Positions 1 to 64,000 of a stretch of 64,000 nucleotides of DNA are shown here, one piece after another. Below the pieces are notes generated by a model. It saw only the letters and a program-made list of their open reading frames with translations, searched no databases and had not been told where the DNA came from. Source of the DNA: Roseovarius bejariae (GTDB lineage: Bacteria; Pseudomonadota; Alphaproteobacteria; Rhodobacterales; Rhodobacteraceae); NCBI RefSeq assembly GCF_009669325.1, contig NZ_SZWE01000001.1, positions 2,609,501-2,673,500 of the forward strand, read 5' to 3'. A program made the position numbers and the translations under genes. Numbering within the stretch: the stretch's first letter is position 1; the number at the start of each line of letters is the position of its first letter.

Positions 1-12
1 TTGGGGGACAAA

Positions 13-1428
13 ATGCAGGTGAAACGTTTACTGGCGTGTGCTGTCATCGCCGCTTCCATGGGTATCGGGGTCTTGCAGGCACAGGATATGGCCGACGTGC
101 AGGTCCCGGCGGAATTTCCGCCCGCCTCCTACAAGGCGCGGCAATACGTCGATAGCCGCGGCTGTGTCTATGTCCGGGCCGGGATCGACGGAAATGTCAA
201 TTGGGTGCCGCGTGTCTCGCGCAGTCGTAAGCCGATCTGCGGCTTCAAACCCAGTCTGGCAGGACAATCGGCCAAGACCACGCAAACCGCCGCCGCGCCC
301 AAATCCGAGCCGAAGCAAATCAAGATCGAGGCCACACCGAAACCCAAGGCGAAACCGGCCCCGACGCGCACGGCGAAGGGTGTCAAACGTCCGGCCCGCA
401 CAGCCAAGCCCACGCAGGTTCGCAAGGTTCCTGCGGCCACCACCGCAACCGCCCCCAAGACGGTCAAGGTGATCAAGCGCACCGCGCAGGCGCCCAAGCC
501 TGCCCCCAAGGCACAGCCCAAGCGCATGGTCAAGAAAGTGGCCGCCCCCCAAGGGCAACCGGCCTGTCAGGGGGCAAGCGCCATTTCGCGGCAATACTAC
601 CGCACCGCGCCGGGGACCAGCGTTCGTTGCGGTCCGCAAAACACGCCACATGCCTTCGTCGTGGAAAGCCGCACCGCCCGCGCCAACGCGATGCGCGCCC
701 CGCGCGGCGCGCAGGTCACGACCTACCAAAGCGCCCAGCCCGCGATCCGGCGAGCCGCGCCGCAACCGCGCCGGACAGTCTCCAATGCACAGGTTCGCGT
801 TGTGCCCAAGCATGTCTATGACAAGCAGAAAAACAGTACGGCGGGTATCTCGGTGCCGGACGGTTACAAACCCGTCTGGGAGGATGATCGCCTGAATCGC
901 CGTCGCGCGCATCAGACCTTTGAAGGCATGGCACAGATGGAGGTGGCGTGGTCCAACACCGTGCCCCGCTACCTGGTCAACCGTAAAACGGGCCGCGACA
1001 TCAGCTATATGTATCCCGGTCTGCAATACCCCTACACCAGCTTCGAGGATCAGCGCGCCGCAGGTGTCACGATCGCGACCCGGGGCCGCGTCGTGCAACC
1101 GCCGCAGCGGGTGACAGATGCCACAGCGCGCCGCGCCACCGTATCAACCCGCTCGGTCGCGCCCAAGGCCAAGCCGCAACAGAAAACGGTGCGCAAGGCC
1201 AGTCGCCCTTACGTTCAGGTCGGCGCCTTCCGCGATGCCGGGCAGGCACAACGCGCGGCGCAACGTCTGGCCAATGCAGGTCTGCCCACCCGAATGGGCC
1301 GCGTGACCCGTGGGGGTCAGGACTATTCCATGGTCAAGGTCGGCCCCTTCCGTACGCAGCCACAGCTTGAACGTGCCTTGCGCAAGGTCCGTGGCAAAGG
1401 CTACGGGCAGGCGCGGCCCGGCAACTGA
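13..1428 (+). CDS. SPOR-domain cell-envelope protein
   Basis: A secreted protein of 471 aa that probably acts at the peptidoglycan layer. The ATG at 13 gives a clean signal peptide (MQVKRLL, a hydrophobic run, then LQAQ); an in-frame TTG at the first base of the window would add four residues and cannot be excluded. Residues of about 85-185 are a low-complexity Lys/Pro/Ala/Thr-rich linker, typical of proteins that span the periplasm. The last 70 residues form a SPOR domain (YVQVGAF ... MVKVGPF), a family known to bind glycan strands stripped of stem peptides at division sites. The middle section (300-370) is not recognised. The upstream region lies outside the window, so operon context is unknown. 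SPOR assignment is firm; the cellular role is inferred from the domain. Confidence 0.85.
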   Translation: MQVKRLLACAVIAASMGIGVLQAQDMADVQVPAEFPPASYKARQYVDSRGCVYVRAGIDGNVNWVPRVSRSRKPICGFKPSLAGQSAKTTQTAAAPKSEPKQIKIEATPKPKAKPAPTRTAKGVKRPARTAKPTQVRKVPAATTATAPKTVKVIKRTAQAPKPAPKAQPKRMVKKVAAPQGQPACQGASAISRQYYRTAPGTSVRCGPQNTPHAFVVESRTARANAMRAPRGAQVTTYQSAQPAIRRAAPQPRRTVSNAQVRVVPKHVYDKQKNSTAGISVPDGYKPVWEDDRLNRRRAHQTFEGMAQMEVAWSNTVPRYLVNRKTGRDISYMYPGLQYPYTSFEDQRAAGVTIATRGRVVQPPQRVTDATARRATVSTRSVAPKAKPQQKTVRKASRPYVQVGAFRDAGQAQRAAQRLANAGLPTRMGRVTRGGQDYSMVKVGPFRTQPQLERALRKVRGKGYGQARPGN

Positions 1429-1447
1429 TCTCGATGTCATGCGACTG

Positions 1448-1472
1448 AAAAGCGCCCCTCGGGGCGCTTTTT
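1448..1472. terminator. Intrinsic terminator between convergent genes
   Basis: Perfect 11-bp stem (AAAAGCGCCCC / GGGGCGCTTTT) with a two-base loop, A-rich on one side and T-rich on the other. It lies between the ends of the SPOR gene and the minus-strand gene that follows, so it can serve both strands. Confidence 0.85.
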
Positions 1473-1476
1473 CATG

Positions 1477-2502
1477 TTACCCGCCGCAAATCCCCTGAAG
1501 GCGCAACCAATTGGCATCGCTCAGTACCGGCTCGGGCGTGGCCGTGGCATAGGGGTCGGCCTCGATCAGGGGCAGGGTCGTTTCCCCCGAAATATCGCGC
1601 GCATAGGCATAGGGGGTGGACCGTACACGCCATGCTTCGAACCCCTTGAGCAGAACATCTTCGTCCAGATCGGGGCGCTCGCCGGTCAAAAGATACTCGG
1701 CATAGGCATTGAGCGTTTCCTCGTCCAATGCCCCGGTGGTCAGAAGCCGGATACTCGACCACAGCCCGCCATGCGCCAGCAAGTCGTCTAGTGGGTCATT
1801 CACCTGCGCACGCAGACGCTCGGCCACGATATAGCCAGCCACGACATCGGGGTCTTCGTAGTCTTCGACCAATCCGCGATTGAGAAGGATGGTGCCTCCG
1901 GGCAAGGCGACCGCATCCTTTACCCCGCCGCGCACCACCGCCAACTGCCCCGCACCGCCCGGCGCAGGCAGGCGGCGGGCCAGACGCATTAGCGCATCGC
2001 GCCCGCCCGCCTCGCGACAGGCCGGGCCGGTGACGTTCTGAATGCGCTCGAACAGGGCATTGCCGATTTCGGTCCGTTTGACGTCCGGTACGACCGAAAC
2101 CGCATGGCGCCGTGTTGCATCCGGCAGCCAGAACACCGCCAGACCCGCCACTGCGGCCATCGAGGCCAATAACATGACCAGTCGAAGACGCCCGGGGTGC
2201 GGGCGTTGCCGTGCGATCGCGGCGCGCAGCTTTTCGATGGCCTCGACCATCTGGTCCTCGTTTTCGGCCAGTTCAAGGGTTTCGCCGGGGTCGCCGTCGG
2301 GATGATAGATTGCCGGGGTCACGCCCGGATTGGCGCGGTCCACCGCTGCCAGTGACCAATGTGCCAGCGCCCGATCCTGCATGTCCGTGATCACAAGGGT
2401 CGCATCGCCAATCGAGACAATCACCTCACTGCGCTGTTCCTCGAGGGAGGCGCGCCACAGGCCCGAGGCCTCAAGCCGGTGATATTCACTCAATGCGGTC
2501 AT
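1477..2502 (-). CDS. Membrane protein with degenerate M48-type peptidase core
   Basis: 341 aa. Residues 1-100 are a soluble N-terminal region, 106-126 a single transmembrane segment (LRLVMLLASMAAVAGLAVFW) and the rest probably lies outside the membrane. Residues 199-231 read ALPGGTILLNRGLVED followed by a helix ending YIVAERLR. This matches the signature of M48 (HtpX/Oma1-like) metallopeptidases, where a PGG..hhTRG strand precedes the HExxH helix. Here the zinc-binding HExxH is replaced by VAERL, and no downstream Glu-containing zinc motif is obvious. It should therefore be a non-catalytic fold relative, a point inferred from motif comparison only. No operon partner: the upstream gene on the same strand is 316 bp away, across a repeat-rich spacer. 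Confidence 0.6.
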   Translation of the reverse strand: MTALSEYHRLEASGLWRASLEEQRSEVIVSIGDATLVITDMQDRALAHWSLAAVDRANPGVTPAIYHPDGDPGETLELAENEDQMVEAIEKLRAAIARQRPHPGRLRLVMLLASMAAVAGLAVFWLPDATRRHAVSVVPDVKRTEIGNALFERIQNVTGPACREAGGRDALMRLARRLPAPGGAGQLAVVRGGVKDAVALPGGTILLNRGLVEDYEDPDVVAGYIVAERLRAQVNDPLDDLLAHGGLWSSIRLLTTGALDEETLNAYAEYLLTGERPDLDEDVLLKGFEAWRVRSTPYAYARDISGETTLPLIEADPYATATPEPVLSDANWLRLQGICGG

Positions 2503-2648
2503 ACGGTTTGTGTGGGCCTGCTCTGCCTCTTTGACAGTACGATAGCACGGGCCAGTGTGGGGCGTCTATCGCCTATGGGCCTTTCGGGGCGGGGGCGTCA
2601 CGGCCACTCCATGTTAAGATGCCCGCGGGGACGGATGAGCGACCCATG

Positions 2649-2684
2649 GAAACGTACGAAACTCGCGTGCGTTTCGTACGTTTC
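2649..2684. repeat. 14-bp inverted repeat GAAACGTACGAAAC, 8-bp spacer
   Basis: GAAACGTACGAAAC (2649-2662) and its perfect reverse complement (2671-2684) flank the spacer TCGCGTGC. The half-sites are themselves near-palindromic around GTAC. The same motif recurs at 46617-46642 with the same 8-bp spacing and in variant form at 10936-11013. It could be a dyad operator or an RNA hairpin; nothing here decides. Confidence 0.6.
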
Positions 2685-2698
2685 TCACCGTTCGCCCT

Positions 2699-2784
2699 GT
2701 TAATTCCGGGGGTGCCGGGGAAAAATACCGACGCGATACCGACGTCTTGCCGACGCGGTGCAGAAAGGGGTTTTCCTTGTTAAC
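2699..2784 (+). repeat. Copy 1 of the GTTAAY-(CCGA, 11-bp period)-GTTAAC module
   Basis: GTTAAT begins at 2699. CCGA tetramers begin at 2728, 2739 and 2750, with a degenerate CAGA at 2761. GTTAAC begins at 2779. The offsets are therefore 29, then 11 and 11, and 80 in total, and copy 2 has exactly the same offsets. The run between is ATACCGACGCG-type units with one helical turn per unit, which suggests a protein array on one DNA face. The orientation is defined by GTTAAT first. Confidence 0.65.
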
Positions 2785-2818
2785 CAAGGGGTTGTACCCG
2801 ATTCGGACCGCGTCGGGG

Positions 2819-4447
2819 CTACATCTCCCGCGCCATCGTCCGCAGTTCGAATTTCTGGATCTTGCCGGTCGATGTTTTCGGAAGCTCCTGAAAGACAACA
2901 GCCTTGGGCGTCTTGAATCCGGCCAGCCGTTCACGGGCAAAGGCGATCAGGTCCGCCTCATTGGTCTCGGCCCCGTCCTTGACCTCGACAAAGGCGCAAG
3001 GAACCTCGCCCCACTTCTCATCCGGCTTGGCCACGACGGCACATAGCAGCACCGCCTGATGCATCATCAGGACACCTTCCACCTCGACCGAGCTGATGTT
3101 CTCCCCGCCCGAGATGATGATATCCTTGGCCCGATCCGCGATTTGCAGGTAGCCATCCGGGTGCTGAATGGCGATGTCACCGGAATGGAAATACCCCCCG
3201 GCAAAGCTTTTTGCCGTGGCCCTGGGATTCTTCAGATACCCCTTCATCACCGTGTTGCCGCGGATCATGATCTCGCCTTGCTGGGTGCTGTCCATGGGCG
3301 TTTGCTCCATGGTTTCAGGGTCCATCGCGGTGATGTCACCGGCCATGGGCATACTGACACCAGTGCGTGCCTTGATGGTGTAGCGTTCCTCGTCCGGCAG
3401 GTCATCCCATTGCGCTTGCCAGATGCACTCGGTCACGTGGCCATAGGTCTCGGTCAGGCCATAGACTTGCGTGACATGGAACCCCAAGGGTTCGATCGCG
3501 CGCAGGGTGGCCGCGGGCGGCGGAGCCCCGGCGGTGAAGACTTCGACGATATGATCGAAGGCCCGCCGCTCGTCGTCCTTGGCGTTGACGATGGTGTTCA
3601 GAACAATGGGCGCGGCACCGAAATGGGTGACGCCCTCATCGGCAATGGCATCGTAAATCGCCTTTGCGGTGATGTCCCGGCAGCAGATGATCGTGCCGCC
3701 CAGCATGGGCATCATCCATGTGTGGTTCCAGTTGTTGCAGTGAAAAAGAGGGACGATTGTCAGGTACTTGGCATAACGCGGCATCGGCCATGTCACCGCT
3801 GTCCCCATGGTCATTAGGTACGCGCCGCGATGGTGATACACCACGCCCTTGGGCCGCCCCGTCGTGCCAGAGGTATAGTTCAATGCAAGGCTTTCCCACT
3901 CGTCTTCCGGCATGATCCATTCAAAATCGGGATCGCCCGAGGCCAGCAGGTTTTCGTACTCGGTGTAATGCCCATGGGCATGGACACCGGCCTCGTCATC
4001 GGCGACCTCGATCACCGTGGGGGGCGGGCCCTCCATCTGTTCGATGGCGTCCGCGACAACCGGCAGGAACTGCGGATCGACCAACACGACCTTGGCCTCA
4101 CCATGATCGAGGATATAGGAAATCGTATCGGCCTCCAGCCGCGTGTTGATGGCATTCAGAACGGCCCCACAGGCGGGCACACCGAAATGCGCCTCGGCAT
4201 GGGCGGGCAGATTGGGCAGAACCGTCGCCACCACGTCACCCGGTGCAACGCCCAGTTTCATCAGCCCCGAGGCCAGACGGGTGCAGCGTTCATGGTATTC
4301 CGAATAGGTGCGACGGATGGAGCGATAAACAATGGCCTCTTGATCAGGGTAAAGCCGCACGGCGCGTTGCAGATGTGACAGCGGAGTCAACGGCACGAAA
4401 TTCGCCGCGTTCTTCTCCAGTCCGGTCTCGTCCCGCATCCAACCCAT
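2819..4447 (-). CDS. Acyl-CoA synthetase (AMP-forming), fatty-acyl ligase type
   Basis: 542 aa, the usual length for ANL-superfamily ligases. It activates a carboxylic acid as acyl-AMP and then transfers it to CoA in the cytoplasm. The P-loop-like motif YTSGTTGRPKGV, the motif YGLTETYG, the motif YFHSGDIA and the C-terminal hinge/lysine region DIIISGGENISS ... PKTSTGKIQK are all intact. The start was taken at the ATG at 4447, preceded by GGGAGGG at good spacing; an upstream in-frame ATG at 4609 would overlap the divergent sulfotransferase gene. The substrate cannot be told from sequence. It resembles medium- to long-chain fatty-acyl ligases; DmdB-like methylmercaptopropionate ligases are related but match less well at the N-terminus. 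Single gene. Confidence 0.9.
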   Translation of the reverse strand: MGWMRDETGLEKNAANFVPLTPLSHLQRAVRLYPDQEAIVYRSIRRTYSEYHERCTRLASGLMKLGVAPGDVVATVLPNLPAHAEAHFGVPACGAVLNAINTRLEADTISYILDHGEAKVVLVDPQFLPVVADAIEQMEGPPPTVIEVADDEAGVHAHGHYTEYENLLASGDPDFEWIMPEDEWESLALNYTSGTTGRPKGVVYHHRGAYLMTMGTAVTWPMPRYAKYLTIVPLFHCNNWNHTWMMPMLGGTIICCRDITAKAIYDAIADEGVTHFGAAPIVLNTIVNAKDDERRAFDHIVEVFTAGAPPPAATLRAIEPLGFHVTQVYGLTETYGHVTECIWQAQWDDLPDEERYTIKARTGVSMPMAGDITAMDPETMEQTPMDSTQQGEIMIRGNTVMKGYLKNPRATAKSFAGGYFHSGDIAIQHPDGYLQIADRAKDIIISGGENISSVEVEGVLMMHQAVLLCAVVAKPDEKWGEVPCAFVEVKDGAETNEADLIAFARERLAGFKTPKAVVFQELPKTSTGKIQKFELRTMAREM

Positions 4448-4586
4448 GGTAATCCCTCCCTGATTCCCCGCGTTTAAGGTGCAGGAAAGCTTATTGAGTT
4501 TGGTGGTGTAAGCAATTGTTAATGGTCTTCCCGATAGGGTTCCCAAAGCCTTGTCCAATCGCGGCCTTGGTTCTAGCGTGCCTGAC

Positions 4587-5231
4587 ATGATTATTTCGCC
4601 CGGGCGCAATTATATCTTCGTGCATATCCCCAAGACCGGGGGCACATCCATGGCGCTCGCGCTTGAGGGACGGGCGATGAAGGATGATATCCTGATCGGC
4701 GATACCCCGAAGGCCAGGCGCCGCCGCAAGCGCCTCAAGGGGGTCGAAACCGCCGGGCGGCTTTGGAAACACTCGACGCTGGCCGACATCGATGGGCTGG
4801 TTTCACCCGATGTAATCGACCGCGCCTTCGTGTTTACCCTTGTGCGCAACCCTTGGAATCGGATGGTCAGCTATTATCACTGGCTTCAGGATCAGGCGTT
4901 TGAACACCCCGCCGTGAGCCTTGCGAAGGCGGTCGATTTTTCGACCTTCCTAAACACGCCTGAAACACAAGCCGCCATGCGTGCGGCACCCTATGGGCAC
5001 TACGTGACCGACGCCAAGGGCCGCGAGCGATGCGATGCCTTCATCCGTTTGGAGCATCTCGAAACCGATGGCGCGCCTTTGTGGGAGCATCTTGGCTTCT
5101 GCCTCGATCTTCCTGTTAATAATCGGTCAACTCGGGACAGGGATTATCGGCGTTATTATTCGCAGGATGATTCGACCTTGGTAAAATCGCTCTTTCATCA
5201 TGATGTTGACAGATTTGGCTATGCATACTGA
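4587..5231 (+). CDS. Sulfotransferase family protein
   Basis: 214 aa. The 5'-phosphosulfate loop HIPKTGGTSM near residues 13-22 is the PAPS-binding signature of the sulfotransferase-2 family, and FTLVRNPWNRMVSYY (about residues 85-100) fits the 3'-phosphate-binding RNP..R..S motif. It would transfer sulfate from PAPS to a hydroxyl, usually on an exported polysaccharide or lipid. The ATG at 4587 is chosen because it places the PSB loop next to the N-terminus as in the family; a TTG at 4551 is possible. No glycosyltransferase or capsule gene lies nearby, so the acceptor is unknown. Divergent from the acyl-CoA synthetase. Confidence 0.75.
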   Translation: MIISPGRNYIFVHIPKTGGTSMALALEGRAMKDDILIGDTPKARRRRKRLKGVETAGRLWKHSTLADIDGLVSPDVIDRAFVFTLVRNPWNRMVSYYHWLQDQAFEHPAVSLAKAVDFSTFLNTPETQAAMRAAPYGHYVTDAKGRERCDAFIRLEHLETDGAPLWEHLGFCLDLPVNNRSTRDRDYRRYYSQDDSTLVKSLFHHDVDRFGYAY

Positions 5232-5407
5232 CCGCTGGCTGTCGTGCCGCTGACGATGATTGCCATTTTTTCATCTCATTGATGCTCAACTGCGAACAGT
5301 GCCCCAATTCCGCCCTTTTCCCGACCAAGGAGCGGCAAGAGAATCGCGCTTTGTGGTCTCATCAAAACAAGGCTCGCTGCTACGGGTCGCGAATGAGGGG
5401 ATAGAAG

Positions 5408-6085
5408 ATGCTTGGTTGGATGTCTGCATCATACATGGGGACCAAACGCACCGCAGAAGTCACTGCCGCCTACGACGGTGCGGCTACAGGGGTTATGACC
5501 GGGTTGCTGGCCGGAACCTGTGTCGCCACTGCCATGGGATGGCGCAGGGTCGATGCTATGGCCGAAGGTGACCAGGTTCTGACCTTCGACAATGGCCTTC
5601 AGGAGGTAACCAAGGTTACCCGCATCCGGTTATGGGATGGGGAAGGCCAATGCCCTCGTCGTTTCTGGCCACTTGAGGTGCAAGCGGGTGCCTTGGGCAA
5701 TCGTTCCACCCTGAAAATACTGCCGAGCCAACCGGTGATGTTGGAAAGCGATGCCGCCGAGACGCTTTACGATGATCCTTTCGCGCTTGTCCGGGCTCGT
5801 GTTCTCGAAGGAATCCGAGGGATCGACCGCACACCGCCTGCCAATGACGCCGAAGTCATATTGCTGTACTTCGCCGACGAGCAAGTGGTTTTCGGCAAAG
5901 ATGGTGCCTTGATCTTCTGCCCCTCGTCGCGTGACCTGATCGAACGTTCGCTGGATGGTGATGACTCTCAGTATTCCATCCTGCCCATGCACGAGGCCAT
6001 TCGACTTGTTGACAAGATCGAAGGTGACAGTTGGTGCCGTGGTCCGGCCGCGCCGTATCAAACGAATGACGCAACCGCTGCCTGA
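5408..6085 (+). CDS. Hint-domain (Hedgehog/intein-type) protein
   Basis: 225 aa. GLLAGTCVATAMGWRRVDA followed by EGDQVLTFDNG is the N-terminal half of a Hint_2 domain, with the putative nucleophile Cys in GTCVAT and the characteristic hydrophobic-DxVxT strand. The C-terminal half includes a PSQPVMLE-type strand, where Hint_2 proteins normally have a histidine (SPxHR/L), so autoprocessing competence is uncertain. Hint_2 domains are common in Rhodobacterales, usually fused to RTX or secreted repeats; here the domain stands almost alone, with about 35 N-terminal residues. Start ATG 5408 with GAGGGG upstream. Convergent with the racemase gene, 54 bp apart. Function unknown. Confidence 0.75.
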   Translation: MLGWMSASYMGTKRTAEVTAAYDGAATGVMTGLLAGTCVATAMGWRRVDAMAEGDQVLTFDNGLQEVTKVTRIRLWDGEGQCPRRFWPLEVQAGALGNRSTLKILPSQPVMLESDAAETLYDDPFALVRARVLEGIRGIDRTPPANDAEVILLYFADEQVVFGKDGALIFCPSSRDLIERSLDGDDSQYSILPMHEAIRLVDKIEGDSWCRGPAAPYQTNDATAA

Positions 6086-6139
6086 AACAAACGGCTTCCA
6101 ATGCCAAGGGCCCAGGATTTTCCGGCCGACCTTACAGGT

Positions 6140-6823
6140 TTAAGATCGGGCGAATTTCACGATACCGGAGACGAGGCAATCCAAGCTGTCAGTCCATGGC
6201 ATATCATCCGGTAAGTTGTTGGTAAGAAGGGATAACTCCGTGCAAGCCACAAGCAGGTGGTCCGCGCCATGATCGCGCAATTGCAGGGCGATCCGTTTCA
6301 GTTCCGGACCGGTCTGACTGGCGTATTGTCCAGCTTTCACCGCCCGGATCACCTCAAGAAGCGCGCCGTCATCCGGTAAGGTCAACGGAGTCAGGCCGCG
6401 TTCCGCGAATGGTGCATCGAAGACACCTGTCAGCCGCGTCGCGGGTGAGGCCAGCATACCCACCGTCTTGGCCCCGGCCCGCGCCAGATGGTCGGCTGTC
6501 AGATCCAGCATGTTGAGGAACGGCAGGGGGCTGGCCGCCTGTACGACCGGAGCATAGTGGTGCGCCGTGTTGCAGGGCATCGCCAAGGCGGAAACCCCTG
6601 CCTTTTCAAGATCTTGGGCCATATGCGCCAAGATCGGCGCCGGGTCGGCGCCGGTGCCCTCGATCAAGGCCTTGATCCGGCTGGGCACCTGTGGGTTCTG
6701 ATGTACGATCAATGGGATGTGATCGGCGTCGTCGCGCGCGTCCGGTACCGCTTTGAAGACCTTTTGCATCAAAAGAATCGTGGCCTCGGGGCCCATTCCG
6801 CCAAGGATGCCGATGGTTTTCAT
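6140..6823 (-). CDS. Aspartate/glutamate racemase family protein
   Basis: 227 aa. The N-terminus MKTIGILGGMGPEATI is the classic start of PLP-independent Asp/Glu racemases of the YgeA/RacX type. The two catalytic cysteines are visible in MPCNTAHH (about residue 82) and LLVACTELSLL (about residue 195). It interconverts amino-acid enantiomers by two-base proton transfer; the specificity (Asp, Glu or broad) is not readable. It ends the operon that begins with the histidinol-dehydrogenase-like gene 24 bp upstream on the same strand, so both may act on one substrate. Confidence 0.85.
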   Translation of the reverse strand: MKTIGILGGMGPEATILLMQKVFKAVPDARDDADHIPLIVHQNPQVPSRIKALIEGTGADPAPILAHMAQDLEKAGVSALAMPCNTAHHYAPVVQAASPLPFLNMLDLTADHLARAGAKTVGMLASPATRLTGVFDAPFAERGLTPLTLPDDGALLEVIRAVKAGQYASQTGPELKRIALQLRDHGADHLLVACTELSLLTNNLPDDMPWTDSLDCLVSGIVKFARS

Positions 6824-6847
6824 GGGTCACGTCCCTTCGTGCGCAGA

Positions 6848-8155
6848 TTACCCGTTCTGATTGGCGCTAAGTTTGCTGGTATTGGCTAGCTGATCAAGTC
6901 GAATATCTGCACTTCGGGCGTGTCCTTCCATGCGCTCCTCGCGGCTGATCCGGGCGCTGACGCGGGCGAGGTCGGGCAAGGCGCGCTCGTCCACTTGCTG
7001 CCAAGTCACTGTTTTCAGGAACTTATGCACTGATAAACCCCCGGTATAGCGCGCGGCACCGGATGTGGGCAGCACGTGGTTCGGCCCGGCGGCCTTGTCA
7101 CCGAAGCTGACGGTGGTGTTCTCTCCCAGGAACAGCGAGCCATAGGCACGTAGCCGATCGCGCCAGAAGCCAAGGTCGCGGGCCTGCACATGCAGGTGCT
7201 CGGGGGCTTTTTGGTCGGCGTATTGCGCCATCTCTTCGTCATCGTCGCACAGGACGATCTCGGCCATGTCACGCCATGCAATGTCCGCCGCGGTCCGGTT
7301 TGGTTCGGGCAGGTCGGCAATAAGGCGCGGCACTTCGGTCATGACCGCCTCGGCCAAGGGGCGGTGCGTGGTGGCCAACCACACAGGGCTGTTGACACCG
7401 TGTTCGGCCTGACTCACCAGGTCGACGGCCACGGTCAGCGGGTCGGCGCTTTCGTCGGCAAGGATCAGGCTATCGGTCGGACCTGCGAACATGTCGATCC
7501 CTATGGGGCCGAATAATTGTCGCTTTGCTTCGGCCACATAGGCGTTGCCGGGGCCGACCAGAATATCCGAAGGCGGCGCGCCAAACAGGCCAAAGGCCAT
7601 GGCCGCTATGCCCTGTACGCCACCTATGCACAGGATACGGCTCGCCCCGGCGAGGTGCATCGCATAAAGCATTGGCGCAGGGATGCCCTCGGACCCATTT
7701 GGCGGTGAGCATGCCGTTATGTCACCCACACCGGCCTCACGCGCCGTCGCAATGGACATCAGGGCAGAGGCGATATGTGTATATCGGCCACCAGGTACAT
7801 AACAACCTGCCGCCGACAGCGGGATTTGCTTCTGTCCGGCGATCAGCCCGGGGCGCAGTTCGATTTCCATATCCTGCGCTGTTGCACGTTGTGCGGCCGC
7901 AAAGCGGCTGATGTTGTCATGTGCCCATCTGATATCATCCTTGAGATCCTGCGGAACCTTGGCCACGGCTTTTTCGATTGCATCAGTTGAGACGGTGATC
8001 TCGCCCTGCCAGTTGTCCAGTGTCCGGGCATATTCAAGTGCGACCTGTCCGCCGCCTTGGCGCAATCGAGCCAGCATGACCTGCACAGTGTCAATGATGT
8101 CAGCGGCTGCTTGCGGCGTCTCTCCGGGGGCGGTTTTCAACGGGGTTACAGGCAT
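6848..8155 (-). CDS. Histidinol-dehydrogenase-family NAD-linked dehydrogenase, possibly HpsN-like
   Basis: 435 aa. Motifs of the HisD fold are present: GCYVPGGRY, VGPGNAYVAEAKRQLFG, FAGPTDSL, the zinc-region QAEHG and APEHL. Two segments differ from biosynthetic HisD and resemble the sulfopropanediol 3-dehydrogenase (HpsN) branch: LFLGENTTVSFGDKAAGPNH (true HisD usually has a YTPEA-type sequence here) and YTGGLSVHKFLKTVT. Start ATG 8155 follows AAGGAG. Its partner is an amino-acid racemase, not histidine genes, which argues against a role in histidine synthesis. Likely an NAD-dependent oxidation of a primary or secondary alcohol to an acid, substrate unknown. Family assignment is firm; the sub-branch is an inference from memory of conserved motifs. 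Confidence 0.75.
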   Translation of the reverse strand: MPVTPLKTAPGETPQAAADIIDTVQVMLARLRQGGGQVALEYARTLDNWQGEITVSTDAIEKAVAKVPQDLKDDIRWAHDNISRFAAAQRATAQDMEIELRPGLIAGQKQIPLSAAGCYVPGGRYTHIASALMSIATAREAGVGDITACSPPNGSEGIPAPMLYAMHLAGASRILCIGGVQGIAAMAFGLFGAPPSDILVGPGNAYVAEAKRQLFGPIGIDMFAGPTDSLILADESADPLTVAVDLVSQAEHGVNSPVWLATTHRPLAEAVMTEVPRLIADLPEPNRTAADIAWRDMAEIVLCDDDEEMAQYADQKAPEHLHVQARDLGFWRDRLRAYGSLFLGENTTVSFGDKAAGPNHVLPTSGAARYTGGLSVHKFLKTVTWQQVDERALPDLARVSARISREERMEGHARSADIRLDQLANTSKLSANQNG

Positions 8156-8287
8156 TGGGCATCTCCTTGTTCTGTCCTGAATGGGGGTGCTTGAGGCGGC
8201 AGGACAAGGGAAAGGATGCAATGCCTGGTGTGTTTTTTCAGGCGCTTAAAGTCATGTTCGGAAAAGCCGAAGCCCTCTGGTCGGGGC

Positions 8288-8725
8288 TTACAGGCTATCG
8301 CGCAGGCCTTTGGCCGCGGCTTCTATCAAATCCAGAACACCGTTGAAATCACGGGTATAGTAAGGGTCGGGCACATGGGTCATCCCAGTTGCTGGGGCAT
8401 AATCCGTCAGGCGTTTCACAGGTGTGGCACTGCCCGCGGGGCGCAAGCGTTCAATCGCCTCAATATTGGCGTCGTCCATACCGATGATCAGGTCGAACGC
8501 TGTAAAGTCACCTGCGTGAAATTGACGTGCACGCAGATCGGAAAGGTCATGCCCTCGCGTCTGTGCCGCGGATTGCATCGGTCCGTAAGGTGGCTCTCCG
8601 ATATGCCAGCCGCCGGTGCCTGCGCTATCGGTTTCGACATCGGGGGCAAGGCTGCGGAAGACACCCTCGGCAGCGGGGGAGCGGCAGATATTGCCAAGGC
8701 AAACGAACAGGATTCGGGTGGTCAT
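8288..8725 (-). CDS. Low-molecular-weight protein-tyrosine phosphatase
   Basis: 145 aa. The P-loop VCLGNICRSPAAEG (CxxxxCR.. type) lies at residues 8-21 and the general-acid motif DPYYTRDF near residue 120, both complete. It hydrolyses phosphotyrosine or small phosphate monoesters in the cytoplasm. Start ATG 8725, with AAAGGAG in front; the longer in-frame extension would run into the divergent sirtuin gene. The 43-bp divergent spacer to the sirtuin gene must contain both promoters or a shared control site. No partner tyrosine kinase is in view. Confidence 0.9.
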   Translation of the reverse strand: MTTRILFVCLGNICRSPAAEGVFRSLAPDVETDSAGTGGWHIGEPPYGPMQSAAQTRGHDLSDLRARQFHAGDFTAFDLIIGMDDANIEAIERLRPAGSATPVKRLTDYAPATGMTHVPDPYYTRDFNGVLDLIEAAAKGLRDSL

Positions 8726-8768
8726 CGCGGTCTCCTTTGGGCACATATGCATAAGCCAAGGAGGGAGC

Positions 8769-9461
8769 ATGGAAAAGATCGTCATTCTGACCGGCGCCGG
8801 GATTTCTGCGGAAAGTGGTCTTGGAACATTCCGGGACGAAGGCGGCCTTTGGGCGCAGCACCGGATCGAGGATGTGGCCACGCCTGAAGGGTTCGTGCGC
8901 GATCCGCAATTGGTGCATGATTTCTATAACGCTCGCCGCGCTCAAGCCGCAGAGGCAAAGCCGAACCCGGCGCATGAGGCCCTTGCCCGTTTGCAACGCG
9001 AGGCCAAGGGCGAGGTCGTGATCGTCACCCAGAACGTGGATGGCCTGCACGAGGCGGCGGGGGCGACAAGAGTTTTGCATATGCATGGCGCTTTGGACGG
9101 CGCGCTTTGTGCAGCTTGTGATCATCGGTGGGGTGCACCGTTGACCATGGCGCCCGATGATCTGTGTCCGGCATGCCAAAAGGCGACAACGCGCCCTGAT
9201 ATCGTCTGGTTCGGGGAGATGCCGTATTATATGGATGGCATCTGGCAACATCTTGAAGAGGCGGATGTTTTCGCGGCTATCGGAACCTCGCGGCAGGTCT
9301 ATCCGGCGGCGGCTTTCGGGCAGCATGCGGGCCGGGCCGGGGCGCATACGGTTGAGTTGAACCTGGAGCCATCGGCCAATACCCGGGATTTTGCCGAAGC
9401 GCGGCACGGACCGGCGTCCGCGGTTGTGCCACTCTGGGTCGAGGATGTGTTGTCACTCTAG
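8769..9461 (+). CDS. cobB: NAD-dependent protein deacylase, Sir2/CobB class
   Basis: 230 aa. It removes acyl groups from lysines using NAD+. GAGISAESGLGTFRD (NAD site), TQNVDGLHEAAG, the catalytic His in LHMHGAL and the zinc-binding cysteine pairs CAACDHRW ... CPAC are all intact. FYNARRAQ carries the Tyr and Arg that in SIRT5/E. coli CobB recognise succinyl and malonyl groups, so desuccinylation is plausible. The N-terminus is short, with no extension. Start ATG 8769 with GGAGGGAG upstream. Not to be confused with the cobalamin gene cobB. Confidence 0.93.
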   Translation: MEKIVILTGAGISAESGLGTFRDEGGLWAQHRIEDVATPEGFVRDPQLVHDFYNARRAQAAEAKPNPAHEALARLQREAKGEVVIVTQNVDGLHEAAGATRVLHMHGALDGALCAACDHRWGAPLTMAPDDLCPACQKATTRPDIVWFGEMPYYMDGIWQHLEEADVFAAIGTSRQVYPAAAFGQHAGRAGAHTVELNLEPSANTRDFAEARHGPASAVVPLWVEDVLSL

Positions 9462-9475
9462 GGTGCGCGGAGACA

Positions 9476-9499
9476 TGCCGGGCTCAATTGAGCCCGGCA
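9476..9499. terminator. Palindromic terminator between convergent genes
   Basis: TGCCGGGCTCAA / TTGAGCCCGGCA is a perfect 24-bp palindrome placed between the stops of the sirtuin (+) and copper-chaperone (-) genes. There is no long T run, so efficiency is uncertain. Confidence 0.6.
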
Positions 9500-9510
9500 C
9501 ATCAATGATA

Positions 9511-9987
9511 TCATTCGGACATTTTGCCGTGGCCACCACCCTGCATCGGTTGGCGTTCAAGGTCGACGGGGACTTCGACCTCGATCTCCCCTGCTTTCTC
9601 AAAGGTCAGGGTCAGGGGGATCATTATGCCTTGTTCGAAGGGTTCAGAGATGCCCATGAACATGACGTGATGGCCGCCACGCTGCATCTTGATCATGCCT
9701 TCGGCGGGCAGGGCAAAGCCTTCTTCCACGTGCATCATCTTCATGACGCCGTTGGCGTCTTCCTTGTGGGTGTGCAGTTGTACGACCTTGGCGGCGGGGG
9801 ACGAAACGCCGATCAGGCGGTCGTCTGTGTCGCCTTGGTTATGGATCATCATGAAGGCCGCGCCTGTCTTGGCGGACATGGCCGAGGAGCGCGCATAGGC
9901 ATCGTCCACCATGATATCGGCGGCCATGGCGGGCAGGGCGGTTGCAAGGGTGGTGAGGGTCGCGAATGCGATGGATTTGAAGGACAT
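9511..9987 (-). CDS. Periplasmic copper chaperone PCu(A)C
   Basis: 158 aa with a signal peptide (MSFKSIAFATLTT ... AMAAD). The PCu(A)C copper site is visible as VVQLHTHKEDANGVMKM (His plus Met) and, further on, GGHHVMFMG (H-x-M pattern). Family members deliver Cu(I) to the CuA site of cytochrome c oxidase or to Sco proteins. The C-terminus ends in a Gly/His/Met stretch that may add metal ligands. It follows the DUF2946 gene by 42 bp on the same strand, so they probably share a transcript. RBS CAGGAG is well placed before ATG 9987. Confidence 0.9.
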   Translation of the reverse strand: MSFKSIAFATLTTLATALPAMAADIMVDDAYARSSAMSAKTGAAFMMIHNQGDTDDRLIGVSSPAAKVVQLHTHKEDANGVMKMMHVEEGFALPAEGMIKMQRGGHHVMFMGISEPFEQGIMIPLTLTFEKAGEIEVEVPVDLERQPMQGGGHGKMSE

Positions 9988-10029
9988 TGGTCTCTCCTGA
10001 ACATATGGTGTCTGGTCGATGATAATGGA

Positions 10030-10380
10030 CTAGATCGCGAAAGGAGGCGCGCGGGCAGCGAAGGCGCAAGACAGTGTTGGCCGAAATTCCAGCGTCAAAT
10101 CAATGGCTTCTGCCTCAGACTTGCCTGTGTCGTGTGTCAAGTCAGGCTGCGTTGGCGTCAGGGCGTTGAAAAGGCCAAGGGCGCAGTCGGGGCAAATGTG
10201 AACCTGGCCCGTCGGTTGTCCGTCGGCATCGACCAGAACCGTGACCGGCCCCGTTCCGGTACAGAGCACGGCCTGCCCTACAGGGGCGGGCGCACCACGG
10301 GCGACGGCCATTGTCTGGCTGGTCAGGGCCAGTAACAGGGCGAGGGCAAAACCCAGGTATGTCCGCAAGGGGCGAGTCAT
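10030..10380 (-). CDS. DUF2946-like small secreted protein
   Basis: 116 aa. The ATG at 10380 gives a signal peptide or membrane anchor (MTRPLRTYLGFALALLLALT); a longer in-frame start at 10431 is less likely. The mature part has VLCTGTG and HICPDCALG, a pair of Cys-containing strands typical of DUF2946 proteins, which are often found beside copper-homeostasis genes. Here it is first in an operon with the PCu(A)C chaperone, so a copper-related role is reasonable but unproven. Confidence 0.6.
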   Translation of the reverse strand: MTRPLRTYLGFALALLLALTSQTMAVARGAPAPVGQAVLCTGTGPVTVLVDADGQPTGQVHICPDCALGLFNALTPTQPDLTHDTGKSEAEAIDLTLEFRPTLSCAFAARAPPFAI

Positions 10381-10430
10381 GCGGATAGATATAGGCCCTC
10401 GGTCGCCGGGAAGAAAAGCGACAAAACGCA

Positions 10431-10458
10431 ACAGCCCCGACCGATTGGACGGGGCTGT
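10431..10458 (-). terminator. Probable rpmB terminator
   Basis: ACAGCCCCG / CGGGGCTGT stem of 9 bp, 28 bp beyond the rpmB stop. Reading on the minus strand it is followed by TGCGTTTTG, a weak T tract. Confidence 0.6.
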
Positions 10459-10485
10459 AAAATCACATCGTTAAGATCGTGCTGA

Positions 10486-10776
10486 TCAGGCGTTCGCGGC
10501 CTGAGCCTTGGCGATTTCTTTCTTCACTTTCAAAGCGTTGGCCGACAGCTCGGTGTCTTTTGCCTTGGCAAGATAGCCGTCCAGACCACCGCGGTGATCG
10601 ACGCTGCGCAGGGCAGACGCAGAGATTCGCAGCTTGATCGCGCGGCCCAGGGTTTCGGACTGCAACGACACGTCCTGCAGGTTGGGCAGGTAGCGGCGCT
10701 TGGTTTTGTTGTTGGCGTGGCTGGAGTTATTGCCAACCATCGGGCCTTTTCCGGTCAGTTCGCAGCGGCGCGACAT
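10486..10776 (-). CDS. rpmB: 50S ribosomal protein L28
   Basis: 96 aa, the length usual for alphaproteobacterial L28. [20 protein letters not shown], then [12 protein letters not shown] and the basic [14 protein letters not shown], are diagnostic. The start at 10776 has GAGGAAAAG upstream; the open frame further 5' is ruled out by the family N-terminus. Stand-alone gene with its own terminator. Its promoter must lie in the 10.8-11.0 kb spacer, which carries several GTAC-centred palindromes. Confidence 0.97.
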
Positions 10777-10935
10777 GGGCTTTTCCTCGTGTTTGCTGGG
10801 GCTTGACGAAGCCCTGCTCAATACAAACGGGCACCGCCATAGGCAGCGCCCCGAATTCATCACAGGGTCTTTAGGGGGAAACTATGGGGGCGTCAAGGGA
10901 TTCGGGGCGGCCTTTGTCAAGGGCACGTCGCATTT

Positions 10936-10950
10936 CGTACGAGTCGTACG
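10936..10950. repeat. Palindrome CGTACGA-G-TCGTACG, copy a
   Basis: Perfect 7+1+7 inverted repeat in the rpmB/cupin divergent spacer. An identical 15-mer occurs at 10999-11013, centre to centre 63 bp (six helical turns). Confidence 0.6.
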
Positions 10951-10963
10951 TTCAAGGGGGGAG

Positions 10964-10975
10964 TTTCGTACGAAA
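10964..10975. repeat. Palindrome TTTCGTACGAAA
   Basis: Perfect 12-bp palindrome midway between the two CGTACGAGTCGTACG sites. It shares the TTTCGTAC half-site of the inverted repeats near 2.65 and 46.6 kb. Confidence 0.55.
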
Positions 10976-10998
10976 ATCCGGGATGTGTAAAATTATTT

Positions 10999-11013
10999 CG
11001 TACGAGTCGTACG
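10999..11013. repeat. Palindrome CGTACGA-G-TCGTACG, copy b
   Basis: Second identical copy of the 15-bp palindrome, 50 bp before the cupin start codon. Position and symmetry suit an operator for a dimeric regulator controlling the cupin gene, rpmB or both. Confidence 0.6.
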
Positions 11014-11062
11014 ATCTGGCATTAGTTTCGGGGCATGCGGCGGTGACAAGGGAGGCGCGACA

Positions 11063-11470
11063 ATGAAGATCATGCGAGCGGGGGAACGCCCCAGCAAGCT
11101 GGCCAATCCGGAGTGGTTTACCGGGCGGGTCTGGCAGGAGCCGGTGGTGGAGGCCGAGGCGCCGGCGCGGCTGCACGCCTTGCGGGTGACCTTCGATCCC
11201 GAAGCGCGGACGGCCTGGCACACCCATCCCTTGGGGCAAACCCTGCATGTGCTGTCGGGGGTCGGACTGGTGGGGCTGCGCGGCGAGCCGCCAAAGGTGA
11301 TCCGGCCGGGTGATACAGTGTGGATCCCGCCCGGGGTGGAGCATTGGCATGGTGCCGCGCCCGACAGCCAGATGTGCCATCTAGCGATGCAGGAAGCCGA
11401 CGACACGGGCCGGGTGGCCGAGTGGCTGGACCAGGTGAGCGATGCGGAGTATCGGCGGACGACGCGATAG
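11063..11470 (+). CDS. Cupin-domain protein
   Basis: 135 aa, a single cupin_2 barrel. Metal-binding motif 1 is seen as TAWHTHPLGQTLHVLSG (two His, Gln, His) and motif 2 as PGDTVWIPPGVEHWHG. It resembles small cupins of the YdbB/quercetinase-like group that bind one metal ion; the reaction is unknown. GGGAGG precedes ATG 11063. Monocistronic, with palindromic sites in its upstream region. Confidence 0.85.
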   Translation: MKIMRAGERPSKLANPEWFTGRVWQEPVVEAEAPARLHALRVTFDPEARTAWHTHPLGQTLHVLSGVGLVGLRGEPPKVIRPGDTVWIPPGVEHWHGAAPDSQMCHLAMQEADDTGRVAEWLDQVSDAEYRRTTR

Positions 11471-11587
11471 CGCGGGCGGTTTACCCATTGGTAAGCCTTC
11501 TGTGGCGCAATACGATGTGTCGCGTGAGGTGATTTGACTGTGCATCTTGGGGGCGTTGCCCCCGTCGCCCTGCGGGCGTCTCCCCCA

Positions 11588-11640
11588 GGGTATTTGGCCC
11601 AAGAAAAAACCGCCCCTGCTTTTTCTTGGCAAAAATACCC
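11588..11640. terminator. Long imperfect hairpin between convergent genes
   Basis: GGGTATTT...CCAAGAAAAA pairs with TTTTTCTTGG...AAATACCC, giving a two-part stem around the loop CCGCCCCTGC. A/T runs on both sides make it a candidate bidirectional terminator for the cupin (+) and reductase (-) genes. Its arms share the GGGTATTTNGG...AAGA character of the short dispersed repeats at 14.5, 16.4 and 37.0 kb. Confidence 0.6.
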
Positions 11641-11674
11641 ATGGAGCCACGCCTGATCCGGACGGCAGGGTTTG

Positions 11675-12658
11675 TTATTTCAAGCGATCACGCCCGTGGT
11701 TCGACATCAGGTCCAGGTCGGGCCCGATGGGCACGATGCGATGTGGATTGATGGTGTCGTGGCTGTAGTAATAGTGCCGTGTGATGTGGTCGAAATTCAC
11801 CGTCTCGGCCACGCCGGGCCATTGGTAAAGTTCGCGCAGGTAGCCCCAGAGGTTGGGGTAATCGACGATCCGGGCGCGGTTGCATTTGAAATGCCCGTGG
11901 TAGACGGCATCGAAACGGATAAGGGTTGTGAAAAGCCGCCAGTCGGCCTCGGTCAGGCGGTCGCCCATGAGATAACGGTTGGTCGAGAGCCGCTCTTCCA
12001 GCCAGTCGAGGCTGTCGAAGAGGGGTTTGACGGCCTCTTCATAGGCCTCTTGCGTGGTGGCGAAGCCGGATTTGTAAACGCCGTTGTTGACGGTGTCGTA
12101 GATGCGGGCATTCACCGGCTCAATCGCTGCGCGCAGGTCTTGCGGCCAGTAGTCATCGGTGTTGCCGGTAATGTCGTCAAAGGCCGAATTGAACATGCGG
12201 ATGATCTCGGCGGATTCATTGGAGACAATGGTTTCGCGGGTCTTGTCCCAGAGGATCGGCACGGTGACGCGGCCCGAGGCATCGGGCTTGGCCTTGGTAT
12301 AAAGGTCGCGGGCGAAGGGCAGGTCGTAAAGTTGGTCTCCGGTGGCGCCGGGGTAGTCTGGGCGAAACTCCCACCCGTCCGATAGCATGTCGGGGTGTAC
12401 GACGGAGACGCCGATGTGTGGCTCAAGGCCCTTGAGGGCGCGGAAGATCAGCGTGCGGTGCGCCCAGGGGCAGGCGAGCGAGACATAAAGGTGATACCGA
12501 TCTGATTCCGCTGGAAAGCCGCCCTCGCCGCTGGGGCCCGCCGCGCCATCGGTCGTGATCCAGTTGCGGAATTTCGAGGTGTCGCGCTGAAATTTCCCGC
12601 CGGTGCTGTCGGTATCGTACCAGCAGTCGTGCCATTCGCCGTCGATCAAGAGACCCAT
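11675..12658 (-). CDS. Glutathionyl-hydroquinone reductase (YqjG/ECM4 family)
   Basis: 327 aa, the family length. The catalytic Cys sits in SLACPWAHR near residue 55, the xi-class GST signature CPWAHR. It reduces glutathionyl-hydroquinones to hydroquinones with GSH, cytosolic. The C-terminal alpha-helical GST domain follows, with LTEADWRLFTTLIRFD and LWGYLRELYQ. ATG 12658 with AAAGGAGGA is unambiguous. Monocistronic. Confidence 0.92.
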   Translation of the reverse strand: MGLLIDGEWHDCWYDTDSTGGKFQRDTSKFRNWITTDGAAGPSGEGGFPAESDRYHLYVSLACPWAHRTLIFRALKGLEPHIGVSVVHPDMLSDGWEFRPDYPGATGDQLYDLPFARDLYTKAKPDASGRVTVPILWDKTRETIVSNESAEIIRMFNSAFDDITGNTDDYWPQDLRAAIEPVNARIYDTVNNGVYKSGFATTQEAYEEAVKPLFDSLDWLEERLSTNRYLMGDRLTEADWRLFTTLIRFDAVYHGHFKCNRARIVDYPNLWGYLRELYQWPGVAETVNFDHITRHYYYSHDTINPHRIVPIGPDLDLMSNHGRDRLK

Positions 12659-12961
12659 TGTGCCATCCTCCTTTACGGCCAATCTAGGGGCGTCCGCGAG
12701 GGCCAGACAGGCCCGCCGCCGCGCAGGGGGCGTGCGGGGCTGCACATGTCGCTGGTTGGTGGTCGGGGGGCGTTTCCCGGTTTGCGCGTAGGCCGTGGGA
12801 GGGCTATACCTGAAGTGACGATGCCCCGAGGGGCCGGAAAGGTGTGCAGGCGGGATCGACCCAATCCGGGGGTCTTGTGTCTGGAATCGTCAAGGCGGCG
12901 GATGTGCCGTGACCCTCCTTTCCGGGGCCTTTCGGGGTGAAACGGCAAAAGGGGATATCCC
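12659..12961. other. Spacer upstream of the cobalamin operon
   Basis: 303 bp between divergent genes, without a credible ORF. CCGGAAAGG (12834-12842) can pair with CCTTTCCGG (12917-12925) around a 74-nt loop, and GCCCC-GA-GGGGC forms a small hairpin just before it. This is a possible structured leader for the operon, but the conserved boxes of a B12 riboswitch were not found. Confidence 0.4.
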
Positions 12962-13186
12962 ATGAAACACGCAATCCTTCTGGTGGCGCTTTTGGCGGCA
13001 AACGGGGCACAGGCGCATCCCGGCCATTTGGCCGAAGTGGCGGGCCATGGTCATTGGCTGGGGGCCGCGGCCTTGGGCGCGGCGATTGCCATCGGGCTTT
13101 GGGCCGGTCTTAAGGGCCGCAAGGACGAGGCGGCGGATGAGGCCGAGGGCGAAGAGCCTGCCGACGAAGAGTTGCAGGAGGCCTGA
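12962..13186 (+). CDS. Small His-bearing single-pass membrane protein (DUF6732-like)
   Basis: 74 aa: a signal sequence (MKHAILLVALLAANGAQA), a short segment HPGHLAEVAGHGHW with four His, a transmembrane helix (LGAAALGAAIAIGLWAGL), then a Lys-Arg stop and an acidic tail (EAEGEEPADEE). The four histidines would face the periplasm next to the membrane. It is the first gene of the cobalamin operon, 4 bp before cbiX, so a role in cobalt handling is a natural guess, not a demonstrated one. SD sequence weak. Confidence 0.6.
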   Translation: MKHAILLVALLAANGAQAHPGHLAEVAGHGHWLGAAALGAAIAIGLWAGLKGRKDEAADEAEGEEPADEELQEA

Positions 13187-13190
13187 GCGC

Positions 13191-14450
13191 ATGGTCAAGA
13201 CCGGTGTGATGATCTGCGGGCATGGTTCGCGCAGCCAGTCGGCGGTGGATGAATTCGCGACGCTGGCCGAGAGCTTGCCCGCTTACCTGCCCGCGGATTG
13301 GGAAATGGAGTATGGCTATCTGGAATTTGCCAACCCGGTCATTCGCGACGGTCTGGACAAGCTGCGCGCGGCGGGGTGTGAGCGGATCCTGGCGGTGCCG
13401 GGGATGCTTTTTGCCGCGATGCATTCCAAGAACGACATTCCCACGGTTCTGAACACCTATGCCACCAAGCACGGGATCGACCTGCGTTATGGCCGGGAGT
13501 TGGGGGTGGACCCCAAGATGATCTCCGCCGCAGGTGGGCGTATCCAGGAGGCCGTGGAGCGCGCCAATGCCGAGGCCGGTGAGGTGTCGTTGCATGATAC
13601 CTGCCTTGTGGTGATCGGGCGCGGCGCGTCCGATCCGGATGCCAATGGCAATGTATCCAAGATTGCCCGGATGTTGCAGGAGGGTATGGGCTTTGGCTGG
13701 TGCGAGGTGGGCTATTCCGGCGTGACCTTCCCGCTGGTGGAACCCTGCCTGCAGCATGTGGCGAAGCTGGGCTACAAGCGGGTGATCGTGTTCCCGTATT
13801 TCCTGTTTTCCGGCATCCTGATCGACCGGATTTATGGGTTCACCGACCAGGTGGCCGCCGAGCATCCGCATATCCAGTTTTTCAAGGCGGGGTATCTGGG
13901 TGATCACTCGAAGGTTCTGGAAACCTTCGCTGAGCGGGTGATGGAACAGACCAGTGCGACGCCGCCGCCCAACTGCGGTACCTGCCAGTACCGCACGCAG
14001 GTTCTGGCCCTTGAAGGCGAGGGCGCGACGGAAATCACGCCCGAGCAGCGCCGCGCCCTGGCCGAGGCCAAGGGGGCGGGGCATGCGGCCTTTGGCGATG
14101 TGCCGCCGCCGACCTGTGTGCTGTGCAAGTACCGTACCACCATTCTGGGCTTCGAGGCCGAGGTGGGCGCGGTGCAGGAAAGCCATCACCACCATGTGGA
14201 AGGGCAAGGGGCCAGTGCGCCGGGGTCGAACGTGGCCGATTGCAGCCTCTGCGACAATTTCTGCACCGGGCTTTGCCGTTTGGAAGGGCAGGGGCATCAC
14301 CATCATCATGATCACCATGATCATGGGCATGGTCACGATCATCACCACCACCATGATCACAATCACGACCACCATCATCATCACCATGCCGAGTATCCGC
14401 ATGCCGACCATCCGCATGGGCCGGAGAGTGCGCGGAAAACCCGGGCCTGA
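13191..14450 (+). CDS. cbiX: Sirohydrochlorin cobaltochelatase, long form with Cys motifs and His-rich tail
   Basis: 419 aa, far longer than minimal CbiX. Residues 1-260 contain two CbiX/HemH-like halves: MICGHGSRSQ with the catalytic His, then VPGMLFAAMHSKNDIP and VFPYFLFSG. The C-terminal third carries CGTCQYRT, CVLCKYRT and CSLCDNFCTGLC, two to three clusters able to bind Fe-S or metal as in Bacillus megaterium CbiX. It ends in about 25 His residues mixed with Asp/Gly. It inserts Co2+ into sirohydrochlorin, the early-cobalt route. The His tail probably stores or concentrates cobalt or nickel. ATG 13191 immediately follows the small membrane-protein gene. An upstream in-frame start overlapping that gene is rejected. 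Confidence 0.9.
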   Translation: MVKTGVMICGHGSRSQSAVDEFATLAESLPAYLPADWEMEYGYLEFANPVIRDGLDKLRAAGCERILAVPGMLFAAMHSKNDIPTVLNTYATKHGIDLRYGRELGVDPKMISAAGGRIQEAVERANAEAGEVSLHDTCLVVIGRGASDPDANGNVSKIARMLQEGMGFGWCEVGYSGVTFPLVEPCLQHVAKLGYKRVIVFPYFLFSGILIDRIYGFTDQVAAEHPHIQFFKAGYLGDHSKVLETFAERVMEQTSATPPPNCGTCQYRTQVLALEGEGATEITPEQRRALAEAKGAGHAAFGDVPPPTCVLCKYRTTILGFEAEVGAVQESHHHHVEGQGASAPGSNVADCSLCDNFCTGLCRLEGQGHHHHHDHHDHGHGHDHHHHHDHNHDHHHHHHAEYPHADHPHGPESARKTRA

Positions 14451-14452
14451 CC

Positions 14453-14493
14453 CTTTCTTCTTTTTCCAAATATCCCCGCCGGAGGCATCCGAC
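14453..14493 (-). repeat. Short dispersed repeat, copy in cbiX-cobH spacer
   Basis: On the minus strand it reads GGATGCCTCCGGCGGGGATA then TTTGGAAAAAGAAGAAAG. The same sequence with few changes is at 16403-16438, and a partial copy (GAGTATTTATCGAAAGATGA) is at 37007-37030. Such short GC-then-A-rich segments look like a REP-like family at operon gaps. Confidence 0.55.
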
Positions 14494-14514
14494 GGGGCCA
14501 CCCAGTGAAAGGCC

Positions 14515-15159
14515 GTGGCTGTGCGTCCCTACGAAAAGAACCCCAAAGCCATCTATGCCGAGAGCTTTGCCACCGTGCGCCGCGAGGCGCGGCTTGACCG
14601 CTTCGGGCCGGGGATGGAAGCCCTTGTCATTCGCCTGATCCATGCCTGCGGCATGGTGGAGGTGGCCGACCGCTTGGCCTTTTCGCCCGGGGCCTACGAG
14701 GCGGGCCATGCGGCCTTGCGGGCCGGTGCGCCGGTACTGTGTGATTGCGAGATGGTCGGCGCGGGAATCATCCGCCGCTACTTGCCGCAGGACAACGAGG
14801 TGATCGTCACGTTGAACGATCCGAAGGTGCCGGGCATCGCGGCGGGGATTGGCAACACGCGCTCGGCGGCGGCGGTGGAGCTTTGGGCCGAGCATCTGGA
14901 AGGCGCCGTGGTGGCCATCGGCAATGCACCGACGGCGCTGTTCCACCTGTTGGAACTGTTGGAGGAGGGCGCGCCGAAACCGGCGGTGATCCTTGGGTTC
15001 CCGGTGGGTTTCGTGGGGGCAGCGGAAAGCAAGGCGGAACTGGCCGACAACCCGCGTGGCTGTGATTTTGTCGCCCTGCGCGGGCGGCGGGGAGGATCGG
15101 CCATAGCCTCGGCGGCGGTCAATGCCTTGGCCGCTGGATTGCCGGAGATTGCAAAATGA
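14515..15159 (+). CDS. cobH: Precorrin-8X methylmutase
   Basis: 214 aa. It moves the C-11 methyl group to C-12 to give hydrogenobyrinate or cobyrinate. LIHACGMVEVAD holds the catalytic His, and VLCDCEMVGAGI, GNAPTALFHLLEL and VGFVGAAESK are family signatures. Begins at GTG 14515, after GTGAAAGGCC; its stop overlaps the cobL ATG (ATGA). CbiC in anaerobic nomenclature. Confidence 0.95.
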   Translation: MAVRPYEKNPKAIYAESFATVRREARLDRFGPGMEALVIRLIHACGMVEVADRLAFSPGAYEAGHAALRAGAPVLCDCEMVGAGIIRRYLPQDNEVIVTLNDPKVPGIAAGIGNTRSAAAVELWAEHLEGAVVAIGNAPTALFHLLELLEEGAPKPAVILGFPVGFVGAAESKAELADNPRGCDFVALRGRRGGSAIASAAVNALAAGLPEIAK

Positions 15160-16373
15160 GCGTGAATGAGATGAGAGAACCTTGGCTGCATATCGTTGGG
15201 ATTGGCGAGGATGGGATGGCGGGGCTGATGCCCGCCACCCGTGCCGTGGTGGAGGCCGCCGAGGTGATCGTCGGCGGGGACCGGCACCACAAGCTGTCGG
15301 ATAATGTCACCGCCGAGCGCGTGGCCTGGCCCAGCCCCTTCAATGCGTTGATCGAGATGTTGCAGGGGTTCAAGGGCCGCCGGGTCGTGGTGTTGGCGAC
15401 GGGGGACCCCTTGTGGTTCTCGGTGGGGGCCCGGATCGGGCGGGCGATCGACCCGTCAGAGATCACCTATCACCCGCAGTTGTCGGCCTTCCAGTTGGCG
15501 GCGGCGCGCATGGGGTGGTCTTTGCCGGACGTGGAAACCCTCACGGTACACGGGCGGCCCGTGGAGCAGATGATCGCCTTTATCCAGCCCGATGCGCGGT
15601 TGTTGATCCTGACCACCGGGGCCGAAACCCCGGCGCAGATTGCCGGGTTCCTGAGTGAGCGGGGCTTCGGCCGGTCGAAACTGACGGTGCTGGCCAATAT
15701 GGGCGGCGCGGAGGAAGAGCGGTTTGACGGGGTGGCCGAGGAGTGGGATCACGAGGTGCCCGCCTTCAACACCATGGCGGTGGAGTGTATCGCCGCACCC
15801 GATGCCGCGCTTTTACCGCGGGTGCCGGGGCTGGCCGACGAGCTTTTTCAGAATGACGGGACCATGACCAAGCAGGAGGTGCGTGCCGCCACGCTGGCAA
15901 AGCTGATGCCGATGCGCGGGGCTTTGTTGTGGGATATCGGCACCGGCTGTGGCTCGGTCGCGGTAGAATGGATGCGGGGTGCGCGGTATGCGCGGGCCAT
16001 CGGGATTGAGCCGCGTGCCGACAGGCGGGCCATGGCGGCGGCCAATGCGCTGGCGCTTGGGGTGCCGAAGCTGGAATTGGTGGAGGGCCGGGTGCCCGAA
16101 GCCTTGGACGGGTTGGCCGCGCCCGATGCGGTGTTCATCGGTGGCGGTTTGAGCCGTGAGACATTCGAGGCGGCATGGGATGCGCTGCGCCCGCTGGGGC
16201 GGATGGTGTGCAATGCGGTGACGCTTGAGAGTGAGGCGCTGTTGCTGGAGTTGCATAAGGAGCGCGGTGGACAGCTTGTGAAACTGATGGTCAACCGGGC
16301 CGAGCCTGTCGGGGGCTTGACCGGCTGGCGGCCCTTGATGCCGGTCACCCAGTGGAGCCTTGTGAAACGATGA
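15156..16373 (+). CDS. cobL: Precorrin-6Y C5,15-methyltransferase (decarboxylating), CbiE-CbiT fusion
   Basis: 405 aa. Residues 1-210 are the CbiE methyltransferase domain (GIGEDGMAGL, VVVLATGDPLWFSVG). Residues 220-405 are the CbiT domain with the SAM motif LWDIGTGCGSVAVEWMR. It methylates C-5 and C-15 and decarboxylates the C-12 acetate. Fused as in Pseudomonas CobL; anaerobic organisms usually split it. Coupled by ATGA to cobH. Confidence 0.94.
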   Translation: MSVNEMREPWLHIVGIGEDGMAGLMPATRAVVEAAEVIVGGDRHHKLSDNVTAERVAWPSPFNALIEMLQGFKGRRVVVLATGDPLWFSVGARIGRAIDPSEITYHPQLSAFQLAAARMGWSLPDVETLTVHGRPVEQMIAFIQPDARLLILTTGAETPAQIAGFLSERGFGRSKLTVLANMGGAEEERFDGVAEEWDHEVPAFNTMAVECIAAPDAALLPRVPGLADELFQNDGTMTKQEVRAATLAKLMPMRGALLWDIGTGCGSVAVEWMRGARYARAIGIEPRADRRAMAAANALALGVPKLELVEGRVPEALDGLAAPDAVFIGGGLSRETFEAAWDALRPLGRMVCNAVTLESEALLLELHKERGGQLVKLMVNRAEPVGGLTGWRPLMPVTQWSLVKR

Positions 16374-16402
16374 TCGGGCGGGTGTGCACGTGGCAGGCTT
16401 GG

Positions 16403-16438
16403 GATGCCTCCGGCGGGAGTATTTCGGGAAAGATGAAG
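16403..16438 (+). repeat. Short dispersed repeat, copy in cobL-cobI spacer
   Basis: GATGCCTCCGGCGGGAGTAT then TTCGGGAAAGATGAAG, the plus-strand counterpart of the element at 14453-14493. It fills almost the whole gap before the cobI start codon and might form part of its leader. Confidence 0.55.
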
Positions 16439-16452
16439 CCGGGAGTTTCGCT

Positions 16453-17154
16453 GTGAGTGGCGTCTTGTACGGGGTCGGGCTTGGCCCCGGGGACCCGGAG
16501 TTGATGACGCTGCGGGCGCATCGGCTGATTGCCGGGGCGCAAGTGGTGGCCTATCCCAGCCTTGCAGGCGGCGAGAGTTTCGCGCGGTCGATCGCGGCAG
16601 GGGCGATCCCGGCGGGCGCGCGTGAGATTGTCATGGATGTGCCGATGACCACCGAACGCGCCCCTGCGCAGGCGGCCTATGACGCGGGTGCGGCGGAGAT
16701 TGCCGGCGAACTGGCGGCGGGCCGCGACGTGGTGTGCCTGTGCGAGGGGGACCCGTTTTTCTATGGCTCCTTTATGTATATTTTCGCGCGGCTGTCCGGG
16801 CGGTTCGAGGTGGAGGTGGTGCCCGGTGTCACCTCGATTACCACTTGTGCCGCGCGGGCGGGGATGCCCTTGGCCGCGCGCAACGAGCGTTTGACGGTGT
16901 TGCCGGGGCCCTTGCCCGAGGCGGAGTTGCGCGCCCGGATCGAAGGGGCCGAGAGTGTCGCCATCATGAAGGTGGGACGGCACCTGGAGAAACTTCGCGG
17001 GGTGATCGGCGATTTGGGTCTGGCCGAGCGGGCCGTGTATATCGAGCGTGCGAGCCTGCCCGATGAGGTGGTTTGCCCGCTGTCCGAGGCGCCGGGGACG
17101 GCACCGTATTTTTCGATGATCTTGCTGATGAAAGGGGCCGATCCATGGCTGTGA
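16453..17154 (+). CDS. cobI: Precorrin-2 C20-methyltransferase
   Basis: 233 aa. SAM-dependent methylation at C-20 of precorrin-2 (or its cobalt form). GVGLGPGDPELMTLRA (the GxGxGxxxLLT-type loop), CEGDPFFYGSFMYIF and VPGVTSITTCAARAGMPL are diagnostic. GTG 16453 is favoured because GGGAG lies upstream and translation from the in-frame ATG at 16384 would read the repeat element. The 3' end overlaps the next gene by 10 bp. Confidence 0.93.
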   Translation: MSGVLYGVGLGPGDPELMTLRAHRLIAGAQVVAYPSLAGGESFARSIAAGAIPAGAREIVMDVPMTTERAPAQAAYDAGAAEIAGELAAGRDVVCLCEGDPFFYGSFMYIFARLSGRFEVEVVPGVTSITTCAARAGMPLAARNERLTVLPGPLPEAELRARIEGAESVAIMKVGRHLEKLRGVIGDLGLAERAVYIERASLPDEVVCPLSEAPGTAPYFSMILLMKGADPWL

Positions 17155-18941
17155 AACCTGTTGTTCTGGCGCTGAGCCGGTCGGGTGAGGCGGTGGCGCA
17201 CCGCGTGGCGGCCCTGTTGGGGGCGCGGGTGCATGGGCGCGAAGGGCGTGTGGACAAGGCCGATGCCTTTTTCCCCAATGCGCTGGACCATGCGCGGGAT
17301 TTGTTTGCTGCCGGTGTGCCGGTGGTGGGCGTTTGTGCCAGCGGGATCCTGATCCGGGCGGTGGCACCTTTGTTGGCCGACAAGATGGGCGAGCCGCCGG
17401 TGGTTTCGGTCAGTGATGACGGGGCCGTGGTGGTGCCGCTTTTGGGGGGACATCGCGGGGCCAATCGCTTGGCCAGTGAGATCGCCGCCGGGTTGGAGGC
17501 GGTTTCGGCGGTGACCACGGCAGGCGACGTGGCGATGGGGGTGGCCTTGGATGCGCCGCCCTTGGGGTATCGCTTGGCGAACCCCGGTGATGCCAAGGGG
17601 GCCATGGCGGCGATGCTGTCGGGGGTCGGTGTGTCGATTTCCGGCGAGAATATCTTTGGCATCGCGGATACGGGCGGGGCGGTTGAGCTTTGTGTCAGCG
17701 AGGCCCCGGTTGAGGGGTCCGAGGCGCGGCTTGTCTATCATCCGCAGCGGTTCGCGCTGGGCTTGGGCTGTGCGCGCAATGCCGACCCGGAGGAGCTTTG
17801 GGCCTTGGTGCAGGAGGTTCTGGCCGAGGCCGGTGTTGCGCCCGGTGCGGTGGGCTGTGTGTCCTCGATTGACCTCAAGGCGGATGAACCGGCGATGAAC
17901 GTGGTGGCGGCGCGGTTGGGTGTGCCGCTGCGCTTGTTCACGGCGGCAGAGCTGGAGGCGCAGGCGGTGCCGAACCCTTCCGACGTGGTGTTCTCGGAAG
18001 TGGGGTGCCATGGGGTGAGCGAGGGGGCCGCGCTGGCCTGTGGCGATACCTTGGTCACCGAGAAGCGCAAGACGGCAAATACCACCTGTGCGCTGAGCCG
18101 TTCGGCGGCGCCGATCACTGACCTGCCGGGCCGGGCGCGTGGGCGTTTGTCGGTCGTCGGCATCGGGCCGGGGCAGGCCAGTTGGCGCACACCGGAGGTG
18201 AGCCGCCTTGTGGCCGAGGCCGAGGAATTGGTGGGCTATGGGCTTTATATCGACCTGCTGGGGCCGCTGGCGGCGGGCAAGCAGCGCAGCGATTTTCCGC
18301 TGGGCGGGGAAGAGGCGCGGTGCCGATATGCCTTGGAGCGGGCGGCCGAGGGGCGCAACGTGGCGCTGGTTTGTTCCGGTGATGCCGGGATTTACGCCAT
18401 GGGGGCGCTTGTGTTCGAACTCTTGGATCGGGGGCCCGAGAACGAGGGTGTGAGCGATGCGGCGCATCGGGTTGACGTGGTGTGCAGTCCCGGGGTTTCG
18501 GCCTTGCAGGGGGCGGCGGCCCGGGCCGGGGCGCCTTTGGGGCACGATTTCTGCACGATTTCCCTGTCGGACCTGCTGACCCCGCGCGAGGATATTCTGC
18601 GGCGGCTGCGGGCGGCGGCGGAGGGCGATTTCGTGATCGCCTTCTACAACCCGGTGAGCAAAACGCGGCGGACGCTTCTGGCCGAGGCGCGTGATATTCT
18701 TTTGCAGCATCGCCCGGCTGACACGCCGGTGATGCTGGCCAGCAATCTGGGCCGCCCGGAGGAGCATGTGCGGTACCGGCGGTTGGAGGATTTGCAGGTA
18801 GACGAGGTGGATATGCTGACCGTGGTGTTGATCGGGTCGAGCAACTCGCGGCTGGCGCATTTGGGCGAGGGGCCGCGGATGTTCACGCCGCGCGGCTATG
18901 CCCGCAAGATCGATGGGGATTTGGCCCAAGGCCGGGGATGA
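17145..18941 (+). CDS. CbiG-CobJ fusion: cobalt-precorrin-5A hydrolase and precorrin-3B C17-methyltransferase
   Basis: 598 aa. Residues 1-330 are CbiG: an N-terminal section (VVGVCASGILIRAV, PVVSVSDDGAVVVPLLGGH) and the CbiG_C section (LGLGCARNAD, SSIDLKADEPAMN). Residues 345-598 are CobJ/CbiH: VVGIGPGQASWRTPE, VCSGDAGIYAMGALVFE and FYNPVSKTRR. CbiG opens the ring-A lactone with release of acetaldehyde, a step of the early-cobalt route; CobJ contracts the ring. Overlaps cobI by 10 bp and is followed by cobM after 24 bp. The fusion order places the two consecutive enzymes in one chain. Confidence 0.93.
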   Translation: MAVKPVVLALSRSGEAVAHRVAALLGARVHGREGRVDKADAFFPNALDHARDLFAAGVPVVGVCASGILIRAVAPLLADKMGEPPVVSVSDDGAVVVPLLGGHRGANRLASEIAAGLEAVSAVTTAGDVAMGVALDAPPLGYRLANPGDAKGAMAAMLSGVGVSISGENIFGIADTGGAVELCVSEAPVEGSEARLVYHPQRFALGLGCARNADPEELWALVQEVLAEAGVAPGAVGCVSSIDLKADEPAMNVVAARLGVPLRLFTAAELEAQAVPNPSDVVFSEVGCHGVSEGAALACGDTLVTEKRKTANTTCALSRSAAPITDLPGRARGRLSVVGIGPGQASWRTPEVSRLVAEAEELVGYGLYIDLLGPLAAGKQRSDFPLGGEEARCRYALERAAEGRNVALVCSGDAGIYAMGALVFELLDRGPENEGVSDAAHRVDVVCSPGVSALQGAAARAGAPLGHDFCTISLSDLLTPREDILRRLRAAAEGDFVIAFYNPVSKTRRTLLAEARDILLQHRPADTPVMLASNLGRPEEHVRYRRLEDLQVDEVDMLTVVLIGSSNSRLAHLGEGPRMFTPRGYARKIDGDLAQGRG

Positions 18942-18965
18942 CGCGCGGCCCGCAGGAGGAATGAC

Positions 18966-19739
18966 ATGACGGTGTATTTTATCGGTGCGGGTCCGGGAGA
19001 CCCGGAGCTTTTGACCAAGAAGGCCGAACGGGTGATCGGGGAATGCCCGGTGTGCCTTTATGCGGGCAGCCTTGTGCCGGAGGAGGTCGTGGGCTGTGCG
19101 CCCGAAGGGGCGCTGGTGATGGATACCGCGCCGATGACGCTGGACGACACCCACGCGGTGATCAAGGAGGCCCACGCCAATGGGCAGGACGTGGCGCGGG
19201 TGCATTCGGGCGATCCGTCGCTTTACGGGGCGATTGCCGAGCAGATCCGCCGCCTTCGCGCGGATGGGATCGATTACCAGATCATTCCCGGCGTGCCGGC
19301 CTATGCCGCCGCCGCCGCCGCATTGGGCCAAGAATTGACGGTGCCGGAGATCGGGCAATCCATCGTGCTGACGCGGGTGAGCATGAAATCCACCTCGATG
19401 CCCGCAGGTGAGACTCTTGAGAATTTCGCGCGGACCGGAACAACGTTGGCCATCCATTTGGGCGTGCGCGCCCTGCGCGAGATCGAACGGGTTCTGACGC
19501 CTTACTATGGGGCCGATTGCCCCGTGGTGGTGGCCTATCGGGTGGGCTGGCCCGATCAGATGTTCATTCGCGGGACGCTGAGCGATATTCGCCTGAAGGT
19601 GCGGGATGAAAAGATCACCCGCACGGCGCTTATCCTGGTGGGGCCGGTTCTGGGGCAGATCAGCGAATTTACCGAGAGTGCGCTTTACGATCCCGAAATG
19701 CCGCATGTCTTGCGCCCGAAAGCCACAGAACGCGCTTAA
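18966..19739 (+). CDS. cobM: Precorrin-4 C11-methyltransferase
   Basis: 257 aa. MTVYFIGAGPGDPELLTKKA, DVARVHSGDPSLYGAIAEQ and PGVPAYAAAAAALGQELTVP are textbook CobM/CbiF motifs. Last gene of the operon, with AGGAGGAATGAC before ATG 18966. The missing ring-synthesis genes (cobA, C-1 methylase CbiD or CobF, reductase CobK/CbiJ, amidases) must be elsewhere. Confidence 0.96.
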   Translation: MTVYFIGAGPGDPELLTKKAERVIGECPVCLYAGSLVPEEVVGCAPEGALVMDTAPMTLDDTHAVIKEAHANGQDVARVHSGDPSLYGAIAEQIRRLRADGIDYQIIPGVPAYAAAAAALGQELTVPEIGQSIVLTRVSMKSTSMPAGETLENFARTGTTLAIHLGVRALREIERVLTPYYGADCPVVVAYRVGWPDQMFIRGTLSDIRLKVRDEKITRTALILVGPVLGQISEFTESALYDPEMPHVLRPKATERA

Positions 19740-19819
19740 TTTCCGGCAAGGTGACAATCGTCATTGGCCGTTCATAGTTATGGCCTATCTTGATTGTCCA
19801 AGCGAAGGGGACGGGCGTC

Positions 19820-20179
19820 ATGACAACGATATTGCCGAACGAGGTGCAGGCGGGATTGGATTTGGCGCGCAAGCGTGCCTTGAAGGCATCCAGCCGATTG
19901 GCGATCGAAGCCGGGGATCGCCGCCTGAAGGTCTTGCGCCGTTGGGACGGTGGCTTTGCCGTGGAGGCCGAAGAGGTTCCGCATCTGCGGGGCTTGGTGG
20001 ATTTGTATGACGGGCCGCGGCACCTGTCGCGGTGCCTGATCGTGGCCTCGGAAGAAGAGGGCGGCGAGATTCGCTATGACGTGAAGCAGATGACCGCCGC
20101 CGCCGACGAGCAGCCGTTGGATTATGTGCGGGCCGAGGATGCGCCGGTGGGCTTGATCGAACAATATGCAGGAAACTAG
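19820..20179 (+). CDS. Conserved small cytoplasmic protein, function unknown
   Basis: 119 aa, acidic with a basic N-terminal helix (VQAGLDLARKRALKASSRLA), then short beta strands (DRRLKVLRRWDGGFAVEAE, LVDLYDGPRHLSRCLI). No signal peptide, membrane segment or known catalytic motif seen. ATG 19820 follows GAAGGGG. The last four bases overlap the convergent cytochrome gene. Codon use matches the neighbours, so it is probably a real gene. Confidence 0.65.
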   Translation: MTTILPNEVQAGLDLARKRALKASSRLAIEAGDRRLKVLRRWDGGFAVEAEEVPHLRGLVDLYDGPRHLSRCLIVASEEEGGEIRYDVKQMTAAADEQPLDYVRAEDAPVGLIEQYAGN

Positions 20180-20628
20180 TTTGCCTGTCCCATTACGTCG
20201 CGGTTGATGCGGTTGTGGGTCTTCACCACGCGGCGGGGCCATGTGGACTTGATATAGGCCAGTACTTCGAGAATTTCCTGATCTGTCAGGACGTCACCAA
20301 ATCCCGTCATGTTGCTTTTGTAGCCATTGCCGACGACCGCCTCGGTGCCATGCTTGGTGAGGTTGAAAAGCTGGCTGTCGGGGTGGTGCCATGTATGGCC
20401 CGTTTCGTCATGTGGCGGGGCGGGAAGGTAGCCTTCGGCATCGCGGTCGCGCCAGTTGTCTTGGCCCTCAAGGTTCGTGCCGTGGCAGGCGGCGCATTGT
20501 GCCTTGTAGATGGCTTGGCCATTTTCGGTGGCCTTGGCATCGGTATAGGGCAGGAGACCGGCGGGGGCCTCGGCCCAGAGGGGGGAAGCGATGAGGCAAA
20601 AGGCGAGGGGCAGGCGGGACATGGTCAT
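20176..20628 (-). CDS. Secreted monohaem cytochrome c
   Basis: 150 aa with a signal peptide (MSRLPLAFCLIASPLWAEA). CAACHG is the haem-attachment motif at about residue 45, and the axial Met is likely in YKSNMTGFGDVL. The C-terminal helix LTDQEILEVLAYIKSTWP is that of class I cytochromes c. A periplasmic electron carrier; its redox partner is not encoded nearby. Two ATGs (20628 and 20622) fit equally well. Confidence 0.88.
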   Translation of the reverse strand: MTMSRLPLAFCLIASPLWAEAPAGLLPYTDAKATENGQAIYKAQCAACHGTNLEGQDNWRDRDAEGYLPAPPHDETGHTWHHPDSQLFNLTKHGTEAVVGNGYKSNMTGFGDVLTDQEILEVLAYIKSTWPRRVVKTHNRINRDVMGQAN

Positions 20629-20762
20629 TCCGGTAATGCGTTGGGTTGGGACGTAGCATTACGTGGTGGCGGAGCAATGCAAATCACCCTTGCGTGAAGC
20701 TATCCGCACTGGACGCCGGGGAGCTTGGCATTTACCTCTTGGGGCAACAGGAGACTGCGCAA

Positions 20763-21716
20763 ATGACCACCAAACCGCCTTTGACACTTTACCTTGCCGC
20801 GCCGCGTGGATTTTGCGCCGGTGTGGACCGGGCGATCAAGATCGTCGAGATGGCCCTGCAAAAGTGGGGTGCGCCCGTCTATGTGCGCCATGAGATCGTG
20901 CATAACAAGTACGTCGTGGACGATCTGCGCGAAAAGGGGGCGGTGTTTGTCGAGGAACTTGAGGAATGCCCGGATGACCGGCCGGTGATTTTTTCCGCCC
21001 ATGGGGTGCCCAAGGCGGTCCCTGCCGAGGCGGCACGGCGTGAAATGCTATATGTCGATGCGACATGCCCCTTGGTGTCAAAAGTGCATATCGAGGCCGA
21101 GCGGCATCACGAGAACGGGTTGCAGATCGTGATGATCGGTCACGCGGGCCACCCCGAAACCATCGGCACCATGGGGCAATTGCCCGAGGGCGAGGTGTTG
21201 TTGGTGGAGACAGTGGCGGATGTGGCCGGGTTGGCTGTGCGCGATCCCGGGAAGCTGGCCTTCGTGACGCAAACCACGCTGTCGGTGGACGACACGATTG
21301 ATATCGTGGCCGCCCTGCAAGCGCGGTTCCCGGCAATCAAGGGGCCGCACAAGGAAGACATCTGTTATGCCACCACCAACCGGCAGGAGGCGGTAAAGGC
21401 CATGGCCCCCAAGGCCGATGCGATGCTGGTTGTGGGGGCGCCGAATTCGTCGAATTCCAAGCGGTTGGTCGAGGTCGGGGCCAAGGCGGGCTGTTCCTAT
21501 TCCCAGCTTGTGCAGCGCGCGGGTGATATCGACTGGCGGGCCTTGGAGGGGATTTCGAGCATCGGGATCACCGCCGGGGCCTCGGCCCCCGAGGTTTTGG
21601 TCAACGAGGTGATCGACGCCTTTCGCGAGCGGTACGAGGTGACCACCGAGGTGATGGAAACGGCGCAGGAGAACGTGGAATTCAAGGTGCCGCGTGTCAT
21701 GCGGGAGGCGTCATGA
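20763..21716 (+). CDS. ispH: 4-hydroxy-3-methylbut-2-enyl diphosphate reductase
   Basis: 317 aa. Last step of the MEP pathway, giving IPP and DMAPP from HMBPP. The three Cys ligands of the Fe-S cluster are in [23 protein letters not shown] and [18 protein letters not shown] GCSYSQ; the catalytic SNSxR region and ATTNRQEAV are complete. ATG 20763 places FCAGV at the usual distance from the N-terminus. It shows that this organism makes isoprenoids without mevalonate, which matters for the HMG-CoA reductase at 58.2 kb. Overlaps the next gene by ATGA. Confidence 0.97.
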
Positions 21717-22327
21717 GCCTGCAATTCTTGTTGACTGCCCTCGTGGTGGTCGTGGCCCCCGGCACGGGGGTGATTTACACGTTGGCCATTGGTCTGGGGC
21801 AGGGGCGGCGCGCGGCGACGATGGCCGCTGTGGGCTGTACCTTCGGGATCGTTCCGGCGCTTTTGGCGGCTGTTCTGGGCCTGGCGGCGATCATGCATAC
21901 CTCGGCCTTGCTGTTTCAGGTGGTCAAGTTCGCCGGGGTGGCCTATCTTCTGTATCTGGCGTGGCAGATGCTGCGCGATAAGGGCGGCGTGGCGGTGCGC
22001 GCCGAGACGCGAGACCGCGCAGATAGGGCGATTGCCCGGCGCGGGGCCTTGATCAATATTCTCAATCCCAAGCTGTCGATCTTCTTTCTGGCGTTGTTGC
22101 CGCCGTTCTTGTCGGGCAATCCGGCGGCGGCGACTGCCGAGATGCTGGGGATGGGCGCGGTGTTCATGGGGCTGACTTTCGTGGTTTTCATGGGCTACGG
22201 GGTGTTTGCCGCCGCCGCGCGGGACAAGGTGTTGTCCTCGCCCCGCGTGGTGCGTTGGATCAACCGCGGCTTTGCCGCCGTGTTTGCAGGGCTGGCGGCG
22301 CGGCTTGCCATGGAGAAGGCCACATGA
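21713..22327 (+). CDS. LysE-family amino-acid/metabolite exporter
   Basis: 204 aa with five or six transmembrane segments. The family signature near the N-terminus ([21 protein letters not shown]) and [19 protein letters not shown] match RhtB/LysE exporters. It exports amino acids or related solutes by proton antiport; the substrate cannot be read. Coupled by overlapping stop/start to ispH before and the DUF3429 gene after. Confidence 0.85.
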
Positions 22328-22776
22328 CGGCGGTGCCGCGCGCCCCGCTGATCCTTGGGCTGGCGGGGTTGACCCCCTTTGTCTGGGGGGCTTTGACCGT
22401 GCTTTTGCCGGGGTTGGCGGACTGGACCCTGGCCAATATCGGGGCGCGGTTTGTCGGGCCTTACGTCATGTTGTTTTACGGTGCGGTGATCCTGTCGTTC
22501 ATGTCGGGCGTCCTTTGGGGCTTTGCCGCGCAGCTTGAGGGTGCGCAGGCCGCCACGGGTTATGCCCTGTCGGTGATCCCGGCGCTTTGGGCGTTTTTCA
22601 TGACCGGTGGAGGGCCGACCAGTTCGGGGATTTCCCTGATGGTGGGCTTTATCGGCATTCTGGGGCTGGACTGGATGTTCTGGCACCATGGCGCGGCGCC
22701 GGCGTGGTGGATGCAGTTGCGGGTGCTGTTGACTGTTGTTGTCGTGACCTGCCTCGCGATCGGAGTGTTCTTGTGA
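22324..22776 (+). CDS. DUF3429 integral membrane protein
   Basis: 150 aa with five predicted hydrophobic helices, including ILGLAGLTPFVWGAL, FVGPYVMLFYGAVILSFMSG and LRVLLTVVVVTCLAIGVF. LSFMSGVLWGFA is the typical DUF3429 motif. No biochemical function is known for the family. Start and stop overlap both neighbours by 4 bp (ATGA, GTGA), so it is translated as part of the ispH operon. Confidence 0.75.
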   Translation: MTAVPRAPLILGLAGLTPFVWGALTVLLPGLADWTLANIGARFVGPYVMLFYGAVILSFMSGVLWGFAAQLEGAQAATGYALSVIPALWAFFMTGGGPTSSGISLMVGFIGILGLDWMFWHHGAAPAWWMQLRVLLTVVVVTCLAIGVFL

Positions 22777-23369
22777 CCTCGGACAAGGAGACGCTGGCCT
22801 ATTATGGCAAGGCGGCGGGTGAGTATGCCGAGCGCACCGCGCATCTGGACAAGGACCCGGCGCTGGATGCTTTTCTGGCGCAGGTACCGCCGGGTGGGCG
22901 GGTACTCGACCTAGGCTGTGGCCCGGGTGTGATGGCGGCGCGCATGGCGGGCGAAGGATTTGCCGTGGTGGCAACCGATGCCGTGCCGGAAATGGTGGAG
23001 ATGGCCGCTGTGTCCCCCGGGGTGGAGGCGCGCGTGGCGCGGTTCGATGAGATCGAGGGCGAGGCGGAGTTTGATGGCGTTTGGGCCAATTTCTCGCTTT
23101 TGCATGCGCCGCGCGGGGATTTGTCGGGGCATTTGCGGGCCATTCATCGCGCGCTCAGGCCCGGGGGGCAGTTTCATATCGGGATGAAGACCGGCGAGGG
23201 GGAGCGGCGCGATGAGCTTGGGCGGCTTTATACCTTTGTCACCGAGGTGGAGTTGCGCGGGCTGCTGGCGGACGCGGGATTCGCGCCGATCAGCGACAGG
23301 CGCGGGCGCGAAGCGGGAATGAGTGGTATTCCCGAGGATTGGATCACGATTTTATCGGAAGCGATTTAG
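22773..23369 (+). CDS. Class I SAM-dependent methyltransferase
   Basis: 198 aa. Motif I is VLDLGCGPGVMAARMA, motif II-like VVATDAVPEMVEMA, and the post-motif region is ALRPGGQFHIGMKTGEG. The core is small and lacks extra substrate domains, so the acceptor is unknown. GTG 22773 overlaps the preceding stop (GTGA) and is chosen for that reason; no ATG lies at a suitable place. Confidence 0.85.
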   Translation: MTSDKETLAYYGKAAGEYAERTAHLDKDPALDAFLAQVPPGGRVLDLGCGPGVMAARMAGEGFAVVATDAVPEMVEMAAVSPGVEARVARFDEIEGEAEFDGVWANFSLLHAPRGDLSGHLRAIHRALRPGGQFHIGMKTGEGERRDELGRLYTFVTEVELRGLLADAGFAPISDRRGREAGMSGIPEDWITILSEAI

Positions 23370-23372
23370 AGC

Positions 23373-23993
23373 ATGAGCAACTTGACCCTCTATTCCATGC
23401 CCTCGTCCGGCAATAGCTACAAGGTGCGGTTGTTGCTTGCGCTTTTGGGGCGGGATTACCGGCATGTGTCCTGCGAGACGCAATCGGCGGAACTGGAGCG
23501 GGCCAAGGCCGAGGGGCAGTTGCCCTTGGGCAAGCTGCCCGCGTTGCATCTGGGCGATGGGACGATCCTGTCGGAGTCGAACGCGATCCTGTGGTACCTT
23601 GGCGCGGGCAGTGATTGGGTGCCAAGCGACGCGCTCACGCAGGCGCAAATGCTGGGCTGGATGTTCTTTGAGCAAAACCGGTACGAGCCGGTGGTGGCGG
23701 TGCGCGCCTCGCTCAACACGTATCCGCACCTCAAGGATGAGGCGACACCGGAGGTCATGGCGAAGTTGTTGCAGGAGGGTCATGCCCTGCTGCACCTGAT
23801 GGAGGATCACTTGCAGGGGCGGGCCTGGTTCGCGGGTGCATCCCCAAGCCTTGCCGATATCGCGCTTTATGCCTACACCCACACCGCCGGGGAGCGGGGT
23901 GGTTTCGAGATGAACCGTTTCCCTTTGATCAATGGTTGGTGCGCGCGGGTGGCGGCACTGCCGGGATATGCGGGGTTGTTCGATCATGGCTGA
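23373..23993 (+). CDS. Glutathione S-transferase family protein
   Basis: 206 aa. Thioredoxin-like N-domain with [19 protein letters not shown] (Ser in the catalytic position) and the GSH-contacting cis-Pro and Ser in [20 protein letters not shown]. The helical C-domain includes [11 protein letters not shown] with the N-capping box. A general conjugating or isomerising enzyme, substrate unknown. Overlaps rnhA by 8 bp. Confidence 0.9.
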
Positions 23994-24453
23994 GCTTTTC
24001 GCCTATACCGATGGGGCCTGTTCGGGGAATCCCGGCCCGGGGGGCTGGGGGGTTCTGCTTCGGGCCAAGGAGGGCGACCGCGTTGTCAAAGAGCGCGAGT
24101 TGCAGGGCGGCGAGGCGGAGACCACCAACAACCGGATGGAGCTTTTGGCGGCGATCAATGCGCTGGAAACCCTGAGCCGCGCGTCGCAAGTGACCGTGGT
24201 GACCGATAGCGCCTATGTGAAGAACGGCGTGACGGGCTGGATTCACGGCTGGAAGCGCAATGGCTGGAAAACCTCGGCCAAGAAGCCGGTGAAGAATGCC
24301 GAGCTGTGGCAGCGGCTGGATTCCGCGCAGGCCCGCCATGACGTGACGTGGGAGTGGGTCAAGGGCCATGCGGGCCACCCCGAGAACGAACGCGCGGATG
24401 AACTGGCCCGCGCGGGGATGGCGCCCTTCAAGCCAAGCGCGCGGGCCGAATGA
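23986..24453 (+). CDS. rnhA: Ribonuclease HI
   Basis: 155 aa. Cleaves RNA in RNA-DNA hybrids. The DEDD residues are all present: [13 protein letters not shown] (Asp), [11 protein letters not shown] (Glu), VTDSAYV (Asp) and [18 protein letters not shown] (His, Asp). The basic protrusion [17 protein letters not shown] is that of E. coli RNase HI. Start and stop overlap both neighbours. Confidence 0.96.
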
Positions 24454-25073
24454 GTGCGCTGTCGCTTCTCGACTATGCCTCGGTGCTGGTCTTTGCCCTG
24501 ACCGGGGCCTTGGCGGCCTCGCGCAAGCAATTGGACCTTGTGGGGTTTGCCTTTCTGGCCTGTCTGACGGCGGTGGGCGGCGGCACGTTGCGCGACGTTC
24601 TTCTGGATCGTAACCCGGTCTTCTGGATCGCGACCCCGGGCTATATCGGGATCGCTTGCGCGGCGGCGGGCCTGATTTTCTTTACCGCCCATCTGGCCGA
24701 AAGTCGCTATCGGTGGCTGTTGTGGCTGGATAGTTTTGCCTTGGCCGTGGCGGTTGCGGCGGGCGTCGCGGCGGCGCTGACCATGGTGCAGCCGTGGCCG
24801 ATCGTGGTGATCATGGGCATCCTGACGGGCTGTGCCGGGGGATTGATGCGCGATGTGGTCTGCAACGAGGTGCCGCTGGTCCTGACGCAGGGCGAGCTTT
24901 ATGTGTCGGCGGCTTTCGCCGGGTCGCTGCTGGCCGCGGTGTTGGCGGCCTTTACCGATGACATGACGATGATCCTTGGCGGCTGCGCGGTGGTCACCTG
25001 GGGATTGCGCGCGGGATCACTTGCGTTTGGCTGGCGCTTGCCGGTCTATCGGGGGCGCCCGCCAAGAGCCTAG
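24450..25073 (+). CDS. Trimeric intracellular cation (TRIC) channel family protein
   Basis: 207 aa, six to seven transmembrane helices in two repeats. Each repeat holds the family glycine/arginine signature: [13 protein letters not shown] and [16 protein letters not shown]. Bacterial TRIC (UPF0126) proteins conduct monovalent cations; the physiological role in bacteria is unclear. End of the ispH-rnhA run of overlapping genes. Confidence 0.85.
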
Positions 25074-25087
25074 GGTCCACGGACCCT
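25072..25087. terminator. Short hairpin between convergent genes
   Basis: AGGGTC-CACG-GACCCT, followed by GGTTATTT on the plus strand, directly after the TRIC gene stop and before the minus-strand gene end at 25090. A weak bidirectional terminator candidate. Confidence 0.45.
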
Positions 25088-25089
25088 GG

Positions 25090-25332
25090 TTATTTCCGCT
25101 TGGCGATATAGGTCTGGTAAAGCCAGATCAGCAGGAGCGCGCCCAGAACCGCCCCGATCAGCCCACCCAGAAGACCCGCCACGGTGAGCAGTATGCGCAG
25201 GACGAAACCGCCGATCAGCGCGCCCGCGATGCCGATGGCGATGGTCGTCAGGATGTCGGTTTCGAGTTTCATCAGGCGGGTGGCCAGAAACCCCGCCGCG
25301 GCCCCGACAATGACAAGATAGATGACGGTCAT
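25090..25332 (-). CDS. GlsB/YeaQ/YmgE-family small membrane protein
   Basis: 80 aa, three transmembrane helices rich in Gly/Ala (IVGAAAGFLATRLM, GIAGALIGGFVLRILLTVAG, LLGGLIGAVLGALLLIWLY). The G-x-L-A-..-L-M start is that of transglycosylase-associated/stress-response membrane proteins. Function unknown. Second gene of a pair with the similar gene just upstream (25336-25578). Confidence 0.7.
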   Translation of the reverse strand: MTVIYLVIVGAAAGFLATRLMKLETDILTTIAIGIAGALIGGFVLRILLTVAGLLGGLIGAVLGALLLIWLYQTYIAKRK

Positions 25333-25335
25333 GGG

Positions 25336-25578
25336 CTATCTCCTTGAGCGCCAGTGAAATGGAACAATGATGAGCGCCCCGATGGAAGACAGGATCGCAT
25401 CCATCCCGGCAGATCCGAAGTTGAACCCGAACATGATGCGGATGAAATAGAACAGGAAGGCCCCGCCGACGCAGATGATGATGGATTGCAGGTATCCATT
25501 GCGGGTGAAGCCGGATTTCTCGCTGATATATCCAACGATGCCAGCAATCACCACGGTTCCGAAGAGCCTTAGAAACAA
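25336..25578 (-). CDS. Small membrane protein related to the GlsB/YeaQ family
   Basis: 80 aa, three hydrophobic segments (VVIAGIVGYISEKSG, YLQSIIICVGGAFLFYFIRIMFG, AILSSIGALIIVPFHW). Length and topology match its downstream neighbour, suggesting an old tandem duplication; sequence similarity is low. Located 16 bp after the fmt stop, so it is probably co-transcribed with def-def-fmt. Confidence 0.6.
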   Translation of the reverse strand: MFLRLFGTVVIAGIVGYISEKSGFTRNGYLQSIIICVGGAFLFYFIRIMFGFNFGSAGMDAILSSIGALIIVPFHWRSRR

Positions 25579-25594
25579 GGGGTGTACCTCCTGT

Positions 25595-26503
25595 TCAGGT
25601 CAGTTGGGTGCCTGCGGGAAGGGCCATGCCGCGCAGGAAGGTTTCCGCATCCTGCGCGCCCTTACCCGCGCGTTGCAAGCGCAAAAGCCGGATCGCCCCT
25701 TCGCCGCAAGACACGGTGAGGATTTCGTCGAGGATTTCGCCGGGGTGGCCTTGGCCATTAGCGAGTTGCGAGGCCAGAAGTTTGATCCTTTGTCCCTCGA
25801 CCTCGCTCCAGGCGCCGGGGAAGGGCGAGAGGCCGCGGATATGGGCATCGACCTCCGGGGCAGGGCGGGACCAATCCACGCGGGCCTCGGACTTGTCGAT
25901 TTTCTCGGCGTAGGTGACACCCTCGTCGGGTTGAGGCTCGGGCGTGAGGCTGTCGAGGTTGGCAAGCGCCTCGGTGATCGCCTCTGCCCCCATGGCGGAG
26001 AGGCGGTCGTGCAATTCGCCGGTGGTTTCCGTGGCCCCGATGGGGGTGGCGCGGCGCAACAGGACAGGGCCGGTATCAAGGCCCGCCTCCATTTGCATGA
26101 TGCAGATGCCGGTTTCCGCATCGCGGGCCATGACCGCGCGGTGGATCGGAGCGGCCCCGCGCCAGCGGGGCAGAAGCGAGGCGTGAATGTTGAGGCAGCC
26201 AAGGGGGGGCGCATCCAGCACCGCTTGTGGCAGGATCAGGCCATAGGCCACGACGACGGCCACATCGGCGTTGAGGGCGGCGAAGGCGGATTGCTCGGCC
26301 TCGCCCCTGAGGCTTTCCGGGTGGCGGACCTCAAGGCCCAGTTCAAGGGCGCGTGCATGAACGGGGGTGGGGCGGTCTTTCTTGCCGCGTCCGGCAGGGC
26401 GGGGCGGCTGGCAATAGACAGCAGCCACTTCATGCCCGGCCTCGACAAGGGCATCGAGGACAGGAACCGAGAAATCGGGGGTGCCCATGAAGATCACACG
26501 CAT
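25595..26503 (-). CDS. fmt: Methionyl-tRNA formyltransferase
   Basis: 302 aa. Formylates initiator Met-tRNA using 10-formyl-[22 protein letters not shown], the catalytic strand [21 protein letters not shown] (Asn, His) and [13 protein letters not shown] with its Asp are conserved. Third gene of the def-def2-fmt operon, 3 bp after the upstream stop. Confidence 0.97.
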
Positions 26504-26506
26504 GGG

Positions 26507-27001
26507 TCAGCCTGCCTTTTTCGCTTTGCGCAGCAGCATGTCGCGCTTCATCTTCGAGAGGTGTTGAAAATAGAGCTTGCCGTTCAGGTGGTCGATTTGG
26601 TGTTGCACGGAAGTGGCCCAGAGACCGACGAAATCGCGTTCTTCCATCTCGCCCTGTTCATTGAGAAACCGCACGGTCACGGCGCGGGGGCGCTTGATGG
26701 TGGCCGAGACACCGGGGAGGTTGGGGCTGGCCTCTTCATGCGGGCGCAACTCGATACTGGAATGCAGGATCTCGGGGTTGGCCATGCGGATGGCCTGACC
26801 GCGTTCGGAGCTGGCATCGACCACGGCGAGGCGTTGCATCACGCCGATTTGCGGGGCGGCGAGGCCGACTCCGGGCATGGCCTCCATCGTGTCGATCATA
26901 TCGGTCCAGATGGCGCGGATGTCGTCGGTGATCGCCTCGACAGGCTCGGCCACTGTGCGCAGGCGTTTGTCGGGCCACGGCAGGCAAGGGCGGGCGGGCA
27001 T
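26507..27001 (-). CDS. Peptide-deformylase-like protein with lost metal site
   Basis: 164 aa. Motif 1 GVGLAAPQIG is intact. Motif 2, normally EGCLS with the metal-binding Cys, reads HEEASPNLPGVS and has no Cys. Motif 3, normally HExxDH, reads VQHQIDHLNG, so the catalytic Glu is Gln. A deformylase without the Cys ligand and the Glu base should be inactive or altered. It lies between an intact def and fmt, each 2-5 bp away, so it is under the same expression control. A conserved reading frame and normal codon use argue against a decaying pseudogene. Confidence 0.85.
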   Translation of the reverse strand: MPARPCLPWPDKRLRTVAEPVEAITDDIRAIWTDMIDTMEAMPGVGLAAPQIGVMQRLAVVDASSERGQAIRMANPEILHSSIELRPHEEASPNLPGVSATIKRPRAVTVRFLNEQGEMEERDFVGLWATSVQHQIDHLNGKLYFQHLSKMKRDMLLRKAKKAG

Positions 27002-27003
27002 GA

Positions 27004-27528
27004 TCAGGCCCTCGCCTTGGCCTGTTCGCGTTTCAGCTTTTGCATCTTGCGGGTGATCATCTGCCGCTTCATTGGGCCGAGGTAGTCGATGAACAGCTTG
27101 CCGTTGAGGTGGTCGATCTCGTGCTGGACACAGGTGGCCCAGAGGTCATCGAAAGTTTCGGTCTGTTCGTTGCCGTCGCGGTCGATCCAGCGGACATCGA
27201 CGACTTTTGGGCGCCTTACCTCGGCGTATTGTTCGGGAATCGACAGGCAACCTTCCTCGTAGACGTTGGTTTCATCCGAGGAGGCGATGATTTCCGGGTT
27301 GAACATCACCAGCGGGCGGGGCTGTTCGCCCTCGTCCTTGACGCAATCCAGCACGATCAGGCGATCCATCACGCCGATCTGTGGCGCGGCCAGCCCGATG
27401 CCCGGCGCGTCATACATGGTTTCCAGCATGTCGTCGGCCAGCTTGCGCAGATCGTCCGAAAGGTCGAGCACCGGGGTGCAGACCTTTTTCAGGCGCGGAT
27501 CGGGGTGAATGAGGATCGGGCGTTTCAT
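27004..27528 (-). CDS. def: Peptide deformylase
   Basis: 174 aa. Removes formyl from nascent N-termini. Motifs GIGLAAPQIG, YEEGCLSIPEQ and CVQHEIDHLNG are complete, including the metal-binding Cys and the HExxH pair. First gene of the operon; ATG at 27528. Confidence 0.97.
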   Translation of the reverse strand: MKRPILIHPDPRLKKVCTPVLDLSDDLRKLADDMLETMYDAPGIGLAAPQIGVMDRLIVLDCVKDEGEQPRPLVMFNPEIIASSDETNVYEEGCLSIPEQYAEVRRPKVVDVRWIDRDGNEQTETFDDLWATCVQHEIDHLNGKLFIDYLGPMKRQMITRKMQKLKREQAKARA

Positions 27529-27784
27529 GGCGTGGATTTATGTCATGCGCGTAGAGCGTGCAATGGGCCAATGTTTCACGGTGGCTGTCGGTTGCATGTG
27601 GGAGTCGGGTGATTTGTTCTTTTCTTTGGTTTTAAAATGGGAAATTCTCCCAAATTTGCAACCATTGTTAAAACATACTTCCAAATCTGTGTGCTTGTGT
27701 GGAATAACCGCCCTTGGCCCTTCTGGCCTACACCTCATGGGAAACAGGATATACCCTGCGCGACGACGCAGCAAGGAGACAGGC
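27529..27784. promoter_or_regulatory. Divergent promoter region, def operon / C-S lyase gene
   Basis: 256 bp and noticeably more AT-rich than its surroundings at 27610-27700. TGGGA-AATTC-TCCCA (27638-27652) is a small inverted repeat that could be an operator. No gene is supported; the open frame running through it from 27509 lacks coding character. Confidence 0.5.
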
Positions 27785-28957
27785 ATGGATTTCGACCGCA
27801 TTATCGACCGCCACGGCACCCATTCGCAGAAATGGGACATGATGGAAAAGATTTATGGTGTGCCCGCCAAGGACGGGATCGCCATGTGGGTGGCGGACAT
27901 GGATTTCGAGCCGCCCAAATGTGTCTCGGAGGCCCTGCGCGGCATGGTCGACCATGGGATATTTGGTTACTACGGCGACGACCGCAGCTATCTTGAGGCG
28001 ATCGGGTGGTGGATGCAGGAGCGGCACGGTTGGACCGTGAGTCCCGAATGGGTGTTTACCACCCATGGTCTGGTCAATGGCACCGCGATGTGCGTGGACA
28101 GTTTCACGCAACCGGGCGACGGGGTGGTTCTGTTCACGCCGGTGTACCACGCGTTCGCCAAGGTCATCAAAGCCGCGGGTCGGCGCGTGGTGGAGTGCCC
28201 GCTTGTGAACAATGCGGGCCGTTACGAGATGGATTTCGCCGCCTACGACGGGATGATGGACGGCAGCGAGAAGATGGTGATCCTGTGTTCCCCGCATAAC
28301 CCCGGTGGCCGGGTCTGGACGCGCGAGGAATTGCAGGGGGTGGCCGATTTCGCCAAGCGGCATGATCTGGTTCTGGTCTCGGACGAGATTCACCATGATC
28401 TGGTGATGCCGGGGCAAAAGCACCTGCCGATGGCCACGGTGGACGAGAGCATCCTTGACCGGCTGGTGATGATGACGGCGACCACCAAGACCTTCAATAT
28501 CGCGGGTTGCCATTCGGGCAACGTGATTATCGCCGATGGAAGCCTGCGCGCCAAATTCGGGGCGCGTATGGCGGCGCTTGGCCTATCGCCCAATTCTTTC
28601 GGGCTGGTCATGGCCGAGGCGGCCTATAGCCCGGGCGGGGCCGAATGGGTGGATGCGCTGGTCGGGTATCTCGATGGCAACCGCAAGGTGTTCGATGCCG
28701 GTGTGAATGCCATTCCCGGCCTCAAGTCGATGCCGCTTGAAGCGACGTATCTTGCATGGGTCGATTTCGCCGGAACAGGTATGGAACGGGCAGAGTTCAC
28801 GCGCCGCGTTCAAGAGGATGCGCGTATCGCTGTAAACCACGGGCCGACCTTTGGCCAAGGTGGTGAGAGCTACCTTCGGTTCAATCTGGCCACGCCCCGC
28901 GCGCGGGTGGAAGAAGCCGTTGGTCGTCTGCAAGAGGCCTTTGCCGATTTGCAGTAA
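27785..28957 (+). CDS. MalY/PatB-type cystathionine beta-lyase (PLP aminotransferase fold)
   Basis: 390 aa. PLP-dependent C-S lyase acting on cystathionine or cysteine conjugates. The N-terminal motif MWVADMDFEPP, HNPGGRVWTREEL, the Asp of VLVSDEIHHDL and the Schiff-base Lys in TTKTFNIAGCHSGN are typical of the MalY/PatB group rather than MetC. AAGGAGACAGGC precedes ATG 27785. Single gene with a terminator. Confidence 0.88.
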   Translation: MDFDRIIDRHGTHSQKWDMMEKIYGVPAKDGIAMWVADMDFEPPKCVSEALRGMVDHGIFGYYGDDRSYLEAIGWWMQERHGWTVSPEWVFTTHGLVNGTAMCVDSFTQPGDGVVLFTPVYHAFAKVIKAAGRRVVECPLVNNAGRYEMDFAAYDGMMDGSEKMVILCSPHNPGGRVWTREELQGVADFAKRHDLVLVSDEIHHDLVMPGQKHLPMATVDESILDRLVMMTATTKTFNIAGCHSGNVIIADGSLRAKFGARMAALGLSPNSFGLVMAEAAYSPGGAEWVDALVGYLDGNRKVFDAGVNAIPGLKSMPLEATYLAWVDFAGTGMERAEFTRRVQEDARIAVNHGPTFGQGGESYLRFNLATPRARVEEAVGRLQEAFADLQ

Positions 28958-28974
28958 TCGGGCGGGGCAACGAA

Positions 28975-28999
28975 AAACCGGGGCGCACAGCCCCGGTTT
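28975..28999. terminator. Intrinsic terminator between convergent genes
   Basis: AAACCGGGGC-GCACA-GCCCCGGTTT, a perfect 10-bp stem with A/T flanks on both sides, six bases before the NYN gene stop. Confidence 0.8.
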
Positions 29000-29004
29000 A
29001 TAGG

Positions 29005-29577
29005 TTAGCTTTGCCGCTCGTAGCTGGCTTCGCGCTCAACCGGGGTTTCGCGCGGCGGGCGGCCGATCACGTCTTTGAGATCATCGAGTTCGATGAAGTT
29101 GTCGGCTTGTCGGCGTAGGTCGTCGGCGATCATCGGCGGCTGGCTGCGGATGGTCGAAACCACCGAAACACGCACGCCCTGCCGTTGCAGGCTTTCCACC
29201 AGAGGGCGGAAATCGCCATCGCCGGAAAACAGGACGATATGGTCGATACGCGGGGCCAGTTCCATGGCGTCGACGGTCAGTTCGATGTCCATGTTGCCCT
29301 TGACCTTCCGGCGGCCTTGACTGTCGGTGTATTCCTTGGCCGGTTTCGTGACCATGGTGAACCCGTTGTAGTTCAGCCAGTCCACCAGAGGGCGGATCGG
29401 GGAGTATTCGTCGTTTTCCAACAGTGCCGTGTAGTAAAAGGCCCGCAGCATTTTTCCGCGACGCATGAATTCCGTGCGGAGAAGCTTGTAATCAATGTCA
29501 AATCCAAGGGCCTTGGCGGCAGCGTATAGGTTTGAGCCATCGATGAACAGCGCGAGCCGTTCGTCTTTGTAAAACAT
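29005..29577 (-). CDS. NYN-domain (LabA/DUF88-type) putative ribonuclease
   Basis: 190 aa. PIN-like NYN fold with acidic residues in LFIDGSNLYAA, KGNMDIELTVDAME and LFSGDGDFRPLVE. These correspond to the metal-binding aspartates of NYN nucleases. The C-terminal tail (PPRETPVEREAS) is charged and likely disordered. Bacterial relatives are implicated in RNA turnover; the target here is unknown. Upstream DNA (29578-29720) is AT-rich, with a TATATTAATTAG stretch that may hold its promoter. Confidence 0.8.
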   Translation of the reverse strand: MFYKDERLALFIDGSNLYAAAKALGFDIDYKLLRTEFMRRGKMLRAFYYTALLENDEYSPIRPLVDWLNYNGFTMVTKPAKEYTDSQGRRKVKGNMDIELTVDAMELAPRIDHIVLFSGDGDFRPLVESLQRQGVRVSVVSTIRSQPPMIADDLRRQADNFIELDDLKDVIGRPPRETPVEREASYERQS

Positions 29578-29721
29578 AAAATGTCCTTCCGAATGTCTTG
29601 GCCCTGTTCGAGGGTTGGATTAAGTGAGTGGTCAAAACGAACAAGGCTATATTAATTAGATAAGTCGTGCGTAGGTGTTAGGCAAGCAGGCACGGTGGTT
29701 CAAAAGGATAGGGTTTTGTGT

Positions 29722-30282
29722 ATGGCGGAACGGTGTTTGATCGCGCTTGGCGCCAATGTTCCATCGGGGATGGAGGCGCTGGAGCGGACCTTGCGTGCGG
29801 CCTTGGATCGCCTGAAAACCCTTGGGTTTCAGGGCTTGGAGGTCAGCCGGTTTTACCGTACCCCCTGTTTCCCTGCCGGGGCGGGGCCGGATTACTTGAA
29901 TGCGGCGGCTTGCGTGAACTGGGCGGGAACTCCGGGCGAATTGTTGCGCATGCTGCATGAGGTCGAAGCGGAATTTGGCCGAGAGCGTGTACAGCGTTGG
30001 GGGCGCAGGACACTGGACCTTGACCTGATCGCGATGGGAGGCAGGGTTTTGCCCAATGCCGAAACGCAAGATGCATGGCGCGCCTTGCCCATGGAAGAAC
30101 AGGTGGAAAAAGCACCTGCGCATCTCATCCTGCCGCATCCGCGAGTGCAAGATCGGGCTTTTGTTCTCGTGCCGCTGGCAGAGGTCGCGCCGGATTGGGT
30201 GCATCCGCGTCTGGGGCGAAGTGTGATCGAGATGCGGGATGCCTTGCCTGAAGATGCCTTGAATGAGGTTGTCGCCCTATGA
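29722..30282 (+). CDS. folK: 2-amino-4-hydroxy-6-hydroxymethyldihydropteridine pyrophosphokinase
   Basis: 186 aa. Transfers pyrophosphate from ATP to the pterin in folate synthesis. LIALGANVPSG, VSRFYRTPCFP, RWGRRTLDLDLIAMGG (with the two Mg-binding Asp) and LPHPRVQDRAFVLVPLAEV are diagnostic. ATG 29722 follows AGGATAGGG; a GTG at 29695 would give an unnatural N-terminus. Confidence 0.95.
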   Translation: MAERCLIALGANVPSGMEALERTLRAALDRLKTLGFQGLEVSRFYRTPCFPAGAGPDYLNAAACVNWAGTPGELLRMLHEVEAEFGRERVQRWGRRTLDLDLIAMGGRVLPNAETQDAWRALPMEEQVEKAPAHLILPHPRVQDRAFVLVPLAEVAPDWVHPRLGRSVIEMRDALPEDALNEVVAL

Positions 30283-30361
30283 TTCCGGGCTTGTAAATAT
30301 ACGGTCAAGGCTTTAGATACACGGTTTCTGATACCCCTATGACTGCCTGATCGGAGGTCCC

Positions 30362-30724
30362 ATGGCCCGCGTTACCACTGAAGATTGCGTTGACAAGGTT
30401 CCCAATCGCTTTGACCTTGTGATGCTTGCCGCGCACCGTGCGCGCGAAATCTCGGCCGGTGCGCCGATCACCGTGGACCGTGACAACGACAAGAACCCGG
30501 TCGTGGCCCTGCGCGAGATCGCCGAGGAAACCCAATCGGCCGACGAGCTGCGCGAACGTCTGATCGAGTCCAACCAGACCCAGATCGAGGTGGACGAGCC
30601 GGAAGAAGATTCCATGGCGCTTCTCATGGGCGGTGGTGCGGAAGCCGCCGACAAACCTGCCGACGACGATATGTCGGAAGAGAAGCTGTTGCGGGCGCTG
30701 ATGGAGGCTCAGGGCCAGGGGTAA
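30362..30724 (+). CDS. rpoZ: RNA polymerase omega subunit
   Basis: 120 aa. [20 protein letters not shown] and [12 protein letters not shown] are the conserved core; VALREIAEE follows. The C-terminal extension after residue 80 is acidic (EEDSMALL ... EEKLLRAL), as in other alphaproteobacteria. Sits 29 bp before rsh, the common rpoZ-spoT arrangement linking polymerase to ppGpp. Confidence 0.96.
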
Positions 30725-30753
30725 CCCCGGCCCGCAGCGGAGATGCGGACCGT

Positions 30754-32895
30754 ATGATCGCCTGCCAAGACCTGATTGACCTGGTCCGCGCGTACAACCC
30801 GAAGACAGATGCAAAGCTGATTTCGGCGGCCTATGAATATGGCCGCGAAATGCACGAGGGGCAGTTTCGCCACTCGGGGGAGCCTTATTTTTCGCATCCC
30901 GTGGCCGTTGCTGCCATCCTGACCGAACAACGGCTGGACGATGCCACGATCATCACCGCGCTGTTGCATGACACGATCGAAGATACCCGGGCGTCCTATG
31001 CCGCGGTCGCCGAACAATTCGGCAGCGAGATTGCCGATCTTGTGGATGGGGTCACCAAGCTGACCAACCTGCAACTGAGCAGCACCGAAACCCAACAGGC
31101 CGAGAACTTTCGCAAGCTGTTCATGGCAATGTCCAAGGACATGCGGGTGATCCTTGTTAAGCTGGCCGACCGTTTGCACAACATGCGCACGATCAAGGCG
31201 ATGCGCCCCGAAAAGCAGCTCAAGAAAGCGCGCGAGACGATGGACATCTATGCGCCGCTTGCCGGGCGCATGGGGATGCAGTGGATGCGAGAGGAGCTGG
31301 AGGACCTGGCGTTTCGGGTAATCAACCCCGAGGCACGGGCCAGCATCATCCGCCGGTTCATCACCCTGCAAAAGGAAACCGGTGACGTGATCGAGCGAAT
31401 CACCGGCGACATGCGGCGCGAGTTGGACAAGGCGGGGATCGAGGCGGATGTTTTCGGGCGCGCCAAGAAACCGTATTCGATCTGGCGCAAGATGCAGGAA
31501 AAGGAGATGGGGTTTTCCCGTCTGTCCGACATCTATGGGTTTCGCGTGATCACCCGGAAAGAAGAAGACTGTTATGGCGTTCTGGGGGCCATTCACCGCC
31601 GCTGGCGCGCGGTGCCGGGGCGGTTCAAGGATTATATCAGTCAGCCCAAGTCGAACGGCTATCGCAGTATCCATACCACCGTTTCAGGGCGGGACGGCAA
31701 GCGGGTGGAGGTGCAGATCAGGACGCAGGCCATGCATGACGTAGCCGAAAGCGGTGTGGCGGCGCATTGGTCGTATCGCGACGGTGTCCGCTCGGAAAAC
31801 CCTTTTGCCGTGGACCCGGTCAAGTGGATTGCCGGTTTGACCGAGCAATTCGACGCGGAAGAGGATCACGCCGAGTTCCTCGAAGCTGTGAAGCTGGAGA
31901 TGTACGCCGACAAGGTGTTTTGCTTCACGCCCAAGGGTGATGTGGTGAAGCTGCCGCGCGGGGCGACGCCGATTGACTTTGCCTATGCCATTCACACCCG
32001 GATCGGGCATGCCTGTGTCGGGGCCAAGGTCGACGGGATGCGTGTGCCCTTGTGGACGCGAATCAAGAATGGCCAATCCGTCGAGGTGATCACCGCCGAC
32101 GGGCAGGCACCACAGGCCACATGGCTGGATATTGCGACGACCGGAAAGGCGCGGGCGGCCATCCGCCGTGCCCTGCGCGAACAGGATCGCGACCGCTATA
32201 TCAAACTGGGTCGGGAACTGGCGCGATCGGCATTTGAGCATGTCTCGAAGAAGGCGACCGACAAGGCCTTGGATACTGCGGCCAAGACCCTTCGTCTCAA
32301 GGACCGGGACGAGGTTCTGGCGCGCTTGGGCAGTGCCGAACTGACCGCGCGACAGGTTTTGCACGCAGTCTATCCCGACCTCGCCCCGGGCGACGATGAA
32401 GAGGTGGGCCGGGAGCGGGCGGTGATCGGTCTTTCCCCGGATCAGAGCTTTGAGCGGGCACGTTGTTGCCAGCCCTTGCCGGGTGAGCGGATCGTCGGCA
32501 TCACCTATCGTGGCAAGGGCGTGGTGGTGCATGCCATCGACTGCGAGGCGCTGTCGGCCTATGATGAACAGCCGCAACGCTGGCTGGACCTGCATTGGCA
32601 CAGCGGAACACACCCGGCGGCGTATAGTGTGACGCTGGATGTCACGATCGGCAACGATGCCGGGGTGCTGGGACGGATTTGCACATTGATCGGAGAGCAG
32701 AAGGCCAATATCTCGGACCTGACATTCGTCGACCGCAAGCCGGATTTCTTCCGGTTGCTTGTCGATGTCGAGCTGCGCGATGCCGAGCACCTGCATGGGG
32801 TAATTTCCGCGCTCGATGCCGAAAGCGATGTGGCCGCCGTGGAACGGCACCGGGATCCGCGTCAGGCGGGCACGGCGCCATCAACCGAAGATTAG
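30754..32895 (+). CDS. rsh: Bifunctional (p)ppGpp synthetase/hydrolase, RelA/SpoT homologue
   Basis: 713 aa, full length. Order: HD hydrolase domain with LLHDTIEDT (about residue 71) and LADRLHNMRT, RelA/SpoT synthetase domain with SNGYRSIHTTV, TGS domain (VFCFTPKGDVVKLPRGATPIDFAYAI), zinc-finger-like region (RARCCQPLPGERIVG) and C-terminal ACT domain (LGRICTLIGEQKANIS). Both catalytic halves are intact, so it should make and degrade the alarmone. Alphaproteobacteria usually have a single such enzyme. Confidence 0.97.
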   Translation: MIACQDLIDLVRAYNPKTDAKLISAAYEYGREMHEGQFRHSGEPYFSHPVAVAAILTEQRLDDATIITALLHDTIEDTRASYAAVAEQFGSEIADLVDGVTKLTNLQLSSTETQQAENFRKLFMAMSKDMRVILVKLADRLHNMRTIKAMRPEKQLKKARETMDIYAPLAGRMGMQWMREELEDLAFRVINPEARASIIRRFITLQKETGDVIERITGDMRRELDKAGIEADVFGRAKKPYSIWRKMQEKEMGFSRLSDIYGFRVITRKEEDCYGVLGAIHRRWRAVPGRFKDYISQPKSNGYRSIHTTVSGRDGKRVEVQIRTQAMHDVAESGVAAHWSYRDGVRSENPFAVDPVKWIAGLTEQFDAEEDHAEFLEAVKLEMYADKVFCFTPKGDVVKLPRGATPIDFAYAIHTRIGHACVGAKVDGMRVPLWTRIKNGQSVEVITADGQAPQATWLDIATTGKARAAIRRALREQDRDRYIKLGRELARSAFEHVSKKATDKALDTAAKTLRLKDRDEVLARLGSAELTARQVLHAVYPDLAPGDDEEVGRERAVIGLSPDQSFERARCCQPLPGERIVGITYRGKGVVVHAIDCEALSAYDEQPQRWLDLHWHSGTHPAAYSVTLDVTIGNDAGVLGRICTLIGEQKANISDLTFVDRKPDFFRLLVDVELRDAEHLHGVISALDAESDVAAVERHRDPRQAGTAPSTED

Positions 32896-32906
32896 GAGCC
32901 CCCAAG

Positions 32907-33569
32907 GTGGTCTTCAAGCGACGTGACAGACGCCCCCTGTGGAAGGTGGTGGCCGATTTTTTCTGGCCGCGCGGCGGATGGACGCGTGCGTTTCATTACG
33001 TCAAACACCGCTTACGGCGGTTGCCCGACCCGCCGCATCGCATTGCGCGGGGCATCTTTGCGGGCATCTTCGTGACCTTCACACCGTTCTTCGGGTTGCA
33101 TTTCTTTCTTGCGGCCTCTTTGGCGTGGATCATGCGCGGCAATATCGTGGCCGCGCTTCTGGCGACGTTCGTGGGCAATCCGCTGACTTTCGTGCTGATC
33201 GCGGCGAGTTCCCTGCAAACCGGGTATTTCCTGTTGGGTATGGGCACGCCGGTTGGCCATTCGGTCGAGCGTTCCCTGGGCGGCAAGTTCGTCGATGCGG
33301 GCACCGACCTGAAACACAACCTCTGGGCCATGTTCACCGATGAGCCCGCGGATTGGAGCCATCTGCATCTTTTCTATGACGAGGTCTTCTTTCCCTACAT
33401 GATTGGTGGGTTGATCCCCGGGTTGATCACGGCGCTGATCGGTTACTACGTCAGCCTGCCGCTGATTCAGGCCTATCAGAACCGCCGCAAGGGGGCGCTC
33501 AAGGCGAAACTGGCCGCGCTCAAGGAAAAAGCCGCGCACAAGGCTGACGTTCGCAACAAACCCGACTAA
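32907..33569 (+). CDS. DUF2062 inner-membrane protein
   Basis: 220 aa. [25 protein letters not shown] followed by helices rich in Ala/Leu, in which the core TPFFGLHF matches DUF2062; [15 protein letters not shown] is also a family motif. Four transmembrane helices, cytoplasmic basic tail. GTG 32907 with AGGAGCCCCCAAG upstream is chosen, 11 bp after rsh. Function unknown; the linkage rsh-DUF2062-pdxJ is typical for Rhodobacterales. Confidence 0.85.
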
Positions 33570-33603
33570 TCTGCCCGCGACTCGGAACAAAGAGGGACGC
33601 GAG

Positions 33604-34353
33604 ATGGCAAGTGAAGGCAAGTTGCGGCTTGGTGTGAATATCGACCACGTGGCGACCCTGCGCAATGCGCGGGGAAGTCCCTATCCCGACCCTGTGCGCG
33701 CCGCGACACTGGCCGAGGAGGCCGGGTCTGACGGGATCACGGCGCACCTGCGCGAAGATCGCCGTCATATCGTGGATTCCGACATTGATGGCTTGATGGC
33801 CGCGCTAGGTGTACCTCTCAATTTCGAGATGGCCGCCACGTCCGAGATGCAAGCAATCGCCCTGCGCCACAAACCCCATGCAGTTTGCCTCGTGCCCGAA
33901 AAGCGCGAGGAACGCACGACCGAGGGCGGTTTGGACGTGGCGGGCGATGACAACAGGCTGGCCGATTTCATCGCGCCCCTGCGCGAGGCCGGGTGCCGGG
34001 TGTCGCTGTTCATCGGACACGAGGCACGGCAGATCGAGGCCGCGGCCCGGATCGGGGCGGCGGTGGTGGAACTGCATACCGGGGCCTATTGCGATTTTCA
34101 CTACGAAGGCGATTTCGACAAGCGCGACAAGGAGTTGGAGGGGCTGCGCGCGGGTGCGGCGCTGGCAAGTTCCCTTGGCCTTGAGGTGCATGCCGGTCAC
34201 GGGCTGACCTATGAAACGGTTACGCCGATTGCCGCCATGCCCGAGGTGATGGAACTCAACATCGGGCATTTCCTGATGGGAGAGTCGATCTTCCGAGGCC
34301 TCGGGCCTGCGATTGCCGAGATGCGCCGCCTGATGGATGAGGCGCGGGCATGA
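33604..34353 (+). CDS. pdxJ: Pyridoxine 5'-phosphate synthase
   Basis: 249 aa. Condenses 1-deoxyxylulose 5-phosphate with 3-amino-1-hydroxyacetone phosphate. [49 protein letters not shown] and [11 protein letters not shown] are all present with their active-site His, Glu and Arg residues. The stop overlaps the next start by 4 bp. Confidence 0.97.
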
Positions 34354-34787
34354 CCCTGTGGCGGTATGCCTTGGTGTTCCTGGCCGTGGCCATCGGGGCA
34401 AGCCTTGCGGTGCAGGCCTTGCAGGGCCGGGTTGCCGGTGTGGTGGGGTCTTCGGCGCAACTGATGGTGCCGGCGATGATCGCTGCATTGATCGAAGGGC
34501 AGCAGTTCGTTCGCCACAATGGGCGCAAACCGGAAAGTCGTGAAATCTGGGGCTTTGTTTGGGGGGCGACGGGGGTGGCCGTGGCCTTGAATATCGGGTT
34601 GTCTTTTGCCGGGCAGGGGTATTTCCCCGAGTTCGAAAAACTGGCCATAGCACGGGTTTTTTCCAAGCAATTCATGATCTTGCTGGGGCTTTATGCGGGG
34701 GGGTATCTGCTTTGTAACCGATTTTTCGCGGGGCTTGGCGCGGGCAACCAACTCAGCCTCATGAAGGACAAGGATGACACCGAATGA
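34350..34787 (+). CDS. ABZJ_00895-like four-helix membrane protein
   Basis: 145 aa with four hydrophobic segments ([76 protein letters not shown]). Pattern and length fit the ABZJ_00895 family of unknown function. Translationally coupled to pdxJ and acpS on either side. Confidence 0.6.
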
Positions 34788-35197
34788 TCCTTGGTATCGG
34801 GACCGACCTGGCCAATATCGAGCGCATCCAGAATACTCTGGACCGTTTTGGCGACCGTTTTCGCAATCGCGTCTTCACAGAGGTTGAACAGCGAAAGGCC
34901 GAGCGCCGGGCCGATGTGGCGGGCACCTATGCCAAGCGCTGGGCCGCGAAGGAGGCCTGTTCCAAGGCGCTGGGCACGGGGCTTCGGATGGGGATCGCGT
35001 GGAAGGATATGGCCGTCAGCAATATCGACACCGGGCAGCCCACCATGGCGGTCACGGGCTGGGCCGCCGACCGGCTGACCGAGATGACGCCCGAAGGGTA
35101 TGAGGCGGTGATTCATGTGACCCTGACAGACGATCACCCGTGGGCGCAGGCCTTCGTGGTGATCGAAGCGCGGCCGGTTTTCGCGAATCAATCCTAA
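34784..35197 (+). CDS. acpS: Holo-[acyl-carrier-protein] synthase
   Basis: 137 aa. Transfers 4'-phosphopantetheine from CoA to ACP. Motifs [13 protein letters not shown] (Mg-binding Asp) and [18 protein letters not shown] (Glu, Lys) are complete. Overlaps the preceding stop (ATGA). Followed by 172 bp containing module copy 3, then lepB. Confidence 0.97.
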
Positions 35198-35203
35198 GTC
35201 TCT

Positions 35204-35290
35204 GTTAACGCGGCATAACTCCATGCTGCAAAGCGTCGGTATCCTATCGGTATTGCGTCGGTTTTCGCGCGCCTGTCATGCATGGTTAAC
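35204..35290 (-). repeat. Copy 3 of the GTTAAY-(CCGA, 11-bp period)-GTTAAC module
   Basis: Read on the minus strand from 35290: GTTAAC, then CCGA starts at 35261, 35250 and 35239 (offsets 29, 40, 51), then GTTAAC at 35209 (offset 81). The geometry equals copies 1 and 2 within one base, although bases between the landmarks differ. It lies 80 bp before lepB and lacks the GTACGAAAC repeats. Confidence 0.6.
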
Positions 35291-35369
35291 ATGGCGGGCG
35301 CGGGGCTTGCCTTGACTCCCTGTTGCGGGCACCTCATGAAGCGGACAACACCTTATACCGGAGGGCGGG

Positions 35370-36206
35370 ATGGCGAGCGACGGCAAGACAGGCAGCGGCA
35401 TTTGGGAAACGGTGAAAACCGTTTTCTGGGCATTGGTGATTGCCGGCATTTTTCGCACGATTTTCTTTCAGCCGTTCTGGATTCCCTCGGGGTCGATGAA
35501 AGATACGCTGTTGATTGGCGATTTCCTGTTCGTCAACAAGATGGCCTATGGCTATTCCTATGCCTCCTGTCCGTCGATCCGTATCCCTGCGGTGGGACTG
35601 GATATCGACGCCAAGGATATTTGCGGATTCCTGGACGGTGACAACACCCGCATTCTGGGTGGCGAGCCCGAGCGTGGCGATATCATCGTCTTCCGTCATC
35701 CGGTGAATGGCACCGATTTCATCAAGCGCCTGATCGGCTTGCCGGGGGACCGGATACAGATGAAGGACGGAGTGCTTCATATCAATGGCGAGGCGGTCAA
35801 GCTGGAGGATGCAGGCACCTTCGAAGAGGAGTTCGCGGCACAGGGCCCGATGCGGCTTCGCCCGCGCTGTGAAAACGGCGTGGTGGGCGAAGGGGCGACC
35901 TGCGAAAAATCGCGCCAGATCGAGACATTCCCCAATGGTCAGGCGCATCAGATTTTGAATATCGGGCGCCAGAGGTCTGATGATACGGGCGTTTATACCG
36001 TGCCGGAAGGACATTACTTTTTCATGGGGGACAACCGTGACAATTCCACCGACTCGCGGTTTCCGCAGGCCGTGGGTGGGGTTGGGTTTGTTCCTTATGA
36101 AAACCTGATCGGGCGCGCCGGGCGGGTAATCTTCTCATCTGCGGGACGGTCGATGCTGTTTTTCTGGACATGGCGCGGCGACCGCTTTTTCGAGAAGCTT
36201 GACTGA
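35370..36206 (+). CDS. lepB: Signal peptidase I
   Basis: 278 aa. Removes signal peptides at the outer face of the inner membrane. One N-terminal helix ([17 protein letters not shown]), the nucleophile in [13 protein letters not shown], the general-base Lys in [15 protein letters not shown], then [12 protein letters not shown] are all conserved. GGAGGGCGGG precedes ATG 35370. Operon with rnc, 8 bp downstream. Confidence 0.97.
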
Positions 36207-36214
36207 GGCCCGCG

Positions 36215-36895
36215 ATGAAGCTGTCGGGGGAGTTGAAGGCGTTCCAGACCCGGTTGGGACACGAGTTTAGCGATCCGGCCTTGCTGGTTCGGGCGGTGAC
36301 GCATTCCTCGATGTCCTCGCCGACGCGCGACGACAACCAGCGGCTTGAATTCCTCGGTGACCGGGTGTTGGGGCTGGTCATGGCCGAAGCCCTTCTGGAG
36401 CATGACCGAGGCGCCAGCGAGGGTCAGTTGGCGCCGCGTTTCAACGCCTTGGTGCGCAAGGAAACCTGTGCCGAGGTGGCGCGCGAGATCGATATCGGGG
36501 CGGTGCTCAAGCTGGGACGCTCCGAGATGTTGTCTGGTGGGCGGCGCAAGATGGCGCTTCTGGGCGATGCCATGGAGGCGGTGATTGCTGCCGTTTACCG
36601 CGATGCGGGATTCGACGCGGCCAAGGCGCTTGTTTTGCGGCTGTGGGGGGGGCGGATCACAAGCGTCAAGGAAGATGCGCGCGACGCGAAATCGGCGCTT
36701 CAGGAATGGGCGCAGGCGCGCGGCTTGCAGCCGCCGGAGTATCTGGAGACCGCCCGCAGCGGCCCCGATCATGCGCCGCAGTTCACCATCAAGGCGCGGT
36801 TGTCGAGCGGCGAGGCCGAGAGTGCCACGGCGGGGTCCAAGCGGCAGGCCGAGCAGGCGGCGGCCAAGGCTTTGCTGGCGCGCGTCGAGGGGTAG
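36215..36895 (+). CDS. rnc: Ribonuclease III
   Basis: 226 aa. Cleaves double-stranded RNA. The signature [18 protein letters not shown], the second acidic site [14 protein letters not shown] and the C-terminal dsRBD ([18 protein letters not shown] ... [13 protein letters not shown]) are present. lepB-rnc-era is the classic order. Confidence 0.97.
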
Positions 36896-36954
36896 GGAGC
36901 ATTCAAAATGTGCCCTTCGGGCGCAGGTTTGATTTGGATGAGGGGCTTTGCCCC

Positions 36955-37002
36955 GTTTGGGCCTCAATCGCTCCCCCGGAGCGATTGCTAGACGGCCCAA
37001 AC
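36955..37002. repeat. Two-level palindrome in the rnc-era spacer
   Basis: Outer arms GTTTGGGC / GCCCAAAC enclose inner arms CAATCGCTCC / GGAGCGATTG with a CCC loop. It could fold as a 48-nt bulged hairpin in the transcript and may set the processing or stability of the lepB-rnc-era mRNA, perhaps as an RNase III site. This role is inference. Confidence 0.55.
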
Positions 37003-37006
37003 ACCC

Positions 37007-37030
37007 CAGAGTATTTATCGAAAGATGAAG
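37007..37030 (+). repeat. Partial copy of the short dispersed repeat
   Basis: CAGAGTATTTATCGAAAGAT then GAAG matches the A-rich half of the elements at 14453-14493 and 16403-16438. It directly follows the two-level palindrome. Confidence 0.45.
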
Positions 37031-37094
37031 CGGGTTGTGGCGTGGCCTGAGGAAATAGGCTAGGGCTGCGCCGTTCATAAGGAATTGACGTGAC

Positions 37095-38003
37095 ATGAGC
37101 CAACGTGCCGGATTTATCGCCCTGATCGGGGAGCCCAATGCGGGAAAGTCGACGCTTCTTAACCGGATGGTTGGGGCGAAGGTTTCGATCGTGACACACA
37201 AGGTGCAGACCACGCGGGCGCGCATTCGCGGGGTGGCGATCGAAGGCGAGAGCCAGTTGGTATTCGTCGATACGCCGGGCCTGTTCCGGCCGCGCCGCCG
37301 GCTGGACCGGGCCATGGTGGCCGCGGCTTGGGGCGGCGCGGCGGATGCAGATGTGATCGTTTTGATGATCGAGGCGCACCGCGGGATCACCGAAGGGGTC
37401 GAGCGTATCCTTGAGGGGTTGGACGAGGTGGCGACCGGGCGCACCGTGGCGCTTGCCATCAACAAGATCGACCGGGTGAAATCGGAGGTTTTGTTGGGTC
37501 TGACCGAAGAAATGAATGCCCGGTATCCTTTCGCGAAGACCTTTATGGTCTCTGCCGAGAAGGGGCACGGGGTGGAGGATTTGCGCAGATGGCTGGCGGG
37601 CGAGGTGCCGGAGGGGCCGTGGCTGTACCCCGAGGATCAGATCGCCGATTTGCCGATGCGGATGATCGCCGCCGAGATCACGCGCGAGAAACTGACCCTG
37701 CGTTTGCATCAGGAGTTGCCCTATCAGTTGACGGTGGAAACCGAGAACTGGGAGGAGCGCAAGGATGGCTCGGCCCGGATCGACCAGATGATTTACGTGG
37801 CGCGCGACGGGCACAAGGGGATCATTCTTGGCAAGAAGGGCGAGACCATCAAGGCCGTCAGCAAGGCCGCGCGCGAGGAGCTTGAGGAATTCCTTGGCCG
37901 CAAGGTGCACCTGTTTTTGCAGGTCAAGGTGCGGCCCGGGTGGCTTGAGGAATCCGAGCGTTATTCCGAGATGGGGCTTGAATTCAAGGACGGCAACGCG
38001 TGA
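37095..38003 (+). CDS. era: GTPase Era
   Basis: 302 aa. Binds the 3' end of 16S rRNA during 30S maturation. G1 GEPNAGKSTLLNRM, G3 VDTPGLF, G4 NKIDRV and the C-terminal KH domain with GHKGIILGKKGETIKAVS are complete. The stop overlaps the DUF1491 start. Confidence 0.97.
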   Translation: MSQRAGFIALIGEPNAGKSTLLNRMVGAKVSIVTHKVQTTRARIRGVAIEGESQLVFVDTPGLFRPRRRLDRAMVAAAWGGAADADVIVLMIEAHRGITEGVERILEGLDEVATGRTVALAINKIDRVKSEVLLGLTEEMNARYPFAKTFMVSAEKGHGVEDLRRWLAGEVPEGPWLYPEDQIADLPMRMIAAEITREKLTLRLHQELPYQLTVETENWEERKDGSARIDQMIYVARDGHKGIILGKKGETIKAVSKAAREELEEFLGRKVHLFLQVKVRPGWLEESERYSEMGLEFKDGNA

Positions 38004-38332
38004 CACGCCTGACGGCGGAATTCTGGGTGCAGGCCTATTTGGCGAGGCTACGGTTGCAGGACATCCCGGCCTTCGTCGTGGCGCATGGCGATGATACGGC
38101 GGGGGCGGTTCTGGTCAAGCTGAACACCTTGGACGGGCGGGCGACGGCCTTCCAGCGGTCCTTTGACCTGATGAGCGGGGCGCGACAGTGGGTCGTGCTG
38201 TCCGAGGGGGAGGAGCGTGCGGTGGATGAAGCCGTGGCAAAGCAGCGGTCGTTCGATCCCGATCTGTGGGTGATCGAGGTGGAGGATCGGGCCGGTCGGC
38301 ATTTGCTGGATGAGCCGGGCCTGAGCGAGTGA
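38000..38332 (+). CDS. DUF1491 protein
   Basis: 110 aa. The start MTRLTAEFWVQAYLARL and the end FDPDLWVIEVEDRAGRHLL are typical of this alphaproteobacterial family that follows era. No function known. recO, the usual next gene in this neighbourhood, is not here; a universal stress protein gene follows instead. Confidence 0.88.
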   Translation: MTRLTAEFWVQAYLARLRLQDIPAFVVAHGDDTAGAVLVKLNTLDGRATAFQRSFDLMSGARQWVVLSEGEERAVDEAVAKQRSFDPDLWVIEVEDRAGRHLLDEPGLSE

Positions 38333-38407
38333 GACATTGACGGTGATCAAGGCCGGTAGCGGCCTGTAACTCTAGCCTTTGGTCATCATGATCAAAGGGG
38401 GATCTCC

Positions 38408-38935
38408 ATGAAAACGCATATTCTTGTGGCAACCGATGGGTCGGACACGGCGATGCGGGCGGTGGAATTGGCCAGCGAGATCGCGGCGAAATTCGAAGTG
38501 CCGTTGACAGTGGCACATGCCATGCACTTCGGGCGTCCACCCGAAGAATTGGCGCGTATGGCCGAGGTGGAGCACCTGGTCGAAGGCGCAAAAGCGCGTG
38601 CGCCGGTGGATTTTCCGGATGTTCCGGACACGATGATCGGACTGTTTCGTGATACCCGGCCCGGGGACGAATCGATGCGCTTGGTGACGATGATCGGTGA
38701 CGAGTTGATGGAGCGCGCGGCGGAGCGCGCCAAGGAACTGGGGGTGAAAAGTGTTTCCACCCGGTCCGTTGTGGATGATCCAGCGGAGGGGATCTTGCAT
38801 GTTGCCAAGGATGTCGGGGCGGAGATGATCGTAGTTGGTCATCGCGGGCTTGGGCGGCTGAAGCGAGCGGTTCTGGGTTCGGTGGCTCAGAAGGTGCTGG
38901 ACCACGCCGATTGTACTGTCGTGTCGGTGCGTTGA
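38408..38935 (+). CDS. Universal stress protein, UspA family
   Basis: 175 aa, a single Usp domain. The N-terminal strand KTHILVATDGSDTAMRAVE and the ATP-binding motif GHRGLGRLKRAVLGSVAQKV (G-2x-G-9x-G-S) are intact, so it probably binds ATP. There is an insertion of about 25 residues around 75-100 (DVPDTMIGLFRDTRPGDE). RBS AAGGGGGATCTCC. Monocistronic. Confidence 0.9.
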   Translation: MKTHILVATDGSDTAMRAVELASEIAAKFEVPLTVAHAMHFGRPPEELARMAEVEHLVEGAKARAPVDFPDVPDTMIGLFRDTRPGDESMRLVTMIGDELMERAAERAKELGVKSVSTRSVVDDPAEGILHVAKDVGAEMIVVGHRGLGRLKRAVLGSVAQKVLDHADCTVVSVR

Positions 38936-39009
38936 CGGCCATCAACACCGTCCCTCGTGGTCACGGGTAGGCTTGTGTCTGTTCAGGCGTCAACGAAGAG
39001 GACAGAAGG

Positions 39010-39285
39010 ATGAGACAGACATTCTTGGGGCTGGCCGTGGCAGCGGTTTTCGGTCTTACAGCATGCGAGGATATGACCCGCGAGGAGAGCATGGTTGTAG
39101 GCGGGTTGACCGGGGCTGCGCTTGGCGTGGTGACAGCTGATGCACTTGGCGCTGATAGCGATTGGAAAATCATTACTGGACTGGCCGGTGCGGCGGCGGG
39201 GGTGCTGGTGGCGCAAAACAGGCACCGTAACCGCTGTGCCTATGCGCGTGGGGATGGCACGTACCTAGTGCGGCGCTGTCCGTGA
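39010..39285 (+). CDS. Small lipoprotein with glycine-zipper segments
   Basis: 91 aa. Signal peptide with lipobox FGLTACED (modified Cys at about residue 19). Two Gly/Ala-rich segments (VVGGLTGAALGVVTADAL, ITGLAGAAAGVLVAQ) resemble the rickettsial 17-kDa antigen/glycine-zipper fold. The C-terminal half has two further Cys (RNRCAYARG, VRRCP). Probably an outer-membrane lipoprotein. AGAAGG before ATG 39010. Confidence 0.8.
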   Translation: MRQTFLGLAVAAVFGLTACEDMTREESMVVGGLTGAALGVVTADALGADSDWKIITGLAGAAAGVLVAQNRHRNRCAYARGDGTYLVRRCP

Positions 39286-39301
39286 TTGAAGATTTAGCTT
39301 A

Positions 39302-39328
39302 CGATAACTTTAAGAAGTTATTGTTTTT
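39302..39328 (+). terminator. Intrinsic terminator of the lipoprotein gene
   Basis: CGATAACTT-TAAG-AAGTTATTG followed by TTTTTC. AT-rich stem, but with a proper T tract, 17 bp after the stop codon. Confidence 0.65.
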
Positions 39329-39392
39329 CGTTAGCTAATTTCAAGATTATAACTTCCGAGAGGATGTTGATCCAAATCTCGGGAGGGGTGAC

Positions 39393-40127
39393 GTGTCTGC
39401 GGATAACGGCAGTATGACGGTAAAAGTCTGGCGTGGCGCCGGGCCAGTAGGGCAGTTCGAGACCTTCGAGGTGCCGCGGCAGGAAAGTCAGACGGTTCTG
39501 GATGTGGTGAGCTGGATTCAGCAATATGCCGATCCGACGCTGACCTATCGCTATGCCTGCCGGGTGGGGATGTGCGGCAGTTGCGCGATGATGGTGAATG
39601 GCGTGCCGCGTTGGACCTGCCGAACCCATGTGGGCAAGGTGGCCGAAGATGGCGTCTTGACGGTGGAGCCGTTGCGAAACCTGCCGGTGATCAAGGATCT
39701 GGCCGCCGACATGGACCCGTTTTTCGACAAATGGGTCAAGGCGGAGGCGGTCCATCATCCCAGTGCAACCCGGCATGATCCGATGCGCCCGGTGGACGTG
39801 GACAGCGCCGCGCGCCAGCAGGCCAATGCCGGCATCGAATGCATCAATTGCGCGGTCTGTTATGCGGCTTGTGACACGGTGGCGGGCAACCCGGATTACC
39901 TTGGCCCGGCGGCCCTGCAACGGGCATGGACCCTATACAATGATGAGCGCGAGGCGGACCCGGAGGCGGTTCTGGATGCAGTTTCCGGGCAGGGAGGCTG
40001 CCACAACTGCCATTCCATGGGCAGTTGCACACAGTATTGCCCGAACGAGTTGAATCCTTTGGCGGCGATTGCTGGGCTGAAGCGCGAGACGACCAAGCGG
40101 GTATTCCGGAGGCGCAAGGATGCTTGA
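39393..40127 (+). CDS. Succinate dehydrogenase/fumarate reductase-like iron-sulfur subunit
   Basis: 244 aa. The N-terminal 2Fe-2S domain has YACRVGMCGSCAMMVNG and a fourth Cys in RWTCRTH. The C-terminal domain has CINCAVCYAAC (4Fe-4S) and CHNCHSMGSCTQYCPNEL (3Fe-4S or 4Fe-4S, with one extra Cys). It passes electrons between the flavoprotein and the membrane quinone site. Starts at GTG 39393, with GGGAGGGGTGAC upstream. First gene of an eight-gene operon unlike the TCA-cycle sdhCDAB order, so likely a paralogue for another dicarboxylate. Overlaps the next gene by 8 bp. Confidence 0.88.
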   Translation: MSADNGSMTVKVWRGAGPVGQFETFEVPRQESQTVLDVVSWIQQYADPTLTYRYACRVGMCGSCAMMVNGVPRWTCRTHVGKVAEDGVLTVEPLRNLPVIKDLAADMDPFFDKWVKAEAVHHPSATRHDPMRPVDVDSAARQQANAGIECINCAVCYAACDTVAGNPDYLGPAALQRAWTLYNDEREADPEAVLDAVSGQGGCHNCHSMGSCTQYCPNELNPLAAIAGLKRETTKRVFRRRKDA

Positions 40128-40452
40128 TTTACGGTTATACATGGCGCAGCGCCTGAGTGCGCTGATCATGGGCCCCTTGGTGTTGGGGCATATCGCGGTG
40201 ATGATCTATGCCATTCAGGGTGGCCTGAGCGTGGGCGAGATATTGGGCCGCACGCAGGGGTCACTGGCGTGGTTTGCCTTTTACGGGTTGTTCGTGCTGG
40301 CGGTGTCCATTCACGCGGCGATTGGCCTGCGGGTGATCGTGCATGAATGGCTGGGCCTCAGGGGAGGGGCTTTGCAGGCGTTCACATGGGCCGTGGCATT
40401 GGGCCTTTTGGTGCTGGGAGGGCGGTCTGTCTGGGCCGTGACCTTCGCATGA
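40120..40452 (+). CDS. Succinate dehydrogenase-like membrane anchor, subunit C type
   Basis: 110 aa with three transmembrane helices. RLYMAQRLSALIMGPLVLGH and VSIHAAIGLRVIVHEW carry histidines placed like b-haem ligands and a quinone-site Ser/Arg. The N-terminal QRLSA motif is that of SdhC/FrdC families. Coupled at both ends to its neighbours. Confidence 0.75.
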   Translation: MLDLRLYMAQRLSALIMGPLVLGHIAVMIYAIQGGLSVGEILGRTQGSLAWFAFYGLFVLAVSIHAAIGLRVIVHEWLGLRGGALQAFTWAVALGLLVLGGRSVWAVTFA

Positions 40453-40790
40453 AGGCCCCGGCGCGCGCGCACCCCCTATGGCTGGCTTTCGTGCTGCATC
40501 GGGTGTCCGGTTTGGCTTTGGCGCTATTCCTGCCGGCGCATTTCTGGGTTCTGGCCAAGGCGGTGACGGCACCGGACCAGTTGGACAGTTTCCTGCAACT
40601 GACCGAGCAACCCATGGTGAAGCTGGCCGAGTTTGGCCTTGTGTTCCTGCTGGCGGTGCATCTGTTCGGCGGTCTGCGCCTTCTGGCGCTGGAGTGGCTG
40701 CCATGGAGCGATACCCAGAAGTCCCTTGCCGCGGGTGCGGTCGGGGTGGCGGTGCTGGTTTCCGGCACGTTTTTCCTGAATGCGATATGA
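40449..40790 (+). CDS. Succinate dehydrogenase-like membrane anchor, subunit D/C type
   Basis: 113 aa, three helices. LAFVLHRVSGLALALFLPAH (HR-SG motif of SdhC) and AVHLFGGLRLLALEW (haem-ligand type His) are visible. It and the previous gene form a two-subunit anchor, so the complex is membrane-bound and can reduce or oxidise quinone. ATG 40449 overlaps the preceding stop. Confidence 0.75.
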   Translation: MKAPARAHPLWLAFVLHRVSGLALALFLPAHFWVLAKAVTAPDQLDSFLQLTEQPMVKLAEFGLVFLLAVHLFGGLRLLALEWLPWSDTQKSLAAGAVGVAVLVSGTFFLNAI

Positions 40791-40791
40791 T

Positions 40792-42549
40792 ATGACCACA
40801 CAGATCGACACACACGATACCGATATCCTGATCCTCGGCACCGGGGGGGCGGGGCTGTTTGCCGCGCTGCATGCCCAGCAATCGGCGCCCGAGGGGACGA
40901 AGATCACCATCGCGGTGAAGGGCTTGATCGGGAAATGCGGCTGCACCCGGATGGTGCAGGGCGGCTATAACGTGGCGCTTGGCGGCGGTGACACGGTTGA
41001 GCGGCATTTCATGGACACGATCAAGGGCGGCAAGTGGCTTCCCAATCAGGACATGGCGTGGCATCTGTGCAAGGAGGCGGTGACGCGTATCCACGAGTTG
41101 GAAAACGAGGTGGGCTGTTTCTTTGACCGCAACGGTGACGGCACGTTGCATCAGAAGGCCTTTGCCGGGCAGACCGCTGACCGCACGGTGCACAAGGGCG
41201 ACCTGACGGGGATCGAGATCATCAGCCGCTTGATGGAACAGGTTCTTTCGCGCCCCGTCGAGAAATTGCAGGAGCATCGGGCGATCGGGTTGATTCCCAC
41301 GCGGGACGGCAGCGCGCTTGCCGGGGTCTTGATGATCGACATGCGTACCGGGCGCTTCCGGTTGGTGCGGGCCAAGACGGTGCTGATGGGCACGGGCGGC
41401 GGCCCGACCATGTACAAGTATCACACGCCTTCGGGCGACAAGACGATGGACGGCCTTGCCATGGCCCTGCGCGCGGGGTTGCCCCTGCGTGATATGGAGA
41501 TGGTGCAGTTCCATCCCACGGGTCTATTGGCGGGCGATCACACGCGGATGACGGGCACCGTTCTGGAGGAGGGGTTGCGCGGGGCCGGGGGGCAGTTGCT
41601 CAACGGAGCCGATCATCGGTTCATGTTCGATTATGACCAGAAAGGCGAACGCGCCACCCGCGACGTGGTGAGCCGTGGTATCTACGAGGAAATGCGCAAG
41701 AGCAACACGACCGAGAACGGTGGCGTCTATATCTCGATGAGCCATCTTGGGCCGGAGTACGTGGCCGAGAAGTTCAAGGGTATGGTGAAACGCTGCGCTG
41801 ATTGCGGATTCGACCTTGCCGGGGGCAAGGTGGAGGTGGTGCCGACGGCGCATTACTTCATGGGCGGTGTCGTGGTGGATGTGGAGACACGTACCGCGAT
41901 GGAGGGCCTGTACGTGGCCGGTGAGGATGCGGGCGGCGCGCATGGCTCGAACCGTTTGGGCGGCAACGGGGTGGCCAATTCCACCGTTTATGGCGGGATT
42001 GCGGGCGATACCATGGGTGCCGATATACGCACCATGGGAGCGTTGCGAGAGCCGGACCCCGAGGTTCTGGAGGCCGAGGTGGCCCGCGCGATGCAGCCTT
42101 TCAGCAAGACACCGGACCTGATCCAGCCGCTGCGCGACCGTTTGCAGGAGGTCATGTGGGACGACGTGGGTGTCATGCGCATCGCCGACAAGATCGTGCG
42201 GGGGCAGAAACAGGTCGCGTCGATCCGCGACGACCTGATGGAGGTCGGTGTCTCGGGCGAGGACCGGGCCTTCAACCTGACATGGCACGATTGGCTGAAC
42301 ATGGCCTCTTTGTGCGATATTTCCGAGGTAATCGCGGGGGCGGCACTGGCGCGGGAAAACTCGCGCGGGGCGCATTACCGCGAGGATTTCCCCGAAGAGG
42401 GGGATTTGGAAACCTCGTATTTCACCGTGGCGCGGCAAGTTGACGGCGCGCTTGAGGTCGGCCGCGAAGCGGTTGATTTTTCCATTGTTCGCCCGGGCGA
42501 GACGATCCTGCCTGAGGGGGAACCAGATACATTGGTGGCAGCGCAATGA
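40792..42549 (+). CDS. Succinate dehydrogenase/fumarate reductase-like flavoprotein
   Basis: 585 aa. FAD-binding ILILGTGGAGLFAALHAQQ, the substrate-loop motifs FHPTGLLAG and LEEGLRGAGGQLL, PTAHYFMGGVVVD and SNRLGGNGVANSTVYG are conserved, so dehydrogenation of a succinate-like acid is plausible. Where SdhA has its FAD-linking His (SHTxxAQGG), this protein has GCTRMVQGG with Cys in that place, so the usual 8-alpha-histidyl flavin bond cannot form. ATG 40792 just after the anchor stop is preferred; 40780 is also possible. The start order (B, C, D, A) is unusual. Confidence 0.85.
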   Translation: MTTQIDTHDTDILILGTGGAGLFAALHAQQSAPEGTKITIAVKGLIGKCGCTRMVQGGYNVALGGGDTVERHFMDTIKGGKWLPNQDMAWHLCKEAVTRIHELENEVGCFFDRNGDGTLHQKAFAGQTADRTVHKGDLTGIEIISRLMEQVLSRPVEKLQEHRAIGLIPTRDGSALAGVLMIDMRTGRFRLVRAKTVLMGTGGGPTMYKYHTPSGDKTMDGLAMALRAGLPLRDMEMVQFHPTGLLAGDHTRMTGTVLEEGLRGAGGQLLNGADHRFMFDYDQKGERATRDVVSRGIYEEMRKSNTTENGGVYISMSHLGPEYVAEKFKGMVKRCADCGFDLAGGKVEVVPTAHYFMGGVVVDVETRTAMEGLYVAGEDAGGAHGSNRLGGNGVANSTVYGGIAGDTMGADIRTMGALREPDPEVLEAEVARAMQPFSKTPDLIQPLRDRLQEVMWDDVGVMRIADKIVRGQKQVASIRDDLMEVGVSGEDRAFNLTWHDWLNMASLCDISEVIAGAALARENSRGAHYREDFPEEGDLETSYFTVARQVDGALEVGREAVDFSIVRPGETILPEGEPDTLVAAQ

Positions 42550-43505
42550 TTGCAATCGACACGATCCAAAGCACCGCCGAAACCCTGATGGACAAGGCGG
42601 CCATCGAAATTCCGCAGGATTACCTGGACGGGCTTCAAGCAGCGGCAAAAAGCGAGGATGGCGACCTGTCGTCATTCGTCTTGCAGGCCATGCTTGAAAA
42701 CTACGAGGCCGCCAAGGAGGACCGCCGCGCCATGTGTGGCGACACCGGTGTGCCAAGATGGTTCGTCAAGATGGGCAACGAGGCGCAGGTCGAGGGCGGC
42801 ATGTGCGCGCTTGAAACCGCGCTGCGGCGGGCCACGGCCAGTGCAACAAATGGCGTGCCGCTGCGGCCCAACCGGGTGCATCCGCTATGGCGGACGGATC
42901 ACAACAACAACGTCGGTATCGGCGCGCCCGAGATCGAGTACGGGTTCGAACCCGAGGGCGACTGGATCGACTTGATCACGGTGCACAAGGGCGGGCTGTT
43001 CGGGACGGATTACCGGATGCTGTTCCCTTCGGACGGGATCGAGGGGATCAAGCGGTTTTACCTTGATACGCTGGTGGCCTTCGGCAAGCGCGGCCTTGCG
43101 TGTCAGCCCGCGATCATCGGCATCGGCCTTGGCGGGTCGAAAGATACCTGCATGGTTCTGGGCAAGCGGGCCTCGGTCCTGCGCACGGTGGGCAGCCGCA
43201 ATTCCGACCCCAAGATTGCCGAGCTTGAGGATGAACTCAAGGAACTGGGCAATTCCATCGGCATGGGGGCTATGGGCTTTGTCGGCAAGAACATGGTCAT
43301 CGATTGCAATATCGAGGTGGGCTATTGTCACACGGGCGGGATGCAGATGAGCGTGCATGCCTTCTGCCTGAGTTCGCGGCGCGCTGTGGCGCGGATATAT
43401 CCCGATGGCCGCGTCGAATACCGCACCGACCCCGATTGGTTCACCCCCTACCAGCGGCGTGAAACGGTGGAGTGGGACCCGGCAGCATCGCAGGCGGCGG
43501 AGTGA
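42546..43505 (+). CDS. Class I fumarase / tartrate dehydratase, alpha subunit (TtdA-like)
   Basis: 319 aa. Iron-sulfur hydro-lyase large subunit. Cluster ligands are probably the Cys residues of RAMCGDTGVPRWFVK, GGSKDTCMVLGKRA and VGYCHTGGMQM. It hydrates a substituted fumarate or dehydrates a malate/tartrate. Overlaps the flavoprotein gene by 4 bp, so the product of the dehydrogenase is probably its substrate. The beta subunit is two genes downstream. Confidence 0.87.
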   Translation: MIAIDTIQSTAETLMDKAAIEIPQDYLDGLQAAAKSEDGDLSSFVLQAMLENYEAAKEDRRAMCGDTGVPRWFVKMGNEAQVEGGMCALETALRRATASATNGVPLRPNRVHPLWRTDHNNNVGIGAPEIEYGFEPEGDWIDLITVHKGGLFGTDYRMLFPSDGIEGIKRFYLDTLVAFGKRGLACQPAIIGIGLGGSKDTCMVLGKRASVLRTVGSRNSDPKIAELEDELKELGNSIGMGAMGFVGKNMVIDCNIEVGYCHTGGMQMSVHAFCLSSRRAVARIYPDGRVEYRTDPDWFTPYQRRETVEWDPAASQAAE

Positions 43506-43512
43506 GCAGGTC

Positions 43513-44721
43513 ATGAGCACCGGCGCCCCTCTGGACGGCTTGCGTATCCTTGACCTGACGCATGTTCTGGCCGGGCCATATGCCACCGGGCAACTGGCCC
43601 TGATGGGGGCCGAGGTGATCCGTGTGGAACGGCCCGGATCGGTGGATTTCGTGCGCCGCCACGGGGGCGATGCCGCGATGCAGGACGCGGGGCTGGGGGC
43701 CTCGTTCCTGAGCCAGAACGCGGGCAAGCGTTCCACGGTGATCGACCTGAAAAGCGATGAGGGCCGCAATCTTGTTCTGCGCATGGCGACGCAGGCGGAT
43801 GTCTTCGTTGAGAATTTCCGCCCCGGCGTGATTGACCGTCTGGGGTTGGGGTATGATGCGATACGTGCGGTTCGCCCTGATGTGATTTATGCCAGCATCT
43901 CGGGCTTCGGCCCTGATGGGCCAATGTCGGACCGTCCGGCGTATGACCATATTTTACAAGGCCTTAGCGGGCTGATGGCGATGACCGGCACACCCGAAAG
44001 CGGGCCGATGCGAGTGGGCTTTCCCATTGTCGATTACATCGCCGGTCAGGCACTTGTCGCCGCCATTTTGGGGGCAGTCATCCAGCGAGGCAAAGACCCG
44101 GGGCAGGCACAGCGTTTGCATGTGTCGATGTTGGATGCCGTGGTGAACCTGATGGGCCCTTATGCGATCAACTGGCAGGCGACGGGTGCGATGCGTGGGC
44201 TTGAGGGGAACCGGGCCTTTTCGGATTCGCCCTTTTCCGGGCGGTTCGATACCTCGGATGGGCAGATCGTGGTGACCGCGAACACGCCCGCGCAATCGGT
44301 GCGTTTGTGCGCCGCGATCGGGCGCGAGGATCTGGCCGAGGAGGCAGAGCCGGAGGCTGTGCGCGCGGCACTGGATACGGTGTTCGCCACGAAAGACACG
44401 GCGCATTGGGATGCGGCCCTTGCAAGAGCAGAGGTGCCGGCGGGGCCGGTTCTGGGGCTTGATGAATTGTTGTCGGATGAGCCGCTTTCGGCGCTGTTGT
44501 CATGGCACGATTTGGATGTGCCGGAACTGGGCCGCGCTTTTCGCGTACCGGGATTGAGTTTTCGCGCGCCCTGGGGGCCTGACAGTCTTGCGCCTGCGCC
44601 CCGTTTCGGGCGCGATACGCGCGATGTTCTGGCCATGCTGGGCCTTGAGGATGCAGAGATTGACCGGCTGTCAGGGGCTGGCATTGTTCACACGGAAACC
44701 GAAAAGGAGGACCAGTTATGA
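43513..44721 (+). CDS. Class III (CaiB/BaiF-type) CoA-transferase
   Basis: 402 aa. LRILDLTHVLAGPYATGQLA, the catalytic Asp region with SQNAGKRSTVIDLKSDEGR, and YASISGFGPDGPMSDRPAYD are family hallmarks. It moves CoA between two carboxylic acids. Inserted between the alpha and beta genes of the hydratase, 7 bp after the first and overlapping the second by 4 bp. A likely job is activation of the hydrated diacid for cleavage (compare citramalyl-CoA or malyl-CoA routes), which is inference. Confidence 0.87.
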   Translation: MSTGAPLDGLRILDLTHVLAGPYATGQLALMGAEVIRVERPGSVDFVRRHGGDAAMQDAGLGASFLSQNAGKRSTVIDLKSDEGRNLVLRMATQADVFVENFRPGVIDRLGLGYDAIRAVRPDVIYASISGFGPDGPMSDRPAYDHILQGLSGLMAMTGTPESGPMRVGFPIVDYIAGQALVAAILGAVIQRGKDPGQAQRLHVSMLDAVVNLMGPYAINWQATGAMRGLEGNRAFSDSPFSGRFDTSDGQIVVTANTPAQSVRLCAAIGREDLAEEAEPEAVRAALDTVFATKDTAHWDAALARAEVPAGPVLGLDELLSDEPLSALLSWHDLDVPELGRAFRVPGLSFRAPWGPDSLAPAPRFGRDTRDVLAMLGLEDAEIDRLSGAGIVHTETEKEDQL

Positions 44722-45386
44722 AACCACGTGAGGTCCGACTGAGCACGACACCGACGGATGAGGATATCGCCGCCCTGCGCTTGGGCGATATCGTCTACCT
44801 GGATGGGCTGATGTATACCGCGCGGGAAGGCGTTTACATGCGTGCATTGGAGGAAAAAGCCAATATTCCCATGGAGTTGCCATCGGAAAGCGCGGCGAAT
44901 TTCCATTGCTCGCCCGCCGCCGTGATCCGCGAGGACGGCAGTTTCGACATGGGCGCGGTGACGGCGACGGCCTCGTTCCGCTTTGCCAAGTGGTTGCCCG
45001 AATGGATCGCCAAGACCGGCGCGAAACTGATCATCGGCAAGGGTGGGATGAGTTCCAAGGATTACAAGGAATACTTCGTGCCCAATGGCGCGGTGTACCT
45101 GTCGACCGTGGGCTATGGCACCGGCGCGCTGTTGGGGCGCGGGGTCGAGAACGTGGAAGCCGTGCATTGGAACGAGGAACTGGGCCTTGCGCAGGCGATG
45201 TGGGTGATCCGTTGCAACAAGATGGGGCCGTTCATCGTGGCCTCGGACATGGAAGGCAATTGCCTGTTCGAACGGGAAAATGAGAAGATTTCCAAGAACC
45301 TGGAGCATGTTTATGAGGGTACGAAGCCTGCCGTGTTGCGGCGGTATGGCGAAACTGACGACCGAAGCGACGAGGTGATCGGATGA
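44718..45386 (+). CDS. Class I fumarase / tartrate dehydratase, beta subunit (TtdB-like)
   Basis: 222 aa. RLGDIVYLDGLMYTAREG, HCSPAAVI and IIGKGGMSSKDYKEYFVPNG are the small-subunit (FumA C-terminal) motifs. The KGGM..K and VHWNEELGLAQAMW segments form the substrate site with the alpha subunit. Coupled by ATGA on both sides. Confidence 0.87.
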   Translation: MKPREVRLSTTPTDEDIAALRLGDIVYLDGLMYTAREGVYMRALEEKANIPMELPSESAANFHCSPAAVIREDGSFDMGAVTATASFRFAKWLPEWIAKTGAKLIIGKGGMSSKDYKEYFVPNGAVYLSTVGYGTGALLGRGVENVEAVHWNEELGLAQAMWVIRCNKMGPFIVASDMEGNCLFERENEKISKNLEHVYEGTKPAVLRRYGETDDRSDEVIG

Positions 45387-46480
45387 CCGACAACCCCTTT
45401 ACCGGCGCGCCGGGGCGTGAGGAGACGACACCGGGGGTCTTTTCCGAGGCCGAGGTGGGCTTGGCGAACCGTAACTCGGGGGCCTTTCTTGAGATGCTTT
45501 CGCTGGATGTGACGCCGGTCGGGGCGCATTACCTGCTGACCCATTTCGATGTGCCCCTGTTGGAGGAAGGGGCGCATCGGGTGGTGTTTGACGGGGCCTT
45601 CGAGGCCCCTTTCGAAATGAGCTTGGAGGAGGTCAAGGCGGCGCCGAAGGTGACCATGCCGGTGACCATGGAATGCGCGGGCAATGGGCGGACGGGCATG
45701 AAACCACGCCCGTTTTCAATGCCTTGGTCCTATGAGGCGGTCGGCACAGCCGAATGGACGGGCACACCGCTTGCCCCCTTGATCGAAAGGGCCAAACCGC
45801 AGGCCGGGGTTGTGGATTTTGCCTTCGAGGGGGCGGATTTCGGCTATGACAAGGGGGTTGGTCATGCCTTTGGCCGGAGCCTGACGCCCGAGCAATTGGC
45901 CGATCTTGAGGTACTGCTGGTCTATGAGATGAATGGTCAGCCTTTGCTGCCGCAACATGGCGCGCCGCTGCGCCTGATCGTGCCGGGGTGGTACGGGATG
46001 GCGAGTGTGAAGTGGCTAAGCCGCATCACCGCCATGACCGAAAGATATCAAGGATTCCAGCAGGTTGAGACCTATCGCTTTCGCCAAGCCGCGGATGAAC
46101 CGGGGGAGCCTGTCACCGAGATCAAGGTCAAATCCCTGATGGTGCCGCCGGGCGTGCCGGACTGGATTACCCGCAAACGCTGGCTGTCGCCGGGCAAGGT
46201 GACCTTGCAAGGCCGGGCGTGGTCGGGGGCCGGTGTGCCGGTTGAGCGGGTCGAGGTGCGGATAGGCGATACATGGCACGAGGCCGAGGTCGAGGCGCCC
46301 TTGGGGCGCTATGCCTGGTCGGGGTGGTCGTTCGAGTGGGAGGCCGAACCGGGGCATTACAGGCTGGCCTGTCGGGCGACAGACACCAACGGAAACGTGC
46401 AGCCCTTGGAGGCGGAGTGGAACCTGTCGGGGTTTGCAAACAATACGCTGCATGAGGTCGAGGTTTTCGTCGGCGATTAA
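45383..46480 (+). CDS. Sulfite-oxidase-family molybdopterin enzyme
   Basis: 365 aa. The Moco-binding Cys is in TMECAGNGRTGM, followed by WTGTPLAPLI and LIVPGWYGMASVKWL, then a Mo-co dimerisation domain with Ig-like strands (WSGAGVPVERVEVRIGDTWH). There is no signal peptide or Tat motif, so it is cytoplasmic, unlike SorA/SorT and most SuoX. No haem domain. It may oxidise sulfite or another oxyanion; the operon context (a dehydrogenase-hydratase-CoA-transferase set) leaves open that the substrate carried a sulfo group. Last gene of the operon. Confidence 0.82.
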   Translation: MTDNPFTGAPGREETTPGVFSEAEVGLANRNSGAFLEMLSLDVTPVGAHYLLTHFDVPLLEEGAHRVVFDGAFEAPFEMSLEEVKAAPKVTMPVTMECAGNGRTGMKPRPFSMPWSYEAVGTAEWTGTPLAPLIERAKPQAGVVDFAFEGADFGYDKGVGHAFGRSLTPEQLADLEVLLVYEMNGQPLLPQHGAPLRLIVPGWYGMASVKWLSRITAMTERYQGFQQVETYRFRQAADEPGEPVTEIKVKSLMVPPGVPDWITRKRWLSPGKVTLQGRAWSGAGVPVERVEVRIGDTWHEAEVEAPLGRYAWSGWSFEWEAEPGHYRLACRATDTNGNVQPLEAEWNLSGFANNTLHEVEVFVGD

Positions 46481-46511
46481 CCCGAGCCGCGAATCGGGGC
46501 TAAGACCTTGA

Positions 46512-46597
46512 GTTAACAAGAAAACCCCTTGTCGGCATCGCGTCGGTGTTACGTCGGTATCGCATCGGTATTTTTTCCCGCACCCCCCGGAATTAAC
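46512..46597 (-). repeat. Copy 2 of the GTTAAY-(CCGA, 11-bp period)-GTTAAC module
   Basis: On the minus strand: GTTAAT at 46597, CCGA at 46568, 46557, 46546 and 46535 (offsets 29, 40, 51, 62) and GTTAAC at 46517 (offset 80). Not only the spacing but most bases match copy 1, including CGCCCTGTTAATTCCGGGGG before the units and AAGGGGTTTTC before the last GTTAAC. Confidence 0.65.
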
Positions 46598-46616
46598 AGG
46601 GCGTGCGGTGAGTTTT

Positions 46617-46642
46617 GTACGAAACGTACGTGAGTTTCGTAC
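46617..46642. repeat. GTACGAAAC-N8-GTTTCGTAC inverted repeat
   Basis: Nine-base arms around GTACGTGA. Same arms and same 8-bp spacer as the repeat at 2649-2684, and the same position relative to the GTTAAT end of the module, so the two belong to one composite element of about 150 bp. Confidence 0.6.
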
Positions 46643-46702
46643 AGTTTGTCGGGCGTTCATCAGGCCTTGCTGTCGCCTTGGCGGTCAGCGGTGCGGTGAG
46701 TG

Positions 46703-46748
46703 CGAAATCTTGAAAAGATTTCGGTCCGATTTCTTTCGAAGAAATCGG
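46703..46748. terminator. Tandem hairpins ending the convergent operons
   Basis: CGAAATCT...AGATTTCG (46703-46723), then CCGATTTCTT-TCG-AAGAAATCGG (46726-46748, a perfect 10-bp stem with a 3-base loop). They lie 12 bp from the end of the minus-strand dehydratase gene. Candidate terminators, although T tracts are short. Confidence 0.6.
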
Positions 46749-46760
46749 CTGGGGGCCGGA

Positions 46761-47891
46761 TCAGGCTTTGGCCTCCAAGGTCAGCGTTTCGAACTTGGAA
46801 AGGCTATCGGGCAGGGTTTCGACGCCGAGGCCGGGAGCGTCCGGGAGGTGGAACGTGCCCCGATGCAGAGTGCCCTCGGGGAGCAGATTATCGCGCAGGG
46901 GGTTGGCGTTGATGTCGAGTTCCAAGAGGCCGTCACCACCTGCGGCGGCGAGCAGGTGGGCAGAGGCCAGAAGGCCCACGCCGCCGCCGAGGAAATGCGG
47001 GCAGTAGGTGCGGCCTGCCTGGGTGATCTTCTGGGCCGCATCGAAGCAGCCGGTGACCCCGCCCCATTTGGCGACATCGGGCTGGATGTAGCTGAGGTGA
47101 CCGTTGGCGATGGCGGTCTCGAAGCCGTCGGTCCCGGTGATGTTCTCGCCGCCTGCGAGGGGCGGGGCTTTGAGCACGGCGAGGCTGGCCCAATCGGTTT
47201 TGGGCGCATCTGCGGCGATGGGCTCTTCCAGCCAGCCGAGGCCAAGGTCTTGGGCCGCTTCCATGAAATGCCGGGCGGTGGCGGCGTCCCATGCTTGGTT
47301 GGCGTCGGTGAACAGGCGTTCGTTGTCTTTCAGATCGGCTTTGACCGTTTTGAGAGCGGCAAGGTCGGTTTCCATGTCGAACCCGATCTTGAGTTTGAAG
47401 GCGGTAATCCCTTGGGTTCGGGCTTTGTCGACCTCGACCTCGGCCTCGGTGATCTTGATGCCGCTGGCGTAGACCGGGACGGATTTTGCCGCGTCGGGAT
47501 TCAACGACTGGGTCAATGGTAGCCCCGCGCGGCGCGCGGCAAGGTCGTGGCAGGCGGTATCGAGACCGGCCAGCACCTGGGCGAAGGGCCCCCATTCGCC
47601 GCATTGCAGGGCGCGGATGTGGGTTTGCCGGGTGAGGCGATGCCAAAGCCCGGCCGGGTCGTCCGAGGGCTGGCCAAGGACCAGTGGCGCGATGTCCTGA
47701 ATCAGGAGGTTGGCGCGGTGTTCGGCCCCGGCGGCGGGCCAGTTGGCGAAAACCTCGCCCCAGCCGAAGGCGCCATCGTTGGCGGTGAGGCGAACGAAGA
47801 CGGCAGGGCGGTCGCGCATGATGCCGAAAGAGGTGGCGACGGGGCGCGGGGTGGGCGCGCGGAAGACGCGGATTTGGATATGCTCGATCAT
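46761..47891 (-). CDS. Enolase-superfamily dehydratase/racemase, mandelate-racemase subgroup
   Basis: 376 aa. The catalytic set is visible: AFKLKIGF (KxK), FTDANQAWD, WLEEPI, AGGENI (the three metal-binding acids), QPDVAKWGG and CPHFLGGGVG with the His base. It abstracts the alpha proton of a hydroxy acid or amino acid; substrates in the subgroup include sugar acids and hydroxyprolines. ATG 47891 overlaps the TauE-type gene stop; a longer frame upstream is a shadow. Third gene of the lysR-tauE-dehydratase operon. Confidence 0.87.
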   Translation of the reverse strand: MIEHIQIRVFRAPTPRPVATSFGIMRDRPAVFVRLTANDGAFGWGEVFANWPAAGAEHRANLLIQDIAPLVLGQPSDDPAGLWHRLTRQTHIRALQCGEWGPFAQVLAGLDTACHDLAARRAGLPLTQSLNPDAAKSVPVYASGIKITEAEVEVDKARTQGITAFKLKIGFDMETDLAALKTVKADLKDNERLFTDANQAWDAATARHFMEAAQDLGLGWLEEPIAADAPKTDWASLAVLKAPPLAGGENITGTDGFETAIANGHLSYIQPDVAKWGGVTGCFDAAQKITQAGRTYCPHFLGGGVGLLASAHLLAAAGGDGLLELDINANPLRDNLLPEGTLHRGTFHLPDAPGLGVETLPDSLSKFETLTLEAKA

Positions 47892-48634
47892 GAGGTGAAG
47901 GCCCGTATCATAAGGATGATGCCCGACAGCAGGCACATGGAAATGAGAAGGCGGCGGAAAAGATCGTCGGAGAGGCGGCGGAAGACGCTGATGCCGATCT
48001 GTGCCGAGATGAGTGCGCCGGGAATGGCGATGGCGAGGTTCCAGAGCACATCGCGCGTATAGACCCCCTGCCACCAGAGCATCAGCGCGGTCAGGCCGAG
48101 GATCACCACGTTGAAGGGTTGCAGCACGGCGCGGGTTTCGGCCTTGGGCCATGGCCGCATGGAACACCACATGGTGGGCAATGCGCCCGAAAGCGAGGCT
48201 GCGCCGCCAAGCACGCCCCCGGCAAAGCCGACGATCATGTCGATCATCGGGGTGGGGCGGTCAAACTTGGGCAGGGCCCGGCGCAGGGTGAAGAACCCGC
48301 CATAAATCAGCAGGAAGGACGCAATGACCAGTTTCAGGCTGGCCGCGTCGATCACGGCGAGCGCTGCGATGCCGAGCGGAATGCCGACCACCCCCGGCCC
48401 CATGAACCGGATCATGCGCCGGGGTTGATCCCATATGGCGTGCCGGACGATCCAGAGGCCTTGCAGCCCGCTGGTGACCGAAAGCACCACGACGATGGCC
48501 ACCGCCTGTGGCGGGGTCATGACGTTGAGAAAGAAACCAAGGGCGAAAAGGGCCGTGCCGAAGCCTGCCAGCCCGTTGATGAAGCCCCCCGCGGCGGCGC
48601 CGAGGGTGACCATGAGGATCGTTTCGGTTGACAT
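47888..48634 (-). CDS. TauE/SafE-family permease
   Basis: 248 aa, seven to eight transmembrane helices. LGAAAGGFINGLAGFGTALFALG and a second repeat VGFAGGVLGGAASLSGALPTM are the paired Gly-rich family motifs. Members export sulfite, sulfoacetate or other anions. Here it is coupled to a LysR gene upstream and to a dehydratase downstream, so it may move the substrate or product of that enzyme. Sulfite export is possible but not shown. Confidence 0.85.
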   Translation of the reverse strand: MSTETILMVTLGAAAGGFINGLAGFGTALFALGFFLNVMTPPQAVAIVVVLSVTSGLQGLWIVRHAIWDQPRRMIRFMGPGVVGIPLGIAALAVIDAASLKLVIASFLLIYGGFFTLRRALPKFDRPTPMIDMIVGFAGGVLGGAASLSGALPTMWCSMRPWPKAETRAVLQPFNVVILGLTALMLWWQGVYTRDVLWNLAIAIPGALISAQIGISVFRRLSDDLFRRLLISMCLLSGIILMIRAFTS

Positions 48635-49545
48635 TACGCCCCCCCGGTTTGGTGTCTTTCGGGCCCCGGCATGTCGGTGCCCGCACTATCGAGCAGGACC
48701 GTTTCGATCTCTTCCAGAACGCGCAGGCGGAGGCTGTCTCGGCGGTAGACGAGGCCGAGTTGGCGGACAGGGGCATCCGAGCCGAGGGGAATGCGTTCGA
48801 TCGGGATCGGATTGTGCGGAGGGACGCAGCTTGACGGGACGATGGAGACGCCGAGGTTTGCGTAAACCATGCTTGAGATCGCCTCTAACCCGTCGAGTTC
48901 CATGCTTTCCTGCACCCGGATGCCTTTGCCCTGAAGCCAGCCTTCGATCATTTGCCCGACCACGGCATCGCGGTTGAATCGGATGAAGGGGCGGGAAGCC
49001 AGCAATTCGAGCGGGTCGTCACAGGTGGTGCCTTTGGCGGCCAGCAATTGCAGGGGTTCGTCGGCAATGTGACGATAATCGAATGCGGGTGGGATGACCG
49101 GCGGGCGCGAGACGAGGGCAACATCGAGTGTGCCGCGTTCGATCTGTGACATGAGTGGCGTGGTCAGGCCCGGATGGACCTGTACGTGCAATTCTGGGAA
49201 GGCGTGTTTGAGCCGGGACATTGCCACGGGAACCAGCCCTGTCAGGGTGGTGGGCACCGCACCGAGGGAGATATCCCCTTGAAGGGCATCCGCGCTGATG
49301 ACCGAGGGCACGATGTTGTCATAAGCCCGCACCACTTCGCGGGCCTTGGCGACGATGGCGCGCCCCATGGGGGTGAGTGCGGGGGTGCGTTTGGCCCGGT
49401 CGAACAGGGTGATTTGCCATTCGTCTTCGAGGGCGCGCATTTGTTGGCTGACGGCGGCATGGGTCACGTGCACCGCTTCGGCGGCGGCGCTGAAGGTTTT
49501 GTGTTCGTCCACGGCGATCAGGGTGCGCAGCATACGGATCGACAA
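48634..49545 (-). CDS. LysR-family transcriptional regulator
   Basis: 303 aa. Winged helix-turn-helix MLRTLIAVDEHKTFSAAAEA ... HAAVSQQMRALED at the N-terminus, then the effector domain (DISLGAVPTTLTGLVPVAMS). Divergent from the tctC gene; the 150-bp spacer contains a T-N11-A palindrome at 49561-49575. It probably senses the transporter substrate and controls both the tct operon and its own operon with the permease and dehydratase. Confidence 0.92.
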   Translation of the reverse strand: MSIRMLRTLIAVDEHKTFSAAAEAVHVTHAAVSQQMRALEDEWQITLFDRAKRTPALTPMGRAIVAKAREVVRAYDNIVPSVISADALQGDISLGAVPTTLTGLVPVAMSRLKHAFPELHVQVHPGLTTPLMSQIERGTLDVALVSRPPVIPPAFDYRHIADEPLQLLAAKGTTCDDPLELLASRPFIRFNRDAVVGQMIEGWLQGKGIRVQESMELDGLEAISSMVYANLGVSIVPSSCVPPHNPIPIERIPLGSDAPVRQLGLVYRRDSLRLRVLEEIETVLLDSAGTDMPGPERHQTGGA

Positions 49546-49560
49546 GTGCTGACTCCTTGT

Positions 49561-49575
49561 GTTAGCTGTGCTAAC
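49561..49575. promoter_or_regulatory. Probable LysR operator GTTAGC-TGT-GCTAAC
   Basis: Perfect 6+3+6 dyad containing T-N11-A (TTAGCTGTGCTAA), the classic LTTR box. It lies 16 bp upstream of the lysR start and 121 bp before tctC, in the divergent spacer. Confidence 0.65.
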
Positions 49576-49695
49576 TGTTTTGGTAAGTGATTATTACTTC
49601 TATTAAGTTCACCTTAACGATATACGAAGTCAAGGGCACAAGAAAAGCGTAAGACTTTGGCCCGGACCAACAGATGAGAAAACTGGGAGGACGAC

Positions 49696-50673
49696 ATGAC
49701 ATTCAAATCAATCCTAGCGGCCGGAGCCATGGCTGCCGGGCTGACGGCAACGGCGGCTTTTGCAGAATATCCCGAGCGCCCGATCAACATGGTGATTCCA
49801 TATGGTGCGGGCGGGGCGACGGATATTTCCGCGCGTACGATTGCCGAGCCCTTGGGCAATGCCGTGGGCAAGCCTTTGGTCATGGCCAATGTGACCGGCG
49901 CGGGCGGGGCCACGGGATCGGTGACGGTGCAGAACGCGCAGCCCGACGGCTATACCATGCTGTTCGCACGGGTCGGCTCGCATTCGGTGAGCCCGGCGAT
50001 GAAGGCGACCCTGCCTTATACGCTGGATGATTTCCGGTTCGTGACCGTTTACGAGATCAACCCGGTGGCCTGTGCGGTGAACCCTTCGTCGGGGATCGAG
50101 AGCATGGATGACCTGATCGCCAAGGTGAAAGAAGGCGGCGTCACCTATAGCTCTTCCGGGGTCGGGTCGCTGCTGCATCTGGCGGGGGCCATGGTCTTGC
50201 GCGAGTTCGGGATCGAGAACCCGCTCGAAGCGGCCACGCATATTCCGCTCAAGGGCGGTGGGGCCGCGGCGACCGCAGTTCTGAACGGAACGGCAACCTT
50301 CATCTGCACCAACTCCTCGGCCTTGGCGAGTTTCGTGGCCAACGATCAGTTGAACCCGATCCTCGTGACCACGGCCGATCCGGTGCCGGGGTTCGATGCG
50401 CCGACGGCGGCGGATCTGGACAAGCCCGCGCTGCATCAGCTTGTCGGCTGGACCGGGATTGCCGGGCCCGATGGCCTGCCCGATGACGTGGCGGCCAAGT
50501 GGGGCGAGTGGATGGCAGAGGCCACCGCCGACGAAGGCTTCCTTGAGAAGATGACGGCGCGCGGCTCGGTCATTCGCCTGATGGACCCGGTGGAGGCCAA
50601 TGAGTTTATCCAGACGCAATACGAGACCTTCCGCGCCTTGGTGGACGAGTTGGGGATGCGGATCGAAGGGTGA
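49696..50673 (+). CDS. tctC: Tripartite tricarboxylate transporter, periplasmic binding protein
   Basis: 325 aa with signal peptide MTFKSILAAGAMAAGLTATA then AFAEYPERPINMVIPYGAGGATD, the standard start of Bug/TctC receptors. VTGAGGATGSVTVQNAQPDGYT is the carboxylate-binding loop. It captures an organic acid for the TctAB permease. GGGAGGACGAC precedes ATG 49696. A strong hairpin 30-54 bp after the stop separates it from tctB. Confidence 0.93.
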   Translation: MTFKSILAAGAMAAGLTATAAFAEYPERPINMVIPYGAGGATDISARTIAEPLGNAVGKPLVMANVTGAGGATGSVTVQNAQPDGYTMLFARVGSHSVSPAMKATLPYTLDDFRFVTVYEINPVACAVNPSSGIESMDDLIAKVKEGGVTYSSSGVGSLLHLAGAMVLREFGIENPLEAATHIPLKGGGAAATAVLNGTATFICTNSSALASFVANDQLNPILVTTADPVPGFDAPTAADLDKPALHQLVGWTGIAGPDGLPDDVAAKWGEWMAEATADEGFLEKMTARGSVIRLMDPVEANEFIQTQYETFRALVDELGMRIEG

Positions 50674-50703
50674 TCCCGCGACCACAATCTTGACATGACG
50701 AAG

Positions 50704-50727
50704 CGCCGGGCCTGTCATGGCCCGGCG
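50704..50727 (+). terminator. Intercistronic hairpin tctC-tctB
   Basis: CGCCGGGCC-TGTCAT-GGCCCGGCG, nine-base stem without a T tract. It probably stabilises the tctC 3' end or attenuates read-through, so the receptor is made in excess over the permease. Confidence 0.55.
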
Positions 50728-50750
50728 TATAACCGACAAGGGAGGGGTTG

Positions 50751-51242
50751 GTGAGCGAACGTCGTCTGCATTTGCAGCTTGGAGTCGGGGCCTGTGTTGC
50801 CTCGGGCCTGCTGATTTTCCTAGCGATACCGCAATGGGTCGCGGCACCCAGCAACATCAAGAACATCATCCTGTCACCGCTGTTCTGGCCCTATGTGCTG
50901 GCCGGGTGTACCGGGGTGGCCGGTTTGGGCCTGATTGCATCCGGTTTGCGGATGCCGGTTATCGCCCATGACCGCCCGACCGACCCCGAAGAAGGTCCGG
51001 GGGCCTTGGGCCGCCTGTTGGGCATGGCCTTGATCATGGTGATGACGATGTACCTGCTGCCGCGGCTTGGCATGGTCTGGACGTCGATGCTGTGCTTTGC
51101 GCTGACTGCCTTTCTGGTCAAAACACGCCATCCGAAACTGGCGGTCGTCTGTGCCGTTGTCATCCCATTGGCGCTTTATGCCTTTTTCGCGCATGTCGCG
51201 GGTGTGGCGATCCCGCAGGGTCATTTTGTGAGGCTGCCATGA
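50751..51242 (+). CDS. tctB: Tripartite tricarboxylate transporter, small membrane subunit
   Basis: 163 aa, four transmembrane helices (ACVASGLLIFLAIP, ILSPLFWPYVLAGCTGVAGLGLIASG, LGMALIMVMTMYLLPRLGMV, LAVVCAVVIPLALYAFFAHV). Typical TctB length and topology with the conserved FWP motif. GTG 50751 directly follows GGGAGGGGTTG; TTG 50748 is the alternative. Overlaps tctA by 4 bp. Confidence 0.88.
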   Translation: MSERRLHLQLGVGACVASGLLIFLAIPQWVAAPSNIKNIILSPLFWPYVLAGCTGVAGLGLIASGLRMPVIAHDRPTDPEEGPGALGRLLGMALIMVMTMYLLPRLGMVWTSMLCFALTAFLVKTRHPKLAVVCAVVIPLALYAFFAHVAGVAIPQGHFVRLP

Positions 51243-52750
51243 GTTTTGTCGATAGCCTGATGGCGGGGCTTTCCCTGGTCGCCAACTTTGAATCCTTTCT
51301 GGCGCTGGCCGGGGGGGTGGCCATCGGTGTCATCGGCGGGGCGATTCCGGGGATGTCGGCCACCATGGCCGTGGCCCTGACCCTGCCGTTCACCTTCGCG
51401 ATGCAGCCGATCACCGGCATTCTTTTGTTGCTCGGGGTCTACAAGGGCGGGATTTTCGGTGGGTCGATCCCGGCGATCCTGATCAAGACACCGGGCACGC
51501 CTGCCTCCTCGGCCACGATCCTTGATGGCTATCCCATGGCCGAGAAGGGCGAGGCGGGGCGCGCGTTGGGCATGGCGCTTTGGGCGTCCTGCACGGCGGA
51601 CCTGATTTCAAACCTCGCGTTGATTGTCTTTGCCGGGTGGCTGGCCTCTTTCGCGCTGAGTTTCGGGCCGCCCGAGTTTTTCACCCTGATCCTGTTCTCG
51701 CTGACGATTATCGCGGGCGTGTCGGGCGAAAGCCTGTTGCGTGGGGCGCTGTCGGCCATTCTGGGGCTTTTGCTGGCCACGGTGGGGCTTGATCTGGTCT
51801 ATGGCACGAACCGCTTTACCTTTGGTGATCCGAACATGATGGGCGGTTTGAACTTCATCGCCGTGCTGATCGGGTTGTTCGCCATTCCCGAGGTTCTGGC
51901 GATGGTCTGGCACCCGACGGCGCATCTGGGGAAGGCGCGGTCGCTTGGCAACAACTGGGTCAGTTTCGCCGATTACAAGAAGAGTTTCCGCTCGATTGTG
52001 CGCGGCAGTCTGATCGGCGTTTTCCTTGGCTCGATCCCCGGGATCGGGGCGGCGCCCTCGGCCTTCCTGAGTTATTCCGAGGCGCGGCGCAAATCCAAGG
52101 ACAAGGCGAATTTCGGCAAGGGCGAGGTCGAGGGCGTGGCCGCCTCGGAAGCCGGTAACAACGGGGTTGCGGGAGCGACGCTTATCCCGCTTCTGGCGCT
52201 TGGTGTGCCGGGGGACGTGATCACCGCGATCATCATCGGGGCCTTCATGATCCACGGGCTTCAGCCGGGGCCGATGATGTTCATCCTCAACGTCGATCTG
52301 ATTTACGGGCTGTTCATCGGGTTGATCGTCAGTTCGGTTTGCCTGTTTTTCATCGGCTCGGTGGCGATCAAGGGGTTCAAATACGTCGCCGACATTCCCA
52401 AGCGGCTGTTGATCCCGGGGGTTCTGGTGCTGTGCATCTATGGTGTCTTCGCGGTGAACAACAATATCTTCGACGTCGGCGTGATGTTCGCCATGGGCTG
52501 GGTCGGCTATGCGATGATGCGTTGGCGCATTCCGGCCGCGCCGTTCCTGATCGCTTTCATCCTCGGGCCGCTGTTGGAGGATAATTTCCGGCAGGCGATG
52601 CTGATGTCGGGCAGCGATTGGAAGATACTGTTCCGGGGGCCGATCACGTGGTTCTTCTGGTCTGTAACGGCAATCACCATTTTTGCGATCATCCGCATGG
52701 GTGTGAACGCGACGCGCGAAGGGCGTCGTGCCGCCAAGGATGCGGGGTAA
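51239..52750 (+). CDS. tctA: Tripartite tricarboxylate transporter, large permease subunit
   Basis: 503 aa, ten or more helices. IGVIGGAIPGMSATMAVALT and the second copy LGSIPGIGAAPSAFLSY are the duplicated Pro/Gly-rich signatures of TctA; GVYKGGIFGGSIPAILIKTPG is also conserved. It moves the acid bound by TctC, using an ion gradient. SlcHFG (sulfolactate) and TctCBA (citrate) are both in this family, so the substrate is open. Confidence 0.94.
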   Translation: MSFVDSLMAGLSLVANFESFLALAGGVAIGVIGGAIPGMSATMAVALTLPFTFAMQPITGILLLLGVYKGGIFGGSIPAILIKTPGTPASSATILDGYPMAEKGEAGRALGMALWASCTADLISNLALIVFAGWLASFALSFGPPEFFTLILFSLTIIAGVSGESLLRGALSAILGLLLATVGLDLVYGTNRFTFGDPNMMGGLNFIAVLIGLFAIPEVLAMVWHPTAHLGKARSLGNNWVSFADYKKSFRSIVRGSLIGVFLGSIPGIGAAPSAFLSYSEARRKSKDKANFGKGEVEGVAASEAGNNGVAGATLIPLLALGVPGDVITAIIIGAFMIHGLQPGPMMFILNVDLIYGLFIGLIVSSVCLFFIGSVAIKGFKYVADIPKRLLIPGVLVLCIYGVFAVNNNIFDVGVMFAMGWVGYAMMRWRIPAAPFLIAFILGPLLEDNFRQAMLMSGSDWKILFRGPITWFFWSVTAITIFAIIRMGVNATREGRRAAKDAG

Positions 52751-52754
52751 GGCG

Positions 52755-54314
52755 ATGCGTGGTGCGGACAGTCTTGTGCAAACGTTGGCCTCGGCGGGGG
52801 TGACGCGTATCTTTGCCCTGTCGGGGAACCAGATCATGCCGATTTTCGATGCCTGTCTGGAGGCCGGGATCGAGTTGATCCACACCCGGCACGAGGGGGC
52901 GACGGTGTTCATGGCCGAAGCCTATGCGCAACTGACCGGGCAGGTCGGCGTGGCGCTTGTCACCGCCGGGGGCGGTCTGGCCAATAGTGTCGGGGCGGTG
53001 GCCTCGGCGCGGGCGTCGGACACGGCCCTGTTGTTGCTGTCGGGGGATAGCCCGCGAGGGCAGGACGGCACCGGGGCCTTTCAGGAAATGGATCAGGTGG
53101 CAATCACGCAGGCGGTCACGAAATGGTCGTTCCGGGCCGAGGCGCCGGATGGCCTTGGGGCCGATGTGGCGCGGGCCATGGCGTGTGCCAGGGCGGGGCA
53201 ACCGGGGCCGGTGCACCTTGCGTTGCCGTTCGATGTGGTCAAGGGCGCGGCTGATGGGGCCGTGCCTGTGGTCGAACTCACCGAAGACAGATCTGCGCCG
53301 GAGGATGTTGAGGCGGTCAGAACCCTTGTGGCGGAGGCCGAGCGGCCCTTGGTGTTGTTGGGGCCATCCCTGACGCCAACGCGGCACCCCGGGCTGTGCG
53401 ATGAATTGTCCGCGGCGTTGAACGCGCCGGTTTTCGCCATGGAAAGCCCGAGGGGCCTGCGCGATCCGGCCATGGGGCGGATTGGCGAGGTGGTGGCGCG
53501 GGCCGATCTGGTGTTGTGCCTTGGCAAGCGGGTGGATTTCACCCTTGGCTTCGGGGCCGGGGAGGCCGGATGGATCACGGTGAGTGCCGATGAAGCCGAT
53601 CATGCGATGGCGGCGGGAAACCTTGGCGTGCGGCACCGGGCCGGGGTCGTGACCCCGGCACTGGGCATGGCGCGGGCCTTGTGCGACGGGCCTGTGGCGC
53701 AAGTGCGGGATGACTGGCAGGCCGAGGCGGCGCGATTGGTGTCAATCCGGCCTGACGGGACGGGCGATGGCCTGACCTCGGCCACGTTATGCGCGGCGGT
53801 GCAGGAGTGCGTGGCGGGCTGTGACGAAAGCGTTGTCATTTGCGACGGCGGGGAGTTCGGGCAATGGGCACAGGCCCTGACCCGTGGCACGGCGCGGGTG
53901 ATCAACGGCGTGTCGGGCGCGATCGGGGCTGGGTTGCCCTATGCCATGGCGGCGCATGTGGCGCGGCCCGGGGCGACTGTTTTCGCGCTGTCGGGGGATG
54001 GATCCATCGGGTTTCATTTCGCGGAGTTCGAGACCGCCGCGCGGCACGGTCTGCCGTTCGTCATGGTGATCGGCAATGACCAGCGATGGAACGCCGAGCA
54101 TCAGATCCAGTTGCGCGATTATGGCGAGGAGCGGCTTTCGGGCTGTGGGTTGACGGCGGCGCGGTATGACTTGGCCGCCGAGGCCATGGGAGCGCATGGC
54201 GAGTTCGTGACACATGCGGCGGATTTGCGGCCCGCCCTGGAGCGGGCCGTGGCGAGTGGCAAACCCGCCTGCGTGAATGTTATGATCGAAGGTCTGCCTG
54301 CGCCGGTGGTTTAG
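52755..54314 (+). CDS. Thiamine-diphosphate-dependent enzyme, acetolactate-synthase-like
   Basis: 519 aa. N-terminal PYR domain with the catalytic Glu in IHTRHEGATVFMAEAYAQLTG-type sequence (RHEGAT), a central Rossmann-like domain and a C-terminal PP domain with GDGSIGFHFAEFETAA and the metal-binding ND about 25 residues on. It lacks the fused regulatory parts and has no small subunit gene nearby, so true acetolactate synthase is unlikely. Decarboxylation or C-C cleavage of a 2-oxo acid or acyl-CoA is expected. Last gene of the tct operon, 4 bp after tctA. Its end overlaps the convergent SulP gene by 4 bp. Confidence 0.85.
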   Translation: MRGADSLVQTLASAGVTRIFALSGNQIMPIFDACLEAGIELIHTRHEGATVFMAEAYAQLTGQVGVALVTAGGGLANSVGAVASARASDTALLLLSGDSPRGQDGTGAFQEMDQVAITQAVTKWSFRAEAPDGLGADVARAMACARAGQPGPVHLALPFDVVKGAADGAVPVVELTEDRSAPEDVEAVRTLVAEAERPLVLLGPSLTPTRHPGLCDELSAALNAPVFAMESPRGLRDPAMGRIGEVVARADLVLCLGKRVDFTLGFGAGEAGWITVSADEADHAMAAGNLGVRHRAGVVTPALGMARALCDGPVAQVRDDWQAEAARLVSIRPDGTGDGLTSATLCAAVQECVAGCDESVVICDGGEFGQWAQALTRGTARVINGVSGAIGAGLPYAMAAHVARPGATVFALSGDGSIGFHFAEFETAARHGLPFVMVIGNDQRWNAEHQIQLRDYGEERLSGCGLTAARYDLAAEAMGAHGEFVTHAADLRPALERAVASGKPACVNVMIEGLPAPVV

Positions 54315-56026
54315 GTGTCGCGCAGGGCCTGCCATGCCTCATATTGCGACAGGTAGACGGTGCCACCCATCTCTTGCAGGAAATGGCTACGTTGCAGGCG
54401 GTCCATGACCGGGCCTTTGACCTCGGACAGGTGCAGTTTGACGCCCATGGCCTTGAGGCGGGTATTGATGGCTTCAAGGCTTTCAAGCGCAGACATGTCC
54501 ACCTCGTTCACCGCGGTAAATTGCAGGATGACGTGTTTGACGGCGCAATCCTCGGTGATGCGGTCGGCGATGTAATCTTCGAGGAACCGGGCGTTGGCGA
54601 AGTAGAGGCTTTCATCCACCCGCAGGGTGACGACGCTTGGGCAGGTGGTGACGCTGTGGCGCTTGATGTTGCGGAAATGTTCGGTTCCCGGGACAAGGCC
54701 CACCTCGGCCACGTGGGGCTTCGAGGTTTTGTTGAGGTGCAGGGCGATGGACAGGATCACCCCCGCCGAAACGCCGATTTCCACGCCGAACCCGAGGGTC
54801 AGGAGGATGGTCGTCAGGATCGCCGCGAAATCCGCGCCGGAATAGGCCCACGCGCGTTTCAGGATCGACAGGTCCACGAGGCTGAGCACGGCGACGATGA
54901 TGGTGGCGGCCAGCGTGGCCTTGGGCAGGAAGTAGATGAGCGGGGTGAGGGCGAGGGCCGCGATGGCCAGCCCCACGGCGGTGAAGGCCCCGGCCGCGGG
55001 GGTGGCGGCGCCCGCGTCGAAGTTGACGACCGAGCGCGAGAAACCGCCGGTGACGGGATATCCGCCCGAGATCGCCGCCCCGAGGTTGGCGGCACCCAAG
55101 CCGATGAGTTCCTGATTGGGGTCAATGCGTTGGCGTCTCTTGGCGGCGAGCGTTTGCGCGACCGAGATCGATTCCACGAAGCCGATGATCGAGATCAGCA
55201 CGGCAGGCAGGATCAGCGCCTTGATCAGGTCAAGCGAGGTGTCGGGCAGGGTGAAGGGCGGCAGGGATTGCGGCACGGTGCCGACGATTGCCACGCCCTG
55301 AGTGTCAAGCCGCAAGACCCCTGCAAGTGCCGTGGTGACGACAACGGCGGCGACGGGGCCTGCCTTGGTCAGCACATCCGCGAGGCGGGGGCCGAGGCCG
55401 AGGTTGAGCAGAAGCGGTTTGAGGCCCTTTCGGACCCAGAAAAGGAATGCCGCAGCCGAGCCGCCGATCAGCAGGGTGATCAAGTTGAAGGTGCCCAAGC
55501 CGCTCCAGAGGCTATGGAGCAGGTGGGTCAGGGTATGGCCCGAGGTCTTTATGCCGAGGATATGGCCCATCTGGCTGAGCGCGATGAGGATGCCGCTGGC
55601 GTTGATGAACCCGGCGATCACCGGATGCGACAGGAAGTTCGCGAGAAACCCCAAGCGCAACAGGCCGAGGCCCAGAAGGATGGCCCCCGACAGCCCCGCG
55701 AGAGTCAGGGCCGCCGTGGCATAACCTGCGGTGCCTTGGGCCGCGACCTCGCCAATGGCGGCGGCGGTCATCAGCGAGACCACGGCCACCGGCCCCACGG
55801 CCAGAACGGTGGAGGTGCCGAATAGCGCGTAGAGCACGATCGGCAGGATCGAGGCGTAAAGCCCCGCCTCGGGTGGCAACCCGGCCAGAAGCGCATAGGC
55901 CAGCGATTGCGGGATCAGCATGATCGTCACGATCACGGCCGCAACCATGTCCTGCGAGAAGGTCTCGCGGGTGTAGCTGCGAGCCCATGTCAGGATGGGC
56001 AGGTAGCGGGCGAGCGTGCGGGGCAT
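54311..56026 (-). CDS. SulP-family anion permease with STAS domain
   Basis: 571 aa. SulP core of about 11-14 helices, including the signature QDMVAAVIVTIMLIPQSLAYALLAG and PVTGGFSRSVVN. C-terminal STAS domain from about residue 440 (VVTLRVDESLYFANARFLED ... DMSALESLEAIN). Imports sulfate, bicarbonate or dicarboxylates. ATG 56026 is chosen by the family N-terminus. The sulfur genes beside it favour sulfate, weakly. Confidence 0.92.
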   Translation of the reverse strand: MPRTLARYLPILTWARSYTRETFSQDMVAAVIVTIMLIPQSLAYALLAGLPPEAGLYASILPIVLYALFGTSTVLAVGPVAVVSLMTAAAIGEVAAQGTAGYATAALTLAGLSGAILLGLGLLRLGFLANFLSHPVIAGFINASGILIALSQMGHILGIKTSGHTLTHLLHSLWSGLGTFNLITLLIGGSAAAFLFWVRKGLKPLLLNLGLGPRLADVLTKAGPVAAVVVTTALAGVLRLDTQGVAIVGTVPQSLPPFTLPDTSLDLIKALILPAVLISIIGFVESISVAQTLAAKRRQRIDPNQELIGLGAANLGAAISGGYPVTGGFSRSVVNFDAGAATPAAGAFTAVGLAIAALALTPLIYFLPKATLAATIIVAVLSLVDLSILKRAWAYSGADFAAILTTILLTLGFGVEIGVSAGVILSIALHLNKTSKPHVAEVGLVPGTEHFRNIKRHSVTTCPSVVTLRVDESLYFANARFLEDYIADRITEDCAVKHVILQFTAVNEVDMSALESLEAINTRLKAMGVKLHLSEVKGPVMDRLQRSHFLQEMGGTVYLSQYEAWQALRDT

Positions 56027-56102
56027 GGGCGGGACCTTTCGGGAAAAGGGAAGACGGGCGCAGGGCGGGACCTGCACCTGTCATGCTTGAAAACGGGCGG
56101 AA

Positions 56103-56987
56103 TCAGAGCTTGTTGACCGGCACCTTGAGCATCGGGTTGCCGTCATCATCCGAGGGCACGTCGCCTGCCCGCATGTTCACTTGCAGCGACGGGATGATCA
56201 GGCGTGGCATGGCCAGCGTGGCATCGCGTTCGGTGCGGAACTTGATGAATTCCTCGCGGGTCTTGCCGCCGCCGACGTGGATGTTGTGCTCTTTCTCTTC
56301 GGCCACGGTGGTTTCCCACGCGATGTCACGCCCGTTGGGGCCGTAATCGTGGCACATGAAAAGGCGCATGGCGTCGGGCAGGGCCAGCACCTTCTGGATG
56401 CTGTCGTACAGTGTGCCCGCGTCGCCGCCGGGGAAATCGGCCCGGGCCGAGCCGCCATCGGGCATGAACAGCGTATCGCCCACGAAGGCCGCATCGCCCA
56501 TGACGTGGGTCATGCAGGCGGGGGTGTGGCCGGGGGTATAGATGGCGAAGGCCTGCATGTTGCCGATCATGTAGGTATCGCCATCTTCGAACAGGGCGTC
56601 GAACTGCGATCCATCGCGTTGAAACTCGGTGCCTTCATTGAAGATCTTGCCGAAGGTATCCTGCACCACGAGGATATTGGAGCCGATGCCGATTTTCCCG
56701 CCCAGTTTGTCCTGAATATAGGGCGCGGCGGAAAGGTGGTCGGCGTGGACGTGGGTTTCGATGATCCACTCCAGCTTGAGCCCCTGTTTTTCGACCTGCG
56801 CGATCAGTTCGTCGGCGTGGTCATAAGTGATGCGGCCCGCGGCATAATCGATGTCCATGACTGAATCCACGATGGCGCAGCTGTCCGAAGAGGGATCTTT
56901 GACGATGTAGGAGATCGTGTTCGTGGCCTCATCAAAGAAGGCCTGAACCTTGGGCTTGATCTCCATGTTGACGGGGTACTCTGTCAT
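56103..56987 (-). CDS. blh: Metallo-beta-lactamase-fold persulfide-dioxygenase-like protein (Blh type)
   Basis: 294 aa. THVHADHLSAAPYI is the metal motif; further ligands are in YTPGHTPACMTHVM, FVGDTLF and FMCHDYG. This is the Blh/ETHE1-like group that oxidises glutathione or other persulfides to sulfite. Blh genes commonly sit with YeeE/YedE-type transporters and the BigR/SqrR repressor. The two transporter genes are here, 24 bp upstream, but BigR is not in this window. Confidence 0.85.
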   Translation of the reverse strand: MTEYPVNMEIKPKVQAFFDEATNTISYIVKDPSSDSCAIVDSVMDIDYAAGRITYDHADELIAQVEKQGLKLEWIIETHVHADHLSAAPYIQDKLGGKIGIGSNILVVQDTFGKIFNEGTEFQRDGSQFDALFEDGDTYMIGNMQAFAIYTPGHTPACMTHVMGDAAFVGDTLFMPDGGSARADFPGGDAGTLYDSIQKVLALPDAMRLFMCHDYGPNGRDIAWETTVAEEKEHNIHVGGGKTREEFIKFRTERDATLAMPRLIIPSLQVNMRAGDVPSDDDGNPMLKVPVNKL

Positions 56988-57011
56988 GGGGTGGACTCCT
57001 TTGTCGGTTTG

Positions 57012-57461
57012 TCAGGATGTGCCGTGCGCGCTGTGGCGCGCGGCAAGGTTTTGCAGGGCCTTGGCAAGCATAATGCCTGCGATCAGGGATGCGGTGAAGA
57101 TCAGGACCTCGGGTTTGAAGGCGCCCAAGGCGGGCAGGGCCGCGCCGGGGCAGAAGCCCGCGATGCCCCAGCCCACGCCGAAGACGGCCGAGCCGCCGAG
57201 AAGACGGGCATCGATGGTGCGGTTTTGCGGGACGTGGAAGGTATCGTCCATGACGGGTTTCTTCGGGCCTTTACCAAAGATCAGGCGGTAGCCAATGAAG
57301 GTGACAACAAGGGCACCGCCCATGACAAAGATGAGCGAGGGATCCCAGGAACCTGCCACGTCGAAGAAATTGAGCACCTTGGCGGGGTTGGCCATGCCCG
57401 AGATCATGATGCCGAGACCAAAGAGAAGCCCGATGAGGTAGGTGATGATGATACGCAGCAT
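57012..57461 (-). CDS. YeeE/YedE-family (DUF6691) transporter half
   Basis: 149 aa, four helices. GLLFGLGIMISGMANPAKVLNF and GGSAVFGVGWGIAGFCPGAAL carry the Gly-rich motifs and the conserved Cys of sulfur-compound transporters. Works as a pair with the preceding gene, like PmpB/PmpA. Probably moves sulfide-, thiosulfate- or persulfide-type sulfur for the Blh enzyme. Confidence 0.85.
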   Translation of the reverse strand: MLRIIITYLIGLLFGLGIMISGMANPAKVLNFFDVAGSWDPSLIFVMGGALVVTFIGYRLIFGKGPKKPVMDDTFHVPQNRTIDARLLGGSAVFGVGWGIAGFCPGAALPALGAFKPEVLIFTASLIAGIMLAKALQNLAARHSAHGTS

Positions 57462-57465
57462 TGGG

Positions 57466-57897
57466 TTACCCTCCGATCACGTGGCGCAGCACGTAAACCG
57501 TGATGCCCGTAAAAAGCATGAAGGTGAGTGTGGCGGCGATGGAGCGCGGCGAGAGCCGCGCATTGCCGCAGACGCCATGGCCACTGGTGCAGCCCGACCC
57601 GAAGGTGACGCCAATCCCCACGAGGATGCCGCCGACGATCAGCATCGGGGTGCTCACGGGGACCTCGATGTTGGGCATTTGGCCAGAGGTGACCAGCATC
57701 AGCGCGGGGGCTGTGACCATGCCGGCCAGAATGGCGGCGCGCCATGTCCAATCGCGCGGCGAGGTGGGCTGCATGAAGCCGGCCAGAATGCCGGTGGCTC
57801 CCATGACGCGGCCCAGTGTCAGCATCAGAAGGACACTGGCCAAGCCGATCAGCGTACCGCCGATCAGGGATTGTAGGGGGGTGAAGTCGGTGATCAT
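57466..57897 (-). CDS. YeeE/YedE-family transporter half
   Basis: 143 aa, four helices. SLIGGTLIGLASVLLMLTLGRVMG and GILVGIGVTFGSGCTSGHGVCG (two conserved Cys near the substrate path) define the family. First gene of the three-gene sulfur operon, ATG 57897. Its partner begins 4 bp downstream. Confidence 0.87.
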   Translation of the reverse strand: MITDFTPLQSLIGGTLIGLASVLLMLTLGRVMGATGILAGFMQPTSPRDWTWRAAILAGMVTAPALMLVTSGQMPNIEVPVSTPMLIVGGILVGIGVTFGSGCTSGHGVCGNARLSPRSIAATLTFMLFTGITVYVLRHVIGG

Positions 57898-58160
57898 GTC
57901 TTGCGTTTCCTGTTCCTGTCCTGTGGTGCGGTACGCCTTTTGTAGCTGTACCGGCTAACATGGGGTCGCGCACCCCGCAGTATCGCAGAATGATATATAG
58001 TGAAAGCTGAATGTGTCTACCCCGTGGGCTGAATTTAATTGCGGCAGTTGTCAGGGTAGGGGTTGCCGGATGTTTCAAAGCAGCCGAAGGCTTGCTAAGC
58101 ATTGATTGGCCTTATTCTTCGGCTTGATATGTCCATCAGACAATTTTGCGGAGCTTTTCA
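57898..58160. promoter_or_regulatory. Divergent spacer, sulfur operon / HMG-CoA reductase cluster
   Basis: 263 bp with no gene. It must hold promoters for both directions. AGAATGATATATAGTGAAAG (57987-58006) is the most AT-rich part. No convincing BigR-type ATTC-N8-GAAT site was found. Confidence 0.5.
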
Positions 58161-59426
58161 GTGGTGATTCCCTTTCATGTGACGGAGATGCTGCGCCGGG
58201 TGATGGCGCGCTATGATGCGGAAAAGACCCCGCAGAAGATGGCCCCCAACGACGATGCCTTCAGCCTGCTGCGGCCCATGCGCAAGATCAGTCAGGCGAC
58301 GGTTGAAAAATACTGGGCGCGGTTGAGGCCCACGGCCTGCGCTGCGGATCAGGCAGAACTGGCCGATCCGGTGACGATGGCGCAGGCGGAGCAATACAGC
58401 GCCAATATCGAGAATTTCATCGGCACGGTGAAACTGCCGGTGGGGATCATCGGGCCGCTGCGCCTGACGGGGATGAATGCCAACGGCGATTATCACGTGC
58501 CGCTGGCCACCAGCGAGGCGGCTTTGGTGGCCTCATATGCGCGGGGGGCGGCGGCGGCCACGAAGGCGGGCGGAATCAGCACCGCCGTTTTGTACGAGGG
58601 CGTCATTCGCACGCCTGCCTTCGTGATGAAAGACCTGCTGAGCGCCGGGCAGTTCGTGGAATGGGTGGTGCGCAATGTCGAGGATTTGCAGGCGGCGGCA
58701 GAGGCCACGACGCGGCATGGCAAACTGGTGTCGCTGGAGCCGTTCATCGACAACAACATCGCCTTCTTGATCTGCCGCTATACCACCGGGGATGCAGCGG
58801 GGCAGAACATGGTGACGATTGCCACGGATGCCCTGTGCCAACGCATTGCCGAAGCCTGCCCCGTACCGATCGAGGCGTGGTATATCGAGGGGAATTTCTC
58901 GGGCGACAAGAAAGCCTCGGCGCTTGGCATGGTCACGGGGAGGGGCCGGAAGGTAAGTGCCTCGGTCATCTTGCCCCGCGAGGTGGTGGAGCAGGTGCTT
59001 GGCACCACGGTCGAAGACATGCTGGCCTATGGGCGGGTGGCGAATTTGGGCTCGCTTCTGTCGGGGCAATTGGGGGCGCAGGCGCATTATGCCAACGGCT
59101 TGGCCGCGCTTTACATCGCCACCGGGCAGGATGCGGCCTGTGTCGCCGAAAGCGCCATGGGGGTCACGCGGATGGAGCCACGGGGCGAGGATTTATATGT
59201 TTCGGTGACCATGCCGAATATCCTTGTGGGATCGGTCGGCGGCGGCACCGGATTGCCCAGCCAGTCGGCGGCGCTGAATATCCTTGGATTGAAGGGTGCG
59301 GGCCATGGTGCGGCCCTGGCCGAGATCGCGGCGGCCACCTGCCTGTGCGGCGAGATTTCCATTGTTGCGGCGATTTCGGCGGGCGATTTCACCCGCGCGC
59401 ATGAAAATCTGGCGCGGCACAGATGA
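58161..59426 (+). CDS. Hydroxymethylglutaryl-CoA reductase
   Basis: 421 aa. Catalytic residues are all recognisable: ENFIGTVKLPVGIIGPL, the Glu in ATSEAALVAS, the Lys in SGDKKASALGM, the Asp in GQDAACVAES and the C-terminal His in FTRAHENLARH. The DKK motif and the single soluble domain resemble class I enzymes without the membrane anchor. It reduces HMG-CoA to mevalonate with two NAD(P)H. No other mevalonate-pathway gene is near, and ispH (20.8 kb) shows the MEP route. GTG 58161 (or 58164) is preferred, as GGAG lies 8-12 bp upstream. Coupled to the next gene by ATGA. Confidence 0.9.
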   Translation: MVIPFHVTEMLRRVMARYDAEKTPQKMAPNDDAFSLLRPMRKISQATVEKYWARLRPTACAADQAELADPVTMAQAEQYSANIENFIGTVKLPVGIIGPLRLTGMNANGDYHVPLATSEAALVASYARGAAAATKAGGISTAVLYEGVIRTPAFVMKDLLSAGQFVEWVVRNVEDLQAAAEATTRHGKLVSLEPFIDNNIAFLICRYTTGDAAGQNMVTIATDALCQRIAEACPVPIEAWYIEGNFSGDKKASALGMVTGRGRKVSASVILPREVVEQVLGTTVEDMLAYGRVANLGSLLSGQLGAQAHYANGLAALYIATGQDAACVAESAMGVTRMEPRGEDLYVSVTMPNILVGSVGGGTGLPSQSAALNILGLKGAGHGAALAEIAAATCLCGEISIVAAISAGDFTRAHENLARHR

Positions 59427-60334
59427 GTTTCGCAGCAGCCCTTTGGACCTATCAGGCCCAACGCTTTCCCTTGAAGAAGACCGCGCCCTTGCTGGCGGTG
59501 TTTTCGGCGGCGAGCATCTGTGTTTCGTCGCAACTGGCAGGGCGGGATTTGCCCGGCTGGCCCGCCTTCGTGGCCGGGTTCGTGGTGGCCATGGCGCTGT
59601 TTTTCCAGATGCGGGTTTGTGACGAGTGGAAGGACGCCGAGGATGACCGGCTTTATCGCCCCGAACGGCCCATTCCGCGCGGACTGATCGCGCAGAGCAC
59701 GGTCTTGTGGCTTGGGGCGGCGACGTTGCCCTTGGCGGCGGGGGCGGTGTGGCTGTGGCATCCGCCCGCCTTGTGGCTGTTGGCGCTGGTCTGGCTGTGG
59801 CTGGCGGCGATGACACTGGAGTTCGGCGCGCCGGAGTGGCTCAAGGCGCGGGCGGTTTTATACCTTCTGAGCCACATGATGATCATGCCGCTGATCGACC
59901 TGCTGTTGACAGGGTTGGAGTGGGTGCCCGGCGGCGGGGCCGCGCCGCAGCTTTGGCTGTTTCTGGCGCTCTCGTTCGTGAATGGCTGTGTGCTGGAGAT
60001 CGGTCGGAAGCTGTGGGCGCCGGAGAACGAGATTGTGGGGGTCGAGACCTATTCGGGCCTTTGGGGGCCGGGGCGGGCGGCGCTGATCTGGATGGGCTGT
60101 GTTGTACTGTCGGCCGCGTTGTTGGTGGGCACGGGGTTTGCCACTGGCGTTGGATGGGTCACGGTGGGTTTGGCGGCTGTGGCGCTTTTGGCCTGCCTTT
60201 GGTCGGCTTGGCGGTATCGCGCGACCCCCACGGCCAAGGCGCAGGCGCGGATGGATACCGTGGCCGGGCTTTGGGTGTTTTTCTGTTATGCAACGGCGGG
60301 GTTCCTGCCCTTTGTCATCGGGTGGTTTGAATGA
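59423..60334 (+). CDS. UbiA-family prenyltransferase, divergent second motif
   Basis: 303 aa, eight to nine transmembrane helices. The first Asp-rich motif is clear: VCDEWKDAEDDRLYRPERPI, with the PRP.P.G following. In the place of the second (DxxxD) motif it has EIGRKLWAPENEIVGVETYS, which has Glu but no Asp. It should transfer an isoprenyl group to an acceptor in the membrane. Start and stop overlap both neighbours by 4 bp, so it is translated with the HMG-CoA reductase and the phosphotransferase. Confidence 0.85.
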   Translation: MSFAAALWTYQAQRFPLKKTAPLLAVFSAASICVSSQLAGRDLPGWPAFVAGFVVAMALFFQMRVCDEWKDAEDDRLYRPERPIPRGLIAQSTVLWLGAATLPLAAGAVWLWHPPALWLLALVWLWLAAMTLEFGAPEWLKARAVLYLLSHMMIMPLIDLLLTGLEWVPGGGAAPQLWLFLALSFVNGCVLEIGRKLWAPENEIVGVETYSGLWGPGRAALIWMGCVVLSAALLVGTGFATGVGWVTVGLAAVALLACLWSAWRYRATPTAKAQARMDTVAGLWVFFCYATAGFLPFVIGWFE

Positions 60335-62787
60335 GATTTGTTTTGACTTCGGATCAGGCGAAGGACGCGGAAGTGGTGGGTGGCAAGGCGGCGGCGCTGT
60401 CGCGACTGGCGCGCGAAGGGTTTGCCCCGCCCGCGTTTTTCGTGATCTTGGCCGATGCCTTTGACCACGGGAAAACTGGGCCTGTGATGGGGAAGGGCCT
60501 GAAGGCCGAAGTCACGCGCGCCTTGGCAGATTTGGGCGCGGGGCCTTATGCGGTGCGCAGTTCGGGGCGCGCCGAGGATGGGGCCGAGCATAGCCATGCC
60601 GGGCAGTTCGATACGGTGTTGAATGTCGAAGCGGGTGAGATTTTGGCGGCAGCCAAAAAGGTCTGGCAATCGGGGTTTTGTGACACGGTGGAGACCTACC
60701 GCGCCAAGACCACGGGCGACGGGGCGGAGGCCCCGGCGGTGATCGTGCAACGGATGGTGGACGCCCGCGCCTCGGGTGTCGCCTTTTCGGCGGATCCGGT
60801 GAGCGGGCAGCGCGGGCGTGTCGTGATCTCGGCCATCCAAGGGCTCGGGGAGCGCTTGGTTTCGGGCGAGGCGGATGGCGAGAATTGGGCCTTGGATGGT
60901 GCGGGGCAGGTGGTGACCGCCCCCGATGCACCGCAAGCCCTGAACGCGGAGGAGGCCCGCGCGGTGGCCGATCTGGCGCGGCGGACCGAGGCGGGTTTTG
61001 GCCACCCGCAGGATATCGAATGGGCGATGGATGCGGAGGGCCTGCATATCCTGCAAGCGCGGCCCATCACCACGGCGCTTTTGCCTGCAGCACAGCCCGA
61101 CAAGACCCTGACCATTTTCGACAATTCCAACATCGTCGAAAGTTATCCGGGGATGGTCAGCCCGCTGACCTACTCCTTTGCCCTGCATGTTTATGCCCGG
61201 GTCTATCGCGCTTTCGTGCGGCTTTTAGGGGTCCGCATGGCGGTTGTGGCCGAGAATGCCGCCGTCTTCGACAACATGCTGGGGCGTGTCGATGGGCGGG
61301 TCTATTACAACCTTGTGAACTGGTATCGCGCACTGGCGCTGTTGCCGGGGTTTGCCCTGAACCGCGACCACATGGAAACCATGATGGGGGTGTCCGAGCC
61401 GATGCCGCGCGAGGTGACCGATGCCATCGGGCCGCCGCCGGCCACGGGGCTGGCGCGGGTGCGGGAATACGCCAATCTGGGGCGTGTTGGCGCGGGGCTT
61501 TTGTGGCAGGCTATTCGGTTGCCGCGCACCCGGCGAGATTTCTATGCGCGGTTGAATGCGGCGTTGGAGGGCGATCTGGAAATTGCCACGGCCAATGCCA
61601 GTGAATTGGCGCGCGAATACCGGCGGATTGAAAGTACACTTTTGGACCGTTGGGATGCGCCCCTAGTCAATGATTTCCTGTGCATGATGGCCTTCGGGGC
61701 CTCGCGCAAGGTGATGGAAAAATGGCTGGGCGAGGCGGGGCTACAGCTTCATAACGACGTGATGATCGGGCAGGGGGATATCGTCTCGGCCGAGCCTGCA
61801 CAACGGATCGCCAAGATGGGCGCGATGGTGCGGCAGGCCGGGCTGGCCGAGGCATTGCGGGCGAAGGGCATGGCGGCGCTGGAGGATGCGCCGGAGATCC
61901 GCGCCGAGGTTGAGGCGTATCTGGAGCGGTTCGGCGATCGCTGCACCGAGGAGTTGAAGCTGGAAAGCATCCCCCTGAGCGAGGACCCCAGTAGCCTTTT
62001 GGCGGCGGTTGCGGCCTCGGCCGGGCGTGCGGAGGGGGCCAAGCACGCGGTGCGGGAGCCGGATTGGCAGGCGCTTTTCGCGGGTAAGCCGGTGAAGCGC
62101 GTTCTGGCGCGGTGGATCATCGGCTGGACCAAGGCGCGGGTGCGCGACCGCGAGAACCTGAGGTTCGAACGCACACGGATTTTCGGCCATGCGCGGCGGG
62201 TGTTTCTGGGGATTGGCCGCGAGTTGACAGCACGCGGGCACCTGGCCGCGCCGCGTGACGTGTTTCACCTGACCACGCAGGAGGTTCTGGGTGCCGTCGA
62301 GGGGTTCAACCTGTCGCCGGATTTGAAGGGCATCGTGGCAATGCGGCAGGCCGAGGACGCGGCATCAAGCGGGCGGCCCGATCCGCCCGAGCGGATCGAG
62401 GTACGAGGGCCTGCGATCCTGCCCCACTGGCAGGAGGACGAGGGCCCGCGCGACGACAGCCGTCGCAAAACCGGCACGGGCTGTTCGGCGGGGCAGGTGC
62501 GGGCCAGGGCGCGGGTGATCCGCGATCCGCGCACCGAGGCGCTGGAGCCGGGCGATATTCTGGTTGCGCGGCATACCGACCCCGGCTGGATCGCGGTGTT
62601 TTCCAATGCTTCGGCCATCGTGGTTGAGCGCGGCTCGCTTTTGTCGCACTCGGCGATCGTGGCGCGGGAGTTGGGCATTCCATGTGTTGTCGGCCTGAAG
62701 GGCGCGACGCAGTGGATCGAGGACGGTGAGACATTGGCCGTCAACGGGGCCACGGGCGAAGTGGAGCGCGTTGATGACGGGAAGTGA
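60331..62787 (+). CDS. ATP-grasp / phosphohistidine-swivel phosphotransferase (PEP-synthase/rifampicin-phosphotransferase type)
   Basis: 818 aa. Residues 1-260 are a PPDK_N-type ATP-grasp domain (VGGKAAALSRLAREGF, AVRSSGRAEDG, VIVQRMVDARASGVAFSADP, IEWAMDAEGLHILQARPITT). Residues 700-818 form the swivel domain with the phospho-accepting His in LLSHSAIVARELGIPCVVG. The 440 residues between are unlike the PEP/pyruvate-binding TIM barrel, and no such barrel follows the swivel. That order (ATP-grasp, novel domain, swivel) is that of rifampicin phosphotransferases, which phosphorylate a small-molecule hydroxyl. Overlaps the next gene by 14 bp. Confidence 0.82.
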   Translation: MRFVLTSDQAKDAEVVGGKAAALSRLAREGFAPPAFFVILADAFDHGKTGPVMGKGLKAEVTRALADLGAGPYAVRSSGRAEDGAEHSHAGQFDTVLNVEAGEILAAAKKVWQSGFCDTVETYRAKTTGDGAEAPAVIVQRMVDARASGVAFSADPVSGQRGRVVISAIQGLGERLVSGEADGENWALDGAGQVVTAPDAPQALNAEEARAVADLARRTEAGFGHPQDIEWAMDAEGLHILQARPITTALLPAAQPDKTLTIFDNSNIVESYPGMVSPLTYSFALHVYARVYRAFVRLLGVRMAVVAENAAVFDNMLGRVDGRVYYNLVNWYRALALLPGFALNRDHMETMMGVSEPMPREVTDAIGPPPATGLARVREYANLGRVGAGLLWQAIRLPRTRRDFYARLNAALEGDLEIATANASELAREYRRIESTLLDRWDAPLVNDFLCMMAFGASRKVMEKWLGEAGLQLHNDVMIGQGDIVSAEPAQRIAKMGAMVRQAGLAEALRAKGMAALEDAPEIRAEVEAYLERFGDRCTEELKLESIPLSEDPSSLLAAVAASAGRAEGAKHAVREPDWQALFAGKPVKRVLARWIIGWTKARVRDRENLRFERTRIFGHARRVFLGIGRELTARGHLAAPRDVFHLTTQEVLGAVEGFNLSPDLKGIVAMRQAEDAASSGRPDPPERIEVRGPAILPHWQEDEGPRDDSRRKTGTGCSAGQVRARARVIRDPRTEALEPGDILVARHTDPGWIAVFSNASAIVVERGSLLSHSAIVARELGIPCVVGLKGATQWIEDGETLAVNGATGEVERVDDGK

Positions 62788-63874
62788 GATCGAAAGCCGC
62801 GCCGCGTTTGACCACATCCGCTATGCGCAACTCTGGGAAGATGCCGATGTGTTGACCCAAGGCTTGGGGGAACAAGCGGGCCAGACGCTGGTTTCGATTT
62901 GCTCGGCGGGGGATAATGCACTGGCCATGCTGACGCTGGACCCCGCGAAGGTGGTGGTGGTGGACCTCTCCCCGGCGCAGATCGCCTGTTTGCGGGTGCG
63001 GATCGGGGCCTATCGGGCGTTGTCGCACGCGGAGTTTCTGGAACTCATGGGATCGCGGCCAAGTGCGCGGCGCGGCGCGCTTCTGGCGCGGGCTTGTGAG
63101 GGTTTGGATGCGGAAACACGCGCCTTTTGGGAGGATCTTGCACCCGAAGTCGAGGCGCATGGGCTTGGTGGTGTGGGTAAATTCGAACGCTATTTCCGCA
63201 TCTTCCGCCGCTGGCTTTTACCGCTTGTTCATTCGCGCCGGACCATCGCGGCGATATTCGAGCCGCGCGACCCCGAGGCGCGGGAAGAATTTTTTGACAA
63301 ACGCTTTAACACATGGCGTTGGCGGCTGTTGATGCGGGTCTTTTTCTCGCGTTTCGTCATGGGGCGGATGGGCCGTGACAAGGCGTTTTTCGACCATGTG
63401 GAGGGCAGCCCGGCACAGCATGTGGCGCGGCGGTTGCGCCATGCCGGGGTTGGGACCGACCCGTCGCAAAACCCATACCTGCACTGGATCATGACAGGCA
63501 CCCATGGTCCGGCGTTGCCGATGGCGTGGCGGGAAGAGCACTTCGAGGTGATCCGCGACAGGCTGGGCCGGTTGGACATTCGGCCCGGATCGTTGGAAGC
63601 CTTTGTTTCAACGGGGGAAAAGGCGCATGGGTTCAACCTTTCGGATATTTTCGAATACATGTCACCGGATGTGTTTGCGCAGGTTTACGGTACGATCCTC
63701 GGGGCATCGGCACCGGGGGCGCGGCTGGTTTATTGGAACATGATGGCGCCGCGCCGGGTGCCCAAGGTTTATGCCGACCGGGTCGAAAGCTTGAGCGACC
63801 TTGAGGATCGCCTGAAGGCACAGGACATGGCGTTTTTCTATTCCGATTTCGTTGTGGAAGAGGTGCGCGGGTGA
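62774..63874 (+). CDS. DUF3419 / BtaA-like S-adenosylmethionine 3-amino-3-carboxypropyl transferase
   Basis: 366 aa. IRYAQLWEDADVLTQGL, VSICSAGDNALAML and VVVVDLSPAQIACLRVRIGA are the SAM-binding core of DUF3419, whose studied member BtaA moves the aminocarboxypropyl group of SAM to diacylglycerol in betaine-lipid synthesis. The C-terminal part (FNLSDIFEYMSPDVFAQVY, LVYWNMMAPRR) is also conserved. No BtaB methyltransferase follows directly, so the product may differ from DGTS. ATG 62774 starts inside the end of the phosphotransferase gene. Confidence 0.85.
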   Translation: MTGSEIESRAAFDHIRYAQLWEDADVLTQGLGEQAGQTLVSICSAGDNALAMLTLDPAKVVVVDLSPAQIACLRVRIGAYRALSHAEFLELMGSRPSARRGALLARACEGLDAETRAFWEDLAPEVEAHGLGGVGKFERYFRIFRRWLLPLVHSRRTIAAIFEPRDPEAREEFFDKRFNTWRWRLLMRVFFSRFVMGRMGRDKAFFDHVEGSPAQHVARRLRHAGVGTDPSQNPYLHWIMTGTHGPALPMAWREEHFEVIRDRLGRLDIRPGSLEAFVSTGEKAHGFNLSDIFEYMSPDVFAQVYGTILGASAPGARLVYWNMMAPRRVPKVYADRVESLSDLEDRLKAQDMAFFYSDFVVEEVRG

Positions 63875-64000
63875 GCGTGGCGGTGCAAATCGGTTTGGCG
63901 GTCGCTTCGGTTGCCGTGTTGCTGGGGCTGATGGCGCTTGTCCGCAAGGGAGCACGTGCCATGGGCCTTGGCTCCGAGGTGCAGAGGAAACTGGTGCATG
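63871..64000 (+). CDS. Partial gene: putative dolichol/phytol-kinase-like (SEC59/VTE5) membrane protein, N-terminus
   Basis: Only about 43 codons are in the window; the gene continues beyond the right edge. GTG 63871 overlaps the upstream stop (GTGA). One transmembrane helix (VQIGLAVASVAVLLGLMALV) is followed by LGSEVQRKLVHV, which matches the E-x-x-RKxxH motif at the start of the CTP-dependent dolichol/phytol kinase and related CDP-diglyceride synthase families. The assignment rests on this short motif and its context. Confidence 0.5.
   Translation, partial: MSVAVQIGLAVASVAVLLGLMALVRKGARAMGLGSEVQRKLVH

Follow-up and report, generated by a model that had tools for sequence, protein, structure and literature searches.

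The 64,000-nt window (G000:C1:2609501-2673500, the whole stretch of DNA that was analysed) ends within a seven-gene operon, a coupled unit whose members are co-inherited and which in some genomes is flanked by P450 and sulfotransferase genes. We propose that this conserved, horizontally moving operon probably directs the synthesis of one small membrane-linked isoprenoid bearing a SAM-derived 3-amino-3-carboxypropyl (homoserine-type) group. Judged from sequence, a dedicated pathway is very likely, and an isoprenoid-linked product with a SAM-derived aminocarboxypropyl group is the best reading of what it may make. The genes are given below, positions above 64000 being extended window coordinates from the rightward DNA (L002).

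58161-59426, + strand: HMGR-like class I reductase, 421 aa (PF00368, E 4e-108)
59423-60334, + strand: membrane prenyltransferase of the UbiA family, 303 aa (PF01040, score 50.1 bits, cut-off 34.2)
60331-62787, + strand: PPDK_N and PEP-utilizer protein, 818 aa, with ATP-grasp and phospho-His swivel domains (RPH/PigC/PEP-synthase superfamily)
62774-63874, + strand: DUF3419 protein (BtaA superfamily), putative SAM-dependent 3-amino-3-carboxypropyl transferase (PF11899, 195 bits, cut-off 28.2)
63871-65175, + strand: multi-spanning membrane protein (fifth gene), first 130 bases in the window, whole gene at L002:6372-7676
65191-66033 (L002:7692-8534), + strand: tandem GNAT acyltransferase, 280 aa, wholly beyond the window
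66026-67444 (L002:8527-9945), + strand: AMP-binding (AMP-dependent) ligase, 472 aa, wholly beyond the window

The first five genes had been described in an earlier note as a coupled cluster, and their coordinates and overlaps (4 bp for HMGR/UbiA, 4 bp for UbiA/PPDK, 14 bp for PPDK/DUF3419 and 4 bp for DUF3419/fifth gene) were all confirmed. The suspicion that the cluster continues rightward also proved correct, as extension of the DNA revealed the GNAT and ligase genes, resulting in a total of seven. In the window genome, a gap of 15 bp separates the fifth gene from the GNAT gene, the GNAT and ligase genes overlap by 8 bp, and the tail of the fifth gene is out of frame compared to its relatives. 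The two genes 3' of the ligase, which we take to be kbl and then tdh (Pfam was run on the first only), rarely accompany the unit: kbl was found again in 1 of 80 relatives, and tdh was strong in the same relative and weak (31% and 27%) in two others.

Comparison of the 80 relatives revealed identical gene order and strand, with mostly different flanking genes. The seven genes are collinear in 74 relatives, and in the remaining 6 the contig begins within the unit, ruling out a gene order peculiar to a single strain, which the earlier note had raised against its own idea. Overlaps were found at 64/74, 70/75, 79/80, 73/80, 76/80 and 69/80 of the measurable junctions, counted with start codons chosen by script. 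As order and strand are kept in 80 relatives and most junctions overlap, the conservation goes far beyond chance, and order, strand and the mostly overlapping junctions point to a single expression unit as previously supposed. The hosts belong to Rhodobacterales (65/80), Hyphomicrobiales, Rhodospirillales, Sphingomonadales and Halomonas, and include the marine and soil genera Ruegeria, Roseovarius, Yoonia, Paracoccus, Bosea, Devosia and Halomonas. The operon is compact and is carried by cultured strains, among them Roseovarius nubinhibens ISM (L005) and Ruegeria halocynthiae (L012).

Within the family, DUF3419 shows a patchy distribution, being found in 14 of 198 genomes. Cluster-type HMGR is present in 12 and PPDK in 13 (one partial) of these 14, the missing cases being confined to two genomes with completeness of 73% and 64%, and neither gene was found without DUF3419 in the 198 genomes at the thresholds used. 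The three tested genes are inherited together in the family, and this co-inheritance and the conserved order support the one dedicated pathway envisaged earlier. One plasmid carries all seven genes, with HMGR located across the record start. A plasmid search at E 1e-10 yielded 13 records, of which Roseinatronobacter alone reached 44% identity and the other 12 lay at 26-30%; another query at E 1e-30 yielded the Roseinatronobacter record only. In the tree, Halomonas nests with Chelativorans (SH-aLRT 100), and this nesting together with the plasmid copy shows signs of horizontal transfer of the operon. Among 398 evenly sampled genomes of the phylum, only the window genome matched at E 1e-22; the order containing G558 consists of two genomes, and G558 itself matches. 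A pattern scan of viral contigs gave no match.

We propose a pathway of the following steps, the listing of which implies no order of reactions. The AMP ligase would convert an acid to its CoA ester, and the HMGR-like enzyme would reduce an acyl-CoA other than HMG-CoA to the alcohol. The kinase-like membrane protein (the fifth gene product) and the PPDK-type phosphotransferase would activate the alcohol or join parts via phosphoryl transfer. UbiA may attach or otherwise handle a prenyl chain from the host MEP pathway, DUF3419 would move the aminocarboxypropyl group from SAM, and the tandem GNAT would acylate its amine. In some species the product might be further hydroxylated by a P450 and sulfated by a sulfotransferase, and in a divergent core a phosphatidylserine-decarboxylase (PSD)-like enzyme might decarboxylate the aminocarboxypropyl to an aminopropyl group.

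P450 genes adjoin 23 of the 80 loci; the window genome has none adjoining the operon. At 16 loci the neighbour is P450A together with a sulfotransferase, and at 7 it is P450B (a fragment in one case); no locus has both, and the two are of unrelated types. Most of their top-scoring models and structures are oxygenases of terpenes, carotenoids or sterols, and the lower-scoring matches include fatty-acid, drug and peptide P450s. UbiA and these two P450 types strengthen the isoprenoid theme suggested before, as far as family resemblance can tell. A P450 in L010 (28% identity, 1.6 kb away) was excluded from the counts as a probable chance occurrence.

The transfer of a SAM-derived aminocarboxypropyl group is presumably the function of the cluster DUF3419, as in BtaA of betaine-lipid synthesis, with which it shares the superfamily. 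The product might then be a structural polar membrane lipid of the homoserine or betaine type, its head group being transferred to a glycerolipid or a prenyl-glycerol in a BtaA-like reaction. The PF11899 match, the presence of UbiA and a multi-helix membrane protein in the unit, and a PSD-like gene in the divergent locus L151 agree with such a lipid. However, 18 cluster DUF3419s are split from 25 others by one very long branch (SH-aLRT 100) in a tree that omitted 5 odd-length rows, the S. meliloti protein among them; to our knowledge none of the 25 has been assayed. In addition, BtaB was found in the flanks of none of the 80 loci at E 1e-15, the query being the methyltransferase that adjoins the DUF3419 gene of S. 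meliloti, and the unit has a GNAT instead. Therefore, the betaine head group put forward in the earlier note is unsupported. The P450 and sulfotransferase add-ons are also better suited to a specialised metabolite than to a bulk lipid, and the spread in the family is patchy. A bulk polar lipid thus appears unlikely.

The aminocarboxypropyl group itself, which had also been proposed, gains support from DUF3419 and from the PSD-like gene of L151, a reading based on gene families. L151 retains the four-gene core PPDK-DUF3419-UbiA-GNAT next to the PSD-like gene, the only locus from which this combination is known; its UbiA (27.1 against 34.2 bits) and GNAT (19.7 against 20.7 bits) score below the Pfam cut-offs. 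No HMGR, kinase-like or ligase gene was seen in its 14.9-kb contig, suggesting that the seven genes may not be one indivisible pathway. At E 1e-20 the relatives of the L151 DUF3419 number at least 3380, with Terriglobales and Syntrophobacteraceae among those listed.

The reductase belongs to the same family as class I HMG-CoA reductase (PDB 6hr7, 1dq8), sharing the catalytic Glu/Lys/Asp/His and the DKK and GGGT motifs, but has E243 and A294 in place of human S684 and K735. The catalytic residues E119, K250, D324 and H414 are kept in 73/73 cluster HMGRs, window included. The positions of human R590 and K692, which we take to be two of the four HMG-carboxylate contacts, are also kept in 73/73. 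The enzyme could on these grounds, and by its PF00368 match, be a true HMG-CoA reductase producing mevalonate from leucine-derived HMG-CoA as a building block or a feed for prenyl chains. However, S684 and K735, presumably also contacts to the HMG carboxylate, are replaced by Glu and Ala in 73/73, whereas Ser and Lys are retained in the HMGRs of L120 (mevalonate operon) and L119. A different substrate does not necessarily follow from this change, and 14 of 16 other bacterial homologues likewise lack Lys at K735. HMG-CoA synthase (PF08540) had no match in the window genome (99% complete), the control giving matches in 4 of 14 named genomes. Among GHMP proteins, the family of the mevalonate-pathway kinases and decarboxylase, IspE was the only one over the cut-off in this genome, one further match (E 0.04) falling under it. 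Therefore, with synthase and kinases not found and two contacts altered, the mevalonate route to IPP read into the reductase earlier is unsupported, and we regard a true HMG-CoA reductase as improbable.

TIGR00533 was dropped as a test of HMGR identity because, besides the cluster HMGR (315 bits against a cut-off of 441.8), both controls L120 (288) and L119 (285) fail it. A stand-alone gammaproteobacterial homologue (L105-L108), from what we take to be Vibrio, is 50-52% identical to the cluster HMGR and has a similar pocket change, with Asp/Glu at S684 and Lys missing at K735; none of the other six genes was found in the surrounding 18-kb stretches (4 of 8 genomes examined). No isoprenoid gene was found among ten genes sampled around other HMGR homologues (from six of the ten loci L109-L118).

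The first Asp-rich motif of UbiA (D67/E68/D71/D75) is kept in 75/75, window included. A second Asp-rich motif is usual in UbiA prenyltransferases, and in its expected place E-x-G-R-K...E was found, suggesting that this protein may not be a prenyltransferase. In the 818-aa protein, His773 is kept in 76 of 78 members, window included, the other 2 being gapped. Its ATP-grasp and phospho-His swivel domains are common to rifampin phosphotransferase, the PigC/RedH ligases and PEP synthase, but it scores below each equivalog cut-off (RPH 270/999, RedH 288/1350, PigC 265/1300 and PEP_synth 206/740 bits). The three-domain plan, which is also that of the 818-aa protein, is given in a passage of PMC4844700.

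The fifth protein is named diacylglycerol/polyprenol kinase or phytol kinase in databases, its likeness to VTE5 phytol kinase (plant, cyanobacterial) and dolichol kinase resting on these names, and 17 members gave no kinase family match in Pfam or NCBIfam. We take it to carry the conserved His, Asp and Lys-Ser-x-Glu-Gly motif of the phytol/dolichol kinase kind, and to be longer than VTE5 and dolichol kinase, with an extra C-terminal membrane part. Foldseek of its predicted fold yielded no match under E 0.001, and a second structure comparison gave middling Z to membrane proteins and no convincing PDB match; dolichol-kinase or CTP-transferase structures were not among the 50 matches listed in either. 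The earlier label of phytol/dolichol kinase accordingly stands on database names and this motif, which suggest a kinase role, and finds no backing in Pfam or NCBIfam.

Plant phytol kinases feed tocopherol synthesis. By analogy, the unit could salvage and activate prenols, converting an acid through the CoA ester, alcohol and phosphate to the diphosphate, and UbiA would then transfer the chain to an acceptor, quinone-like or otherwise. An AMP ligase, reductase, kinase-like protein, phosphotransferase and UbiA in one coupled unit, and the name phytol kinase in some sources, speak for this route. However, it leaves DUF3419 and GNAT without a role, and the L151 contig has both beside PPDK and UbiA in the absence of kinase, reductase and ligase, making prenol salvage quite unlikely.

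The predicted structure of the GNAT (pLDDT 91) matches tandem small-molecule GNATs (E 1e-13) of the MAB_4324 and MshD types, and therefore a homoserine-lactone synthase is not preferred. N-acyl homoserine-type signals are common in Rhodobacterales, where most hosts belong, and one could be made by an acyltransferase together with an acyl activator, given a putative aminocarboxypropyl group from SAM; nevertheless, that GNAT and DUF3419 make such a diffusible signal, with a part resembling N-acyl homoserine, in place of a membrane lipid is very improbable against these folds, with no LuxI-type synthase among the best 50 structure matches listed and no regulator family recurring in at least 3 loci among flanking ORFs of at least 80 aa. 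Scores against the OleC beta-lactone synthetase equivalogs were 154/900 and 148/850 bits, under the cut-offs.

Returning to the aminocarboxypropylated isoprenoid, we tentatively suggest a broader picture that may well prove wrong: a widespread pathway, so far undescribed, whose products would be terpenoid lipids bearing an aminocarboxypropyl group and, optionally, hydroxyl and sulfate groups, with an HMGR homologue re-purposed for the reduction of another acyl-CoA. The four-gene core (PPDK, DUF3419, UbiA, GNAT) would predate the seven-gene form and be more widespread, in places ending in decarboxylation to an aminopropyl group. If true, common marine and soil genera would encode an overlooked class of bacterial isoprenoid metabolites, and a second natural substrate would await finding for HMG-CoA reductase, the human cholesterol enzyme and statin target. 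It would also offer a possible reason for class I HMGR genes in bacteria without a mevalonate pathway. The gene set is without description in the open-access literature searched, a scope outside which most subscription literature lies. Among the flanking genes, ABC-type ATPase ORFs (identity read from the sequence of one member) recur in 13 of the 80 loci at varying distance and strand, which we attribute to chance as the family is very common.

The HMGR-like gene of the window opens a row of seven genes that crosses the right end of the window (G000:C1:2609501-2673500, part of a 3.5-Mb genome) and continues in L002, the DNA extending it. The evidence fits best with a single biosynthetic operon whose product would be an undescribed compound, linked to an isoprenoid and bearing an aminocarboxypropyl group from SAM; we consider this reasonably probable without requiring each inferred step. 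The genes, in order, are:

58161-59426, HMGR-like reductase
59423-60334, UbiA protein
60331-62787, PPDK_N/PEP-utilizer protein (818 aa; PPDK below)
62774-63874, DUF3419 protein
63871-65175, kinase-like membrane protein
15 bp past the fifth gene, in L002, GNAT protein (280 aa)
overlapping the GNAT gene by 8 bp, in L002, AMP-binding ligase (472 aa)

The earlier note had described five coupled genes that might extend rightward; all five are present, overlapping by 4, 4, 14 and 4 bp in order, and L002 adds the GNAT and ligase genes. The two genes past the ligase, which we take to be kbl and tdh, are not part of the operon; kbl recurs in only one of the 80 relatives compared below. Over its final ~52 codons (before L002:7676) the kinase-like gene is out of frame with the two closest relatives, through either a genuine frameshift or a misassembly, and the overlap with the GNAT gene is absent in this genome. 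Just upstream, 54311-57897 on the minus strand holds sulfate permease, metallo-beta-lactamase-fold, DUF6691 and sulfur-transport (PF04143) genes; two of these, taken as queries, recur in 2/80 relatives.

A scan with the DUF3419 protein, one genome per species, gave 139 relatives, and the best 80 were compared by tblastn with the seven proteins. All seven genes occur in identical order and strand in 74 of these 80 loci, and in the other six (L020, L051, L063, L068, L073, L078) the contig begins within the operon. By protein, the minimum best-segment identity lies between 35% (the kinase-like one) and 64% (DUF3419). With start codons picked by script, the first to sixth junctions overlap in 64/74, 70/75, 79/80, 73/80, 76/80 and 69/80 measured cases. 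By record title the loci belong to Rhodobacterales (65), Hyphomicrobiales (11), Rhodospirillales, Sphingomonadales and Oceanospirillales (Halomonas; one each), with no order given for one. A single dedicated pathway is very probable. At G756:C1:2551296-2552557 the cluster HMGR matched as two overlapping pieces and may be decaying or mis-assembled.

Co-occurrence of HMGR, the 818-aa protein and DUF3419, part of a check proposed in the earlier note, was supported in a comparison of 198 family genera, one genome each. Cluster-type DUF3419 was found in 14 genomes, accompanied by cluster-type HMGR (>550 bits) in 12 and by PPDK in 13, one a partial match at a contig edge. The genomes missing a partner are G884 (73% complete) and G931 (64% complete), the latter with its DUF3419 near a contig edge. 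None of the 198 carried cluster-type HMGR or PPDK without DUF3419 at the thresholds used; G748 and G796 have HMGRs of a different type (311 and 232 bits). Among 385 genomes of the class, cluster-type DUF3419 occurs only in the window genome and G558, the score dropping from 420 to 72 bits at the next match. A quick tree built on six joined proteins from 38 loci places Halomonas with Chelativorans (SH-aLRT 100), and a 137-kb plasmid of Roseinatronobacter sp. S2 (L152, L157; NZ_CP121116.1) carries all seven genes, its HMGR spanning the record start. This distribution, the tree and the plasmid copy together indicate an operon that is patchy, kept whole and, by the quick tree, probably transferred at least once.

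The catalytic residues are kept in all 73 cluster HMGRs, the window's included, and R590 and K692 are retained. However, human S684 and K735, which we take to be the residues holding the HMG carboxylate, are replaced by Glu and Ala in 73/73. HMG-CoA synthase was not found in the window genome, whose one GHMP kinase to pass the cut-off is the MEP-pathway enzyme IspE; a mevalonate route to IPP is not supported. Because these contacts are changed and neither HMG-CoA synthase nor mevalonate kinases were found, we infer an acyl-CoA substrate other than HMG-CoA; a new substrate is somewhat probable. Use of HMG-CoA is possible, all the more as Lys735 is absent from 14 of 16 other bacterial HMGR homologues, being kept only in L119 and L120. 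Ser684 is kept in L109, L110, L114 and L117-L120; the last of these, L120, belongs to a mevalonate operon that also encodes HMG-CoA synthase, IPP isomerase and a mevalonate-kinase-like protein (132 of 163 bits). A pocket change like that of the cluster reductase occurs in a stand-alone homologue of a gammaproteobacterial genus, presumably Vibrio (L105-L108, four examined of eight matching genomes in the phylum sample), with none of the other six operon genes in the surrounding 18-kb stretches. Ten more homologues (L109-L118) lack Lys735, and none of ten neighbouring genes taken from six of the ten loci is an isoprenoid gene.

The PPDK protein has ATP-grasp and swivel domains and His773 in 76/78 (two gapped), yet scores below the cut-offs of all 25 models listed of 27 matched, so it would form a subfamily of its own among such phosphotransferases or ligases. 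UbiA keeps the first Asp-rich motif in 75/75, the second being replaced by other sequence. The kinase-like protein is named diacylglycerol/polyprenol, phytol or dolichol kinase in some sources and hypothetical in others; Pfam and NCBIfam gave no kinase match and no fold match was found. GNAT is a tandem protein resembling MAB_4324 and mycothiol synthase, and the AMP-binding ligase falls far below the cut-offs of OleC-type models.

Cluster DUF3419 forms its own clade against 25 others (five odd-length rows excluded), and no BtaB was found in the flanks of the 80 loci, which speaks against a betaine-type head group; nor was a PSD gene found in these flanks. An aminocarboxypropyl group on the product is nonetheless likely. 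L151, a divergent locus on a 14.9-kb contig of G558, has at 6870-13658 a core ordered PPDK-DUF3419-UbiA-GNAT, with a gene of the phosphatidylserine decarboxylase family (PF02666, 1.6e-47) coming after it; the contig yielded no gene for HMGR, the kinase-like protein or the ligase. The identities are 41% (PPDK), 47% (DUF3419), about 25% (UbiA) and 23% over 175 residues (GNAT). UbiA and GNAT are below Pfam cut-offs, and UbiA scores 141 bits, below cut-off, with NCBIfam PRK13592. The decarboxylase-like gene accompanying that of the putative aminocarboxypropyl transferase suggests, from this single locus, that the group may be decarboxylated to aminopropyl. At E 1e-20, relatives of the L151-type DUF3419 number at least 3380, those named including Terriglobales and Syntrophobacteraceae.

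Of the known systems compared, mevalonate, betaine lipid, RPH/PigC ligation and OleC each fall short on a defining feature, a phytol-activation route would not account for two of the genes, and searches of an open-access library listed no paper on the seven-gene set; we therefore take the pathway to be new. The novelty is the pathway, the enzyme superfamilies being already known. The boldest form, a widespread undescribed aminocarboxypropylated terpenoid lipid pathway with a re-purposed HMGR homologue and an older four-gene core, is tentative.

That the product is isoprenoid is fairly likely. In the flanks of the 80 loci, a type A P450 and a sulfotransferase (PF13469) adjoin 16, of which 15 are upstream and divergent (including Rhizobiaceae bin L069) and one downstream (L050). 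A type B P450, about 25% identical to type A, adjoins seven, upstream or downstream, one as a fragment (L053). The two types co-occur in none of the 80, and neither P450 nor sulfotransferase adjoins the operon in the window genome. Among NCBIfam models, pentalenene oxygenase and albaflavenone monooxygenase score highest for these P450s, both below cut-offs, and a RiPP P450 (ApyO) ranks third. Among solved structures, the best matches to type B include CYP120, CYP51 and taxadiene hydroxylase, and those to type A include two unnamed P450s (one presumably CYP170), a lutein-pathway P450 and CYP175A1; CYP3A and BM3 types rank lower. These relatives and the sulfotransferase point to, without proving, an isoprenoid product open to hydroxylation and sulfation. 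ABC-type ATPase ORFs lie near the operon in 13/80 loci (e.g. L015, L025, L038) at varied distance and strand, perhaps by chance or for export.
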